In this document: positions 1 through 44,361 of the stretch, in pieces
How positions within the stretch are numbered: the stretch's first letter is position 1
Layout: each line of letters starts with the position of its first letter
Source: Chthonomonadales bacterium
GTDB lineage: Bacteria > Armatimonadota > Chthonomonadetes > Chthonomonadales > CAJBBX01
Assembly (NCBI GenBank): GCA_013360745.1
Contig: JABWBA010000023.1
Coordinates: 1 to 44,361 of the forward strand
Reading direction: 5' to 3'
Length of the DNA: 44,361 nt
Position numbers and translations under genes: made by a program
Notes under the pieces: generated by a model
Told to the model about the DNA's origin: nothing
What the model saw: only the letters and a program-made list of their open reading frames with translations
The model's database searches: none

Positions 1-99
1 GTTCTCCCCCACCGCCTCCTCTAGCGCCTGCCGAGTGTCCCGCGCATCCTCCGCGACGTACAAGGTCTTGCCGTAGACCGACTTGATTTCGATGCTCAT
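1..99 (-). CDS. N-terminus of a pentapeptide-repeat-like phage protein (cut by window edge)
   Basis: The visible 33 residues begin MSIEIKSVYGKTLY and end AVGEN at the window edge. Phage pentapeptide-repeat proteins often open with a short beta-hairpin (M-x-I-E-I-K...G-x-x-L) followed by a helix and then an A(D/N)LxGA ladder, and this segment fits that opening. The ladder itself would lie off the window, so the assignment is by resemblance only. The ATG is well supported by AAGGAGG seven bases upstream and by the ATGA overlap with the small gene before it. It is the last visible gene of the recombination operon. Confidence 0.55.
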   Translation of the reverse strand, partial: MSIEIKSVYGKTLYVAEDARDTRQALEEAVGEN

Positions 100-197
100 G
101 TGGCCTCCTTCGCGGGTTCAATCGAGCGCGGGTCGGTTGCGCTCACGTCTGCTTGCAGGATTTGCAAGTAGGCGATCAGGAGTGACCCGCGCTCCAT
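96..197 (-). CDS. small hypothetical protein (33 aa)
   Basis: This short frame begins MERGSLLIAYLQILQ and ends EPAKEAT. Its ATG overlaps the TGA of the RuvC-like gene (TGATG) and its own TGA overlaps the ATG of the next gene, so it fills the gap exactly. A GAGGGGG ribosome-binding site lies upstream. No domain is recognised. The compact coupling is the main argument that it is real. Confidence 0.5.
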   Translation of the reverse strand: MERGSLLIAYLQILQADVSATDPRSIEPAKEAT

Positions 198-679
198 CAC
201 GACCCCCTCGTCAGGTAGCGGTAGCCGGCGCAGGCAATCGCTAGAGCGTCGGCCTCGTCTTGGGAAATGCGGGGGTAGCGGCGCGGGTTCTTGGAAAGCT
301 CTACTTCCGACCACTCCAATACGTCTTGCTTCTTGGCGCGGCCCGATCCGAGAGCTTCCTTCTTCCACGTTCCGGGGCTTATCTCAAAGACGCTCAGGGG
401 GTGGGCGAATAGCGCCACGGCCCCGCGCACCATCGCAACCTGAATCACGCCGTTTGCCTGAACGAGAGCGGGGGAGGGGAACTGTCCGGTCGGCCGCTCG
501 ATGAACACGGCCTCAAGGTCGTTGGGAGCGTGGGCGGCGCACCATCCCCTGATCTGGCAGAAGAGCGCATCGAGCCGCGCCGAGCCCTGCCCTTCGATCT
601 TGAGCTGCCATGTTTCCCTAAACGGCCAGATGGCAAGGGCCGGGTGGTCGACGCTCGGGTCTATTCCGACGACGCTCAT
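197..679 (-). CDS. RuvC-like Holliday junction resolvase
   Basis: A 160-residue RNase H-fold protein of the RuvC type found in many phages, expected to cleave branched DNA during recombination or before packaging. The first acidic motif is GIDPS with D7. The second is VFIERP with E61. The third is the C-terminal S-Q-D-E-A-D-A-L-A cluster with D141, E142 and D144, which matches the RuvC catalytic arrangement. Length is typical for the family (about 150-175 aa). It lies between an HNH gene and a pentapeptide-like gene with stop/start overlaps on both sides, so the group is probably co-translated. Confidence 0.85.
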   Translation of the reverse strand: MSVVGIDPSVDHPALAIWPFRETWQLKIEGQGSARLDALFCQIRGWCAAHAPNDLEAVFIERPTGQFPSPALVQANGVIQVAMVRGAVALFAHPLSVFEISPGTWKKEALGSGRAKKQDVLEWSEVELSKNPRRYPRISQDEADALAIACAGYRYLTRGS

Positions 680-1050
680 AGCAAGTCCTCTAGCCCGTAC
701 TCGGCGGCGAACTCCCTTACGTCGGTGTGCGGCGTGAGGTCAAGCGCCTTACCATCGCGGCGGTCGAAGCTCGCGTGGTGGTGGTCGCAGAGTGGGATGC
801 CGTTGCGCGGGTCCGCAATCAGACCCTCGATGGGCATATCCACTAGGTAGCGCCCCGCCTCTCCGACCTCGCGGCCGTTACGGATTGCGATGCGGTAGTT
901 GGCCCGCCGTCCCCGTAAGGTCTGGACGCTGATCCAATGAGCAGCCTGAATCCGCCCGGAACAACCGCCCTTACTGCGGGCGAAGCACTCTGAGCCCCAA
1001 TGCTTCAAGACACCTTCCCGGTGTCGCTCTTTAGGCGACGGTGCCTTCAA
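676..1050 (-). CDS. HNH-type nuclease domain protein
   Basis: The C-terminal half carries C-F-A-R-S-K-G-G-C, then Q-A-A-H-W, then G-I-P-L-C-D-H-H-H-A-x-F-D, a treble-clef HNH layout with zinc-binding cysteines and the histidine pair. The start is uncertain. A TTG at 1050 overlaps the stop of the preceding membrane protein (TTGA). A second TTG at about 1008, after GGGAAGG, would give a protein beginning KHWGSECF. An upstream in-frame extension to 1299 is only a shadow of the two small genes there. The stop overlaps the RuvC-like ATG. It may be a resolving or packaging-associated HNH protein or a free-standing homing enzyme. Confidence 0.7.
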   Translation of the reverse strand: MKAPSPKERHREGVLKHWGSECFARSKGGCSGRIQAAHWISVQTLRGRRANYRIAIRNGREVGEAGRYLVDMPIEGLIADPRNGIPLCDHHHASFDRRDGKALDLTPHTDVREFAAEYGLEDLL

Positions 1051-1205
1051 TCGACCAGCCCGCGTCCGAGATTGAAACCCTCGCGCTTGCCGTCCTCGTA
1101 GCCCTTCAGCTCGCCCTTGTCGTAGGCGCGGGCCGCAAACAGGGCGATGAAGAACGCGCCCGTGACGACGCCGAACATGAAGAACCCGATAGCCAAGACG
1201 ATCAT
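1047..1205 (-). CDS. small single-span membrane protein (52 aa)
   Basis: This gene was read directly from the reverse complement. It starts MIVLAIGFFMFGVV and has one hydrophobic segment at about residues 2-25, then a charged tail (K-G-E-L-K-G-Y-E-D-G-K-R-E-G). The ATG overlaps the TGA of the gene before it, and its TGA overlaps a TTG start of the HNH gene. No family is recognised. It resembles many short one-span membrane proteins tucked into actinophage early operons. Confidence 0.65.
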   Translation of the reverse strand: MIVLAIGFFMFGVVTGAFFIALFAARAYDKGELKGYEDGKREGFNLGRGLVD

Positions 1206-1375
1206 GCGGCATCCTCCGGGGAGGCGTCGGGCTTGATGATGACGGCCTCCGCGCCGAACTCGGCGAGGATCGTTGCCCTGTCCCGCAACTGGACAACAAC
1301 CCGGTTCGGATGCTCGTTCGTCAGGTCGGCAAGCGTCGATGCCTGCTCCGCTGTTAGCGTGATTTCCACGTTCAC
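1202..1375 (-). CDS. small hypothetical protein (57 aa)
   Basis: The GTG start at 1375 overlaps the stop of the Cas4-like gene (GTGA) and follows GGAGGGAGA, a strong ribosome-binding site supplied by the end of that gene. The protein runs NVEITLTAEQASTLADLT and later VVVQLRD...EAVIIKPDASPEDAA, suggesting a small beta-alpha-beta fold. Function is unknown. The stop overlaps the ATG of the small membrane protein. Confidence 0.6.
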   Translation of the reverse strand: MNVEITLTAEQASTLADLTNEHPNRVVVQLRDRATILAEFGAEAVIIKPDASPEDAA

Positions 1376-2517
1376 TCTCCCTCCGGTTGTGACGATGCGG
1401 CTACATCGCGCGTGACGAAACGGGTACTGACGATCTGCTCGTCAGCCCGCCTTATGTGGACCGTCTTGAAGTCCATGACCTTGTTGTCGAAGCTGATTTC
1501 GCCGTTGTGCCCCGCCCATTCCTTGAGCGCCTTCTTGTCTCGCTTCAGTTCTTGTTCGTGGCGGTCCACGTCGCGGGCCAATGCGACGGCCTCAGCGGTC
1601 GTCGTGATCGACGCCGGGCGCAGGGAACGGGGGAGCGGGCAGAGGGCGGGAGCCGAACAGGTCGCGCAATGAGGGCCAGGAGCGGCGGGCCACTCGTCGG
1701 TTTCAAGCGCCGTGTCGAGCTTGTTGAGGATGCCCTTGACGTGGCGCTTGAAGTCGTGAAGTTCCCGCTTGCCCAGAAGCCCGCGCCGCTTGAAGGTGGT
1801 GGGCGGGCGGAAGTCGACGCCGCCGCACTCCCGGCACTCAGCGTGGTCGTGAGCATCGTTGAACGTGTCGCAGTCCCGGCATTGCTTACTGAGAAAGCGC
1901 GGGTAGTCCTCAGCGACGTTGAAGGTGTCCTGCTTCTCGCCGACCCGCTCGCCGTCGACGGTGCCCTCTGACCAGCAGAGCGCGTAGAGCGGGAGCTGGA
2001 AGCTCTTGTCGAACTTCTCCTGCGACGGGATGCTGAGGCTCGTCTTGTAGTCCCGAATGAACACGTCGCCCCGCACAACCTCAACCCGGTCGATGCGCCC
2101 GCGCACGATCCAGTCCCCGATCTTCAGCTCGGGCATGACCTCCAAGCCCTTCACTTCCCACGGGATGACCGGATGCGCCTCGGTAGCCGCCGACCAGTTC
2201 CAAGCCATAGCCCGCAGCGCGTCGCGCTCGTAGTGGGGGATGGTCAAGTCGTGGCGCTCGTCCACGATGGACTCCATCAGCTCGCGTCCCACGTCCGGGG
2301 CCATCGTCGTTTCCCCGCTGTCAAGAAGCTCCCGCATGGCACGTTCGGCGAAGTCGTGGAAGGCTTCACCACGCGCCATTGCGGGGCTCTGAACCCGGAT
2401 TGCCCGCGTCTTTGCGTACAGATACGCCGACTTCGGGCAGGCGTCCAACCGTGCAAGGAAGGACTGAGACAACTTCCTCTCCGCGAGGTAGTCCCTGACT
2501 TCCGGGTCCAAACTCAT
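1372..2517 (-). CDS. Cas4/RecB-family PD-(D/E)XK nuclease with Fe-S cysteines
   Basis: This 381-residue protein has the layout of phage Cas4/RecB-like exonucleases that process DNA ends for recombination. C27 in L-D-A-C-P-K-S-A-Y together with C-A-T-C and a following C near the C-terminal third form the expected iron-sulphur cysteine set. H54 lies in G-E-A-F-H-D-F-A-E. The catalytic motif is G-R-I-D-R-V-E-V...R-D-Y-K-T-S. A C-x-x-C...C-x-x-C zinc-ribbon insertion (C-R-D-C and C-R-E-C) sits between the nuclease core and the last cysteines. The start at 2517 has GAGG upstream and overlaps the stop of a zinc-ribbon gene; a longer reading to 2541 is not needed. Confidence 0.8.
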   Translation of the reverse strand: MSLDPEVRDYLAERKLSQSFLARLDACPKSAYLYAKTRAIRVQSPAMARGEAFHDFAERAMRELLDSGETTMAPDVGRELMESIVDERHDLTIPHYERDALRAMAWNWSAATEAHPVIPWEVKGLEVMPELKIGDWIVRGRIDRVEVVRGDVFIRDYKTSLSIPSQEKFDKSFQLPLYALCWSEGTVDGERVGEKQDTFNVAEDYPRFLSKQCRDCDTFNDAHDHAECRECGGVDFRPPTTFKRRGLLGKRELHDFKRHVKGILNKLDTALETDEWPAAPGPHCATCSAPALCPLPRSLRPASITTTAEAVALARDVDRHEQELKRDKKALKEWAGHNGEISFDNKVMDFKTVHIRRADEQIVSTRFVTRDVAASSQPEGE

Positions 2518-2690
2518 TTGCCGGCCTCGTACTTGAGCCACGCGCCGGTCGGCTGCATCGGCCTGATCTGGCAGCCGGGGCAGAGGTCATCCCCCTCCGG
2601 TCGCATGTAGCTGACTCGGCAGAAGTCGCAGCGGTACGGCACGAACTTCGCCGTGGGCGGGATCAGTTCGCCCTGTTCAGCCCGCGTCAC
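2514..2690 (-). CDS. zinc-ribbon mini-protein (58 aa)
   Basis: Read from the reverse complement, it starts with GTG inside the end of the preceding gene and ends W-L-K-Y-E-A-G-K, its TGA overlapping the Cas4-like ATG. Two knuckles, Y-R-C-D-F-C-R and D-L-C-P-G-C-Q, are 18 residues apart and would bind one zinc. Function is unknown, but position suggests an accessory of the adjoining nuclease or a small regulator. An ATG further in would delete the first knuckle and is less likely. Confidence 0.6.
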   Translation of the reverse strand: MTRAEQGELIPPTAKFVPYRCDFCRVSYMRPEGDDLCPGCQIRPMQPTGAWLKYEAGK

Positions 2691-2862
2691 GGCTCTTCGC
2701 CTCGATCCGGTGCCACCACATCATCGCGTCGGCCTCCATCTGGAAGCTGTCGACCGGCTCGCTCTCATCCCACTCGGCGAGTCGGCCGAGCGAGTAGCAG
2801 AGCATCGCCAGTTGCGGGACTACCTCTTCCTTTAGGTGGATAATCTCCCGCTCCGCGTCCAT
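2677..2862 (-). CDS. small hypothetical protein (61 aa)
   Basis: The ATG at 2862 overlaps the previous stop (TGATG). The protein begins MDAEREIIHLKEEV and is predicted largely helical, with a tryptophan pair (M-M-W-W-H) near its end. No family is recognised. It overlaps the zinc-ribbon gene by 14 bases, consistent with coupled translation. Confidence 0.55.
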   Translation of the reverse strand: MDAEREIIHLKEEVVPQLAMLCYSLGRLAEWDESEPVDSFQMEADAMMWWHRIEAKSRDAG

Positions 2863-3086
2863 CACTCGTCGCCTTCCAGCGTCGAATCGACCATGCCCTC
2901 GATTGCTTCGTTGGCTATGGCGAGGTAGCCGCTGCGGAGCCGCGCCTGCTCGGATTCGTCCTTGACCTGCTCGATGGCTTCACCGGCAGCCGTGACCATG
3001 CGGAGGGCCTCCGCGAAATAGGTTTCGGCGCGGGCTGCCGGATCGTCCATCGGGTCCGGCTTGCTGAGGGCGACGACGCTACCCAT
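2862..3086 (-). CDS. small helical hypothetical protein (74 aa)
   Basis: The start at 3086 (MGSVVALSKPDPMDD) has GGGAGG six bases upstream and a TGATG overlap with the HNH gene. The in-frame extension to 3134 lies inside that gene. It is acidic and helical (A-R-A-E-T-Y-F-A-E-A-L...E-Q-V-K-D-E-S-E-Q-A) with no recognised domain. Confidence 0.55.
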   Translation of the reverse strand: MGSVVALSKPDPMDDPAARAETYFAEALRMVTAAGEAIEQVKDESEQARLRSGYLAIANEAIEGMVDSTLEGDE

Positions 3087-3499
3087 CAGAATCCTCCCAT
3101 CCATTCGTGTAGCTGTTCGTGGTGTGGGCGGCAAAGCCAGGTCACGTCAAGTGGAGCCGCGTAGTCGTCGTGGTGCGCGTGGACGGTCGATTCGGTCCCG
3201 CAAGCGACACACGGCAGGCGCTTTAGATCGCCCCTGTCAATCGCTAGCCGAACCTCAGCCCGCGCCCTGATCCGCTGCTTCTGCTCGGGTGTCCCGTTCC
3301 GCCGACGCTTTTCCATCTTGCGGCGGTCCTGCTCGCGGGTAACGGCAGGGTTGCGACCCCTTCGTTTCTCAGCCCGCTCTTCGGGTGTGAATCGGCTGTA
3401 CCACTCGCGCATGTAGGCGGCGCGGGCGCATCGCTCGCAATCCCCGCAGCCGCCGCACTTTGGCGGGCGACCGATTCTTGGCTGTGTCGCCGCCTCCAT
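3086..3499 (-). CDS. zinc-finger HNH-like protein (137 aa)
   Basis: Four N-terminal cysteines (C-G-G-C-G-D-C-E-R-C) precede a basic region (E-R-A-E-K-R-R-G-R-N). The C-terminal half has L-P-C-V-A-C-G, then V-H-A-H-H-D-D-Y, P-L-D-V-T-W-L-C-R-P-H-H. This C-x-x-C...HAHH...WLC..HH pattern is typical of small phage proteins related to HNH nucleases that may be structural zinc proteins rather than active enzymes. The ATG overlaps the stop of the SSB-like gene. It is either a DNA-binding zinc protein or a nicking HNH enzyme. Confidence 0.65.
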   Translation of the reverse strand: MEAATQPRIGRPPKCGGCGDCERCARAAYMREWYSRFTPEERAEKRRGRNPAVTREQDRRKMEKRRRNGTPEQKQRIRARAEVRLAIDRGDLKRLPCVACGTESTVHAHHDDYAAPLDVTWLCRPHHEQLHEWMGGF

Positions 3500-4059
3500 C
3501 AGACGACACTCGGAGCAAACGGAATGTCATCGTCTGGAACTCCCCCGCCAGTCGTTCCGGGGTCGGGCTTCTCGGTGCCGGACGTGTCGGGCGCGGGGAG
3601 CGAGTCCTGCGCGATGCTGTTCGCGGGGTCGACCTTCTCCACGGTGTAGCCCCGGATCGTGACGTGGAAGCTGTTGGTCAGCTTGTCGAACGTGCTTGCG
3701 ATGGCGTCGGATGATGGCAGCTTGCCGTTAGCCGACAGCGCCGCGACGACCTGAGCCGCGCACTTCGCCGCGACCTGCCGCTCGATGGACTCGTTGCGGG
3801 CAGCCTGCGACGGGGAACTGGCCGGCGCGGAGCCGTTGCCGCCGCCCTCGTTCCAGACCTTCTTGATCTTCGTGCCGTGCTGGTCGCGCTTGACGACCTC
3901 GTAGTCCAGGGACTCTCCCGGCTCGGGGGCGGGGGAGTCGGGCTTCTTGGTCAGGTAGACCTCGTTGCCGTCGATGGTCAGCGAGTAGTCGACCATCGGC
4001 CCGTAGTTGCCGGACCACTCACGCCTTCCCGTGACTGCCTCGATGATTCCTGTCGGCAT
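3499..4059 (-). CDS. single-stranded-DNA-binding-like protein with internal DDDIPF tail motif
   Basis: The first 85 residues (M-P-T-G-I-I-E-A-V-T-G...Y-S-L-T-I-D-G...D-Y-E-V-V-K-R) look like an OB-fold. A low-complexity linker, a helical segment and an acidic tail follow. The tail holds V-P-D-D-D-I-P-F, the hallmark of the bacterial SSB C-terminus that recruits partner proteins, here followed by five extra residues (APSVV). The start at 4059 is fixed by GGAGGGAAG directly upstream; the reading back to 4203 covers the regulator gene. Neighbouring nucleases support a recombination or replication role. Confidence 0.6.
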   Translation of the reverse strand: MPTGIIEAVTGRREWSGNYGPMVDYSLTIDGNEVYLTKKPDSPAPEPGESLDYEVVKRDQHGTKIKKVWNEGGGNGSAPASSPSQAARNESIERQVAAKCAAQVVAALSANGKLPSSDAIASTFDKLTNSFHVTIRGYTVEKVDPANSIAQDSLPAPDTSGTEKPDPGTTGGGVPDDDIPFAPSVV

Positions 4060-4067
4060 CTTCCCTC

Positions 4068-4331
4068 CTAGTAGTTCTGCCCACGCGGGGAATCCCAAAC
4101 GATTGAGACTCCCTTCTTGGCGAGGGCGCGGTTTATCGCGGCCTGATACTGCGGCCCCGGCTTGAGCCCGTTTGCGATCTTGCTCATGTAGCTCTCGCTG
4201 CAAGCGACGCTCTCCCCGCTCGTCCGCATGAGGCGAACTAGCTCGGCCTGCGAAATCTCCGCGAAGCGGAGCGCCTGCCTGAGAGTTGATGCCTGCAACT
4301 GGTCGGTAGCCATTGGCGGGAATATAATCAT
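4068..4331 (-). CDS. XRE-like helix-turn-helix regulator
   Basis: An 87-residue protein with an XRE-type helix-turn-helix: L-R-Q-A-L-R-F-A-E-I-S-Q-A-E-L-V-R then S-E-S-Y-M-S-K-I-A-N-G. The start is either the ATG at 4331, with GAGG close upstream, or the ATG at 4313. A perfect inverted repeat lies 13 bases upstream of 4331 and is a plausible autoregulatory site. It probably controls the leftward recombination operon. Confidence 0.7.
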   Translation of the reverse strand: MIIFPPMATDQLQASTLRQALRFAEISQAELVRLMRTSGESVACSESYMSKIANGLKPGPQYQAAINRALAKKGVSIVWDSPRGQNY

Positions 4332-4343
4332 TCGCCTCGGACG

Positions 4344-4359
4344 GTACAAGTCCTTGTAC
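4344..4359. promoter_or_regulatory. palindromic operator upstream of the XRE-like regulator
   Basis: GTACAAG-TC-CTTGTAC is a perfect seven-base inverted repeat with a two-base centre. It is placed directly upstream of the regulator's start on the minus strand. A TACCGT hexamer next to it could be a -10 element for a nearly leaderless message. Binding by the adjacent protein is inferred. Confidence 0.55.
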
Positions 4360-4385
4360 TAGAACTCGGTAGCCGCTACGGTTGT

Positions 4386-4814
4386 TCAGGGCATCCCGCG
4401 ATGCTTGCTCTGAGCGGCGGCGAGAGCGGCATAGGCAAGCGCGAAATGGCGGGCCGCGTCCAAGATCAGGTCGTCGGCGGGGTCGAGCCCGCGCCGTCTT
4501 GACTGAAGCAGCTCGAAGAGCGCGTAGTTGGCCCCGTCCGCTGCCTCTTCCGCAGCGTCGGCGACGTTATCCCGGCTCAGATAGCGCAGGCCGAAGAGCG
4601 GCCGGCCGGTCTTTTCCCGCGCCTCCGCAAGCTGCCGGAAATACGGAAAACTAGGCTCGCCTCCCATCGCCAGGGCGAGGCGGTCGTAGAACTCGCGGAC
4701 GGTCCTGTCATCGGCGTACCACTCCGGCGCGAAGGAGCGGCTGCACGACGCGCAGACACCGGAGGTCCGGCGATCCATCGACTCAACGGGGGAGTCGCAG
4801 TCGCAGTACCTCAT
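4386..4814 (-). CDS. zinc-ribbon hypothetical protein (142 aa)
   Basis: The N-terminus carries C-D-C and C-A-S-C-S-R about 20 residues apart, a plausible small zinc knuckle. A helical, alanine-rich remainder follows with no recognised family. The ATG overlaps the stop of the phosphoesterase gene (ATGA), so the two are coupled. Confidence 0.65.
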   Translation of the reverse strand: MRYCDCDSPVESMDRRTSGVCASCSRSFAPEWYADDRTVREFYDRLALAMGGEPSFPYFRQLAEAREKTGRPLFGLRYLSRDNVADAAEEAADGANYALFELLQSRRRGLDPADDLILDAARHFALAYAALAAAQSKHRGMP

Positions 4815-6088
4815 GCCGGCGAGACTTCGTGCATGTGCGTCGGCGTGTACGCCTCTGCTGCCTCGGCGAAGTAGATGCGCTCAGTCGCGGCGATCCCCCA
4901 CTTTGCGGCGACAAAGAGGACTTTCTGCTGCGGCCGAGAGGCGGCGGTGATAACCCCGCTGAGGTTGTTGGCCCCGACCCAATCGCCGGAAACGATTGTC
5001 TCGCCGGCCCCGTTTGGAACCTCCGCTGCCTGATGATGATGGCCCATGAGCAGGTAGCGGTAGATGCGGTTGTGGAGGCGGATCGAACGCGCATCGAACT
5101 TCGACAAGCCGTAGAACGGGAGCCCGCCCCAACCGCGTATCTCGTCGCCATGCACCATCTGGAACTCATGCCCGCCCGCTCGGAAGAACAGGGAGCCGCC
5201 TAGTTCCACGGCGAACTGGTCGATGGGCTCGGCCCGGAGCTTGTCCCGCATGAGCCGCAGAAAGCCGTAGTCCCAGTTGTAGGTGCGCGGTCTAGCCCCG
5301 CCCCTCTTGCCTCCGACCTTGCCGTGATTGCCGGTCACGCCGTAGACGGCGATCTTGGGGATACCGACCTCCTGCTTGGCGAACCGGATGACCTCCTTGA
5401 TTGCGGAGTCCATCTTCGTTGCGAGCTGGAACATTTGCTCCATCGGGTCGATTTCAAGCTGCCACGCCTGACCCGCGAATATCTCGTCGCCTTCGACCTG
5501 ATCGCCGCCAAACGGCAGGAATAGCTCTTCGATCCGGTAGCCATCGGCGCGACGGGCGATGACCTGACAGACGCCCTCAACCCATCGGGCTAACCGCTGG
5601 TCGAACACGTCGACGGAGAATCCGCCCTGATTGCCCGGTGTGTCGGTGGGTCTTACGAACTGCCCGAACTGGCAGTCGTAGATGGGAGCGATGACGCTGT
5701 TTGCCGGCTTCTTCTTGCTTTGGGCGCGGGTTGAATAGCGCGGGGTATCCACTCGGACCTTGCAGATTTCAACGATCCGGTCGAAGAACTCTTCTTGGGA
5801 GGCGAGCTGCTTACGGTAGTCCCTGATCTGCTTTCGCAGTACGCGGTTCTCTTCGGTGAGGTTGACAACCTTCAGTTCGTCACGGTTGTCCTCTTCAGAT
5901 TCAGAGGCTTCATCGAAAACTGCTTGAACCGCCGCCTTCAACTCGGCGTTCTCGGGCTTCTGGAACTTGACGCCGAGAGTCGATGGTGCCCATCCGAGAG
6001 CGATGGACACCTGCCGCAGCGACCCGTGAGCCCGCGCTAACTCAAGCAGCTTGTCCTTGTCCGGTAGCGGGTCCGGTTTCCGTGGCAT
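4811..6088 (-). CDS. calcineurin-like metallophosphoesterase with N-terminal HTH and coiled coil
   Basis: A 425-residue protein. Residues 10-45 look like a helix-turn-helix (L-R-Q-V-S-I-A-L-G-W-A-P-S-T-L). Residues 65-110 form a charged coiled coil. The rest is a calcineurin-like metal-dependent phosphoesterase: D138-C-Q140 in place of the usual D-x-H, G-G-D-Q-V-E-G at 194-200, G-N-H at 253-255, H-G-D at 313-315 and G-H-H-H at 349-352. This is the SbcD/Mre11-type arrangement seen in phage repair and nuclease proteins. AGGAGGGAAC seven bases upstream supports the start. DNA-end processing is likely but the substrate is not shown. Confidence 0.8.
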   Translation of the reverse strand: MPRKPDPLPDKDKLLELARAHGSLRQVSIALGWAPSTLGVKFQKPENAELKAAVQAVFDEASESEEDNRDELKVVNLTEENRVLRKQIRDYRKQLASQEEFFDRIVEICKVRVDTPRYSTRAQSKKKPANSVIAPIYDCQFGQFVRPTDTPGNQGGFSVDVFDQRLARWVEGVCQVIARRADGYRIEELFLPFGGDQVEGDEIFAGQAWQLEIDPMEQMFQLATKMDSAIKEVIRFAKQEVGIPKIAVYGVTGNHGKVGGKRGGARPRTYNWDYGFLRLMRDKLRAEPIDQFAVELGGSLFFRAGGHEFQMVHGDEIRGWGGLPFYGLSKFDARSIRLHNRIYRYLLMGHHHQAAEVPNGAGETIVSGDWVGANNLSGVITAASRPQQKVLFVAAKWGIAATERIYFAEAAEAYTPTHMHEVSPA

Positions 6089-6359
6089 CGGCGTTCCCTC
6101 CTAGTTGCTGATCCAGACGGATGACGGCGCGGGCCTCTCGGCGTCCTGCCGCTTCTGGATCGTGGCCTTCTGCTTTCCGCTTGCGTTCGTGTTCCTGGTA
6201 GTAAGTCTCGAAGCGTTCATTGACGATCTCGGTGGCGCGGGCCGACTCAGCCGTGGGGGTCAGGGAGTTGGGGATCGTCTTGGACCCGCAGCGCGGGCAG
6301 GCTTCCCATTCCTTCGGCCAGCGGGTCCGGCAGTCGGAGCAGCGGCGCGAGCCGTCCAT
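6042..6359 (-). CDS. zinc-ribbon protein (105 aa)
   Basis: The protein begins MDGSRRCSDCRTRWPKEW and continues C-P-R-C-G-S-K, giving a C-x2-C...C-x2-C ribbon. A charged helical C-terminal part follows. It overlaps the phosphoesterase start by 47 bases. The start at 6359 follows the stop of the small membrane gene; longer in-frame readings run through that gene. Function unknown. Confidence 0.6.
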   Translation of the reverse strand: MDGSRRCSDCRTRWPKEWEACPRCGSKTIPNSLTPTAESARATEIVNERFETYYQEHERKRKAEGHDPEAAGRREARAVIRLDQQLGGNADATETGPATGQGQAA

Positions 6360-6363
6360 AACG

Positions 6364-6540
6364 TCACCGGCTGAGGTAGTGTCGGAGTGCGGCGCGGGCT
6401 CGGCGGTGGAGGGGTAGGGGGCGCAGCTTGAGTCGCATCGCAAGGGCGGTCACGACACCGAAGCCGGCAGCGAAGGCGAGCAGGGCGAGCAGTTCCGGGT
6501 CGCTCGGCTGACCGTGGGCGGGGAGGGGTCCGGGCCTCAC
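6364..6540 (-). CDS. small membrane protein (58 aa)
   Basis: Read from the reverse complement, GTG at 6540 overlaps the stop of the preceding gene (GTGA) with GAGG upstream. A hydrophobic span (L-L-A-L-L-A-F-A-A-G-F-G-V-V-T-A-L-A) is followed by an arginine-rich cytoplasmic tail ending H-Y-L-S-R. Its position just downstream of the lysis genes suggests an accessory lysis or membrane role. Confidence 0.6.
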   Translation of the reverse strand: MRPGPLPAHGQPSDPELLALLAFAAGFGVVTALAMRLKLRPLPLHRRARAALRHYLSR

Positions 6541-6821
6541 GGCTGGAACCTCGGGCCGCAGGGGAGATTCAGCTTGCGCTCAAGGACACAAGTGGTCGAA
6601 GGCGTGAACGCTCGGATCGCGTCCCGAAAACTCCCCTGACACGCCTGCCCCTGCGGCGCTACCGCGCAGGGGGACCGCTCGATGATCGTGACGCGCTCCC
6701 CCAAGTCCTGCGCGGCGAGGTAGTTGTAGATGCCAAAGCCCATCGACACGGCGGCACCGAACGCGAGCGGGACCGTGATGAGCCACGGATGGCTGACCAT
6801 GAAAGCGCCGATGCGCTCCAT
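6537..6821 (-). CDS. membrane protein with cysteine-rich outer domain (94 aa)
   Basis: One hydrophobic segment at about residues 10-38 is followed by a domain with four cysteines (S-P-C-A, Q-A-C-Q, T-T-C-V, L-P-C-G) that could form two disulphides outside the membrane. The ATG overlaps the stop of the XhlA-like gene (TGATG). It lies in the lysis cassette and may help span the envelope or act as an anti-holin; this is inference from position. Confidence 0.6.
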   Translation of the reverse strand: MERIGAFMVSHPWLITVPLAFGAAVSMGFGIYNYLAAQDLGERVTIIERSPCAVAPQGQACQGSFRDAIRAFTPSTTCVLERKLNLPCGPRFQP

Positions 6822-7057
6822 CACGATCCCCCGGTCGAGAGCAGGGTGACGACGACGCCGAGCCCGGAGCCAAGAACGGAAAGGGCGGTGACGGCGAGCA
6901 GCTTGTAGAGCCCGGAGTGCTTCTCTTCCAGCTTGTCGAAGCCCTCGGTGACTTCCCGCCGTAGTTGCCGCATGTCGCCGTACAACCCGTTATCGCCCCG
7001 GACTCCGAACATCGCCTGCTCGATTCGGTCCAGGCGACGGCGCTCGTCGGCTTCCAT
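6821..7057 (-). CDS. XhlA-like holin-associated membrane protein
   Basis: A charged coiled coil (R-R-L-D-R-I-E-Q-A-M...L-R-R-E-V-T-E-G-F-D-K-L-E-E-K) precedes a C-terminal hydrophobic segment (L-Y-K-L-L-A-V-T-A-L-S-V-L-G-S). This order and the 78-residue length match the XhlA family, which works with holins and amidases in Bacillus phages. The start at 7057 lies just after the HNH gene; the frame extended to 7123 overlaps that gene and is less likely. Confidence 0.7.
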   Translation of the reverse strand: MEADERRRLDRIEQAMFGVRGDNGLYGDMRQLRREVTEGFDKLEEKHSGLYKLLAVTALSVLGSGLGVVVTLLSTGGS

Positions 7058-7064
7058 GCATGGC

Positions 7065-7535
7065 CTACTTTCCGATCTGGGCGACGGGTTCGATTCCACG
7101 CCGACGTTTGTGTCCGTGGACACATCCCTTTGTCACCCCGTAGGCGTCAGCGATGTCGGAGAGCGCCCAGCCTTGCCTTATGAGGTCAAGAACCTGCTCA
7201 AGGCGTCCGCCGGTTAGCTTTCGCGGTTTCGCACCTCGCCGAACGTTCTCCGCATGGGTGACTGGCTCTAGATGGGCCGGGTTGACGCAGGCTGGGTTTT
7301 CGCAGAGATGGTCGAGCTCCAGTCCGTCGGGGATCGGTCCAACATGCAACTCGTAGAGAACCTGGTGGGCGAAACGAATCTTGTCGTCCCACCGCATGCG
7401 TCCGTAGCCACGGGGATCGGTTGCTCGCTGCCATCGCCAGCATCCGTCAGGCTCGACCTCGTACCTAGTATCTAGAGCCTCTGGGCTCCGGTTGCTTCGG
7501 TTTCCCCAGCCGAGGGTAGAATCGTCGGTTGGCAT
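7065..7535 (-). CDS. HNH homing-type endonuclease with C-terminal HTH
   Basis: The catalytic domain reads G-C-W-R-W-Q...A-H-Q-V-L-Y-E-L...L-E-L-D-H-L-C-E-N-P-A-C-V-N-P-A-H-L-E-P-V-T-H, the standard HNH_3 pattern of phage homing endonucleases. It is followed by a resolvase-like helix-turn-helix (A-L-S-D-I-A-D-A-Y-G-V-T-K-G-C-V). GGAGG lies nine bases before ATG 7535. The gene separates holin from the XhlA-like gene in an otherwise compact lysis cassette, consistent with insertion of a selfish element. Confidence 0.85.
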   Translation of the reverse strand: MPTDDSTLGWGNRSNRSPEALDTRYEVEPDGCWRWQRATDPRGYGRMRWDDKIRFAHQVLYELHVGPIPDGLELDHLCENPACVNPAHLEPVTHAENVRRGAKPRKLTGGRLEQVLDLIRQGWALSDIADAYGVTKGCVHGHKRRRGIEPVAQIGK

Positions 7536-7557
7536 GGAGCGTTGCCTCCGTGTCCGT

Positions 7558-7586
7558 GGCCCCGGCTGTTCGTGCAGCGCGGGGCC
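7558..7586. terminator. GC-rich hairpin between holin and HNH gene
   Basis: GGCCCCG-GCTG pairs with CAGCGCGGGGCC (one bulge) around a six-base loop. On the plus strand it is followed by GTTTTC, so the U-tract is on the antisense side. On the minus strand it may still stop or attenuate the lysis message before the inserted HNH gene. Confidence 0.4.
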
Positions 7587-7626
7587 GTTTTCAGTTAGTG
7601 AGATTGTCCCACTATCTGCGGACACA

Positions 7627-7779
7627 CTACGCGTCATTGGGAACGATGTAGACGAGCAGAGCCGTGGCGAGGGCGATCACGGACTGCGAGATGTCCTCAG
7701 CGACCTCGACGCCTGCGGCACCCAGGACGGCGACGACGGCGCCGACGACGGCGACGATGGCCTTGTTGTACTTGCTCAT
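7627..7779 (-). CDS. holin (50 aa, two hydrophobic segments)
   Basis: Read from the reverse complement. The protein starts MSKYNKAIVAVVGAVVAV, has a second hydrophobic segment (S-V-I-A-L-A-T-A-L-L-V-Y-I-V-P) and ends V-P-N-D-A. Two short membrane spans, a short acidic hinge and a 'YxVPN' ending are common in actinophage holins. The ATG overlaps the endolysin TGA. The expected role is to permeabilise the membrane and release the adjacent amidase. Confidence 0.75.
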   Translation of the reverse strand: MSKYNKAIVAVVGAVVAVLGAAGVEVAEDISQSVIALATALLVYIVPNDA

Positions 7780-8555
7780 TGGGTCTTTCCCTTCGATGTG
7801 TAGCCCTTAAGGAAATCCCCAGGGCAGGCGGTGGACTGGCCCGGTGCCTGCCAATGCCCGATCAGGGGCTTGGAGGTCAGGCCGTACTTCTTGAGCAGCT
7901 TGCGGAGGGCGCGGCGCTGGACGACGCCGGCCCATGTATCCCCGGTGGTGCCGTGGACGCTGATCCCGACCCGGCCGGTGTTGTAGTTGAGCGTGTGAGC
8001 GCCGACATACTCCACGCCCCGCAGCCGGACGATGGTGCCATCGCGGGTGACGCCCACGTTGTAGCCGAGACACGACCATCCCTGCGCCTTGTGCGCGGCG
8101 TCATAGCGCCGCCATAGCTCAAAGGCTTCGGAGTCGTCATCATCGAGCGGGCCGGCGGTGTAGTGGCCGACTGAGCCGTAGATCGTGCCCTGCCGAACGA
8201 GCCCGCGCACCGCGCTTCGGTCGAAATGCAGATCGACAAACTTGGGGGAGGCGAGGTTGCGGAGCTTGCGGGCGATCTTCTTGAGTCGCCTCTGTGCCTT
8301 CTCTAGACGCGGGCGCAACTCGTGAATCCGCGCCTTCGCCTCCTTGCGAACGACGAGCAGCTTGTCGATTTCCTTCTTCAGCTCGTCCCGGCGAGCAGGG
8401 GTCGGGTCATCATCCAAGCGGTCGCGCTTGGCGGCGATTGTCTCGTCGGCCTTCTCTTTCTCGGCGACCAGCTCTGCGAGGTCAGCGTCGATTCCCTTGA
8501 CCCGCGCCTGAAGGATTCTCCGCTCTTTGCGTAGTTTCTCCGCGCGCTTACTCAT
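7776..8555 (-). CDS. endolysin: coiled coil plus N-acetylmuramoyl-L-alanine amidase
   Basis: Residues 1-100 are a long charged coiled coil. Residues 105-250 are an Amidase_2 (T7 lysozyme-like) domain. Zinc ligands are visible as H131 in V-G-H-Y-T-A-G-P, H234 in I-G-H-W-Q-A-P-G and C244 in T-A-C-P-G-D-F. A coiled coil in front of the enzyme is unusual; cell-wall-binding domains normally sit at the C-terminus. No signal peptide is seen, so release should depend on the holin. A TACTAT promoter element ends six bases before the ATG, suggesting a leaderless late message. Confidence 0.85.
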   Translation of the reverse strand: MSKRAEKLRKERRILQARVKGIDADLAELVAEKEKADETIAAKRDRLDDDPTPARRDELKKEIDKLLVVRKEAKARIHELRPRLEKAQRRLKKIARKLRNLASPKFVDLHFDRSAVRGLVRQGTIYGSVGHYTAGPLDDDDSEAFELWRRYDAAHKAQGWSCLGYNVGVTRDGTIVRLRGVEYVGAHTLNYNTGRVGISVHGTTGDTWAGVVQRRALRKLLKKYGLTSKPLIGHWQAPGQSTACPGDFLKGYTSKGKTQ

Positions 8556-8557
8556 AG

Positions 8558-8589
8558 CGGATAGTATTGAGTAGCCATCGGACGGTCAG
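8558..8589 (-). promoter_or_regulatory. promoter of the endolysin-holin unit, leaderless type
   Basis: On the minus strand CTGACC (8589-8584), a 17-base spacer and TACTAT (8566-8561) are followed by CCGCT and the ATG. The shared string TACTATCCGCT also precedes the gene at 31231, and a variant precedes the gene at 30997. The -35 part overlaps the stop codon of the upstream virion gene. Confidence 0.55.
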
Positions 8590-10829
8590 CGGCGGGGGCG
8601 GAAGGCTTCGTAGATGGGATCGCCGCTCGGATCGTTGTTCAGCGATGAGCGGGCATAGGCAGCGGCGGCAGAGGTAATCGGGCTGATACCGCCTACTGCT
8701 GCGGCCCCGCGTCGTGCCTTATCTACGGCGTCCATAGCGGCCGTGAGCGCGGGAGCGCCGCCAGATGAGGGAACCCCGCCCGATGACGTGCCCGTGGTGC
8801 CCGTTGTCGGCGGGGCGGGAGGTTGCACGGCAAGGTTCGTTCCCTTGATTGGAATGGGCGCTGGAACGGCTACGTTCTTGCCAGCGTTCTTAGCGACCCA
8901 TTGGTTCAGCGCCGCCATCTGCTCCGGGGTGCCTGCGATATCGAGTGCCCCACCGATTACGTTGCCCTCTGCGCCCGTCTGCCGGCGCAGGCGCTTCAAC
9001 CCCTCGGGCATCGGGTTTTCGTGGTAGTGGTAGCCCTGCGGGTCGTGAGAGGCGTCGATGGTGTCGAAGGCGGGATTCTCGCCGGTCCCCTCGGCCATCA
9101 TCCCTAGCTCCTGCGCTTTCTTGTAGACGGTGAGGATCGTGAACGGATCATCGCTCGATACGTGGACGTGCCCGCCGTGATTGCCGATTGGCCCAATCTC
9201 AACGAGCTTCCCCGACCCGTCGCTGTCGAGCGAAATGCCCTTGTCATAGAACATTTCCTCCACCTTGAGAGGACGCTTCTGCTTCCCGCCCTTCGACGCC
9301 TTGACAAGCTTCCCGCCCGCGAGTAGTGCCTTCGTCGCGGGCTTACCCAGGACGTTGTTGGCCCGCTGGATCAGCTTCTTGGGAATGTCCTTGCCGGGGT
9401 CCGCGCTGACCTCGTTGTAGTTGCGGCTGATGTTCTCAAGGTAGTTGGGATCGGTCGCCCACCCGCTGCCGGCGATAGCCGCGATCTGCTGCTGGTCGCC
9501 CTTGCCGGCCGCACCCAAGATCGCCTGAATCCCCTCCGACGCGCCGTACACCTTGCCACGCAGGAAGTCGGCCGTCACCTTCGCCGCTGACTTCGGATCG
9601 CGGAAGGCCGGATCGCCCATGATGCTCTGATCGAAGCCGGAGTCGAAGGCTCCGATGTTGAGCCAGTTGTTGTCTCCGGGGTTGAGGTTGCCGCCCTCCT
9701 GCCTTACCCATGCCGCGACGACGCGGGGCGATAGGCCGGTCTGCTTCGCAAGCTCGGCGGCGAAGGTAGCCTGATCGGGGCTGCTCAACCCTGAAACCTC
9801 AGGAGTCGCCCGCTTAGTGGCACGGACTAGCTTCTTAGCCACCTTGCGCGGCTTGGGACCAGGCTCGGCTCCGAGAGCCTTGACAAGTGCGCTTGCGCCT
9901 TCGGCGACGTTAGCCGTGGCTTGAGCCCGCGCCGCGTCGACCTTCGCCATCTGCCGCTCCCCACGCTTTGAGAGCTGCGTTCCCTGCGTGTTGAGAGCCT
10001 TACCCCGTGACTCGGCTGCGGCTTGCGGCACGGTGCTTCCGTCAAACTGCGCTGGGTTCTCCCGCCGTGCCTCTCGCACGTCCTGAAGGTCGGCGAAGTC
10101 AACGTTGTGGGCTTCGTTGAGGGCTGCGCTTGCTGCATCCCTCGCTGCCCGTGCGACGCGGGACGATGGGCGGTCCTCGGGCTTGCGGTACTTGAAGCGG
10201 CCGACGCCTATTACTTGCGTGTCGCCCTCAGCGACCTCAACCTTTCGGGCCGCGTCGTCCAGGGCCGTGTATCCCGATGCGGTCTTTCTGATCTGCTCGG
10301 GGTCGTTACCCGTCACCTTCGCCAGTCTGCGGATCGCTTTATCTGGATCGGTGTGGAATCCGGCTTCGGAGAGGTAGCGGGCGGCTTGCTTGATCGACTT
10401 CGCTCCGTCCTCGGAGCCGTCGCCAAGATTGGTGTAGCCCCTGCCCTTGCCCTTGCGTCCGTAGTCGGTGACGCTTGCGGCGGCGAGTAGGACGGAGGGG
10501 TTGACCTCGTACTTGAGTCCATTGCTGATTGCGGGAGCTGCGAGGGCGCGGGTTGCCGGATCGGAGATTGTCCCCATGAGCGGCTTCAGGTTGACGGTCG
10601 TGGTCGAGCCGCTGCTTCGGGGACTGTAAGTTGGAACCGGAGTCGGAGCAGCCGGTGGGGTGGGGCCACCACCGGGGGGCGCGGAAACCGCACTTGTGTA
10701 ACCCGATACAGCCGCCGTCGCAGCGTTACCCATCGAGGTCGCTTGATTGACCGTGTTTAGAACGCTGCGGCGCTCGGCGCGGTTACGTTCGCGCTCATGC
10801 TTGTCGGCAAGTGCTGACCCTCCGGGCAT
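8586..10829 (-). CDS. large virion protein with two peptidoglycan-hydrolase-like domains
   Basis: A 747-residue protein. An N-terminal proline/glycine-rich stretch leads to a lysozyme-like helical region (around 75-190). In the middle is a muramidase/transglycosylase-like domain (F-A-A-E-L-A-K-Q-T-G-L-S, Q-E-G-G-N-L, N-N-W-L-N-I-G, A-A-K-V-T-A-D-F-L). A later domain resembles M15-type metallopeptidases: N-H-G-G-H-V-H-V, S-H-D-P-Q-G-Y-H-Y-H and G-G-A-L-D-I. It sits among internal or tail virion proteins next to lysis, so it is probably injected or tail-borne and opens the cell wall at entry. The enzymatic assignments are by motif only. Confidence 0.65.
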   Translation of the reverse strand: MPGGSALADKHERERNRAERRSVLNTVNQATSMGNAATAAVSGYTSAVSAPPGGGPTPPAAPTPVPTYSPRSSGSTTTVNLKPLMGTISDPATRALAAPAISNGLKYEVNPSVLLAAASVTDYGRKGKGRGYTNLGDGSEDGAKSIKQAARYLSEAGFHTDPDKAIRRLAKVTGNDPEQIRKTASGYTALDDAARKVEVAEGDTQVIGVGRFKYRKPEDRPSSRVARAARDAASAALNEAHNVDFADLQDVREARRENPAQFDGSTVPQAAAESRGKALNTQGTQLSKRGERQMAKVDAARAQATANVAEGASALVKALGAEPGPKPRKVAKKLVRATKRATPEVSGLSSPDQATFAAELAKQTGLSPRVVAAWVRQEGGNLNPGDNNWLNIGAFDSGFDQSIMGDPAFRDPKSAAKVTADFLRGKVYGASEGIQAILGAAGKGDQQQIAAIAGSGWATDPNYLENISRNYNEVSADPGKDIPKKLIQRANNVLGKPATKALLAGGKLVKASKGGKQKRPLKVEEMFYDKGISLDSDGSGKLVEIGPIGNHGGHVHVSSDDPFTILTVYKKAQELGMMAEGTGENPAFDTIDASHDPQGYHYHENPMPEGLKRLRRQTGAEGNVIGGALDIAGTPEQMAALNQWVAKNAGKNVAVPAPIPIKGTNLAVQPPAPPTTGTTGTSSGGVPSSGGAPALTAAMDAVDKARRGAAAVGGISPITSAAAAYARSSLNNDPSGDPIYEAFRPRR

Positions 10830-10832
10830 TTT

Positions 10833-11108
10833 CTAGTACCCCGAAACCGAACCGCGCCCTGAGTCGCCGCGCTTGCGGAACGTCTTACGCTGCGCGGCCG
10901 TGAACCTGCGTCGCCGCCAGATGCCGCTCGCGGTCTTGTGCCAGTCGCCCTTGCCCTTACCGATCTTCTTCGCCGGGGGCTTGCTCTTGCGGTAGCCGTT
11001 CAGCTTGCCGAACTTGACGTTGACAGGTCCGCTCTTGGACCGCCCCGAAAGGCCGCTAGCCGCCTCGGTGTAAAGCGAGGTAGGCGTGTTCTTGTTCTTG
11101 TTAGCCAT
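10833..11108 (-). CDS. small basic virion-region protein (91 aa)
   Basis: Lysine- and arginine-rich (K-I-G-K-G-K-G-D-W, W-R-R-R-R-F) without a recognised domain. It lies between two very large virion proteins with gaps of only three to four bases. It could be a DNA-associated internal virion protein; this is inference from charge and position. Confidence 0.6.
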   Translation of the reverse strand: MANKNKNTPTSLYTEAASGLSGRSKSGPVNVKFGKLNGYRKSKPPAKKIGKGKGDWHKTASGIWRRRRFTAAQRKTFRKRGDSGRGSVSGY

Positions 11109-11111
11109 TAC

Positions 11112-14100
11112 TTACTGACCTCCATACCACGGCGGTAGGGAGGTTCCGCCGCTGGAACTGCTGCTACTGGATGATCCCCCATACCACGGCGGAAGCGTTG
11201 CTCCGCTACTGCTGGAACTTGAACTGTCCGAACTGGACGAGTCGCTGCTGCTACCGCTTTTCGGGACGCTGATCTGCTGACTGTTCGCAAGGCTGCGAAG
11301 GTAATCAACGAGTCCCGCGTCGTACTGAGCCTGCGGGGTAAAGGGAACGTTCTTCAATACGTTGTCAATGAAGCTCTTGTCGTCGTCGGCATATTGCGCC
11401 TTACCGACGAAGGGAACCGTGATTCCCATGAGCTGAAGTCCCGCGACCACAAATCGCTCTTCCTCTGGCAGCGGCGTACCATCGTCGGACTCAAGCGTCC
11501 CGCCGAACGGGTCTTTGCCCCTGAGAGCATTGAGGACGCCGCCTGCCTGTGGCAGCACGGAGCCGGCGACGTTGCCGCCAATATCGCCGAAGTAGCCGAA
11601 TGACGAGAGGGTGCTGACGGGCATGATCCCGCCACCAGGGAGCGGAATGTCCCCACGGTTGCGGGCGGGCAGGGGCTCGTCGGCGAAGATGGAAAGCCCC
11701 AACGCCTTCCGCTCATCCTCGGTCATCTGAGCGATGTTGGTGAGGATCGCCGTCTTGATTGGATGCTGTACCGGGAGGGTGTAGAGGACATACTTCGTGG
11801 CGGCGCGGGTCCACATTCCGAACGGGGCATAGCCGCTGAGGATGGTGCGGGCCATTGGGCTGTTGCCCGTCCATTGGCCGGTGGTCTGCTCAACTCGCTT
11901 CGCAAGTTGGATCGACTTCGCGGGGTCGATGTAGCCCCGCGCGAGGTCGTCAACAATGTCGTCGGTGATGCGAAGTCCCTTGTTCCACTCGCGCAACGCC
12001 TTACCGACAAGTGCCTTCTGCACGGGGTTCTCGATCAGCTTCTCGTTGGCCTTGAACACGGCTTGCGTGTAGCCCTTCCACGCTCCCCGCAGCTTCCGCC
12101 CAAGCGGGGTTTCGCCGACCTTCACACCGAGCTTGACAAGACGGTTGCTCTTGGAGAAATCGGTGGCGTCACGACGAATGAGCTGATCGGCGACGTTCGT
12201 AAGGTGTGTGCCGTGGCCGATCAGGTGTTCCGCCCGCGCAGCCGCGTAGGGGTCAATCTCGTCGGCGCGGGCTCGTACACGATTGACAAGGCGACGGTTG
12301 AGAATCCCGCCGCCGAGAGCCGGGGGAATCTGGCCGCTGAGGATGGCGCGAATGTTTATGTCGATGAAGTTGCCGGCGAGCCACTTGGGGGAGGTCGTGA
12401 GGACGGTCTGCTTGAACGTCTGATTGCCGACCTGCATCCCCTTCAGGAACTTGTTGGGCGGCTCAAAGTGTTCGCGGAGCCGGATCGCCGCAGTCTCGGG
12501 GACGATGGCGAACGGGCCGGGACCGTCAAGGTTCTCTGCCTCCCGCCAGATGCCGGCCATATCCTCGGTGTTGCGAGACAAGTCCTTAGCCTGAAGGTCC
12601 GCAGCCTTGTCAGCCTCAGCCTTCTTGCTCAGGAACGGGTTTCGCCGCAGGGCGACTAGACGCTGACCAGGGGGAACCTCGATGCCGTACTTCTCAGGGT
12701 TGGCGATTGCGTCGCGGGCCATCGCTCCGTCCTTGAGCGGAACCGCCGACCGAATCTCAAACTCCCTTATGTAGCCGTCATACGCCTTCGTAGCGTCGAT
12801 GACGCCCCGCGTCCTGACCCGGTGCGTGAGCAGGGCTTCGTAGCTTGGATCGAACGCGCCCTCATCGACCGCCTTGCCGGTGAGCTTCTTCTTCGGCAGG
12901 CTTGGCCGCTCATTCTGCGGGACGTAACGAGCCGACTTATCCGACTGGTGCGGACGCAGGGAACTGAAAGCGACGTTATCGGGGTCGATGCCCATGCGGA
13001 CCAGTTGGTCGCGGGCTGCTTCGGCGCTGAGGGCGCGGCCTTCCCGGTCGACAAGCTGCTTCGTGACCTTCGGCTTCTTGCCGACCTTCTCTCCGCGAGC
13101 CTTCGCCTCCTTCCATGCCTTACGTGCCGCAACCTGCTCAACGGGCTTGCCCATCTTCGCGTCAAGGTGGACGCGGGCTGCTGCGATCCATCGAGCCTTT
13201 GTAGCCTGCGCGGGGTCGAGCAGGCCGAGCTTGACTAGCTCGGGGTCTAGCTCCCGGTTGATTGCCTGTGCGTTTGCGCGGGCTGATGCGAAGATCGTTT
13301 CGGGGTCGCCCTTCTTCGCCAGCTCGTCAATGAGAGCGCGGTTGTAGCGGTTCATTTCGACCTTCGACTCAAGGACCGCCCGCTTGCTCTGCTTCGTCTT
13401 GGGATCGGCGATCTGCTTCAGCATCCGCTCATGGCTCTTATCGAGCCGCGCCGCGTAGCTCCGCAAGTCCTCGGCGAAGGTGCGCGTGTTTCGGAGGATG
13501 CCGATTACCGCGTAGCGAGCGCCGGCCGCATTGAGGTTGCCCTTCGATAGCTTCGCCGGGGGTGTCAACCGCCGCTCGGAGCCGGTGTCGAGCTTCGTAC
13601 CCCGTGGCGCGGCCCCAACCGTGTCGTTGCTCTCAGCGGTGCGATCAGCGCGGCGCAATCCCTCGTTACCGCCTGCGAGTCGGTCAACCCTCTCCTTCAG
13701 CGCCCGCTCAATCTCCCGTTCCGTGGCGATGGGATTGCCGTCCTCATCCTTAGCGCGCCTGCGGTCCCGCGCCTTCTGGAACACCTGACGGGTCAAGTCC
13801 TTGCTGTACGGGTCGCGGTAAATCGGTGCCTGATCGCCGCCGACCGACAAGGGCTTGCGTTCGGTTCCGCCTACCTTACCTGCGGTGAGGGCGCGGGTTC
13901 CTGCGCCGGCTGCACGTCCGGCTACCGCTGCGCCACCTGAGACTTCCAACAGGGAGAAGATCGGATGCTCGCGGAGCTGCGTCTTGATCTGATCGAGATC
14001 GCCCTTGATTACCCCGCCTGCGACGCTGTTGTCCATGAGCATCTTGATCTGCTCGTCAATCAGCGTGTCGTCGCCATCGACCGCCCACTCCTTGAGCCCC

Positions 14101-15203
14101 TTGCCGAGCAGATAGACGGAGGGGACTGCGGCGACGGGCAGCTCAAGAATGTCGCGGGCCGCTGCGCCGACGATCCCGAAGTTGTCGAGCGTGTCGCCCA
14201 ACTCATGTACGGCATCCGTGAACACGGTCTGCCCGCCAGTCGCGGCGTTCTTGAGCGCGTCGAAGATCGGGGAGGGGTCGCCCTCCTTGATAGCGGCGGG
14301 AGTGGCGGCTGCGGCAGTCGCGGCTCCGTAGGCTCCAGTCGTCTTGATCGGCTTGCGGACGGGAGCGGTAGCGATCTTTCCGCCCACCTTTCCCGTCTTG
14401 AGTGCGATAGCGCCGCCCTTAGTGTTAGCGACGGTCCTTGCGGCGCGGGCCGGCGCGGTTGACTTTGCAGCCTTCGTGACCTTCCCGATGCGAGAGCCCT
14501 GCTTCGCGGTGCCCTCGGCGACGCGGGTTGATGCGCCGGCAGCCTTGCCCTTGCTCCCGCCCTTGACTACCGCCTCAGCGCCCTCTTCAACGGCCCGCGC
14601 AGCCTTGCCCGCCTTCGCCGCGTCAAACGCGCCCTTGACTGCCTTCCCCGCGATCCCGCCCACGGGAAGCAGGGTCAACCCAAGATCGACGGCCTCTCCG
14701 ACCGTATCGACCTGAAGCTCCTTGAGCGCCTTCTGTCCCTTTGCCTGCGCGGGCTCACCGGGAGCCTTGTAGCCGGACAACTCGGCGAGCTGGTCGAACT
14801 TCTTGGGCGCGTACTTGCGCAGGAAGTTCGGGAGCGGCTTCTTGGGGCCGGGAGTGGACGACGCCTCGCTGAAGGCGCGGCTGACGATCTTCGGGGCGAT
14901 GCTCGCCCGCTCCGACTCAGAAAGCCTCGGCCAAACGGTGCGAAGCTGCTGGATCGTCGGGAGGTTGGTCTTGGTCCCGGCTGCGTAGTTGGTGACGGCG
15001 CGGGTTGACTGCGACTCCGCTGCGGCTGCTGCGCGGTTAGCCGCGCGGAGCCCCGCCTGCGCCGACCGTCGTGCTGCGCGGATCGTGGCACGACGACTCT
15101 GACGGTTTAGATGCCGCCGATCCTTGCGCCTCTTCTTGGGCTTGTAGTTCTTCGCTCGTGAGGGACCGGGAAGATCGCCCCGTTTATAGCCAGGACCGGG
15201 CAA
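11112..15203 (-). CDS. giant internal virion protein (1363 aa)
   Basis: The longest gene in the window. It starts with TTG directly after the upstream stop (TAGTTG) behind GAGGACGAG. The N-terminal 50 residues are very basic. Alanine- and lysine-rich hydrophobic stretches, a helical middle and a membrane-like segment near the C-terminal third follow. The end is a serine-rich linker with two L-P-P-W-Y-G-G motifs. Size and neighbours resemble the ejected inner proteins of T7- and P22-like phages that build a channel through the envelope. No enzymatic motif is recognised. Confidence 0.65.
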   Translation of the reverse strand: MPGPGYKRGDLPGPSRAKNYKPKKRRKDRRHLNRQSRRATIRAARRSAQAGLRAANRAAAAAESQSTRAVTNYAAGTKTNLPTIQQLRTVWPRLSESERASIAPKIVSRAFSEASSTPGPKKPLPNFLRKYAPKKFDQLAELSGYKAPGEPAQAKGQKALKELQVDTVGEAVDLGLTLLPVGGIAGKAVKGAFDAAKAGKAARAVEEGAEAVVKGGSKGKAAGASTRVAEGTAKQGSRIGKVTKAAKSTAPARAARTVANTKGGAIALKTGKVGGKIATAPVRKPIKTTGAYGAATAAAATPAAIKEGDPSPIFDALKNAATGGQTVFTDAVHELGDTLDNFGIVGAAARDILELPVAAVPSVYLLGKGLKEWAVDGDDTLIDEQIKMLMDNSVAGGVIKGDLDQIKTQLREHPIFSLLEVSGGAAVAGRAAGAGTRALTAGKVGGTERKPLSVGGDQAPIYRDPYSKDLTRQVFQKARDRRRAKDEDGNPIATEREIERALKERVDRLAGGNEGLRRADRTAESNDTVGAAPRGTKLDTGSERRLTPPAKLSKGNLNAAGARYAVIGILRNTRTFAEDLRSYAARLDKSHERMLKQIADPKTKQSKRAVLESKVEMNRYNRALIDELAKKGDPETIFASARANAQAINRELDPELVKLGLLDPAQATKARWIAAARVHLDAKMGKPVEQVAARKAWKEAKARGEKVGKKPKVTKQLVDREGRALSAEAARDQLVRMGIDPDNVAFSSLRPHQSDKSARYVPQNERPSLPKKKLTGKAVDEGAFDPSYEALLTHRVRTRGVIDATKAYDGYIREFEIRSAVPLKDGAMARDAIANPEKYGIEVPPGQRLVALRRNPFLSKKAEADKAADLQAKDLSRNTEDMAGIWREAENLDGPGPFAIVPETAAIRLREHFEPPNKFLKGMQVGNQTFKQTVLTTSPKWLAGNFIDINIRAILSGQIPPALGGGILNRRLVNRVRARADEIDPYAAARAEHLIGHGTHLTNVADQLIRRDATDFSKSNRLVKLGVKVGETPLGRKLRGAWKGYTQAVFKANEKLIENPVQKALVGKALREWNKGLRITDDIVDDLARGYIDPAKSIQLAKRVEQTTGQWTGNSPMARTILSGYAPFGMWTRAATKYVLYTLPVQHPIKTAILTNIAQMTEDERKALGLSIFADEPLPARNRGDIPLPGGGIMPVSTLSSFGYFGDIGGNVAGSVLPQAGGVLNALRGKDPFGGTLESDDGTPLPEEERFVVAGLQLMGITVPFVGKAQYADDDKSFIDNVLKNVPFTPQAQYDAGLVDYLRSLANSQQISVPKSGSSSDSSSSDSSSSSSSGATLPPWYGGSSSSSSSSGGTSLPPWYGGQ

Positions 15204-15959
15204 CTACTCGTCCTCATCGTCGGGCAGGTACTCGGCGGCGTGGGCAAGCGCATCGGAAGCGGCTACCGCCGCAAGTCCCGCCCTGTCAGCGGCATCGTTC
15301 TTGCCACGGGTGAAGGTGCTGACCGCCTTCTTAGCGGCGGGACGGCTAATGTCCTGCGAGGTCGTGAGATAGTCGATGAGGTTGCGGCGCAGGCTGGCAT
15401 CGGAGCGGAGGGTTGCCCGCTCGATCTTGAGCGCGGTCGCACCGGGGCCGCGAGTCTTTGCGACCGACTGACGAATCTCGGCGAGCGCCTTCTGAATCTC
15501 GCGGTCGTACTTGGTCCGCTTCTCGATGGCCTCTTGCCGCTTTTCCCGCTGCCTTTTGATCGACTCCTGAAGGATCGACGCCTTTTCCTCTGCGGTGGCG
15601 GCTGCGAGTGCGGCGCGGTCTGCCTCAATGTCGGAGAGCGCGGAGCGGAGGTCTTGTCTGAGCCCTGCCTTCTCGTACTTCACCATGCCCTGAGCGTCGT
15701 CGGCGCGGCCCGCAAGCTCGGACTGAATCTGCTGCAGGGCGAGTCCGTGAATGTTGCCGGGGATGGACGACGCGGCCTCATCGAGCAGGGAGAGGGTTGC
15801 CTTCTTCGCGCCGCGTGACGCGCCTAGCTCGGTTCGGTAGGTGCGGCGAGCAGAGCGTTCGGCGCGGTTGAGCGCGGTGCGCTCCGCAGCGGTGCTTTGC
15901 CTCGCCTGACGACCGGCTCGCTTCCTCAGTTGATTTCGGGTTGGGGGCTTCTTAGCCAT
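15204..15959 (-). CDS. coiled-coil internal virion protein (251 aa)
   Basis: The basic N-terminus (K-K-P-P-T-R-N-Q-L-R-K-R-A-G-R) is followed by long charged helices (E-S-I-K-R-Q-R-E-K-R-Q-E-A-I-E-K-R) and an acidic C-terminus P-D-D-E-D-E. It lies immediately before the giant virion gene. Likely an internal head or ejection protein; no homologous family is recognised from sequence alone. Confidence 0.6.
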   Translation of the reverse strand: MAKKPPTRNQLRKRAGRQARQSTAAERTALNRAERSARRTYRTELGASRGAKKATLSLLDEAASSIPGNIHGLALQQIQSELAGRADDAQGMVKYEKAGLRQDLRSALSDIEADRAALAAATAEEKASILQESIKRQREKRQEAIEKRTKYDREIQKALAEIRQSVAKTRGPGATALKIERATLRSDASLRRNLIDYLTTSQDISRPAAKKAVSTFTRGKNDAADRAGLAAVAASDALAHAAEYLPDDEDE

Positions 15960-15968
15960 CGTCTTTCC

Positions 15969-16850
15969 TTACTTGGAGAATCCGGCGGTCGGCTTGTTCT
16001 TCTTCTTGCGGCCCTTCCCCTTCTTGCCGCCGCCGCCGCCGTTCGTCCTCTGGCCATACTTGTTGAAGCTGCCGGGGTTCGTCTGCCGTGCGTTGTAGAT
16101 CGCCTGCGTCGTGAGGTCGAGCTGCGAGAAGTACGCCTCGCGGTTGGCGCGGTTGTTCTCGCGCCGTGCCTGCCTCCGCGTCCTGCGGAAGTCGCGCTTG
16201 GAGAGCTTCGTGTCGCGGCGGGTGTCCTGTCGCAGTCGCGTCCGGCTACGGCCGTACTCGGTCTTGAACTCGCGCTGATCCTTGCTGAGTCGTTGCAGCG
16301 CGGTCGCAATATCCTCCTGCTGCCTCTGGCGGGCCAGTTCCAGCTTGCCCACGTCGCGGCCCATGTTGGCCTCGCGGATCGCTGCGCCGGCTGCCAGGGA
16401 GCCGCCTTCGCCAACCCCGCGCTGATTCGATGCCTGCGCCTGATTGGACGCCTGAATCCCGTACTTGCGGAAGGTGTCGGCGAGTTGCAAGCGGAAGTCC
16501 TCGCGGCCACGCTGCGCGGTCTGCCGAATGTCCTCGCGGCCCTCCGCGAACCCGCGCCGCGCCTGCCTCGCGCCAAACTTCAAGTCCTGCTTGCCGCGCT
16601 TGAATGACCGCCCAATGTCCTTCTTCGTCTGCCGGTAGTCCTGCCGGTCGATCTTCCGCTGAGTGCGGAAGTCCTGATTTATGTCCTGAATCCCGCGCTG
16701 GTTCGCCCGAATCTCGGCGGCGATGGACGGGTCGTATGACATAAACGGCGGGAGGTCAAAGGTGGTCCCGGTCGGGTCTTTGGACGAGCCAATGTCATAG
16801 CTGCTGCCACGGGTGTAGGCACGACGCGGGCGGTTCGGGTCGTTAGCCAT
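15969..16850 (-). CDS. basic coiled-coil virion protein (293 aa)
   Basis: The ATG at 16850 overlaps the stop of the upstream gene (TGATG). The protein is rich in Arg, Gln and Asp in heptad-like order (D-F-R-T-Q-R-K-I-D-R-Q-D-Y-R-Q-T-K-K) with a glycine/lysine-rich tail (G-G-G-G-G-K-K-G-K-G-R-K-K-K). This fits an internal DNA-associated or ejected virion protein. It forms a run with the two genes after it. Confidence 0.6.
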   Translation of the reverse strand: MANDPNRPRRAYTRGSSYDIGSSKDPTGTTFDLPPFMSYDPSIAAEIRANQRGIQDINQDFRTQRKIDRQDYRQTKKDIGRSFKRGKQDLKFGARQARRGFAEGREDIRQTAQRGREDFRLQLADTFRKYGIQASNQAQASNQRGVGEGGSLAAGAAIREANMGRDVGKLELARQRQQEDIATALQRLSKDQREFKTEYGRSRTRLRQDTRRDTKLSKRDFRRTRRQARRENNRANREAYFSQLDLTTQAIYNARQTNPGSFNKYGQRTNGGGGGKKGKGRKKKNKPTAGFSK

Positions 16851-17065
16851 CAAACCCACGCTCCCGCTTGCTTGATGTAGGGGGTCTTGGAGGCGGTGTC
16901 GAGGTAGAAGTCACCGTCCGCGCCAAGATCGGACGCGGGCGCACCGGAGCCCGTAAGCCACTTCTGGCCGGCGCTGAGGATCGAGCGCCTAACCTCCGGG
17001 CGCTGAAGGTGGGAGCGCAGGAACCGCTCAAGGTCGGCTTCGTTCTGAAGGCGTCCGAGACTCAT
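16850..17065 (-). CDS. small tail or fibre-associated protein (71 aa)
   Basis: The C-terminal half reads A-D-G-D-F-Y-L-D-T-A-S-K-T-P-Y-I-K-Q-A-G-A-W-V. This resembles the 'GDFYLDT...G.IY.K..G.W' module common in phage fibre and collar proteins. The N-terminal half is helical. Start and stop overlap neighbours. Probably a minor structural part. Confidence 0.55.
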   Translation of the reverse strand: MSLGRLQNEADLERFLRSHLQRPEVRRSILSAGQKWLTGSGAPASDLGADGDFYLDTASKTPYIKQAGAWV

Positions 17066-17673
17066 GCCTGCACGCAGAAGGCCGTAATGTTGAATCCGGC
17101 AGCCGCAACGTCCGAGCCGACACTATCGGAGTAAATCTGATGGTTCACAATATCTCCGCTCGTCAGGGGGGTGATGACCGAATGGGTGAACGGGACGGAC
17201 AGGCTTACGGTCGAAGTGTCCATCCAGCGCCTATCAACAAGCACCATGCCGATAACGCTGATTCCCGCCAACAACCGCGACTGATGCTCGATGTAACCGT
17301 TCGACGCCGCGTTGTTCACGACCTGTCCGCTACACGAAATGACATACAGGCCCGTAGCGCCCGCCGTGAAGGTAGTGTTTGTGGTCGTCCAAGTGGTCGG
17401 CGTGATATTCGTGAGCGCCGATGAGTTGTCGCTGTGGACGGTGGAGCGAGCGAGCTTGGTCGCTGAGATGGACCCGGCGAGGTCGGCGTTGAGGATCGCG
17501 CCCGTGAGGTTCAACTTGGAATAGGCAATCGCCGCCGCAGCCTTGATGTTGTTGTTGTCGAGCTGACCGGGGTTGTTGACAACCGCGTAGATCGCGTCGA
17601 AGTACGTCTGAAGAACGTCCCAATCGGGAGTGTCGCCGTTAGAGATTGAGCCGGGATCGGTAATGTCAGTCAT
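17062..17673 (-). CDS. putative tail fibre/receptor-binding protein (203 aa)
   Basis: The N-terminal 70 residues (G-D-T-P-D-W-D-V-L-Q-T-Y-F...N-N-N-I-K-A-A-A-A-I-A-Y-S-K-L) are typical of phage fibre N-termini that include 'I...AAIAxSKL' repeats. The C-terminal 110 residues are beta-rich (T-G-L-Y-V-I-S-C-S-G-Q-V) and resemble a C1q/TNF-like jelly roll. It follows the nozzle gene and is likely attached to the tail end. Confidence 0.65.
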   Translation of the reverse strand: MTDITDPGSISNGDTPDWDVLQTYFDAIYAVVNNPGQLDNNNIKAAAAIAYSKLNLTGAILNADLAGSISATKLARSTVHSDNSSALTNITPTTWTTTNTTFTAGATGLYVISCSGQVVNNAASNGYIEHQSRLLAGISVIGMVLVDRRWMDTSTVSLSVPFTHSVITPLTSGDIVNHQIYSDSVGSDVAAAGFNITAFCVQA

Positions 17674-17676
17674 CGT

Positions 17677-19509
17677 TTATCTCCTGACGGCCTGCGAGGG
17701 TCGGATTTGCAGTTCAAGTCGGCGGATCGCGCACCACTCGGCAGGGCCGTTGTCTGCTCGGAGCTTCAGTCGTGCGTATCGTAGTCTCTTGTTGAGTCGG
17801 AATCGGTGCGGGTCGATAGTTGCGGGGGGTGCGTAATCCCGCACGTCAGCTCGCATTACGGGTGAAAACTCTCCATCGTGGAGTGCGGTCCAGGGGCTAG
17901 TACCACTAGGGCCGAAACCGACGCCCCACTCGCCAGCAGGGTCGCCCCACTTGGGAGCGCCTTCAAGGCGAATGCCGGATGCGTAGTCGAGGACTAGGCG
18001 CGGTTCGTCGCCCACGTCAGCGACCAGCTCGTAGCCGAGCCGAACCCATCGGAGGGTGTTGAGGGTGAGCCCGCCAGTCTCAAAGTCGCGGAACACAATC
18101 TCGAAATCCGGGGTTGTGCCATCGGCATCCTGCTTGTTTGCGACGCCGGGGGAGAAGTAGCCGGTGCAGTCGGACACGCGGGCGGTGTCGGCATACTCGG
18201 CTGCGAGTAGCTTCGGTTGGCGCGGGTCCGCAGCGTTCTTGACTGCGTATGCGGCCATGTTCGCGCCGCTATTGCGGAGCCGCGACCAGGGGAAGTAGGT
18301 CTTGTAACGGCGGTCCCGCTGCCCCGGCATCTTGCAGACCAGCACGTCCTTTACGTCCGACGATCCGAGAATCGGCAGGAAGTAGCGGCTCTTATAGACG
18401 GCTGCGCCGCCCGTCCGGTAGCCGAGCTTCATGTAGCTCTGCCAGAGCGGGTCAATCCGCTTGCTGATTCGCACCGGGGCGCTGGAACCGTCGATCATGT
18501 AGACGCCATCCGTGCAGGGGACGATTAGGTACTGCTCCCAAGTGGCGATGCCGGCAGGGGAGGCAAGAACGTAGTCGCGGGACAGAAGCTCAAAGCTGTG
18601 CTGCGGGTCGCCCGTTGCGGAGTCAACTATGTTGTAGGCGATCCCGCTGAGTCGCCAGACGCCGCCCGTGGTAAACACAAGGACGATCTGGCCGATGCTC
18701 GCAATCCCGATGATCCGGTTGCCGTCAGGAACCGTGTGGTAGTCGGTCGCGTTGAAGGTGTGCGGGTTCTCCTGCGGGGCGGTGGTGCGGAGCGGGCTGA
18801 AGTAGACGCGGCGGGTCGTGTGCCAGAGCAGCCGCGCCGTCGAAACCGTGTATGTGTCGCTCGCCACATAGGGGTCGGCGGTGGTAATCGTGTAGATGTT
18901 GTGGAAGGTCGGATCGGCCGTGGTGGTGGTCACGCCCTCATACGCCTCGGTGAGCGTTACCTGCGTGTCGCTGTCGACCGTTTCGACCACATAGACGCGC
19001 TCGTTCCCGCGCTGAAGCAGCATCCCCGGATCGACATTCGCGGTGAACCCGCCAGTCGCATCGGTGACAACGGCAGAGCCGTTCGTCATGTTCGTATTTC
19101 CGCCGCTGGTCGTGTAGGACGCGGCCTTGAGGGAGCCGCCATAGATGAACCCGCCGCCGATGAAGAGCAGTCCCCCAATCTCCGCGCAGACGGCGGGGCC
19201 GGTGAGCCCAGGACCGCCGAGATTCACGGGGGTTGTCCCGTTGAGGACGCCGAAGTCGGAGGCATTGGCGAACAGGATGCGCTCGCCGGGGGTCAGGTGC
19301 CCCGTCCAAAGGTGACGAAGGCCGGTCCCGAAGTCGGCGTCGGAATAGTTGTCATTCCCGCCGCGCCAGAAGATCGAGCCGTCATCGTCCCCGTTGAAGC
19401 CATTTACTATGTCGTAGACGCCATCCTGCGGAATCAGGTGCGGTGCCACGTCGCGGACCATGCCCGCGCTGAAGTCGTCCTGCTCAACGATTACGTCGAG
19501 CGAAGGCAC
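17677..19509 (-). CDS. tail nozzle / tubular protein B-like protein
   Basis: A 610-residue beta-rich protein. The N-terminus (D-D-F-S-A-G-M-V-R-D-V-A-P-H-L-I-P-Q-D-G-V-Y-D-I-V-N-G-F) matches the 'gG....d.p...lp.g.a..l.N....' opening of T7 gp12/P22 gp10-like nozzle proteins. A probable beta-propeller follows (V-F-T-T-G-G-V-W-R-L-S-G, L-I-V-P-C-T-D-G-V-Y-M-I-D-G). It lies next to the adaptor gene as in other podoviruses. Its role would be to extend the short tail tube. Confidence 0.75.
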   Translation of the reverse strand: MPSLDVIVEQDDFSAGMVRDVAPHLIPQDGVYDIVNGFNGDDDGSIFWRGGNDNYSDADFGTGLRHLWTGHLTPGERILFANASDFGVLNGTTPVNLGGPGLTGPAVCAEIGGLLFIGGGFIYGGSLKAASYTTSGGNTNMTNGSAVVTDATGGFTANVDPGMLLQRGNERVYVVETVDSDTQVTLTEAYEGVTTTTADPTFHNIYTITTADPYVASDTYTVSTARLLWHTTRRVYFSPLRTTAPQENPHTFNATDYHTVPDGNRIIGIASIGQIVLVFTTGGVWRLSGIAYNIVDSATGDPQHSFELLSRDYVLASPAGIATWEQYLIVPCTDGVYMIDGSSAPVRISKRIDPLWQSYMKLGYRTGGAAVYKSRYFLPILGSSDVKDVLVCKMPGQRDRRYKTYFPWSRLRNSGANMAAYAVKNAADPRQPKLLAAEYADTARVSDCTGYFSPGVANKQDADGTTPDFEIVFRDFETGGLTLNTLRWVRLGYELVADVGDEPRLVLDYASGIRLEGAPKWGDPAGEWGVGFGPSGTSPWTALHDGEFSPVMRADVRDYAPPATIDPHRFRLNKRLRYARLKLRADNGPAEWCAIRRLELQIRPSQAVRR

Positions 19510-20121
19510 TCAAGCCGCTCCCCAATAAGCCACGTCGCGGCCCGTTGAGAAAGCAAGCCGGCGAAGCTCTCCGATCTTCCGATCGAACAGCTCTTCGTGG
19601 TAGCTGCGGAGGTCGGGGTTGTCCTCGCTCAGTCCGAGCGCGATCCCCGTGGCGCGGTCGACAATCGCCTGCCGGAACTCTTCCGGCACGACCGGCACGT
19701 CATCGTCGGAATCCATGAGCGCGGGGCGCTCGATGACAAGCAGCGAGAGGTCCGTCCCGGTATCGACAGTCGGGTAGATCGAAACCTGCCGCTCATTCGC
19801 GGAGCCCCAACTGTTCCAGAAGATGCCGGCGACTACCAGGGAGTCGACGCCGCGAGTCACACGGTCTGCCTGCTGCTGGAAAGAGGGCTTGTAAGCCTCG
19901 CCGTCAACCCGCAGGTTGAGGATGCGGTACACGTCAGAGGGGAGGGTGTACGCCTCCTGATCGGTGACGCCGGCAATCGTGATTGTGGCGCGATACCACT
20001 CGGAACGAACGGCAAGCTCGCGGTGCGCCTCGTTGATAAGGTCGTCGCGCTGGTCGTCGTCCAGATCGACGCCGGCTAGGTCATCGAGGGCAGACCGAAG
20101 ATCGCCGAATGTGAGCGGCAC
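19510..20121 (-). CDS. head-tail adaptor (tail tubular A-like)
   Basis: 203 residues: helical N-terminus (L-I-N-E-A-H-R-E-L-A-V-R-S-E-W), then Y-T-L-P-S-D-V-Y-R-I-L-N-L-R-V-D-G, a pattern shared by podovirus adaptor proteins of the gp4/gp11 group, and a helical C-terminus. It would dock under the portal ring and carry the nozzle encoded next to it. Confidence 0.7.
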   Translation of the reverse strand: MPLTFGDLRSALDDLAGVDLDDDQRDDLINEAHRELAVRSEWYRATITIAGVTDQEAYTLPSDVYRILNLRVDGEAYKPSFQQQADRVTRGVDSLVVAGIFWNSWGSANERQVSIYPTVDTGTDLSLLVIERPALMDSDDDVPVVPEEFRQAIVDRATGIALGLSEDNPDLRSYHEELFDRKIGELRRLAFSTGRDVAYWGAA

Positions 20122-20579
20122 TAGTCCCTCTCAGGCTCTCCCTCACTCTGAAGCTGCTCAAGCGCCGCCACGCACATCTGAATCACGCTTCCGCGATTGT
20201 GCGTCGCCAGCTCGTCGTCGCGGATCGCGGCGATGGCGTCGGGATCGAGCTTCGCCACGGCAGCGAAGATCGCCTCGCTGCGCTCCTTGTAGGTCGGCGA
20301 TGGCTCGTCCGGGGCTGCGCCTTCGTCCCAAACCTCAGCGTTGATGGTTTCGTGGGACCGAATCCAGTCGATCAGCTCGTCGTAGGTCATCCCGACCGCC
20401 TCTGCCGACTCGTCGGTGACGACAAAGCGGTTGTTCTCGAAGATGACCGCCTTGAGCGGGGTCTGACCGTACTTCTTGCCGTACTCGTCGCGGAGGTCGT
20501 GCGGCTGCTCGATCCAAAGCTGGTAGTTCGGCTGCTTGCTGATGAAGGCGTGCTGCTTCTTGGTGAGTGTCTTGCTCAT
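20121..20579 (-). CDS. hypothetical virion-region protein (152 aa)
   Basis: Located between the major capsid and adaptor genes with a one-base overlap to the latter. It begins MSKTLTKKQHAFISKQPNY and is mildly acidic towards the C-terminus. No family is recognised. Position suggests a head-completion or assembly protein. A strong hairpin separates it from the capsid gene upstream. Confidence 0.65.
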   Translation of the reverse strand: MSKTLTKKQHAFISKQPNYQLWIEQPHDLRDEYGKKYGQTPLKAVIFENNRFVVTDESAEAVGMTYDELIDWIRSHETINAEVWDEGAAPDEPSPTYKERSEAIFAAVAKLDPDAIAAIRDDELATHNRGSVIQMCVAALEQLQSEGEPERD

Positions 20580-20608
20580 GTTTCCTTCCGATTCCTCATC
20601 GGGTTTGG

Positions 20609-20639
20609 AGGGCGCGGGGTCATCGGTGCCCCGCGCCCT
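20609..20639. terminator. hairpin downstream of the major capsid gene
   Basis: An 11-base perfect inverted repeat (AGGGCGCGGGG and its complement) with a nine-base loop lies 15 bases after the capsid stop. There is no U-tract on the minus strand, so it may be a partial terminator or an mRNA-stabilising 3' structure that raises capsid output relative to downstream genes. Confidence 0.6.
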
Positions 20640-20653
20640 TACTCATCCGGGTC

Positions 20654-21814
20654 TTAGCCGGTGACGCCGCTGAGGACGCCGTGCGTCTTGCTCTCGCCGA
20701 ACTGAAGACCACACTCGGTGATCCACTCGTCAAGCTGACCGTCCCGGTCAGGAGCCTGCCGGTTGCGGTAGAGCTTCGTGTCGCGGGAGCCGAGCGGCCC
20801 GCCGGCCAGGTAGCGGTACTTGACGTTGCCGCGTCCCAGGTCGAGCAGGATGCCGTAGCCGCCCCAGGTCGCACCCTCAAGCAGGTTGTGCTTGACGATG
20901 TTGACCGTCCCGTGGGGGCTGATCCACTTCTGGACGCTCACGCCGTAGGTGTTGTCGCCCACGCTCGTCTGCAACTTCGTCTGCGAGAAGTTGTTGAGAA
21001 CGCTGACGAGCAGCGGCGACGCGAAGAGCGTCTTGTTGTTGGACCCGTACCGGAACGCGCCACGCAGGAAGGTTTCGAAACCCGCCTCCGTGAGAGTGCC
21101 GCCCGCGCTGACACCGTTCTGAGTGGCGAAGTGAAGCGCCCCTCCGGTGTAGCGAGCCGGCTTGCTGTCCAGCGTGACCGAAGCCGGCTTGCCGAACAGA
21201 AATGCGTTCTCGATGTCGACCATGTGCTCGATGGCCTCGCCCTCATGCTGGAGCTGCCAGTCATGCGGGGAAGTCCACTGAACCTCCGAGCCGGCGCTGC
21301 CCGAAATCTCCACGGAGCGCTTGAAAATCTCCGTGTAGTTGTCGGTGAACGTCGGATCGACGGCGCGAGCGGTCGCGGCCGTGCCGCCCTCTTCCTCGGC
21401 CTTGCCGATGATGTAGAGCGGGTCGTTGTCCACGATGGCGACGCCGGTTCCCGTGCCGTTGCCGCGAACGACCGTGAGGGTGTTCGTGGAAACGGAGGTC
21501 ACGGAAAAGACCTCGCCGGTACGCGGAACCTTGACCAGATCGTTGGCCGAGAACAGGGTTCCCGTGTCGACCACGATGCTGGTGTCGGTCGTGTTGTAGC
21601 CCGCGCCGTTGTTGACCGCATCGAAGCGCGTGGTGCGCTCAGTCTCGGCCCAACGGAACGTGACGTTGGTGGTCTGCGACTTGGAAAGCCGCTTGGTGAT
21701 GACGCAGAGCGGGGAGGCGTCCGGCTCAAGCCGAAGAACCTTCTCGCTGAGGTCGATGATGCGCTGATTCGCGGCAACGTTGCCGGTCGTGCGCTGGCCG
21801 GTTACTGTAGCCAT
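20654..21814 (-). CDS. major capsid protein (SU10-like / DUF5309 type)
   Basis: A 386-residue protein with the recognisable start R-T-T-G-N-V-A-A-N-Q-R-I-I-D-L-S-E-K-V-L-R-L-E-P-D-A-S-P-L and the later V-Q-W-T-S-P-H-D-W-Q-L-Q-H-E-G-E-A-I-E segment, the style of the SU10-type major capsid family (HK97 fold). The C-terminal region (Y-R-Y-L-A-G-G-P-L-G-S-R-D-T-K-L) also fits. AAGGAGTAACGCAAC precedes the ATG. The gene before it is an acidic scaffold candidate and the portal lies further upstream, the usual head order. Confidence 0.8.
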   Translation of the reverse strand: MATVTGQRTTGNVAANQRIIDLSEKVLRLEPDASPLCVITKRLSKSQTTNVTFRWAETERTTRFDAVNNGAGYNTTDTSIVVDTGTLFSANDLVKVPRTGEVFSVTSVSTNTLTVVRGNGTGTGVAIVDNDPLYIIGKAEEEGGTAATARAVDPTFTDNYTEIFKRSVEISGSAGSEVQWTSPHDWQLQHEGEAIEHMVDIENAFLFGKPASVTLDSKPARYTGGALHFATQNGVSAGGTLTEAGFETFLRGAFRYGSNNKTLFASPLLVSVLNNFSQTKLQTSVGDNTYGVSVQKWISPHGTVNIVKHNLLEGATWGGYGILLDLGRGNVKYRYLAGGPLGSRDTKLYRNRQAPDRDGQLDEWITECGLQFGESKTHGVLSGVTG

Positions 21815-21842
21815 GTTGCGTTACTCCTTGAGGATGCGAACC

Positions 21843-22451
21843 TCAGCCAAAGACGCTCTTCTCGCGTCCCGAACCGAAGTTCTTGATGAACTGGTCATCG
21901 GGGTCGACCTCTTCCGGCGCGCTTCCACTTGCGCCCCGTTCGATCTTTGCCCCGCGACTGGCCGCTTCCTCAGCGGGAGTCTCGGCTGCTGCATCGGCCT
22001 CAGCCTTGAGTGATAGGTAGATGCGCTCTACCAGGGCGGCGTTACCCCGCTGCGCGGGGTCCGTGATTCCCATTGAATCGAGAGTGTCACGAATCTCGGG
22101 AACCTTCTCGGAGAAGTCTTGGTACTTGTCATCGAGCGCGTTGAGGCCGTTCGTGATGTTCCGCTGCTCCTGCTGAGTCGCCCACTCCCAAATCTGATCG
22201 ACTCGGGGATCGGACGCGGGATCATCGAACTCTTCGACCGGCTCGTACTCGTACTCGTAGTCCTCGTACTCGTCGGCCGGCGCGGGGCCGTCGAGAATGT
22301 CGAGCGGTTCCGACTGCGGCTCGGGCTGCTGCTGCGACTCAATGAACTGCGTCACGCGGTTATTGAGGTCCGCGAACTGCTCGGACAGGTCGGGGGCGGC
22401 AGGCGCGTCGGCGTCCTGCTCGGGGGCGGTATCGGTGACTTCCTCAGCCAT
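21843..22451 (-). CDS. scaffolding protein
   Basis: A 202-residue strongly acidic protein (D-E-Y-E-D-Y-E-Y-E-Y-E-P-V-E-E-F) with helical N- and C-terminal parts, directly before the major capsid gene. Size, composition and position match phage scaffold proteins, which direct capsid assembly and are then lost. No protease motif is seen. Confidence 0.65.
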   Translation of the reverse strand: MAEEVTDTAPEQDADAPAAPDLSEQFADLNNRVTQFIESQQQPEPQSEPLDILDGPAPADEYEDYEYEYEPVEEFDDPASDPRVDQIWEWATQQEQRNITNGLNALDDKYQDFSEKVPEIRDTLDSMGITDPAQRGNAALVERIYLSLKAEADAAAETPAEEAASRGAKIERGASGSAPEEVDPDDQFIKNFGSGREKSVFG

Positions 22452-22738
22452 TACTTCCTCTTAGCTTCCTCAGCTCGTTGGATCAGGCCGGCGATGATGC
22501 CGGCCACGGACTCAAGCCCACGCATCTCACCGATGGTGCGCTCGTACTCGGCGGCGGATTGACGAACCGGCTTACCCATCAGCTCGCGTCGGAGGGCATC
22601 GACCTTATGGGCGATTGCGTCCTCAATGTGAGCCCATCCGGGCAGCTCCGTCAGGTAGGCGACCAAATCGCCCACGTCGATAGCCTCGCCAGGGTCATCG
22701 ACCTCTGGCAAGTGGAGCATTGTCGCTAGTCGCTCCAA
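22451..22738 (-). CDS. small helical head-region protein (95 aa)
   Basis: Begins MERLATMLHLPEVDDPGE and ends in a lysine-rich helix (Q-R-A-E-E-A-K-R-K). Its stop overlaps the scaffold start. No family recognised. Possibly part of the scaffold or head-completion set. Confidence 0.55.
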   Translation of the reverse strand: MERLATMLHLPEVDDPGEAIDVGDLVAYLTELPGWAHIEDAIAHKVDALRRELMGKPVRQSAAEYERTIGEMRGLESVAGIIAGLIQRAEEAKRK

Positions 22739-23479
22739 CTACGCCTCTTCGGGGGTACGGAATCCGAGCTGACGCCACACGCCGCTGACCTGCCCCCAGG
22801 CAACGTAGTCCGTGTCGCCGTCAAGCCCGGTGAAGGTCGTGTCCTCTGGCTCGCCCGCGATCAGGGCGGTCACGTCATCGACGTAATACACGGAGGCATT
22901 GGCGGGGCTGTCAATCGCCACGGTGATCGTCGCGGCAACGGTGTCCGCAGGCGCAGCGGCGCTCGCGGAAACCGCAACCCAAGTCTCGGCGACCGTGGCG
23001 ACGGGGGTGCCGGTGTCGGTGTCGATGGGCGCGGCCTCATCGTCAAGCCATGTGATCGTGACACTCGCATCGGGAGTACCAGCGGCCGAATAGACGTAGG
23101 CGCTCACGGAGAGGGTTTCGTCCTCCACAATGCTGATCTGATCGGCTGCCTCGTCGTCAGGGCCGACAATCCCCACGGAATCGTCGCCCGTGCCGGCCGT
23201 GATCTTGGCCGAGCCGTCGCTGCTGCCACGGGTAATCGTTTCCTCTGCGGCGAGAGCGCCGCCCGTACCAGTCTCTTCGACCAGCGCCCAATCGTCCACG
23301 CCGACCTCAAAGCCCTCAGAGGCGAAATCGGGATCGGACGCCTCAGCGGTAGCAGCAGGAGTCCCCTGCGGGGCACAACCGGAAATGCTCTGCGAGTCGT
23401 GCAGATACACGTACAGGGAGGTTCCGGCCGGAAAGACTCGGTTGACCTCATGGATTGCGAGTGTGGCGTCGACTGCCAT
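22739..23479 (-). CDS. decoration/fibre protein with a carbohydrate-binding domain nested in a shared module
   Basis: The ends of this 246-residue protein match the N-terminal module of the pectate-lyase spike encoded at 25190-26860: G-T-S-L...A-P-Q-G-T-P at the start and D-Y-V-A-W-G-Q-V-S-G-V-W...L-G-F at the end. About 150 residues are inserted between these halves. They look like a CBM4/9-type jelly roll (F-E-V-G-V-D-D-W, S-V-S-A-Y-V-Y, T-W-V-A-V-S-A-S, Y-Y-V-D-D-V). It may display a sugar-binding domain on the virion. Confidence 0.6.
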   Translation of the reverse strand: MAVDATLAIHEVNRVFPAGTSLYVYLHDSQSISGCAPQGTPAATAEASDPDFASEGFEVGVDDWALVEETGTGGALAAEETITRGSSDGSAKITAGTGDDSVGIVGPDDEAADQISIVEDETLSVSAYVYSAAGTPDASVTITWLDDEAAPIDTDTGTPVATVAETWVAVSASAAAPADTVAATITVAIDSPANASVYYVDDVTALIAGEPEDTTFTGLDGDTDYVAWGQVSGVWRQLGFRTPEEA

Positions 23480-23496
23480 TTGCTACTCCTTGTGCA

Positions 23497-23718
23497 TTAT
23501 CGCTTGCGGCGTCGGACAGAAAGAATCTGCATTAGTGGATCACGGGGTTTCGTAGGACGGCGCTTCTTCTTACGCATCGCCGTTCGGCGCTTCATACCCA
23601 TTGACTGAAGGTAGGCGGGGCGACCCTCCTGCGCCCGCATGAGCGGGATCGACTGCGGCCGCTTACTGGTAGTGCGTAGCGGTTGCGTCCGGCGTGTGTT
23701 CTTGCGGCGCGGGCTCAC
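23497..23718 (-). CDS. very basic small protein (73 aa)
   Basis: GTG at 23718 overlaps the stop of the fibre gene (GTGA). The protein is over one-third Lys/Arg (M-R-K-K-K-R-R-P-T-K, S-V-R-R-R-K-R). The longer reading back to 23973 lies inside the fibre gene and is a shadow. It may be a DNA-binding head protein or a ribosomal-protein-like small basic factor; unknown. Confidence 0.55.
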   Translation of the reverse strand: MSPRRKNTRRTQPLRTTSKRPQSIPLMRAQEGRPAYLQSMGMKRRTAMRKKKRRPTKPRDPLMQILSVRRRKR

Positions 23719-24947
23719 GACCACGCCTCCACGTTGCGGACCCGCATGAGGTAGCCACCGGGACCGACGATCTGCGGATACCAGCCGACGCGGAACATGA
23801 CGTTGTCGGTCGGGCCCGTGCCGGCGATCCTGCCCGGTCCCGTTCGCTTGTCGCCCATCGTCGGTACGTCCTCGACGCGGGCCCCCTCGACTCCATCGAG
23901 ATAGGCGATGGCAAAGCCGGTCGGGGACTCGTCGGTGCTGCCCTCGGCGATCCCCGCGTAGCTCATGTCCCACTTGACGTGGTAGCCGATCGTGTGCCAG
24001 GTGTCGAACTCAAACTCGCCGACATTCAGCTCGACCTCGTACTCGTAGTCGTTGGAGTCCATCCGGTAGCCGCCCTCGATTCGGACGTGAAGCTCGCCGT
24101 CCTCGTGGATTCCGAAGCCGCCTGAGTAGCCCGCGTTCTCGTTACCGTGGAACTGGTTTATGGTCACATAACCGTCAGCGTCCGCAGCGGGGATCGCAAC
24201 GGACGAGTCGATGTAGAACTCCCAGGTGTAGTAATACTCGCCGCCATCGGGGTCGAAGATGCCCGACTTCTGCAACTCAACCCGGTCACCGCTCGCCGAT
24301 GAGGGGGTCGGCATGTCAAAGAGAATGTAGTCGTCAACCTCGGTGATCGACGCGCCGGGGGCATCCTCGATCAGCGTCGCGCTCCAATCCGAGATTTCGG
24401 TGCCCGACCAGAGAAGGCTCATGCCGCTCGGGGGCAAGACCGACGCGGTTTCGATGTCGAAGGTATAGGAGGCGGGGGTGGCATCGACGTTGCCCGCCTG
24501 GTCGATAGCCCTTACCTGGAAGGTGTGGCTGCCGTCCGCGAGGGTGTCGTAGGTCTTCTGCGAGACGGGGCAGGGCTCCCAATCGCCGCCGTCCATCTTG
24601 ACCTCGTAACTCGAAGGCGACTCCGTCGAGGAGAAGGTGAAGGTCGGCGTGTTGTCGGAGGTCGGGTCGGTCGGGCTTGACGTGATCGTCGTATTCGGCG
24701 GGGTCGTGTCGGGCGGGTCCTCGGGGGAGAGGGTGGCCGCGGAGGCGTTGATGTAGGCGAGGGGGTTCGAGTTCGCGTAGGTGCCGGTCGGCGTTCCGCC
24801 TGCTGCCGTTATCTCCGCGTCGATGTACGCCTTCGGGTTCGTATTGCAGTACGGCACTCCTCCGTCACCCGGAGTGCTCCCCGCGAGCGCCGTCGCCAGG
24901 TCAATGTAGACCTTCGGGTTCGTGTTCGCGTAGTCGTACCAGGCCAT
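23715..24947 (-). CDS. tail fibre/spike: NTNPK repeats, Ig-like domain, lectin/polysaccharide-lyase-like domain
   Basis: A 410-residue protein. Residues 1-70 contain three copies of Y-x-N-(T/S)-N-P-x-x-Y-I-(D/N), likely a virion-attachment or trimerisation region. Residues 78-170 form a bacterial Ig-like domain (P-P-N-T-T-I-T-S-S-P-T-D, Y-E-V-K-M-D-G-G-D-W, H-T-F-Q-V-R-A-I-D). The last 230 residues look like a concanavalin-type polysaccharide-lyase fold (T-W-E-F-Y-I-D, N-Q-F-H-G, D-T-W-H-T-I-G-Y-H-V-K-W). A role in binding or degrading surface polysaccharide is likely, but active-site residues cannot be confirmed. Confidence 0.7.
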   Translation of the reverse strand: MAWYDYANTNPKVYIDLATALAGSTPGDGGVPYCNTNPKAYIDAEITAAGGTPTGTYANSNPLAYINASAATLSPEDPPDTTPPNTTITSSPTDPTSDNTPTFTFSSTESPSSYEVKMDGGDWEPCPVSQKTYDTLADGSHTFQVRAIDQAGNVDATPASYTFDIETASVLPPSGMSLLWSGTEISDWSATLIEDAPGASITEVDDYILFDMPTPSSASGDRVELQKSGIFDPDGGEYYYTWEFYIDSSVAIPAADADGYVTINQFHGNENAGYSGGFGIHEDGELHVRIEGGYRMDSNDYEYEVELNVGEFEFDTWHTIGYHVKWDMSYAGIAEGSTDESPTGFAIAYLDGVEGARVEDVPTMGDKRTGPGRIAGTGPTDNVMFRVGWYPQIVGPGGYLMRVRNVEAWS

Positions 24948-25193
24948 CTACTTCACGACCCGCGAGGTTTCGTGCCAGACCTCGCCGTCAAAGACGAGGC
25001 AGAGCAGATCGTTCCGCTTTGCCGCCATGTCGATTGAACCGGAGAGGCTGATGTTGCCGCCCGATACGACCTTCCGCGACTGCAAGAACCGCAGGGTGAT
25101 TTCGTGGCCCCTCGCGGTCGCCGTGATCCCGTCGATCGGCTTCGCGCTGTTCGGCTCGTAGTAGCGCTCGGCTGGATTCGCCTTGAAGATCAT
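24948..25193 (-). CDS. stand-alone copy of the spike C-terminal domain (81 aa)
   Basis: The ATG at 25193 overlaps the spike's TGA. The whole protein aligns with the last ~80 residues of the adjacent spike: G-H-E-I-T-L-R-F versus G-H-Q-I-V-L-K-F, then L-S-G-S-I-D-M-A-A versus L-S-G-L-V-D-M-S-A, and the shared ending W-H-E-T-S-R-V-V-K. It looks like a duplicated C-terminal cap that could co-assemble with the spike trimer or swap with its end. Confidence 0.65.
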   Translation of the reverse strand: MIFKANPAERYYEPNSAKPIDGITATARGHEITLRFLQSRKVVSGGNISLSGSIDMAAKRNDLLCLVFDGEVWHETSRVVK

Positions 25194-26860
25194 TTGACCA
25201 CCCTTGATGTTTCGTGCCAGTTGGTGCCGTCGCACACGAGACAGAGCAGATCGTCGGCGGTCGCCGACATATCGACCAGCCCGGAGAGCTTGAGGTTCCC
25301 GGCTGAGGACGAGACAGTCGGGGTGCCGCTGAACTTGAGGACGATCTGGTGCCCGGAGTAGGTTGCGTTCAGGGTGTTGATCGTCGTATTGCCGCTGACC
25401 TCGTAGTAGTCGATCTGCGGGTCCATCGTGGAGATGGTGTTGGCCGCTGTCTTGGTCTGCGTGTTCGGGTCGATGCCGGGGAACATGGTCGTCGTGGACG
25501 TGTTGTTGTAGTCCTTGACCGTGCAGGTCTGCCCCGACGCGATGTTGACGCCCTCAAGGTTGTTGCCGAACTGCCAACGGCGGATGGACGTGTAGGTGTC
25601 CACGGAGCCGCTGATGTCGAAGGCGGTCGAATACTTGGCGCTCGACGTGCAGCCCGCCGTGTGGCCCATGTCGAAGTAGATCTGCCGGGTAGTTGCGCCC
25701 GCGCCATCGTCGTTGACCTCAACGATGTTGTAGCCGGCGCTGACCGTATCGCCGACTCCGAGCGCGAGTACCTGCCGCGTGAACCACAAATCGCGGCCTG
25801 AGTGGACGCGAATCAGGCAGGCGGTGGTGGTCACGCCGCGCTCCACGATCCCATCGTCAAAGCTGATGAACCGGGGCTCCGGGTAGCCGATGCCCTCCTG
25901 CCCGCCTGCGGTGTCCTGCGTGACGTGAATGTCGGCGTAGGAGAACTCGTTGAGCGAATACTTGGAGAAGCGGCAGGAGCCCGACGATTCCGTGACCTTG
26001 ATGCCGGTCGTGTTCAAGGTGGCGCGGGTCGCCTCGGCATCGAAGCCGATGAAGTTGCAGTTTTGCGCCGCCCGGACGAGCAGGGCGATGCCGTCCTCGC
26101 CAGGGCGCGATACCCGGAAGTCGCGGAAGTTGCGGTTGACGGAGTGGTGAACGTCCATGCAGGTCGTAGCGAGGTTCTGCCCGTCGATGTGGAAGCCGCT
26201 GACCTCCCCGCCCCGGCTGTTCGTCGCGCCGCCGTACTCGTTGAAGTGGATCGAACTCCCCGCGTCGTTGAGCTTGAGGATTGTTTCCCGCGCGCCCGCG
26301 CCCTCAAAGGTCACGAACTGGTCGAAGTTGATTTCCCCGTCGAGCAGGTAGCTCCCCGATGGGGCCACGACCTTCGCGCCGCTGCCGGTCGCCGCCTCCG
26401 CAGCGGCAAGGGCGGCGTTCCATGCCGTTGTGTCGTCGGTCGTGCCGTCGCCTACGCAGCCGTAGTTCTTGACGTTGATGAACTCGTTGAGGACGGCGAT
26501 GTCGGCCTCAGTCGCATCCGTGCGTGTGTCGAGCGATGAATCCGCTGAGGCGCGGGTCGATACCTCAGCGTCAAGCGCCTCCTGCGTCGCAAGCTCGACC
26601 CCGTTGACAAGCACTCCGGGCGGCGAGAGGTTGACCGTGAAGCCGTACTTTACCCACGCCCCGCTTACCTGTCCGACCGCGAGATAGGTTTCGTCCTCAG
26701 TCAGATTGTCGAACGTGACCTCGCCCGACGAAACGGTTGACGTATCGACGGGGGTGCCGAGTGGCGCTGAGGACTGCGAGGATTGAGTCCATGACACATA
26801 CGCGCCGAGACTAGTTGCGTCGGGGTAGACAGCGGATACGTCAAGCGTTACTGAAGGCAT
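25190..26860 (-). CDS. tail spike with pectate-lyase-type beta-helix
   Basis: A 556-residue protein starting M-P-S-V-T-L-D-V-S-A-V with a TGATG overlap to the hydrolase gene. Residues 1-82 are a small beta module shared with the protein at 22739. A right-handed beta-helix begins at about 130 (N-V-K-N-Y-G-C-V-G-D-G-T-T-D-D-T-T-A-W-N-A-A), the hallmark of pectate-lyase-fold depolymerase spikes. The final ~80 residues are a cap domain duplicated downstream. It should recognise and possibly cut a host polysaccharide. Confidence 0.8.
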   Translation of the reverse strand: MPSVTLDVSAVYPDATSLGAYVSWTQSSQSSAPLGTPVDTSTVSSGEVTFDNLTEDETYLAVGQVSGAWVKYGFTVNLSPPGVLVNGVELATQEALDAEVSTRASADSSLDTRTDATEADIAVLNEFINVKNYGCVGDGTTDDTTAWNAALAAAEAATGSGAKVVAPSGSYLLDGEINFDQFVTFEGAGARETILKLNDAGSSIHFNEYGGATNSRGGEVSGFHIDGQNLATTCMDVHHSVNRNFRDFRVSRPGEDGIALLVRAAQNCNFIGFDAEATRATLNTTGIKVTESSGSCRFSKYSLNEFSYADIHVTQDTAGGQEGIGYPEPRFISFDDGIVERGVTTTACLIRVHSGRDLWFTRQVLALGVGDTVSAGYNIVEVNDDGAGATTRQIYFDMGHTAGCTSSAKYSTAFDISGSVDTYTSIRRWQFGNNLEGVNIASGQTCTVKDYNNTSTTTMFPGIDPNTQTKTAANTISTMDPQIDYYEVSGNTTINTLNATYSGHQIVLKFSGTPTVSSSAGNLKLSGLVDMSATADDLLCLVCDGTNWHETSRVVK

Positions 26861-27543
26861 CAGTCGTTCTCCGAGATGAACGCCGCCACGTTTGCTCCGC
26901 TCCACGGCACGGTCCAAGCGTGTGCCTGGGCTCCCATGTTGTGGCCGGTCACGTTTGAGCCGACGCCGGCTATGAACGCTTCGGTCGTGGCAAGCGGGGT
27001 ATAGGGATCGTCGGTCGAGTAGTAGAGGTCGATGGGGAAGTCCTCAAAGTCGGCGAGGTTGTCGATCGGGTTGTCGGCGTCGGCGGGAGCGCCGCCGTAG
27101 GCCGTTTCAATCTCGGCAGCGAAGCCGCCCAAGTCGTTCGTGTGAATGTGCTGTACGTCGAGCGCCGGCACGACCAGCGTTATCGACTTGACCAGGGACG
27201 GGTTGGCCGTCGCCCAGGCGAGGACCGCGAGCCCGCCCGCCGATGCGCCGAGAAGGTGGACGCCGCCGGCCGCAAACAAGGCCGTCTGCCCCGCCGTTTT
27301 GAGTGTCGAGATGTTCGTCAGCATCGTGCTATTGCCCCAAAGGACGCCCGTGTCGATGGAGCCGACCGGAAAGCCCGCGTCGGTGATCGAGCTGATTTCG
27401 CCGCTCGGCCACGCAGCATCGTTGAAGGCGAACCACGAGTCCCGCGTCCCCCCGCGACCGAACAGCATCAGGACGCCCGACCTACTCCCCGGCTTGTAGA
27501 GCCGCGAGTAGGCATACCGCTGGGTGCCCCGCGACGAAACCAC
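26860..27543 (-). CDS. alpha/beta hydrolase in the tail cluster (putative esterase/deacylase)
   Basis: A 227-residue alpha/beta hydrolase: nucleophile elbow G-A-S-A-G-G with S101, acid candidate D178 or D179 in Y-Y-S-T-D-D-P-Y-T-P, and H208 in A-Q-A-H-A-W. No signal peptide is present. GTG at 27543 follows GAGGTCTAG. Its place between fibre-like genes and the spike suggests a virion-borne enzyme removing acyl groups from surface sugars or lipids to help the spike. A LysB-type mycolyl-arabinogalactan esterase is another possibility, but position next to spikes argues against pure lysis. Confidence 0.7.
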   Translation of the reverse strand: MVSSRGTQRYAYSRLYKPGSRSGVLMLFGRGGTRDSWFAFNDAAWPSGEISSITDAGFPVGSIDTGVLWGNSTMLTNISTLKTAGQTALFAAGGVHLLGASAGGLAVLAWATANPSLVKSITLVVPALDVQHIHTNDLGGFAAEIETAYGGAPADADNPIDNLADFEDFPIDLYYSTDDPYTPLATTEAFIAGVGSNVTGHNMGAQAHAWTVPWSGANVAAFISEND

Positions 27544-27957
27544 CTAGACCTCGACGACCTGGATGTAGGCGGGGTTGTCAGCGGCGGCGGTGATCGACGA
27601 GTTGCCGGTGACGAACTGGCCGAGGTTGATCTTGTAAGTGTGGGCGCCGGCTGAGGGGGCGAGGCGAACCGACCGCGACACCGGGGCGCTGCCGTTGGCG
27701 GTGAGCAGTCCGAGGTTGGCGGAGCCGAGGGTGGTCGCGCCCTCCATGATCTTCACCACCGTCAGCCCGGAGGCCGACGTGTTCGAGATCGCCCCGGCCT
27801 CGAAGCGGACCATGATCGGGCGGGCACCGACGTTGACCGTGACCGCGAGGCCGGCCACGTCCTGGGTGCCGGCCCCGGTCTGAGTGACGCTCGATGTGAT
27901 CGAGGCGTAGCCAAGCTCGACTCCGACTACGGGGTTCTTCGCTACCCGGCTGCTCAC
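27544..27957 (-). CDS. beta-rich small fibre or decoration protein (137 aa)
   Basis: Alternating hydrophobic/polar strands (I-M-V-R-F-E-A-G-A-I, H-T-Y-K-I-N-L-G-Q-F, Y-I-Q-V-V-E-V) suggest a jelly roll. It overlaps the gene before it by four bases. No family is recognised; likely a virion decoration or fibre subunit. Confidence 0.6.
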   Translation of the reverse strand: MSSRVAKNPVVGVELGYASITSSVTQTGAGTQDVAGLAVTVNVGARPIMVRFEAGAISNTSASGLTVVKIMEGATTLGSANLGLLTANGSAPVSRSVRLAPSAGAHTYKINLGQFVTGNSSITAAADNPAYIQVVEV

Positions 27958-28262
27958 GCGACCACCGCCGAATAGGTAACGCCGTCGCCGTTGACAGTCG
28001 AATCGAGATACACGTCCGTCAGGTCGTTGACTGCGAGCGTGTAGGAATCGCCTGCGCTGAGGGGAGTGCCCTTCCGTGTTGCGATGGTCCCGACGACTGT
28101 GGAACCGCCGACCACGATGAGGCCGGTGTTGTCAGTCTCGGCCGTGACCGTGACCTCAAGAACGGAGGTCTGGGTAGTGGAAAGTTGGACGCGGGTTCCT
28201 GCGGTCGTGACGACTTGCCTGCCGTCGATGACCGACCCTCCTACGGTGCTTGCGTTTGACAT
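27954..28262 (-). CDS. small structural/decoration protein (102 aa)
   Basis: Pattern G-T-R-V-Q-L-S...V-L-E-V-T-V-T-A-E...N-T-G-L-I-V-V-G...G-D-S-Y-T-L-A-V-N-D-L-T-D-V-Y is common in small phage structural proteins with a cupin-like or jelly-roll fold. AAGGAGAAGATC precedes the ATG. It lies just after portal, so it may be a head decoration or connector-associated protein. Confidence 0.65.
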   Translation of the reverse strand: MSNASTVGGSVIDGRQVVTTAGTRVQLSTTQTSVLEVTVTAETDNTGLIVVGGSTVVGTIATRKGTPLSAGDSYTLAVNDLTDVYLDSTVNGDGVTYSAVVA

Positions 28263-28276
28263 GATCTTCTCCTTAC

Positions 28277-30160
28277 TTACGCGGCTTGCGGCGCGGGTTG
28301 ATCTTGCGCGGGTGCCGCGCCTTCCTGCTGCGCCTCCGGTGGCGCAACCTGAGCCGCTATCGGCTCAAGAAACTCTGTGATCGCCTCGTCGGGGATGCCC
28401 TTTTCACGCATCGCCTCGCCGACCGCCATGAGCGCGTCGCCGATGTTCGGGGCTTCCGGCGCAAGGAACGACTCGGGATCGGGAACGTCGTTCTGCTCAA
28501 GCAGGTAGAGGACTAGCTTGCGCTGGTCGATCTGCGGGTTCTGGACGAGCTGATTGAAAACCGTGAGCGCGTCGTTGATCTTCTGGACGCGGTTCTCCGG
28601 TTCGGTTGAGCCCGCGTCCGGCGCAATATCAACGTCCTGCGCCAAGTCCTCCGGGCTCACGTCCTCAAAGCGGTAGCCACCGTCCTCGCTATCGAGGCGG
28701 ATCGGCTTCGCGTCGCTCATGTGCTGCCGGTTCAGTTCAAGGAACTGCTGCGCGGCGGGCCGGATTGTCTCGGCCAAGAGGTTCTGCGTCTTGTATGAAA
28801 TGCGGACGTTCGCGGCCTGCTGGACGAGCTGCGTTCCGGTCGCGGTTTCAGAGGCCGCGCCTGCGCCGGCAACGGAGTCGTCAATGCCCGTGGCGCGGTC
28901 GAAGTCGGCCTTGATTGCGTCCTCTTCCCGGTAGGACGACGCCGGCAAGTCCTCAACCGGGAGCTGGAAAAGAACCTCGTTCGGGTTCGTGATTGTCGGG
29001 ATCAGGGCACCGGGGCCGCGCTTCAGCGCCTCCGGGTCGACCATCCCCTCCATGTAGGCGGTAACTCGATCCACCACGAACGCGGCGTTGTCGCGCCGCT
29101 GCCCGCGCAGGGTGTTGATTTCGTGCTGAAGGTGCTTGATCGGCTCAATCTCGGAGATGCCGACGAACTCGCCCTCCTGAAGCGTGGGGCGGAAAATCTG
29201 GAAGGGCATTTCCCGGTGCCAGAATGGGGTTATGTCGCAGACCGCGACGAACTGGCGGTTGAGGATGATGTAGACGCGCTCGCGGTCGTGGAACTCAAGA
29301 ACCTCGTGGTCGCGGCCGGCGCGGGTGTCCTGTCCGCTGATCCCAAGCTGGTCGAGCCGGTCGCCCCAAATCGAACTTGTGTCGAACCCGCCCGTGCCGG
29401 ACTCGGCGATCATCTTCAAGTGGTCGGAGGTCGCATCGGGGGAGAGCGGGTTGCCATCGCCATCCGCGAACCAGTCGCCGTCCTGAATCCGGTCCTTGAC
29501 GTACTGAATGTCCCGCCACGTCCGGTGAATCAGCCAGCGGGAACTCTCAACGTCCTTAGCCGCCGGATCCCAAAAGAAGTCCGCAATCTCCACGTCCTCA
29601 ACCTGCGGACCCTCGAAGGTGACGACCTCAGCGAGTACGGCGCGGTCCCCCTTGAGCAGCTTGCGCGGCTCGCGCTTGACGACGCGGCGAATCTTCCGCT
29701 CCCAATAGGTCTTTTGGACTCCGAGCCCGTACTTGAACCCGCGTCGAGCGGTCGGCTGCAACTTGAGGTCGTAGCTGATGTTCCGCTGCTGCTGCTCAAG
29801 TAGTTCCTTGATGAGCTTGCACTTGACGGCCGCTTCCGGCGTGTTCGGGCGGACGGTCATCGTCGGGTTGTTGGAGAGGGCGCGGGGAACGATTGTCTCG
29901 ATGGCCCCGAAGATCAGCGGAATGAAGAGCTGCGACTTCCAGTAGGCGTCCGCATCGCGCTGCGCCACGTCGCGGTCCCGCGCCTGATTGACGTAGTTCT
30001 GGATCGCCGTGTGATTGCGGTGATACTGGTATGCCTCCTTCCAGCGGGAGACATACGCCTGATGCACCTTCTCGGCGGTCTGAACGGCCTTCGTGACCTT
30101 CTTGAGCGCGACCTTATGCTCGTCGCTGAGGTCGCGGGAATAGGACTCAGCCGTCAGCAC
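28277..30160 (-). CDS. portal protein
   Basis: A 627-residue protein with portal-type features: F-I-P-L-I-F-G-A-I-E-T-I-V-P-R-A near the N-terminus, a central W-D-P-A-A-K-D-V...W-L-I-H-R-T segment, long helical middle and acidic, Gln/Pro-rich C-terminus. Its length and style match podovirus portals of the P22/SU10 group. The GTG at 30160 is preceded by GAAGG and overlaps the previous gene by 14 bases. It forms the DNA entry ring used with the terminase encoded at 31399. Confidence 0.75.
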   Translation of the reverse strand: MLTAESYSRDLSDEHKVALKKVTKAVQTAEKVHQAYVSRWKEAYQYHRNHTAIQNYVNQARDRDVAQRDADAYWKSQLFIPLIFGAIETIVPRALSNNPTMTVRPNTPEAAVKCKLIKELLEQQQRNISYDLKLQPTARRGFKYGLGVQKTYWERKIRRVVKREPRKLLKGDRAVLAEVVTFEGPQVEDVEIADFFWDPAAKDVESSRWLIHRTWRDIQYVKDRIQDGDWFADGDGNPLSPDATSDHLKMIAESGTGGFDTSSIWGDRLDQLGISGQDTRAGRDHEVLEFHDRERVYIILNRQFVAVCDITPFWHREMPFQIFRPTLQEGEFVGISEIEPIKHLQHEINTLRGQRRDNAAFVVDRVTAYMEGMVDPEALKRGPGALIPTITNPNEVLFQLPVEDLPASSYREEDAIKADFDRATGIDDSVAGAGAASETATGTQLVQQAANVRISYKTQNLLAETIRPAAQQFLELNRQHMSDAKPIRLDSEDGGYRFEDVSPEDLAQDVDIAPDAGSTEPENRVQKINDALTVFNQLVQNPQIDQRKLVLYLLEQNDVPDPESFLAPEAPNIGDALMAVGEAMREKGIPDEAITEFLEPIAAQVAPPEAQQEGAAPAQDQPAPQAA

Positions 30161-30701
30161 TTGCGACCTTCAGGGGCAGCGGCTCGGCGATCCGGGCATC
30201 CGGCTCCTTGCCACGCCCAAGCTTTGAGATGTGTTCCCACACAAAGACGTAGCCGACGATCTGCCCTTCGATGACGTAGGGCGCGATCCATGCCTGCCCG
30301 CCGAATCGGTCGAAGATGACCTTGAGGTCGAGCAGCGAGCGGATCAAGGCCGGCGTCAGTTGGACCGCAAGCTCAAGCGCAAACAGCTCGGAGACAGACG
30401 TGCCCTCAAGTTCGGGGGCGCGGTCGATCTGCCAGGACTCGTCAGCGGTGTCGAACTGGTAGCCGTCCGTGCGGAACTGACCGACTGCGCCCTCTTCGCC
30501 GTCGACGCGGTTTCCCTCAGCGTCGTACTTGCCGCGAATCGTGGCGATGCAAACCTTGTCGCCGTTGCCCCGTGCGAGTACGAGCGCGGCCTGAATCGAC
30601 TCAAGGAACCGGGGCTCGGCGACGGCGGCGAGAGCGTGTGCCGCATCCTCGTCGTCAGCGAGGTCGGTAGCGAAGAGCGGGACGTTCCACTCGCGCCTCA
30701 A
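30147..30701 (-). CDS. hypothetical protein (184 aa) before portal
   Basis: Starts with TTG at 30701, overlapping the upstream stop (TTGA) behind GGGGAAGG. Contains a mixed alpha/beta sequence (V-C-I-A-T-I-R-G-K-Y-D, W-I-A-P-Y-V-I-E-G-Q-I-V-G-Y-V-F-V). No family is recognised. Conserved-looking and coupled to portal. Confidence 0.6.
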   Translation of the reverse strand: MRREWNVPLFATDLADDEDAAHALAAVAEPRFLESIQAALVLARGNGDKVCIATIRGKYDAEGNRVDGEEGAVGQFRTDGYQFDTADESWQIDRAPELEGTSVSELFALELAVQLTPALIRSLLDLKVIFDRFGGQAWIAPYVIEGQIVGYVFVWEHISKLGRGKEPDARIAEPLPLKVASADG

Positions 30702-30997
30702 CGAACCTTCCCCTTCGCCGCCGACTTGGGAGTGTGTAGACCCTTTCCAATGACGCCCTCAGAGAGCGCCTTTTGGCGAGTCTCAAGATATTCGCCTCGC
30801 GTGTCCTCGTCCATCCCCGAAAAGACCACCTTCTGTGCGTCCTCGTACTCCTGCGCGATGACCTCTTCGTTCACGTCAGCGCACTTGACGACGTGCCGCG
30901 TCCATGCCTCCCGTTCCTTCGACCCGAAGGCGCGGTCACATACGTTGCAGCGGAACGCGGGCCGTGCGGATTCAGGAAGCCAGATGGTGAGCGACAT
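30698..30997 (-). CDS. zinc-finger protein (99 aa)
   Basis: F-R-C-N-V-C-D-R-A-F-G then R-H-V-V-K-C gives a C2HC finger similar to eukaryote-like C2H2 fingers. The rest is helical and charged. The start sits six bases after a CACTAT element inside a perfect inverted repeat, so its expression is probably controlled there. It heads the portal-capsid transcription unit and may be structural or regulatory. Confidence 0.65.
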   Translation of the reverse strand: MSLTIWLPESARPAFRCNVCDRAFGSKEREAWTRHVVKCADVNEEVIAQEYEDAQKVVFSGMDEDTRGEYLETRQKALSEGVIGKGLHTPKSAAKGKVR

Positions 30998-31022
30998 ACG
31001 CGGATAGTGCGAGGTATCCGCG
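30998..31022 (-). promoter_or_regulatory. promoter with overlapping perfect inverted repeat
   Basis: CGCGGATA (30999-31006) and TATCCGCG (31015-31022) form a perfect eight-base palindrome with an eight-base spacer. On the minus strand the proximal arm gives CACTATCCGCGT followed by the ATG at 30997, the same layout as the TACTATCCGC starts at 8555 and 31231. It is likely both a -10 region and an operator. Confidence 0.5.
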
Positions 31023-31063
31023 CAAGGATAGAGAAAGGGTGCGGACGGAACCGCAGCCCTTAC

Positions 31064-31231
31064 TTAGTGGCGCTCGCGGAAGAGGTCGATCTGATACTGG
31101 ACCCAATCAGCGAAGGCGACGACGCCGACACCGACGAGAATCACGACGCTAACGAGCAGCCCCAAACTGGACAACGCCGGCCCCAAGAGGACGGCGAGCG
31201 CGACGAACGCGATCAGCAAGAGAACTCCCAT
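31064..31231 (-). CDS. two-span small membrane protein (55 aa)
   Basis: Starts MGVLLLIAFVALAVLLGPAL, with a second hydrophobic segment (L-G-L-L-V-S-V-V-I-L-V-G-V-G-V-V-A-F) and a charged end (D-L-F-R-E-R-H). It has its own TACTAT element directly upstream and a strong terminator just before, so it is transcribed independently of terminase. It could be a second holin or a superinfection-exclusion type protein; not determined. Confidence 0.6.
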   Translation of the reverse strand: MGVLLLIAFVALAVLLGPALSSLGLLVSVVILVGVGVVAFADWVQYQIDLFRERH

Positions 31232-31243
31232 GAGCGGATAGTA
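31232..31243 (-). promoter_or_regulatory. leaderless-type promoter element TACTATCCGCTC
   Basis: TACTAT (31243-31238) ends six bases before ATG 31231. The 11-base string AGCGGATAGTA (plus strand) is shared with the endolysin promoter. No clear -35 is seen at the expected spacing, where the terminator stem lies. Confidence 0.5.
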
Positions 31244-31255
31244 GCAAGAACGCGC

Positions 31256-31295
31256 AGCGCCCCCGACCACGGGTGCCGCGCAGGTCGGGGGCGCT
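31256..31295 (-). terminator. strong terminator after large terminase gene
   Basis: AGCGCCCCCGACC and GGTCGGGGGCGCT are a perfect 13-base inverted repeat with a 14-base loop. On the minus strand the stem is followed by GCGCGTTCTTGC, a weak U-rich tail. The 100 bases between it and the terminase stop hold no gene. Confidence 0.7.
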
Positions 31296-31398
31296 ACGGG
31301 GACCAGGGAGGGAGGTCCGTGTTTGAAGGGCGAGCGGAGCGAGAGCCCGTGTCTCCTGCTCGCCGATGGGGAAAGTAGCAGGGTGTTCGGACGCGGGC

Positions 31399-33231
31399 TT
31401 ACCAGTTCGTGACGGGATCGCGGACGAGTCGCGGCGCGGGCTTACTGAAGTCGCGCTTGACCGGAACCTGCTGCGCCACCTGTTGCGCGATGGCCCAAGC
31501 CATGAAGCGGTCGGAATACTTGCCGCGCTCGGGAGCGACCTTGCCGCTTTCCTCGCGGACGAGCGTGGACATTTCCATCGCCAACCCGAACGACTTGATC
31601 CCGTGCGTGTCCTCGCGGAGCAGTTCGGCGGCGTGGGCGAGCAGGAGCGGGCGGGTTCTCGCGTTCGTGTCCCATCCAAGCTGATTCTCCTGCCGGTCCA
31701 TCTTCTTGCCGACCGAATGGCGGAAATAGACGAACGGGTAGCGATAGCCGCGCCAGAGCTTGTTCGCGGCGGGGACGCCCCACGATCCCGTTGTCTCGAT
31801 GGCGCACCACGGCTTGTTGAAGAGCAGGCAGGCGAGATAGATTTGCTCGGCGAGTAGATCGGGGTCGACGCGGCTGTGGTACTCAGCGAGCTGTTCACGG
31901 GTCTTGTGGTCGATGACCTCAATCGCGTGGAACGCCGGCTGCGCCCCCTCGACCTCCGGGTGCCCGCCGCTTACGTCGACGCCGATGACGGCCTGCTCGG
32001 TGTAGGGGACGTTCGGGTCGTGCCAGAACTTCCAGTCGCTTGCTTCGCCTAGCTTCAGTTCCGACGCGGGCACAAACTTCGCGGCACCGGGGACGACGAT
32101 CTGATCGCCGGTCGGTGTAGCACGATTGCTCTCTTTTGTGGAGAAGAGCTTGCCCACGGCGGGGCCGGGGTTGTCGGGGGAGGGGTCACGCGGGTCGGAG
32201 ATTCGGGCGCGGACAAGGACGCCGCGCATGAGACTCGCATCGAACACCTGCCGCGCTGAGGCGACGAACGCCTCGGCCGGCGTCGACGGGTACTCCTGCT
32301 GGAACTGTTCGATCTTGCCCGACGACTCGTTGGCGATTGTCTTGCGCCGCCAGTTCAACTGCTCAAGGGTGAGCGGAACATGCTCGCCGGTCATCGAGTC
32401 GATGGGGCCGGGATCGAAAAGCTGCTCTTCGCCCTCCGCAAACCGGGACTGCGACGTGTCCCCCACGCGAAACCGCGCCTTCTCGTCCTCGTTGTCGAAC
32501 GGCCGCGAATACTGCTCCTCCTTCCACCACGGCCAGAAGAAGGGGATGTAGTCGTTGAGCCCCTCTTCCGCGTCATCCCACAAGCCCTTGAAGTCGTTGT
32601 GGCCGTTCGCGGTCGATTCGATGATGAACATGGACTCGGGATGGTCGGGGACCGCGTTCTTGAGCGCGGTCAGCTTCGTAACAAGATCATCCCAGAAGGC
32701 AGCCTCCGATGCGTGGACTGCCTGATAGGTGCCGCCTCGTCCGGCTTGGAACTCGCCGGCCGTGTCAACGAGATAGACCGAATCGGGGAACCCGCCGCCC
32801 TGCGCGATGGCCCGCTTGCCGCCGTTGAGAAAGTGAAGCTCCCTGCCCCTGCGGGTGCCTGCGAGGTCGGGCTTGTACGCGGGCTCATCGGGGAGCAGGT
32901 CGTACATGCGCTTGCCGATCCGGTAGAGCTTCGCCCCGGTGTCGCGGTCGTGAGCGACGACGACCACGTTGTAGTTGGGCCGCGTCGTCGCCCGCTGGAT
33001 CAGCTTGCTTTGGACCGCCGTGGAGAATCCGATCTGCCGCGCCTTGAGGATGATCGCCCTCATAGCGTGGCCTGCTATGCGCTGCTCTTCCAGCGCCTTG
33101 TCGAGCGCAAGCTGCGCGGGGGAGTAGGTGAACGGGACAATCTCGCCTCGCTTGTTGGCGATCTTGAGTAGGTGCCGCGAGTAGAAGGGGGTATCGGTGC
33201 GTAGCCGTTCGGCTACTTCCTCAGCGTTCAC
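31399..33231 (-). CDS. terL: terminase large subunit
   Basis: A 610-residue DNA-packaging motor. The ATPase domain shows K-A-R-Q-I-G-F-S-T (63-71, a terminase-type Walker A variant) and V-H-A-S-E-A-A-F-W (Walker B/catalytic Glu region), then a helical link. The nuclease domain begins with V-I-G-V-D-V-S-G-G, the first metal-binding aspartate motif, and ends near D-R-F-M-A-W-A-I-A. GTG at 33231 overlaps the stop of the small gene before it. It would cut and pump DNA into heads through the portal. Confidence 0.85.
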   Translation of the reverse strand: MNAEEVAERLRTDTPFYSRHLLKIANKRGEIVPFTYSPAQLALDKALEEQRIAGHAMRAIILKARQIGFSTAVQSKLIQRATTRPNYNVVVVAHDRDTGAKLYRIGKRMYDLLPDEPAYKPDLAGTRRGRELHFLNGGKRAIAQGGGFPDSVYLVDTAGEFQAGRGGTYQAVHASEAAFWDDLVTKLTALKNAVPDHPESMFIIESTANGHNDFKGLWDDAEEGLNDYIPFFWPWWKEEQYSRPFDNEDEKARFRVGDTSQSRFAEGEEQLFDPGPIDSMTGEHVPLTLEQLNWRRKTIANESSGKIEQFQQEYPSTPAEAFVASARQVFDASLMRGVLVRARISDPRDPSPDNPGPAVGKLFSTKESNRATPTGDQIVVPGAAKFVPASELKLGEASDWKFWHDPNVPYTEQAVIGVDVSGGHPEVEGAQPAFHAIEVIDHKTREQLAEYHSRVDPDLLAEQIYLACLLFNKPWCAIETTGSWGVPAANKLWRGYRYPFVYFRHSVGKKMDRQENQLGWDTNARTRPLLLAHAAELLREDTHGIKSFGLAMEMSTLVREESGKVAPERGKYSDRFMAWAIAQQVAQQVPVKRDFSKPAPRLVRDPVTNW

Positions 33232-33391
33232 GTCCGGCCTTACTGAGCCGCAGCCCGTCCTCAGCGATGCGCCGGACCTCCTTGATTATCTCGTTGCGGG
33301 TCATCCCCTCCGACCGCTTGACGATATGGCGGATGCGGCGCAGCGCCTCGTACTGCTGCTGCTCGATGCTCTGCTCGGTAAAGGCGGTCAT
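33221..33391 (-). CDS. small helical protein before large terminase (56 aa)
   Basis: Read from the reverse complement: MTAFTEQSIEQQQYEALRR and ending K-A-G-R-E-R. It is basic and helical. Its ATG overlaps the previous stop and its end overlaps the terminase start by 11 bases. Position would fit a packaging accessory, but it is shorter than usual small terminases. Confidence 0.55.
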   Translation of the reverse strand: MTAFTEQSIEQQQYEALRRIRHIVKRSEGMTRNEIIKEVRRIAEDGLRLSKAGRER

Positions 33392-33537
33392 CCGTCCAAG
33401 AGCCTTTCGTAACGCTTGATGCGGGCCTCGCTGTCTCTAACGAAAACGGGCGAAAGCTTTAGAGTCCTCGCCCGCTTCAGGAACCTGCGCTCGCGCTCAA
33501 GCTGCTTTCGGATCGTCTTGTCGCTGGCCCTATCCAT
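33388..33537 (-). CDS. small basic helical protein (49 aa)
   Basis: ATG 33537 begins MDRASDKTIRKQLERERRFL; the sequence is basic and helical (R-I-K-R-Y-E-R-L-L-D-G). The in-frame extension to 33648 is antisense/overlap with the methyltransferase. Start and stop overlap neighbours. Unknown function. Confidence 0.5.
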   Translation of the reverse strand: MDRASDKTIRKQLERERRFLKRARTLKLSPVFVRDSEARIKRYERLLDG

Positions 33538-34144
33538 TGAGCAGTTCCCCCGCCGTGTTGAGGCATTGGTCGCCCCAGGTGTCCCATCCAAGTCGGTTGA
33601 CGCGGGCGAATAGCTCGACGTAGGGGCCGGGGCTGATCTGCTCGACAAGCTCGGTGAACGCTTCGGGCTTCGCTGAGTGAATCTTGGCGGGAGCGCGGCC
33701 CGTCCATTCGTAAGGCTGCTTCCAGAAGTGAACCCCGACCGGATGATAGCTCGGGAAGGTCGCCTTGCCCCTTCGGGCGACTAGGACGGGTTCGTGATCG
33801 TTGCGGAACGCTCCGGTCCCGAGCCCCGGTGAACGCAACCCCCAAATGATCTCCCCGCAGGGCTCAAACCCCCACGCCCTAGCAACCCGCGCCGCGTCAC
33901 CCTCCCGAAAGACCTTCCGCGTGGCCCACATAAAGAGGGCAGCGTCGTCGTCCGCAATCCGCTCGACGGGCAGCTCGTAAATGTCGGAGAGCCCCATCGT
34001 GGAGTAAGCCATCTCGCGTCCCGGCGTACCCCGCTCGGGGCCGGACCACCAAGCGCCGCCCTTCGCCTTAGCCGATCTCGGGGTCCAGTCGAGGGGCCAG
34101 GGAGGGTCGGCGACGATCGTGCGGTATCGGCCCGCGTCACCCAT
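33530..34144 (-). CDS. MT-A70-family DNA adenine methyltransferase
   Basis: A 204-residue protein with the D-P-P-W catalytic motif at residues 13-16 and the MT-A70 style S-A-M-binding end (H-S-A-K-P-E-A-F-T-E-L-V-E...Y-V-E-L-F-A-R). It is expected to make N6-methyladenine in DNA. No matching restriction endonuclease is seen nearby, so it probably protects phage DNA from host enzymes or marks it for regulation. It lies between two ribbon-helix-helix regulators and terminase. Confidence 0.85.
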   Translation of the reverse strand: MGDAGRYRTIVADPPWPLDWTPRSAKAKGGAWWSGPERGTPGREMAYSTMGLSDIYELPVERIADDDAALFMWATRKVFREGDAARVARAWGFEPCGEIIWGLRSPGLGTGAFRNDHEPVLVARRGKATFPSYHPVGVHFWKQPYEWTGRAPAKIHSAKPEAFTELVEQISPGPYVELFARVNRLGWDTWGDQCLNTAGELLNG

Positions 34145-34469
34145 TGAGCAGTTCCCTTGCTCGCTCTCGGGCGCGGGCTCGCCGTTCGTCGTCGTTCAAG
34201 TCGGCGTTCGTGAGGCCGTCTAGGTGGTCGCGGACTAGGGCTGCAACCAGCTCATCGCTGGACCGGCCGAGCCGCGCCGCCTTGTCCAGCACGGCGGTAG
34301 CAAGGGCGGGGGAGAGGGTGAGGTTCAGTTCTCCCCGTGGGGGAGCCTCAATGTCCTTGCGAACCGCGTCCCGAATCAAATCCGAAATGCTGACGCCCCG
34401 GTTCTTGGCGACTCGCTCGTAGAGCTGCCGTTCCAGCGGGTCGACCCGGAACTGGATCGTGCTAGCCAC
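34137..34469 (-). CDS. ribbon-helix-helix DNA-binding protein
   Basis: GTG at 34469 begins V-A-S-T-I-Q-F-R-V-D-P-L-E-R-Q-L-Y-E-R-V-A-K, a classic ribbon strand plus two helices (S-I-S-D-L-I-R-D-A-V). A second similar segment follows (E-L-N-L-T-L-S-P-A-L-A-T-A-V-L-D-K-A-A-R-L-G-R-S-S-D-E-L-V), so the protein may hold two RHH units. The stop overlaps the methyltransferase region. Likely a transcription regulator or DNA organiser. Confidence 0.7.
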   Translation of the reverse strand: MASTIQFRVDPLERQLYERVAKNRGVSISDLIRDAVRKDIEAPPRGELNLTLSPALATAVLDKAARLGRSSDELVAALVRDHLDGLTNADLNDDERRARARERARELLNG

Positions 34470-34638
34470 GCCTGAGACTCCCGTGCGTCCTGATCCGTGT
34501 CTCGCCGCTAGGCAGCTCGATCCTGACCATGTCCCGCCTGAATCCGATGATTCTGACCCGGTGGACCCGCTCCCCCTCGTTCGCATACGCCTCGTCGCCC
34601 ACGTTCCAGACGTTCGGGCTCAACTGCTTCAATGCCAT
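34462..34638 (-). CDS. small hypothetical protein (58 aa)
   Basis: Read from the reverse complement: MALKQLSPNVWNVGDEAYA and ending T-H-G-S-L-R-R-G. It looks like a small SH3-like beta barrel. GGAGCAGAAGGA precedes the ATG. Overlaps neighbours by 8-10 bases. Function unknown. Confidence 0.6.
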   Translation of the reverse strand: MALKQLSPNVWNVGDEAYANEGERVHRVRIIGFRRDMVRIELPSGETRIRTHGSLRRG

Positions 34639-34817
34639 TCCTTCTGCTCCTTCTCTAGCTCTCTGACGCGGGTGTCAAGATCGGCGAGCTTGAGCAACAC
34701 GTCGCTGACGCTGGAATCGAACTCCCTGAGCAGCCGAACCTCCGCGAGCATCGTCCCGACCTGCGGCCGGCACCTGCCGGTGTGCGCCTCCCCGCCACAA
34801 TCAGGACACGTTTCCAC
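34629..34817 (-). CDS. zinc-knuckle plus coiled-coil protein (62 aa)
   Basis: GTG at 34817 gives E-T-C-P-D-C-G-G-E-A-H-T-G-R-C (a C-x2-C...H/C knuckle) followed by a coiled coil (L-L-R-E-F-D-S-S-V...R-V-R-E-L-E-K-E-Q). It starts inside the end of the RHH gene. Unknown function, perhaps a regulatory partner. Confidence 0.5.
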   Translation of the reverse strand: METCPDCGGEAHTGRCRPQVGTMLAEVRLLREFDSSVSDVLLKLADLDTRVRELEKEQKEWH

Positions 34818-35106
34818 GGCGTAGCTCCTGATCCGCAATCCGTTGCGCCGCCGCGCTGGGAAGTCCCTGCCCCTCAAGTTGTCTGACGCGGGCTCGCCAA
34901 CTCGTCGCAGGTAAAGACGCGGGAGCAGCCCGACCCTGCTCTTCCGCTGGCGGCGGCGCGGGGATCGAACCTACACCCCTGTCGGGACCGCCCTTGAGAG
35001 CCGCTTCCCGAACATAGGCGCTGACGCCCATCGACCCGGCCCGTTGCTCTAGCTCGGCCTTCTCCTCCGGGCTGACCCGGAACCGGATGCTTTCGGTGCG
35101 ACTCAC
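34801..35106 (-). CDS. RHH protein related to MobC-type mobilisation/partition regulators
   Basis: GTG at 35106 begins S-R-T-E-S-I-R-F-R-V-S-P-E-E-K-A-E-L-E-Q-R-A, the ribbon-helix-helix pattern of MobC-like and Arc-like proteins (then G-V-S-A-Y-V-R-E-A-A-L). A proline-rich linker and a C-terminal helix follow. Four copies of a TGTNGCNACA box lie immediately upstream and overlap its promoter, strongly suggesting autorepression. It is the first gene of the leftward packaging-side operon. Confidence 0.7.
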   Translation of the reverse strand: MSRTESIRFRVSPEEKAELEQRAGSMGVSAYVREAALKGGPDRGVGSIPAPPPAEEQGRAAPASLPATSWRARVRQLEGQGLPSAAAQRIADQELRRGNVS

Positions 35107-35107
35107 T

Positions 35108-35162
35108 TGTGGCAACAATAATGTAGCCACAGGACGGATTGTTGCAACAGAATGTGGCCACA
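35108..35162. promoter_or_regulatory. four-box operator array TGTNGCNACA and embedded promoter
   Basis: Boxes at 35108-35117 (TGTGGCAACA), 35122-35131 (TGTAGCCACA), 35140-35149 (TGTTGCAACA) and 35153-35162 (TGTGGCCACA); the last two are perfect palindromes. On the minus strand TTGCAA, a 16-base spacer and TACATT form a promoter inside the array, about 13 bases before the GTG. RHH dimers commonly bind such short repeated boxes in pairs. Confidence 0.7.
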
Positions 35163-35664
35163 ATATAGACGTGCTTGGATGGGGGGGAGTCTCAGGAAGC
35201 TGGGGGCGGCGGAGTCCCGCGAAGGGGTGCGGGGGTGCGCGCGGGCCGGCGAGTTGCGATGCGATTCGGATTCACTCGCAAGCTGTCATATGCATACATA
35301 CATCGCATGAATAGTGATGATGCGAGGGTAAGAGGATCGGGCAATAGAACGGACAGGGAACATGGGCAGCTCGCCTCGTGTACGCGCGTGTACGTGTAGG
35401 CGGGAGGATGGTTGCGCGTGCAACTAAGCTGGCGAATGTGTACGTGCTGACCAGCTCGCCTCTTCCCTTACCTAGCTACCTAGCTAGATGGGTCGGGCGC
35501 GCGGGCTCACGTGTGGGCGGATGGGACGCAGGATCATGCGAGCTGGCGATAGGTGGGCCGTGCTGCGCTCTAGGTGGAGATGCGGCGCGGGTCGATATGC
35601 GGAATGGGCGATGGCATGGATAGTGGGATTGCGGCGCGGTTTCTAAATGTTTGAAGATTGGGGG
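35163..35664. other. gene-poor divergence region with short repeats (possible origin/control region)
   Basis: No convincing gene in about 500 bases; the frames present lack family resemblance and ribosome-binding sites. Repeats seen: GTGTACG three times (two near 35380, one near 35438), CAGCTCGCCTC twice (35368 and 35453), CTAGCTAC/CTAGCTAG in tandem near 35472, ATGCGA several times, and an inverted TCGCAT/ATGCGA around 35310-35335 beside an A/T-richer patch. It separates leftward and rightward transcription. A replication origin or a switch region is possible; neither is shown. Confidence 0.4.
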
Positions 35665-35692
35665 TTGACAAGTAGCCGCTAGGCAGTAGGTT
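35665..35692 (+). promoter_or_regulatory. plus-strand promoter of the accessory early region
   Basis: TTGACA (35665-35670), 16-base spacer, TAGGTT (35687-35692). It is the best sigma-70-like match seen in the window. Transcription would start near 35700, giving a leader of about 105 bases before the first gene at 35809. Confidence 0.6.
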
Positions 35693-35729
35693 GATTTCCA
35701 TCCCGTTAGCTACACGAAGTAGGACCGCA

Positions 35730-35776
35730 GGGCCGGCCATAGCGCGACGCTGCGGGATCGAATCTCGCGCCGGCTC
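35730..35776 (+). ncRNA. tRNA-like three-way-junction fold in the leader
   Basis: GGGCCGGC pairs with GCCGGCTC (eight pairs, one G-U) like an acceptor stem. Inside are a small AGCG-CGA-CGCT hairpin and GCGGG-ATCGAAT-CTCGC, whose loop carries the TCGA core of a T-arm. D and anticodon arms are absent. It may be a structured leader, a tRNA remnant, or a tRNA mimic. Confidence 0.35.
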
Positions 35777-35808
35777 TTCCCGTTAGTACCCGACGAAAGG
35801 AAAGGAAA

Positions 35809-35973
35809 ATGGGACAAGGCAAAGGCAAAGGATGGCGGCGAGATAAGAAGATGCAGCGTTATACCTGCATCCGTTGCGGCCGTAAGGCCACGACGCGGGT
35901 CATTACGCCGATCATGGGAACGCCGGAAGTCCCGGTCAATGCCGGACTCTGCAAGCGGGGATGCAAGCGATGA
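35809..35973 (+). CDS. zinc-ribbon mini-protein (54 aa)
   Basis: First gene of the rightward early region. MGQGKGKGWRRDKKMQRY is followed by T-C-I-R-C-G-R-K and a second pair L-C-K-R-G-C-K-R at the C-terminus, a four-cysteine ribbon. GAAAGGAAAGG precedes the ATG, the same leader found before later genes. Its TGA overlaps the next ATG. Possibly a small DNA- or RNA-binding factor. Confidence 0.65.
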   Translation: MGQGKGKGWRRDKKMQRYTCIRCGRKATTRVITPIMGTPEVPVNAGLCKRGCKR

Positions 35974-36539
35974 CCGCCACGCTCACACGGCAGGAAACCC
36001 GCGCTCGCAAGAATCGGGCGCGGGCTCATGCGCGATGGGTTCCGAAAGGCTCAAGCGCCACCGACTACAGTCCCGAAGAGATCCGGAAGCGGAAGCAGGC
36101 TCACCGGGACTATCTGCGGCGCGTACTGGCCGAGCTAGAAAGCCCGGAGGGTATGCGACGGTTTCTGATCGCACGCGAGCTGCACCCGCACCTAACGCCA
36201 CTTGCCGTGGCAGCCGTGGCAGCCGATGGCGTCCCCGGAGTCGTCTATCGCTACGCGGATGGGAAAGAGGGTTGGCGGCATCATGGACGCCAGATAGCCC
36301 GCGACGAATCCGCTTTCGTATTCGGCACGCGGGCACCTAGCTTCAATCCTCGCGCATTGTTCGGCGAGGGTCAGCTAGTCGGTGGCGAGCATTACGACCG
36401 GGACGACGTTCTAGCGGCCGTGGGAGAGCCGTGCGCGGACGTTGTAGATGCGGCGCGGGCTCACCTAGCGGAGATTCTGCGGCGCGGTCTATCGCCCGCC
36501 AAGACTGCTAACGCGCTTTGCGTGGAAAGTGGCATCTAA
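35970..36539 (+). CDS. ArdC-like protein, copy 1 (189 aa)
   Basis: ATG 35970 overlaps the upstream stop (ATGA). The first ~70 residues are basic and helical (R-K-N-R-A-R-A-H-A-R-W, S-P-E-E-I-R-K-R-K-Q-A-H-R). Then comes G-M-R-R-F-L-I-A-R-E-L-H-P-H-L-T-P-L-A-V-A-A-V-A, V-Y-R-Y-A-D-G-K-E-G-W-R-H-H-G-R-Q-I-A-R-D-E and F-G-T-R-A-P. This resembles the 'W...G..V.kge.a..i.aP' core of ArdC-type ssDNA-binding antirestriction domains. It is a clear paralogue of the gene at 37297. Protection of incoming DNA is a reasonable guess, not shown. Confidence 0.6.
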   Translation: MTATLTRQETRARKNRARAHARWVPKGSSATDYSPEEIRKRKQAHRDYLRRVLAELESPEGMRRFLIARELHPHLTPLAVAAVAADGVPGVVYRYADGKEGWRHHGRQIARDESAFVFGTRAPSFNPRALFGEGQLVGGEHYDRDDVLAAVGEPCADVVDAARAHLAEILRRGLSPAKTANALCVESGI

Positions 36540-36562
36540 GCACTAGGCGGAAAGCCTACGGC
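36537..36562 (+). repeat. intergenic repeat R1, copy 1 (with insertion)
   Basis: TAAGCACTA...AGCCTACGGC with a seven-base insertion. The TAA is the stop codon of ArdC-like copy 1. Related copies occur at 37890, 38542 and 39153. Confidence 0.6.
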
Positions 36563-36589
36563 AAATCACGAAAGGAAAGGGAAGAGCAA

Positions 36590-36709
36590 ATGACAAAAAG
36601 CAAGCGCAAGATCCCGAGCAAGAAAAAGTGTCCCCGATGCGGGCACCCGTACCGGGCAGCATCTCGGCCCTGCGTTCACCCGTGGCATAGGACCGCGCCC
36701 GACCACTAA
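36590..36709 (+). CDS. zinc-finger mini-protein (39 aa)
   Basis: M-T-K-S-K-R-K-I-P-S-K-K-K-C-P-R-C-G-H-P then C-V-H-P-W-H: a C-x2-C...C/H knuckle with a basic N-terminus. AAAGGAAAGG precedes the ATG in the repeated leader context. No family recognised. Confidence 0.6.
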   Translation: MTKSKRKIPSKKKCPRCGHPYRAASRPCVHPWHRTAPDH

Positions 36710-36804
36710 GCGCAAAGCATCCCGCCGCTGCTCCGGTAATGCCGGCGCGGGCTCACGACTCGGCAGCGGCATCCCGTAGTCAACCGAAAGAAAGGAACGG
36801 GAAA

Positions 36805-36945
36805 ATGAATGACAAGCCATCCGACGAGAAGCCGGACACGGCAGATTGGGAACGCTGCCCGCACTGCGGGGAACCGCTTGACCCCGATGAGGCAAGCGAT
36901 CAGTGCGAGCACTGCGGCGAAGAGATCGGTCGTGAGCCCCGATGA
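36805..36945 (+). CDS. double-zinc-knuckle mini-protein (46 aa)
   Basis: Acidic: W-E-R-C-P-H-C-G-E-P-L-D-P and Q-C-E-H-C-G-E-E-I-G, two C-x2-C knuckles 17 residues apart as in rubredoxin-like or zinc-ribbon proteins. The leader CCCGTAGTC...GAAAGAAAGGAACGGG is repeated before the gene at 37989. The TGA overlaps the ATG of the next gene. Confidence 0.65.
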   Translation: MNDKPSDEKPDTADWERCPHCGEPLDPDEASDQCEHCGEEIGREPR

Positions 36946-37196
36946 GCCCGCGCACCCTAACCGACTCGCATAAGCGAGCGATGCAAGAGGGCCGGCGTCG
37001 TGCAATCGCCGAACGTCCGCAGCGCCGTAAGCAGCGGTTGCAGGAAGTGGACGCGCGGCTTACTGAGCTAGGCGCATTGTCCGATGCGTTGCGAGCGCAG
37101 GGCGACCAGACACCGCTGACGATGCGAGACGAGATGCGAGAGCTGGCTCACGAGTGGACGGCTATCCGCGCTGAGATTCTGCGGGAGGCTGAGTGA
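36942..37196 (+). CDS. SPRTL-DSHK basic protein, copy 1 (84 aa)
   Basis: M-S-P-R-T-L-T-D-S-H-K-R-A-M-Q-E-G-R-R-R-A followed by a coiled-coil-like segment (R-L-Q-E-V-D-A-R-L-T-E-L-G-A-L). The first 20 residues recall NUMOD3-type DNA-binding motifs ('S-x-x-H-K-x-x-x-x-x-G'). It has a full paralogue at 38204, each followed by the same 33-residue membrane peptide. Function unknown; DNA binding is suggested by the basic motif. Confidence 0.65.
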   Translation: MSPRTLTDSHKRAMQEGRRRAIAERPQRRKQRLQEVDARLTELGALSDALRAQGDQTPLTMRDEMRELAHEWTAIRAEILREAE

Positions 37197-37297
37197 TGGC
37201 GCGGTTCATTAGGCAGGAAGCATCCCGCCCGCGTGGTTTGGCTTGGGTCGTGGCGTTGTACGCGCTCGCCCCGTGGATAGTGGAAAGGATCAGCTAA
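37196..37297 (+). CDS. 33-residue membrane peptide, copy 1
   Basis: M-A-R-F-I-R-Q-E-A-S-R-P-R-G then a hydrophobic span (L-A-W-V-V-A-L-Y-A-L-A-P-W-I-V) and E-R-I-S. TGATG overlap with the gene before and TAATG overlap with the ArdC-like gene after. An equally long copy at 38443 differs at few positions, which shows it is under protein-level constraint. Confidence 0.65.
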   Translation: MARFIRQEASRPRGLAWVVALYALAPWIVERIS

Positions 37298-37899
37298 TGC
37301 CGCATCTACCGTCCCCCGACTATGAATCGCTCGCTGCGATGCCCGTGGGCGAGGATGAGCGGAAGGCTAACCGCATCCGCCGTGCCCAGCTCCGGGCGAT
37401 GCTGCGCGGCGAGTCCTATTCGGCCGATGAGAAACGCGCCATTAGGCGAGCGCATAGCGACGCTAACGCGGAAGCGTTGCGCCGGCTTGAAACCGTCGAC
37501 GGGATGGCGCGGTTTCTCGAAACGCGGGAGCTGAATCCGCAGCTAACGCCGCTGGCAGCGGCGCGCGTTGCGATGGATGCTCCCGGGCGGGTAGTGGCGA
37601 CGTTCCGCGAATGGAAGCAAGCGGGATGCCGCGTTCGCAAGGACGAACACGCAATCAGCTACGGGACGAAAGCGCCGGCTTATTGGCCGCTCCCGCTCTT
37701 CGCTGCCGAGCAGACTGACTACCCGGAAGAGCTGGAAGAGCGGCAGATTGCCGAAACCGGCTCGCCTAGCGATGAACTAGTCGACGCTGCCCTCGCATCC
37801 CTGCGGGAGCGGTTCGCGGCTATGGGCCGTAAGACGAAAGCCCTAAACGCATGGGCCGCTGAGTCTGGATTGGGCGGGAGGCTCGTAACTAAGCACTAA
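37297..37899 (+). CDS. ArdC-like protein, copy 2 (200 aa)
   Basis: ATG 37297 overlaps the membrane peptide stop (TAATG). After a helical N-terminal part it has G-M-A-R-F-L-E-T-R-E-L-N-P-Q-L-T-P-L-A-A, V-A-T-F-R-E-W-K-Q-A-G-C-R-V-R-K-D-E-H-A-I-S-Y and Y-W-P-L-P-L-F-A-A-E-Q-T-D. The 'F-x-x-W-k-x-x-G-x-x-V-r-K-x-E-x-a-I' and 'lFaxeQtD' pieces are close to ArdC-type N-terminal domains. It lacks a visible metalloprotease H-E-x-x-H, so only the ssDNA-binding half is present. Paralogue of 35970-36539. Confidence 0.65.
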   Translation: MPHLPSPDYESLAAMPVGEDERKANRIRRAQLRAMLRGESYSADEKRAIRRAHSDANAEALRRLETVDGMARFLETRELNPQLTPLAAARVAMDAPGRVVATFREWKQAGCRVRKDEHAISYGTKAPAYWPLPLFAAEQTDYPEELEERQIAETGSPSDELVDAALASLRERFAAMGRKTKALNAWAAESGLGGRLVTKH

Positions 37900-37908
37900 G
37901 CCTACGGC
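37890..37908 (+). repeat. intergenic repeat R1, copy 2
   Basis: TAAGCACTAAGCCTACGGC, overlapping the stop of ArdC-like copy 2 and running directly into GCGCGGGCTCAC. Identical in 19 bases to the copy at 38542. Confidence 0.75.
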
Positions 37909-37988
37909 GCGGGCTCACGGTGAGCTTTGCCCGGATTCGACTTCCGGCCCGCGCATCCCGTAATCAACGAAAGAAAGGAACGGGAACA

Positions 37989-38207
37989 ATGCAAGCGTAC
38001 TGCGAAACCGGGGATCATTACCCGGAGGAAGTCATCGCGGATTCGGGTGCCGAGCTAGGCGTCATCGTCTACGGCAACGGCGAAGTGTCAAACCGATGGG
38101 AGGATGGCATTGTCGGCGTCCCCGCTGCGGCCTCCGACCGCGCCTACGCCGATGACGAGCCGGTCTGCCCGGACCATCATTGCTGCGTGTCGTGGAGGCG
38201 AGCGTGA
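37989..38207 (+). CDS. small protein with cysteine/histidine cluster (72 aa)
   Basis: M-Q-A-Y-C-E-T-G-D-H-Y-P-E-E at the start and V-C-P-D-H-H-C-C-V-S-W at the end, a likely zinc site closed by the two termini. Preceded by the repeated CCCGTAATC...AAAGAAAGGAACGGG leader. Its TGA overlaps the GTG of the next gene. Occupies the place of the zinc-knuckle gene in the first cassette. Confidence 0.6.
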   Translation: MQAYCETGDHYPEEVIADSGAELGVIVYGNGEVSNRWEDGIVGVPAAASDRAYADDEPVCPDHHCCVSWRRA

Positions 38208-38443
38208 GCCCGCGCACCCTAAGCGACTCGCATAAGCGGAAGATGGCAGCCGGACGGCGACGTGCGGCAGCCGAGCGTAAGCGGACGCGGCCAGATCGGA
38301 TCGCGGAGATTGAGACGCGAGTCGATCAGCTCGGTGCGGAGATTGACAGTCTCCGCAATGCCGGGCAGCCGATTCCGTGGGCGCTGCGCGACGAGCTACG
38401 GCAAGCGGGCATCGAGCGGCTGGAACTGCGGTGGTCGGAATGA
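38204..38443 (+). CDS. SPRTL-DSHK basic protein, copy 2 (79 aa)
   Basis: GTG 38204 gives S-P-R-T-L-S-D-S-H-K-R-K-M-A-A-G-R-R-R-A-A-A-E-R-K, near-identical to copy 1 over the first 25 residues, then a diverged coiled-coil tail (I-A-E-I-E-T-R-V-D-Q-L-G). The longer reading from 38180 lies inside the preceding gene. It is followed by the second membrane peptide. Confidence 0.65.
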   Translation: MSPRTLSDSHKRKMAAGRRRAAAERKRTRPDRIAEIETRVDQLGAEIDSLRNAGQPIPWALRDELRQAGIERLELRWSE

Positions 38444-38544
38444 TGGGCCGGTGGATTCAGCGGGAAGCATCCCGACCGCGCGGGCTCATCTGGATCGTGG
38501 CGCTGTACGCGCTGGCCCCGTGGATTGTAGAAAGGATCGCCTAA
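38443..38544 (+). CDS. 33-residue membrane peptide, copy 2
   Basis: M-G-R-W-I-Q-R-E-A-S-R-P-R-G-L-I-W-I-V-A then L-Y-A-L-A-P-W-I-V-E-R-I-A. The second of two adjacent ATGs is chosen because it overlaps the stop (TGATG) and gives exactly the length of copy 1. The pair with the SPRTL protein is duplicated as a unit. Confidence 0.65.
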   Translation: MGRWIQREASRPRGLIWIVALYALAPWIVERIA

Positions 38545-38560
38545 GCACTAAGCCTACGGC
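38542..38560 (+). repeat. intergenic repeat R1, copy 3
   Basis: TAAGCACTAAGCCTACGGC at the stop of the second membrane peptide; identical to the copy at 37890. Confidence 0.75.
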
Positions 38561-38570
38561 AAATAGGGAA

Positions 38571-38602
38571 GAGCCCGCGCACGGGGGACCGGACGCGGGC
38601 TC
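38571..38602 (+). terminator. hairpin built from two opposed CGCGGGCTC motifs
   Basis: GAGCCCGCG (38571-38579) and CGCGGGCTC (38594-38602) form a nine-base stem with a 14-base loop, followed by AAACCCTTCCCGTT. It could terminate the upstream cassette. The two arms are copies of the window-wide motif in opposite orientation. Confidence 0.5.
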
Positions 38603-38671
38603 AAACCCTTCCCGTTAGTCAGCTCCGAAAGGAAGGAGCGGACAACGGGGACGAGCATATCAAAGGAAGCT

Positions 38672-38941
38672 ATGAGACTTGAAGGTGGATATTCGTCGGC
38701 GCGGGCTGATGCGAATGAGCGCAAGCGGTCGGCGCTGGCCGGCGTCCAAGTCTGCGAGGCTGCGGCTAAGGAAGCGGAAGCGCGGTCGATGGACGCGAGA
38801 CTGAGACTGCGAGAGGCTATCGCAGCGGCCCGCGACCAGGGAATCCCCGTCCGTGAGATAGCGAAGGCTGCGGGCATGAGCAGACAGGCTCTTTACAAGA
38901 GGATGGAACGACTCAGAGAGTCAGAGAGGAAGGGACAATGA
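38672..38941 (+). CDS. helical protein with C-terminal HTH (89 aa)
   Basis: Long charged helices (A-A-A-K-E-A-E-A-R-S-M-D-A-R-L-R-L-R-E) then I-P-V-R-E-I-A-K-A-A-G-M-S-R-Q-A-L-Y-K-R-M, a resolvase-type helix-turn-helix. AAAGGAAGC precedes the ATG. A small regulator or nucleoid-type protein. Its TGA overlaps the next ATG. Confidence 0.65.
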   Translation: MRLEGGYSSARADANERKRSALAGVQVCEAAAKEAEARSMDARLRLREAIAAARDQGIPVREIAKAAGMSRQALYKRMERLRESERKGQ

Positions 38942-39162
38942 ACGGCTACACCGAAGAGCAAGCGGAGCGGCTAAAGCATCGGATCGACGGCGAGCTTGCG
39001 AAGATCGAGGACGCTGCAGCGAAGCTCCGAAAGATCGTCCCCGATACCGACCCTGACCGCTACGCAAACGGCGGGATCAACTACCTGCTAGAGCAGTTCC
39101 GCGAGGTCGGGTACGGACTCGCCGCAACCGTAGACCGGAGAACCGATGACCCTAAGCACTAA
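38938..39162 (+). CDS. small helical hypothetical protein (74 aa)
   Basis: M-N-G-Y-T-E-E-Q-A-E-R-L-K-H-R-I-D-G-E, ending D-P-K-H. The last two codons and stop are part of repeat R1. No family recognised. Coupled to genes on both sides. Confidence 0.6.
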   Translation: MNGYTEEQAERLKHRIDGELAKIEDAAAKLRKIVPDTDPDRYANGGINYLLEQFREVGYGLAATVDRRTDDPKH

Positions 39163-39364
39163 GCCTTCGGCCGAGCTATGGGGGTCAGCGGAAGCGGCGC
39201 GGGCTCTTGGAGTCAGTCGGGATACCCTACTCCGCTGGTCGAAAACGGATCGGTTTCCCGAACCGATTGCCCGTTTGACGATGGGCCGCGTGTATCTGGC
39301 TGCGGAGATTCGGGACTGGCATCGCCAGGAGATTCGTCGTCGGCGTCAGGCGCGGGCTTTCTGA
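39146..39364 (+). CDS. AlpA/excisionase-like HTH protein (72 aa)
   Basis: L-W-G-S-A-E-A-A-R-A-L-G-V-S-R-D-T-L-L-R-W-S-K-T-D-R-F-P-E-P is the winged MerR/AlpA-type helix-turn-helix of phage excisionases and small regulators. Together with the HTH protein at 43823 the phage has two such proteins; either could be the recombination directionality factor. Its 3' third overlaps the convergent gene at 39213-39851. Confidence 0.7.
   Translation: MTLSTKPSAELWGSAEAARALGVSRDTLLRWSKTDRFPEPIARLTMGRVYLAAEIRDWHRQEIRRRRQARAF
39153..39171 (+). repeat. intergenic repeat R1, copy 4
   Basis: TAAGCACTAAGCCTTCGGC, one base different from the other copies, here lying inside the overlap of two genes. Confidence 0.65.
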
Positions 39365-39851
39365 CTGAGCGGGAAGCCTCGCGCCTTTCGTCAGCGGCGA
39401 TCTTTGAGAGGATGCCGCGCTCAACCTTCTTCGTGGTCTTGCCCGCCGCTACCGCATCGGCATCCTTCGTGGTGCGAGACTCGCGGATTGCCTTCTCGGT
39501 GCCGGCGATCAGCGTTGTCAGCTTCGTCATCGTGGCAACGTCAGCGTCAAGCTTACCGCCCCGCGCCATGACTTCTTTCCGCTTTGACTTGGCCCAGGTC
39601 AGGATCGTGCGCAGTTCTGCGTTCGCAACGTCAAGCTCGGTTCCCACGGGGATATTCGACTCTGGCTTGCCCCGCTCCTTGTAGAACTTCTCAAGCCATG
39701 CGACTACCGTGGCGCGTTTCACGTCATAGGCGATCCCGCCTAGCTCATCGCAGCCGGCGTTGATGGCGCGGGTTATCTCGGCGGGCATCTTCCCGTCGCA
39801 GCGCATCGCCCACGCTGCCTCCCTGACCTCCTTCGGCCACGCGGGGGGCAT
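39213..39851 (-). CDS. HTH protein, possible small terminase or DNA-binding factor (212 aa)
   Basis: The N-terminus (W-P-K-E-V-R-E-A-A-W-A-M-R-C-D-G-K-M-P-A-E-I-T-R-A-I-N) looks like the helix-turn-helix domain of small terminase subunits, followed by coiled-coil helices (E-L-R-T-I-L-T-W-A-K-S-K-R-K-E-V). The C-terminal 50 residues are low-complexity (P-A-P-D-A-D-D-E-S-P-G-D-A-S-P) and lie antisense to the AlpA-like gene. If it is the small terminase, it is far from terL, which is unusual. Confidence 0.55.
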   Translation of the reverse strand: MPPAWPKEVREAAWAMRCDGKMPAEITRAINAGCDELGGIAYDVKRATVVAWLEKFYKERGKPESNIPVGTELDVANAELRTILTWAKSKRKEVMARGGKLDADVATMTKLTTLIAGTEKAIRESRTTKDADAVAAGKTTKKVERGILSKIAADERREASRSVRKPAPDADDESPGDASPESPQPDTRGPSSNGQSVRETDPFSTSGVGYPD

Positions 39852-39871
39852 CAGCGATACCCTTTGGGCTC

Positions 39872-39945
<74 letters not shown>

Positions 39946-39999
39946 TCGAAGCCCATAGCGGCGTTCTAAGCCTCTGAAATGGATAGGGGTAGGTAGGCA

Positions 40000-41295
40000 C
40001 TAGGAAAAGACTATCTCGTCCGTCTGACGGGCTCCTGCGGCCTTCTCAGCCTTACTCATGGCAGCGTCGTTGAAGCGGAAGGTGCCGGGACGCCGGCCCA
40101 CGTCGACCTTCCCGCCCTGCTTACCGCCGCGACACTTCAGCAGTCGGATCGTGCCTGAGTCGTATTGCTGGCCGTTCTCGTTATCCCAATGCAGAGCCAG
40201 GATGCGGTCGCTCAGGTGTTCGACAAGTCCCGTTTCCCGAATGTCTCGGAGGCTCGGGGGCGGGTCGACGTTGCCGTCCCGTCGTTGCTGATTGAGCTGG
40301 AATACCCCGATGGTGAGCGCGCCGGCTATCTTCGCGGCGCTTGCGAGGGTCCGAATCTCGTCCTCAAAATCTTCGCGGCGGCGATGGGGGATGTTGTTCA
40401 CGGTATCGACGGCAATCACGTCATACTCGTTGAGGATCGCGTGCTGTCTGATCCGCATGGCCGACCATCCTTCCGCGTCGATGGGATCGAAAGGGAGGGG
40501 ATTCTGTTCGATCCATTCGGCGGCGCGGTTTGCCTCGTAGCCATCGAGCCCGTTCTTGAGCAATAGCTTGGCGGCGGGGATGCCGGTATGGGCGGCGACG
40601 TAGCGGCTCACGCGCTCACGCCGGTCCATTTCGGTCATGTAGAGCCCGACCTTGTAGCCCTGCTCCGAGAATCCGGTGAGCATCTGGTCGAGCATGATGC
40701 TCTTGCCGTGGCCCGACCATCCGATGATGCTTACGAAGTGGTGGCGCAGGAACCCGCCGGGGCTGTATTCCTCAAGCGCCTTCCACGGGATGCTGAACCG
40801 CTCGAGGGGAAGCTCGGAGCGAAGATGGTCGGCGAAGTCCTTACTTGCGGATACCCGATCATGGCTCTTCATTTCAAGGCGGACGCTGGATTGGACGCGG
40901 GCCAATGCGCGGGCTAGTTCCTCGTCGTCGCCGGCCTGCGATGCGTTGATGATTTGATGCGCCGCCTCCCATTGGTTGCGACGCTCGGCGATCTGGATGA
41001 TGCGTTCGACTCGGGGCTCGGGGTCGAAGCTGCTGGATTTGAGAGCGAGCCGGTTGATTTCGTCCTGCGAGATACCGTGCTGTTCGACGGCTGCCCCGAC
41101 CGTCATCGAGTCGATGGGCCTCTTCTGCAAGCCCACTTCCATCATCGCCCGGAGGATGCGGCGATGCTTCGGCAGGTAGAAATGCTCGGGCCGCAAGCCG
41201 AGCTTGACGGCGAGCCAGAGGTAGTTCTGAGGACCGCTTAGTGCGGTCCCCAGGACCTCTTCCTCTTCGGCTAGTGCGGTCGGTGCCTCGTTCAC
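40000..41295 (-). CDS. DnaB-type replicative helicase
   Basis: A 431-residue protein beginning with a DnaB N-terminal-like helical domain (E-E-E-V-L-G-T-A-L-S, E-H-F-Y-L-P-K-H-R-R-I). The RecA core has Walker A G-W-S-G-H-G-K-S (192-199) and Walker B Y-D-V-I-A-V-D-T-V-N (291-300), and later V-F-Q-L-N-Q and L-V-E-H-L-S-D-R-I-L. GTG at 41295 overlaps the upstream stop; an extension to 41553 lies in the previous gene. With the winged-helix protein upstream it forms the replication module. Confidence 0.85.
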   Translation of the reverse strand: MNEAPTALAEEEEVLGTALSGPQNYLWLAVKLGLRPEHFYLPKHRRILRAMMEVGLQKRPIDSMTVGAAVEQHGISQDEINRLALKSSSFDPEPRVERIIQIAERRNQWEAAHQIINASQAGDDEELARALARVQSSVRLEMKSHDRVSASKDFADHLRSELPLERFSIPWKALEEYSPGGFLRHHFVSIIGWSGHGKSIMLDQMLTGFSEQGYKVGLYMTEMDRRERVSRYVAAHTGIPAAKLLLKNGLDGYEANRAAEWIEQNPLPFDPIDAEGWSAMRIRQHAILNEYDVIAVDTVNNIPHRRREDFEDEIRTLASAAKIAGALTIGVFQLNQQRRDGNVDPPPSLRDIRETGLVEHLSDRILALHWDNENGQQYDSGTIRLLKCRGGKQGGKVDVGRRPGTFRFNDAAMSKAEKAAGARQTDEIVFS

Positions 41296-41681
41296 GCGGC
41301 TACCTCGATGCCGTCGATCCACTTGCGGACGGTTCGCTTGGGAACCTGATGGACCCGCGCCAGATAGTTCCGCCCGTGCTTGCCGGCCGCATACTCGGCG
41401 ACGACGCGCTCGCATAGGTCGCGGGCTGAAGGCGGGGTCTTGGGCGCCGCCCATCGCCAACACTCGTCCGGCAGCTCGCAAAGGAAGAACCCGCGCGGGG
41501 TGAGCCAGCGGTCCAGGGTGTAGAAGTCGACCAGTCGGTTCGGTCGATCCCAACTCAGCACCACGTCTGCGAAGGGGTCAGACCTCATCGCCTCGGACGT
41601 GATCTGAGGGAACCGCTCGCATAGCCATCGCTTCACGGTCGGGCCATCTGCGGAACGGGCATTGGTCCAATCGGGCTTCAT
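41292..41681 (-). CDS. HTH-containing hypothetical protein (129 aa)
   Basis: The last 30 residues (Y-L-A-R-V-H-Q-V-P-K-R-T-V-R-K-W-I-D-G) resemble a helix-turn-helix. The rest (W-D-R-P-N-R-L-V-D-F-Y-T-L-D-R-W-L) has no recognised family. Sits between the initiator-like and helicase genes with four-base overlaps, so a helicase-loading or replication role is possible. Confidence 0.6.
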   Translation of the reverse strand: MKPDWTNARSADGPTVKRWLCERFPQITSEAMRSDPFADVVLSWDRPNRLVDFYTLDRWLTPRGFFLCELPDECWRWAAPKTPPSARDLCERVVAEYAAGKHGRNYLARVHQVPKRTVRKWIDGIEVAA

Positions 41682-42490
41682 TCGGTGCTCTCCTTTTCCC
41701 AGGGCGTAGCGCCGGGGTCCGGCCCTTCGCCGTTTGCGTATCTGTTGCGGGCCTCAACCCATTCTTCGATGCGGCGCTCCCGCTCTTCGCCGCTCATCCC
41801 GCCCGTGCTTTCCTCCCGCGCGAGCCAGTAGTCGATCTGCTCCCGCTGCGAGCGCCCGGACGGGTAGTTGGCGCCGCGAGTCTTGGGGGCGAGGATCAGG
41901 GACAGGCTGTTGTGCTTGCCGCCCTTCCGACTCGCGTACTCGCCGCGTTTCTGATGCCAGTCGGAGCCGGCGCAGGCGTCGATGCACCGCTTCAACTCGC
42001 CGACCGACCCGTGCTGAAGGGCGTTGCGGATTGTCTTGCGCTGCCCCTCGTCTGCCTTCTTCTGGCGCTTGTTGGGGAAGGCTGAGAGGTAGTGCTGAAA
42101 GACCTCTTCAACCTCTCCCCCGCAGCTATTAGAAGGTTCGTTAGAACCTTCTGTTTCAACTAACGGTTCATGGGTAGGCTGATTTCGGGAGGGGGGGTAG
42201 GCTGAAACCGGGGGGGAGGGGGGCAAAATGAGCCGGTAGCGATTCGACGCCTGCGACCCGTCCTCGCGGCTCCGTTTCTCGGTCAGCATCAGCCCCGCCT
42301 CTTCCAGCTTTCGGAAGTGCCGGCGCAGGGTCGCCTCGTCCTTGAGCCCGGTCTTGATTAGCAAGTGCCGCTTCCCCGGCCAGCACTCGCCGTCATCGTG
42401 CGCGTGGTCGGCGAGGGCGAGCAGGACTAGCTTCGTCGTCCCGCCGACGCTCTGCTCATCGAACGCTCGGGCAATCATCTTGACGCTCAT
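41678..42490 (-). CDS. winged-helix replication initiator-like protein
   Basis: A 270-residue protein. The first 90 residues form a winged helix (K-L-V-L-L-A-L-A-D-H-A-H-D-D-G-E-C-W-P-G-K...E-A-T-L-R-R-H-F-R-K-L-E-E-A-G-L), the common N-terminal domain of phage replisome organisers. A linker and a C-terminal region (F-Q-H-Y-L-S-A-F-P-N-K-R, C-I-D-A-C-A-G-S-D-W-H) follow as in DnaT/DnaD-like proteins. GGAGGTCAAGAG precedes the ATG. It should recognise the origin and bring in the helicase. Confidence 0.75.
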   Translation of the reverse strand: MSVKMIARAFDEQSVGGTTKLVLLALADHAHDDGECWPGKRHLLIKTGLKDEATLRRHFRKLEEAGLMLTEKRSREDGSQASNRYRLILPPSPPVSAYPPSRNQPTHEPLVETEGSNEPSNSCGGEVEEVFQHYLSAFPNKRQKKADEGQRKTIRNALQHGSVGELKRCIDACAGSDWHQKRGEYASRKGGKHNSLSLILAPKTRGANYPSGRSQREQIDYWLAREESTGGMSGEERERRIEEWVEARNRYANGEGPDPGATPWEKESTE

Positions 42491-42666
42491 CTCTTGACCT
42501 CCACTCTAGATTGGCTAACGGCGCTAGTCACTCGACCGAAAAGAACTGAGAAGGAACAATCGGCAGTCGCCCGCCGTTCTGCTCCGCAAGCTTCCGATAG
42601 GCCCATCCCGCAGCGCAACGCGACGGAAGGCGACTAACGCTTACTATCCACGACCGCCACGGGTGC

Positions 42667-42708
42667 CTTCTAAGCCGGAAGTCGTAGGTTCGATTCCTAC
42701 CGGGGGCA
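42667..42708 (+). other. attP: 3' part of a tRNA-Arg (TCT) gene
   Basis: From the anticodon loop CTTCTAA through a full T-arm (GTAGG-TTCGATT-CCTAC) to the acceptor end CGGGGGC and discriminator A. The 5' half is missing: the bases before do not pair with the anticodon stem and there is no D-arm. It lies 48 bases from the integrase stop. Integration at this identity block would restore the host tRNA. No CCA is encoded. Confidence 0.75.
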
Positions 42709-42756
42709 TCGCTTGAACAAAGGGACTTCGCATCCTTGCGAACAGAAAACAAGCTG

Positions 42757-43851
42757 TCATCCTTCCTTCCGTAGAACATTCAGGGAACGTCCGCGAGCGA
42801 TCAGCTCGTCAAGCGGAACAATCTCCTGCCCTCGCATCGACTGAATCAAGTGCTGGTAGGTGGTCACGCTCGTCTGAAGGGAGTGACCTAGCTGCTCGGC
42901 GACCTCAGTCGGGGGTCGGCCGGCTGCGATCATCAAAGAGGCGCAGGTGTGGCGCAGGTCGTAGGGCGTGAATGCCTCTGAGAGCCCGGCCGCGACCCGT
43001 AGACGGGCAAAGATGCGTCGGGAGTAGTTTCCCCAATCAGATTTATTTAGCGGCCCTCCATCGCTCCGCGCGAAGACGAGCCCGCGCGGTCGGCCTAGCC
43101 TGATCCGCAGCTCGGCCAACTCCTGAGCGATGGGACCGGGAACGTGGACGATCCGCTCCCGCTTATCCGCCTTGAGCCCTTGCTTGAGCTGGCCGTAGAC
43201 GTTGCGGCGATGGACCCGGAGGGTGCGCCCGTCAAGGTCGGCCCACATGAGCCCGTGGCTTTCCTGCGGTGGGCGCAGGCCGGTGTAGGCGAGGATGGAT
43301 ATGAGCGCCGCGTCGAGCCGCGTCGTGCAGGCTGCTCGCATCGCCTCAACCTGTTCGACCGTCGCCGGCTCTGCGGGCTCGGCCTTGTAGCGGGGAGCGG
43401 GGATCGCTGAAAGAGGGTTGGCTTGCAGATACTCATGGGCGACGGCGCGGGTCAATATCTGCGAGAGGATCATCCGGGCCTGCTGGACGACGCGGGGCGA
43501 CGTGCCCGCCTGCATGAGCCCGCGCTGCCAACCCTCAACGACACGCGGCCGAATGTCGATCAGCTTCATTCCCCCTAGCTCGGGGAAGATATGAAGCCGC
43601 AGGCGGTCGGAGTAAAGCTGCTCGCTCGATGGGGCGAGGTCGGTCTTGCTGGCGAGCCAGTCGACGGCCTCTTCCCGCAGCGTCGGCACGTCACGGCGAG
43701 ACAGGATCAGCTCGCCTAGTTCCTTGCGGCGGCGAGTCTCAGCGTCGAAGCGGTCGGCGTCGGCCTTGACGCTGAACGTCTTAGACCTGTTTCGGCCCGC
43801 GTCCCGGTAGCGGACGATCCACTTACCCGATGCTGCTCGATGAACCGACAC
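42757..43851 (-). CDS. int: tyrosine integrase
   Basis: A 364-residue site-specific recombinase with an N-terminal arm-type domain (W-I-V-R-Y-R-D-A-G-R-N-R-S-K-T-F), a SAM-like core-binding domain and a catalytic domain with R193 in A-Y-T-G-L-R, Y-D-L-R300-H-T, L-G-H323-S and nucleophile Y332 in V-T-T-Y-Q-H-L. It starts with GTG overlapping the excisionase-like gene by 29 bases. The adjoining tRNA-Arg fragment is the expected attachment site. The phage is therefore temperate. Confidence 0.9.
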   Translation of the reverse strand: MSVHRAASGKWIVRYRDAGRNRSKTFSVKADADRFDAETRRRKELGELILSRRDVPTLREEAVDWLASKTDLAPSSEQLYSDRLRLHIFPELGGMKLIDIRPRVVEGWQRGLMQAGTSPRVVQQARMILSQILTRAVAHEYLQANPLSAIPAPRYKAEPAEPATVEQVEAMRAACTTRLDAALISILAYTGLRPPQESHGLMWADLDGRTLRVHRRNVYGQLKQGLKADKRERIVHVPGPIAQELAELRIRLGRPRGLVFARSDGGPLNKSDWGNYSRRIFARLRVAAGLSEAFTPYDLRHTCASLMIAAGRPPTEVAEQLGHSLQTSVTTYQHLIQSMRGQEIVPLDELIARGRSLNVLRKEG

Positions 43852-44077
43852 TCGCTGCTCTCCGCTCCCTGACTTCGCTTAGAAAGTCGCTCTCTGACTG
43901 ACGGGAATCTACTCGGCGCGACTCTATCCAATCTTCAAGCTCGGTGCAACTAACCCTCCACGCGCCAAGAATCTTGTAGCCGGGAATCCGCCCCTCCCGA
44001 AGAGCCCGCGTCACGGCACCATTGGATAGCGAGAGGCGGTCAGCCACTTCAGCCGGTGTGAGTAGGGGGTCGGTCAC
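43823..44077 (-). CDS. excisionase-like HTH protein (84 aa)
   Basis: L-L-T-P-A-E-V-A-D-R-L-S-L-S-N-G-A-V-T-R-A-L-R-E-G-R-I-P-G-Y-K-I-L-G-A-W-R-V is the excisionase/MerR-type (HTH_17) winged motif. It is directly upstream of and overlapping int, so it may control integration or act as directionality factor. GTG at 44077 overlaps the stop of the frame before it. Confidence 0.75.
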   Translation of the reverse strand: MTDPLLTPAEVADRLSLSNGAVTRALREGRIPGYKILGAWRVSCTELEDWIESRRVDSRQSESDFLSEVRERRAASVGSSSSIG

Positions 44078-44298
44078 TCCGGCTCTCCCTCGGTAGGCGC
44101 GGACGACAGGAACGCCTCAAGCTTGCTCTCCGGCTCCGCTAGGTGCTGGCCGGCGTAGTGCAGGGCGGTGTCGGTGGCCTGGGCGCGGGAGGGTGCGGTG
44201 CCGGAGGCCCAGGTGTGGCCGTCGGCGGTGCAGGACCACTCCCAGGTGTTGCCGTCGCGTTCTGACGATTCGTAGGAGGTGAGAAGCGAGGCCGGTCG
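44074..44298 (-). pseudogene. open frame without a start codon, truncated or frameshifted gene
   Basis: The frame ending at 44074 reads like real protein: Y-E-S-S-E-R-D-G-N-T-W-E-W-S-C-T-A-D-G-H-T-W then A-P-S-R-A-Q-A-T-D-T-A and a Pro/Glu-rich tail. It has no ATG, GTG or TTG between the in-frame TAG at 44299-44301 and the coding region. An ATG at 44308 is in another frame, so one base shift near 44275-44285 would join them. Either the 5' end was replaced, or there is a frameshift or sequencing error. Confidence 0.45.
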
Positions 44299-44329
44299 CT
44301 ACTGACATGAAGCTCTGACCGGCCTCGCT
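44285..44329. terminator. 13-base perfect hairpin near the right end
   Basis: AGCGAGGCCGGTC (44285-44297) and GACCGGCCTCGCT (44317-44329) with a 19-base loop. It lies over the expected 5' end of the broken frame. It may terminate transcription entering from the right; there is no clear U-tract. Confidence 0.55.
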
Positions 44330-44361
44330 ATCCCAACCGATGAGGGCGATCCTTGAGCAAG

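Follow-up and report, generated by a model that had tools for sequence, protein, structure and literature searches.

The window analysed here, a stretch of 44,361 nucleotides, is part of a temperate tailed phage, and its segment from 35.77 to 39.36 kb is an accessory operon of modular construction. Five modules make up this operon (Z1-ArdC1, Z2, Z3-DSHK1-TM1-ArdC2, X-DSHK2-TM2 and HTH-g38938), and within it a stretch of about 1.25-1.34 kb is present as two tandem copies whose gene order is collinear (Table 1). The best explanation, to which we give somewhat better than an even chance, is that of a modular accessory operon in which an ArdC-Cys-DSHK-TM stretch was duplicated and the copies, probably specialised, were retained. 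What is new here is the modular build of the whole rightward operon, with its repeated leaders and trailers.

The genes for an integrase, DnaB, an O-like protein, TerL, the portal and the MCP give the window its temperate-phage context, and the operon is the sole rightward gene block of this phage. A search of IMG/VR with the major head protein revealed one close relative, L010, which has 78% DNA identity across 16.4-34.7 kb and stops short of the cassette; the same protein in GTDB and DnaB in IMG/VR found nothing, and the A2 family was absent from the nine IMG/VR records of the head-protein search. A tRNA-Asp as an obvious integration site was unsupported, a near-identical host copy being absent, and the GCGCGGGCTC repeats were rejected as a cassette-specific signal since they occur phage-wide.

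Table 1. Features of the rightward operon, in positions of the window
Feature	Position	Strand	Remarks
Leader E5 before Z1, copy 1	35776..35802	+	SD GAAAGGAA
Z1, 54-aa Cys-rich protein	35809..35973	+	Zn_ribbon_16 E=0.04, sub-threshold
ArdC-like copy 1 (ArdC1), 189 aa	35970..36539	+	ATGA overlap with Z1 (35970)
Trailer E3 at ArdC1 stop	36536..36562	+	CTAAGCACTA...GCCTACGGC
Leader E5 before Z2	36554..36589	+	divergent copy, without TCCCGT stem
Z2, 39-aa Cys protein	36590..36709	+	
Leader E5 before Z3	36769..36804	+	stem TCCCGT/ACGGGA flanks SD
Z3, 46 aa	36805..36945	+	two CxxC pairs; zinc-ribbon-like, sub-threshold
DSHK copy 1, 84 aa	36942..37196	+	predicted long helical hairpin, pLDDT 90; ATGA overlap with Z3 (36942)
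Membrane peptide copy 1, 33 aa	37196..37297	+	
ArdC-like copy 2 (ArdC2), 200 aa	37297..37899	+	motif W-x3-G-x2-VRK-x-E; TAATG overlap with peptide 1 (37297)
Trailer E3 at ArdC2 stop	37888..37908	+	
Leader E5 before X	37953..37988	+	34/37 columns same as copy at 36769
X, 72 aa, C/H-containing	37989..38207	+	occupies Z3 place
DSHK copy 2, 79 aa	38204..38443	+	GTG start; GTGA overlap with X (38204)
Membrane peptide copy 2, 33 aa	38443..38544	+	
Trailer E3 at peptide 2 stop	38540..38560	+	
Leader E5 upstream of HTH gene	38608..38650	+	strong nested hairpin, z=-4.1
HTH protein	38672..38941	+	head of last module
74-aa protein, family unknown	38938..39162	+	E3 copy at stop
HTH_17/excisionase-like protein	39146..39364	+	operon end
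Trailer E3 at stop of 74-aa protein gene	39151..39171	+	

The duplicated stretch of four small genes runs from an ArdC-like gene through a leader, a small Cys gene and DSHK to TM. All six ORFs of the ArdC-like, DSHK and peptide pairs are present where the initial annotation had placed them, and the three pairs that it took for paralogues are indeed such: the ArdC-like proteins have 38% amino acid identity over 172 aa (E=1e-27; z=37 against shuffles), the DSHK proteins 52% over 71 aa (E=2e-14; z=24) and the equal-length peptides 79% (27/34 identical; E=1e-19; z=25). The reported adjacency of the DSHK and peptide genes, with stop/start overlaps of the form TGATG at 37196 and 38443, was also recovered, and both linkers and overlaps are conserved between the copies. 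That the genes had been duplicated together and both copies kept is upheld by five DNA blocks that are collinear between the copies, by codon usage, since the annotated frame tops the three forward frames by the phage's own usage in 6/6 genes, and by the paralogue comparison, in which synonymous change outweighs nonsynonymous change (pooled p=1.4e-7). Because the divergence is mainly synonymous, both copies have been kept as proteins; this protein-level constraint, which the initial annotation had chosen as one test of its proposal, is present and, as the three families yielded no homologue, was assessed on the two copies only. Within what paralogous sequences can reveal, both copies are thus shown to be under purifying selection and appear to encode working products, probably specialised ones. 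The value of dS varies among the duplicated parts (1.9, 0.9 and 0.6), so the duplication may have happened at once, with gene conversion afterwards, or in several steps.

Each of the five modules is headed by a leader of about 30 nt (E5) that has a ribosome-binding site and the consensus TCCCGT-N-CGAAAGRAAGG, and the modules mostly end in a common trailer of about 20 nt (E3). In the window GAAAG[AG]AA has five occurrences and CTAAGCAC has four, all of them on the + strand and inside this operon. A short inverted repeat encloses the SD in 4/5 leaders, and in that of Z1 the stem TCCCGTT/AATGGGA overlaps the start codon; a complementary arm is found in 4/4 leaders with TCCCGT, versus 1/21 of the remaining + strand TCCCGT sites. 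The leaders at 36769 and 37953 resemble each other more closely (34/37 columns identical) than the two DSHK genes do at synonymous sites (~47%; p=9e-9). When the leader pattern and an 18-mer of the trailer were scanned in IMG/VR DNA they gave unrelated matches only, and Rfam gave no match at E<=1. The simplest route to the duplication would be an unequal recombination between these common leaders and trailers. It is also conceivable, if unlikely, that a single phage-encoded RNA-binding regulator, perhaps one among the operon's own Cys/zinc or ArdC-like proteins, targets the five leaders via the SD-presenting hairpin and that the duplicable cassettes form a translational regulon. When folded against shuffles, only the leader of the HTH gene did better; the other single leaders did not.

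A zinc-knuckle gene had been proposed to precede each DSHK-peptide pair. The proposal fits Z3 (family scan over 36739-36942), which is zinc-ribbon-like, but not X, which in a Pfam scan of its 95-aa form matched no zinc family and has only C/H pairs (CPDHHCC). The idea that Z3 and X are duplicates of one another was rejected (z=-0.3 against shuffles) and, because they are non-homologous, the Cys gene would have been swapped out in one copy. The PADLOC profiles contained no defence-protein match, with Z3 at chance level only (E=0.057).

The ArdC-like label proved fair, if weak. In copy 2 the ArdC-N motif scores above all shuffles (13.8 bits versus <=7.5 in 5000 shuffles), but the match, about 22 bits (21.7) to PF08401, lies under the cut-off of 22.6 and spans 25-37 residues, those of the hairpin motif. 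By hhalign copy 2 scored 31.6 against ArdC-N versus <=20.6 in 100 column shuffles (probability 42%), and 60% against plasmid-type ArdC; in its KGE motif the conserved G is replaced by D. ArdC1 alone had no match to PF08401 in the Pfam scan, and a search of both proteins (189/200 aa) for a peptidase domain gave no match, leaving them with no C-terminal metalloprotease domain. A full ArdC antirestriction protein was accordingly rejected; judged by sequence, copy 2 resembles ArdC-N proteins beyond chance and would be a distant relative of the domain. The AlphaFold model has a pLDDT of 60, mostly below 50 in the motif region, and a fold search with it gave no match.

Tailed phages normally inject double-stranded DNA. 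A dedicated three-part entry protection along the lines suggested by the initial annotation, in which the ArdC-like protein would coat incoming DNA at the membrane and be anchored there by DSHK and the peptide, fits this poorly, as the R388 ArdC, which binds ssDNA and counters HsdRMS restriction with no need of its protease activity, prefers ssDNA (PMC7213743). That antirestriction activity, the ArdC-N motif of copy 2 and the overlap of the genes for the basic DSHK and the hydrophobic peptide all speak for such a device; nonetheless, we consider it quite improbable. The ArdC-N domain is reported to be rare in phage-type elements (PMC5512222), and in copy 1 the trio is interrupted, since Z2, Z3 and two linkers separate ArdC1 from DSHK1. 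Nor did any neighbour conservation emerge, as no homologue was found in phages or plasmids, in IMG/VR or GTDB, or among the 290 genomes of the phylum that were searched. The individual searches were tblastn with ArdC2 in phages and plasmids and with DSHK2 and the peptide in phages, related-locus searches with ArdC2, A1, A2 and A3 in IMG/VR and with A1 in GTDB genomes, and profile searches in 30 genomes of the same order and in the 290 of the phylum; their only matches were weak and had the look of chance coiled-coil or hydrophobic similarity. A sequence search of the PDB and the fold searches returned nothing informative. The ArdC-like, DSHK and peptide families thus appear to be without known relatives. 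In the modular accessory operon that we favour, the ArdC-like proteins would retain part of the ssDNA-binding hairpin of ArdC-N and might attach to the phage's DNA close to its replication genes or shield it from restriction.

The DSHK protein is basic, with a helical N-terminus rich in basic residues, and the initial annotation had called it NUMOD3-like. This name does not stand, as NUMOD3 is not among the Pfam hits at E<=1 and the model is that of a helical hairpin. A view of DSHK as what is left of a homing element with a NUMOD3-type DNA-binding motif, and of the repeats as its traces, is the least probable of all the readings in spite of this N-terminus: profile searches matched neither NUMOD3 nor a homing endonuclease, the predicted hairpin extends along the whole length and the DSHK pair is under purifying selection (p=0.015).

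The 33-aa peptide, with its basic N-terminus and single hydrophobic stretch, is the best conserved protein of the duplication (pN/pS 0.16/0.42). This conservation and the translational overlap that joins the peptide to DSHK in each copy would suit a host-inhibition or superinfection-exclusion module composed of the Cys gene, DSHK and the peptide, with the peptide as effector, DSHK as its partner or antidote and the ArdC-like proteins as passengers. There are precedents for small membrane proteins with which phages block the host early on, such as Gp11 of phiNM1 as it is described in PMC11237401; however, neither PADLOC defence models nor toxin families were matched, and we hold this alternative to be rather unlikely, though not negligible. 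The hydrophobic stretch could also be that of a lysis protein (a small holin or regulator), but this is very improbable: the amidase endolysin is far off in a leftward block (7776-8555), and the peptides share their operon with HTH and Cys proteins. Under the accessory-operon interpretation, DSHK and TM would be co-produced by a translational coupling for which the start/stop overlaps provide the means, and the products would most likely be accessory proteins made early, with DNA and the host membrane as their targets, the early timing being suggested by their position only.

In this phage a multi-gene accessory module has clearly been duplicated and both copies retained, and the start and end repeats that could have enabled the duplication are still visible. 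If the leaders do mediate a shared translational control, start-associated sequences would have a counterpart in an unrelated phage, and a compact system in which to test the idea would be at hand.

Among known systems, R388 ArdC shares with copy 2 the W-x3-G-x2-V-R/K-K-x-E hairpin motif of ArdC-N (PF08401), but it belongs to a conjugative element, whereas the ArdC-like genes sit in a phage operon and copy 1 has no match of its own. Gp11 of phiNM1 is, like the peptide, a short membrane protein of an early or accessory region (PMC11237401), a likeness of description only. The start-associated sequences (SAS) and extended SAS (ESAS) of the cluster K mycobacteriophages are, like E5, short repeats directly before several start codons, mostly in one orientation (PMC3203893). 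They too have an inverted repeat at part of their sites; E5 is repeated before five starts, always on the + strand and in this operon only. However, the leaders, reading TCCCGT...CGAAAGRAAGG, do not have the SAS consensus GGGATAGGAGCCC, the ESAS are 17-bp repeats upstream of the SAS whereas the E5 inverted repeat encloses the SD, and the repeated trailer at gene ends is an added feature of this operon. In the mosaic genomes of lambdoid phages, boundary or linker sequences are intergenic repeats that serve as recombination points. As short conserved stretches that separate exchangeable gene modules, these resemble E5 and E3, but the latter are repeated within one genome, where they join tandem paralogues and may have served in recombination.

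The window is the whole contig (C110) of a 127-contig, 3.32 Mb assembly; it encodes a temperate tailed phage in which a real and well-preserved tandem duplication lies within a modular operon of orphan genes. Besides the genes listed in the table, it codes for a RuvC-like resolvase, an amidase endolysin and exonucleases. Almost every gene is read leftward and the 35.8-39.4 kb block rightward, a polarity that is likewise visible in the AT skew. The tetranucleotide profile of the window correlates at 0.90 with the sampled host contigs (L019-L024), which correlate at 0.97-0.99 among themselves; the phage may have been recently acquired, or the contig may be misbinned. The best host matches to the phage tRNA-Asp(gtc) do not exceed 81% identity over the tRNA, the exception being an 89% match to 27 nt at its 3' end on host contig C101. 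The MT-A70-type methyltransferase could possibly serve in self-protection of phage DNA, and the ribbon-helix-helix genes, separated from the operon by a gene-poor 650-bp stretch (35164-35808), are candidate regulators of it. The 44 kb contig contains 21 copies of a 10-mer, GCGCGGGCTC, where 0.86 would be expected, and the remaining 3.28 Mb of the assembly only 22; the sites fall on both strands, in genic and intergenic sequence, and the related phage L010 is likewise enriched in the core of the 10-mer, CCCGCGC.

Positions of features in the window
Feature	Position	Remark
Major head protein	20654-21814	
Portal	28277-30160	
Large terminase	31399-33231	
MT-A70-type adenine methyltransferase	33530-34144	PF05063, E=5e-18; near operon
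Two ribbon-helix-helix / NikA-like genes	34137-35163	divergent from rightward operon
ArdC1; ArdC2	35970-36539; 37297-37899	+ strand
DSHK1; DSHK2	36942-37196; 38204-38443	+ strand
Membrane peptides 1; 2	37196-37297; 38443-38544	+ strand
GC-rich hairpin GAGCCCGCG...CGCGGGCTC	38571-38603	between peptide 2 and HTH gene; region z=-6.8
tRNA-Asp(gtc)	39871-39947	inside phage, ~3 kb from integrase
DnaB helicase	40000-41553	
O-like replication protein	41678-42490	
Tyrosine integrase	42757-43851	
GCGCGGGCTC sites, e.g.	4485, 6028, 12265, 23707, 34171, 35499, 36018, 36745, 37907, 38206, 39197, 43516	

All six genes of the duplication described in the initial annotation are present, and as judged by alignment each of the three pairs is paralogous: the ArdC-like proteins are 38% identical over 172 aa, the DSHK proteins 52% over 71 aa and the membrane peptides at 27 of 34 residues (z of 37, 24 and 25, respectively, versus shuffled controls). 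Since the DNA also aligns in five collinear blocks (36129-37291 versus 37481-38538), which take in parts of the intergenic leader region, these are not three unrelated pairs but the products of one tandemly duplicated segment, about 1.25-1.34 kb long and spanning several genes; recombination between repeats is its probable cause. The retention of both copies as proteins, also proposed earlier, is borne out by phage codon usage, which ranks the annotated frame best of the three forward frames in 6/6 genes, and by a synonymous excess (pooled p=1.4e-7) that is significant for each pair: pN/pS is 0.49/0.69 for the ArdC-like genes (p=1.7e-5), 0.37/0.53 for DSHK (p=0.015) and 0.16/0.42 for the peptide (p=0.013). 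Along the same series dS drops from 1.9 to 0.9 and 0.6, a trend that could stem from gene conversion or from separate events; the genes are very short and we do not press the point.

The fixed trio of ArdC-like, DSHK and peptide genes that had been envisaged is not a tight unit, because Z2, Z3 and two linkers lie between ArdC1 and DSHK1 and the start of ArdC2 directly overlaps the stop of peptide 1 (TAATG). What does form a tight unit is [Cys gene]-DSHK-peptide, whose members are linked in both copies by ATGA/GTGA overlaps and by a TGATG at the DSHK-peptide junction; such overlapping genes would be translationally coupled. A zinc-knuckle gene had been placed before each DSHK: Z3, the Cys-rich gene ahead of DSHK1, contains two CxxC pairs, and its zinc-ribbon matches stay below threshold; X, its positional counterpart before DSHK2, lacks homology to Z3 by sequence comparison.

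The ArdC-like label survives in part. ArdC2 scores 21.7 bits against PF08401 (cut-off 22.6). A second profile, built from short ArdC-N proteins of the host phylum, gives it 13.8 bits, where 5000 shuffled sequences reach no more than 7.5, and hhalign gives 31.6, where 100 column shuffles reach no more than 20.6, though with a probability of only 42%. The matching region is a hairpin, VVATFREWKQAGCRVRKDEHAI, exactly where the AlphaFold model is poor; a fold search with that model gave no match, ArdC1 by itself has no ArdC-N match, and neither protein has a metalloprotease domain. ArdC2 is best described as carrying a distant ArdC-N-like motif, not as an ArdC. The R388 ArdC is an ssDNA-binding protein that counters type I restriction (PMC7213743), and phage-type elements are described as rarely carrying ArdC-N (PMC5512222); the match is too thin for the R388 function to be transferred, though the proteins may bind DNA. 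A Pfam scan found no NUMOD3 hit in DSHK, so that earlier label is not supported; the protein is predicted with good confidence (pLDDT 90) to form one helix of 49 residues and another of 25, and a structure search returned no informative match. The peptide is basic at its N-terminus and contains a single hydrophobic segment (15-residue Kyte-Doolittle maximum 2.1-2.3), features consistent with one membrane span; it may act on the membrane.

INPHARED phages, IMG/VR and 290 genomes from the host's phylum yielded no member of any of the three families, nor did PLSDB plasmids (ArdC2) or GTDB genome contigs (ArdC-like proteins) yield a relative; the pattern-based scans among these searches detect mainly close relatives and may therefore have missed distant ones. 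This outcome speaks neither for nor against a conserved gene neighbourhood, and the system-level function proposed in the initial annotation is conjectural. The nearest phage, IMGVR_UViG_3300047557_001912 (L010), is 78% identical over 16.4-34.7 kb of the window, a similarity that ends just short of the operon.

The operon is modular, a point absent from the initial annotation. The 8-mer GAAAG[AG]AA (five copies in the window) and CTAAGCAC (four copies) occur exclusively on the + strand within the operon. The former sits in a leader (TCCCGT...CGAAAGRAAGGAACGGGA) preceding Z1, Z2, Z3, X and HTH, and the latter is found where ArdC1, ArdC2, peptide 2 and g38938 have their stop codons, a weaker version of it following Z2; every module therefore opens with a leader and most close with a trailer. 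The Z3 and X leaders, which head the two duplicated modules, are identical in 34/37 columns, against ~47% identity of the DSHK pair at its synonymous sites (p=9e-9); these leaders are constrained or homogenised. In 4/4 leaders with TCCCGT, of which those of Z3 and X are not independent, a complementary arm lies past the Shine-Dalgarno (SD) sequence, versus 1/21 other + strand TCCCGT sites. A leader hairpin is suggestive and not proven, because the other leaders, unlike that of HTH (z=-4.1; -6.8 with its upstream hairpin), do not fold clearly better than shuffles. The arms of that upstream hairpin are two inverted copies of one motif, and no T run follows. Rfam gave no match. From its position beside the replication and integration genes, the operon would be expressed early or in lysogeny. 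The leaders resemble the start-associated sequences of cluster K mycobacteriophages, about half of which are accompanied by inverted repeats (PMC3203893), in that both repeat a short sequence ahead of start codons together with inverted repeats; the sequence and details differ, however, and the leaders are thus an analogue of the start-associated sequences rather than members.
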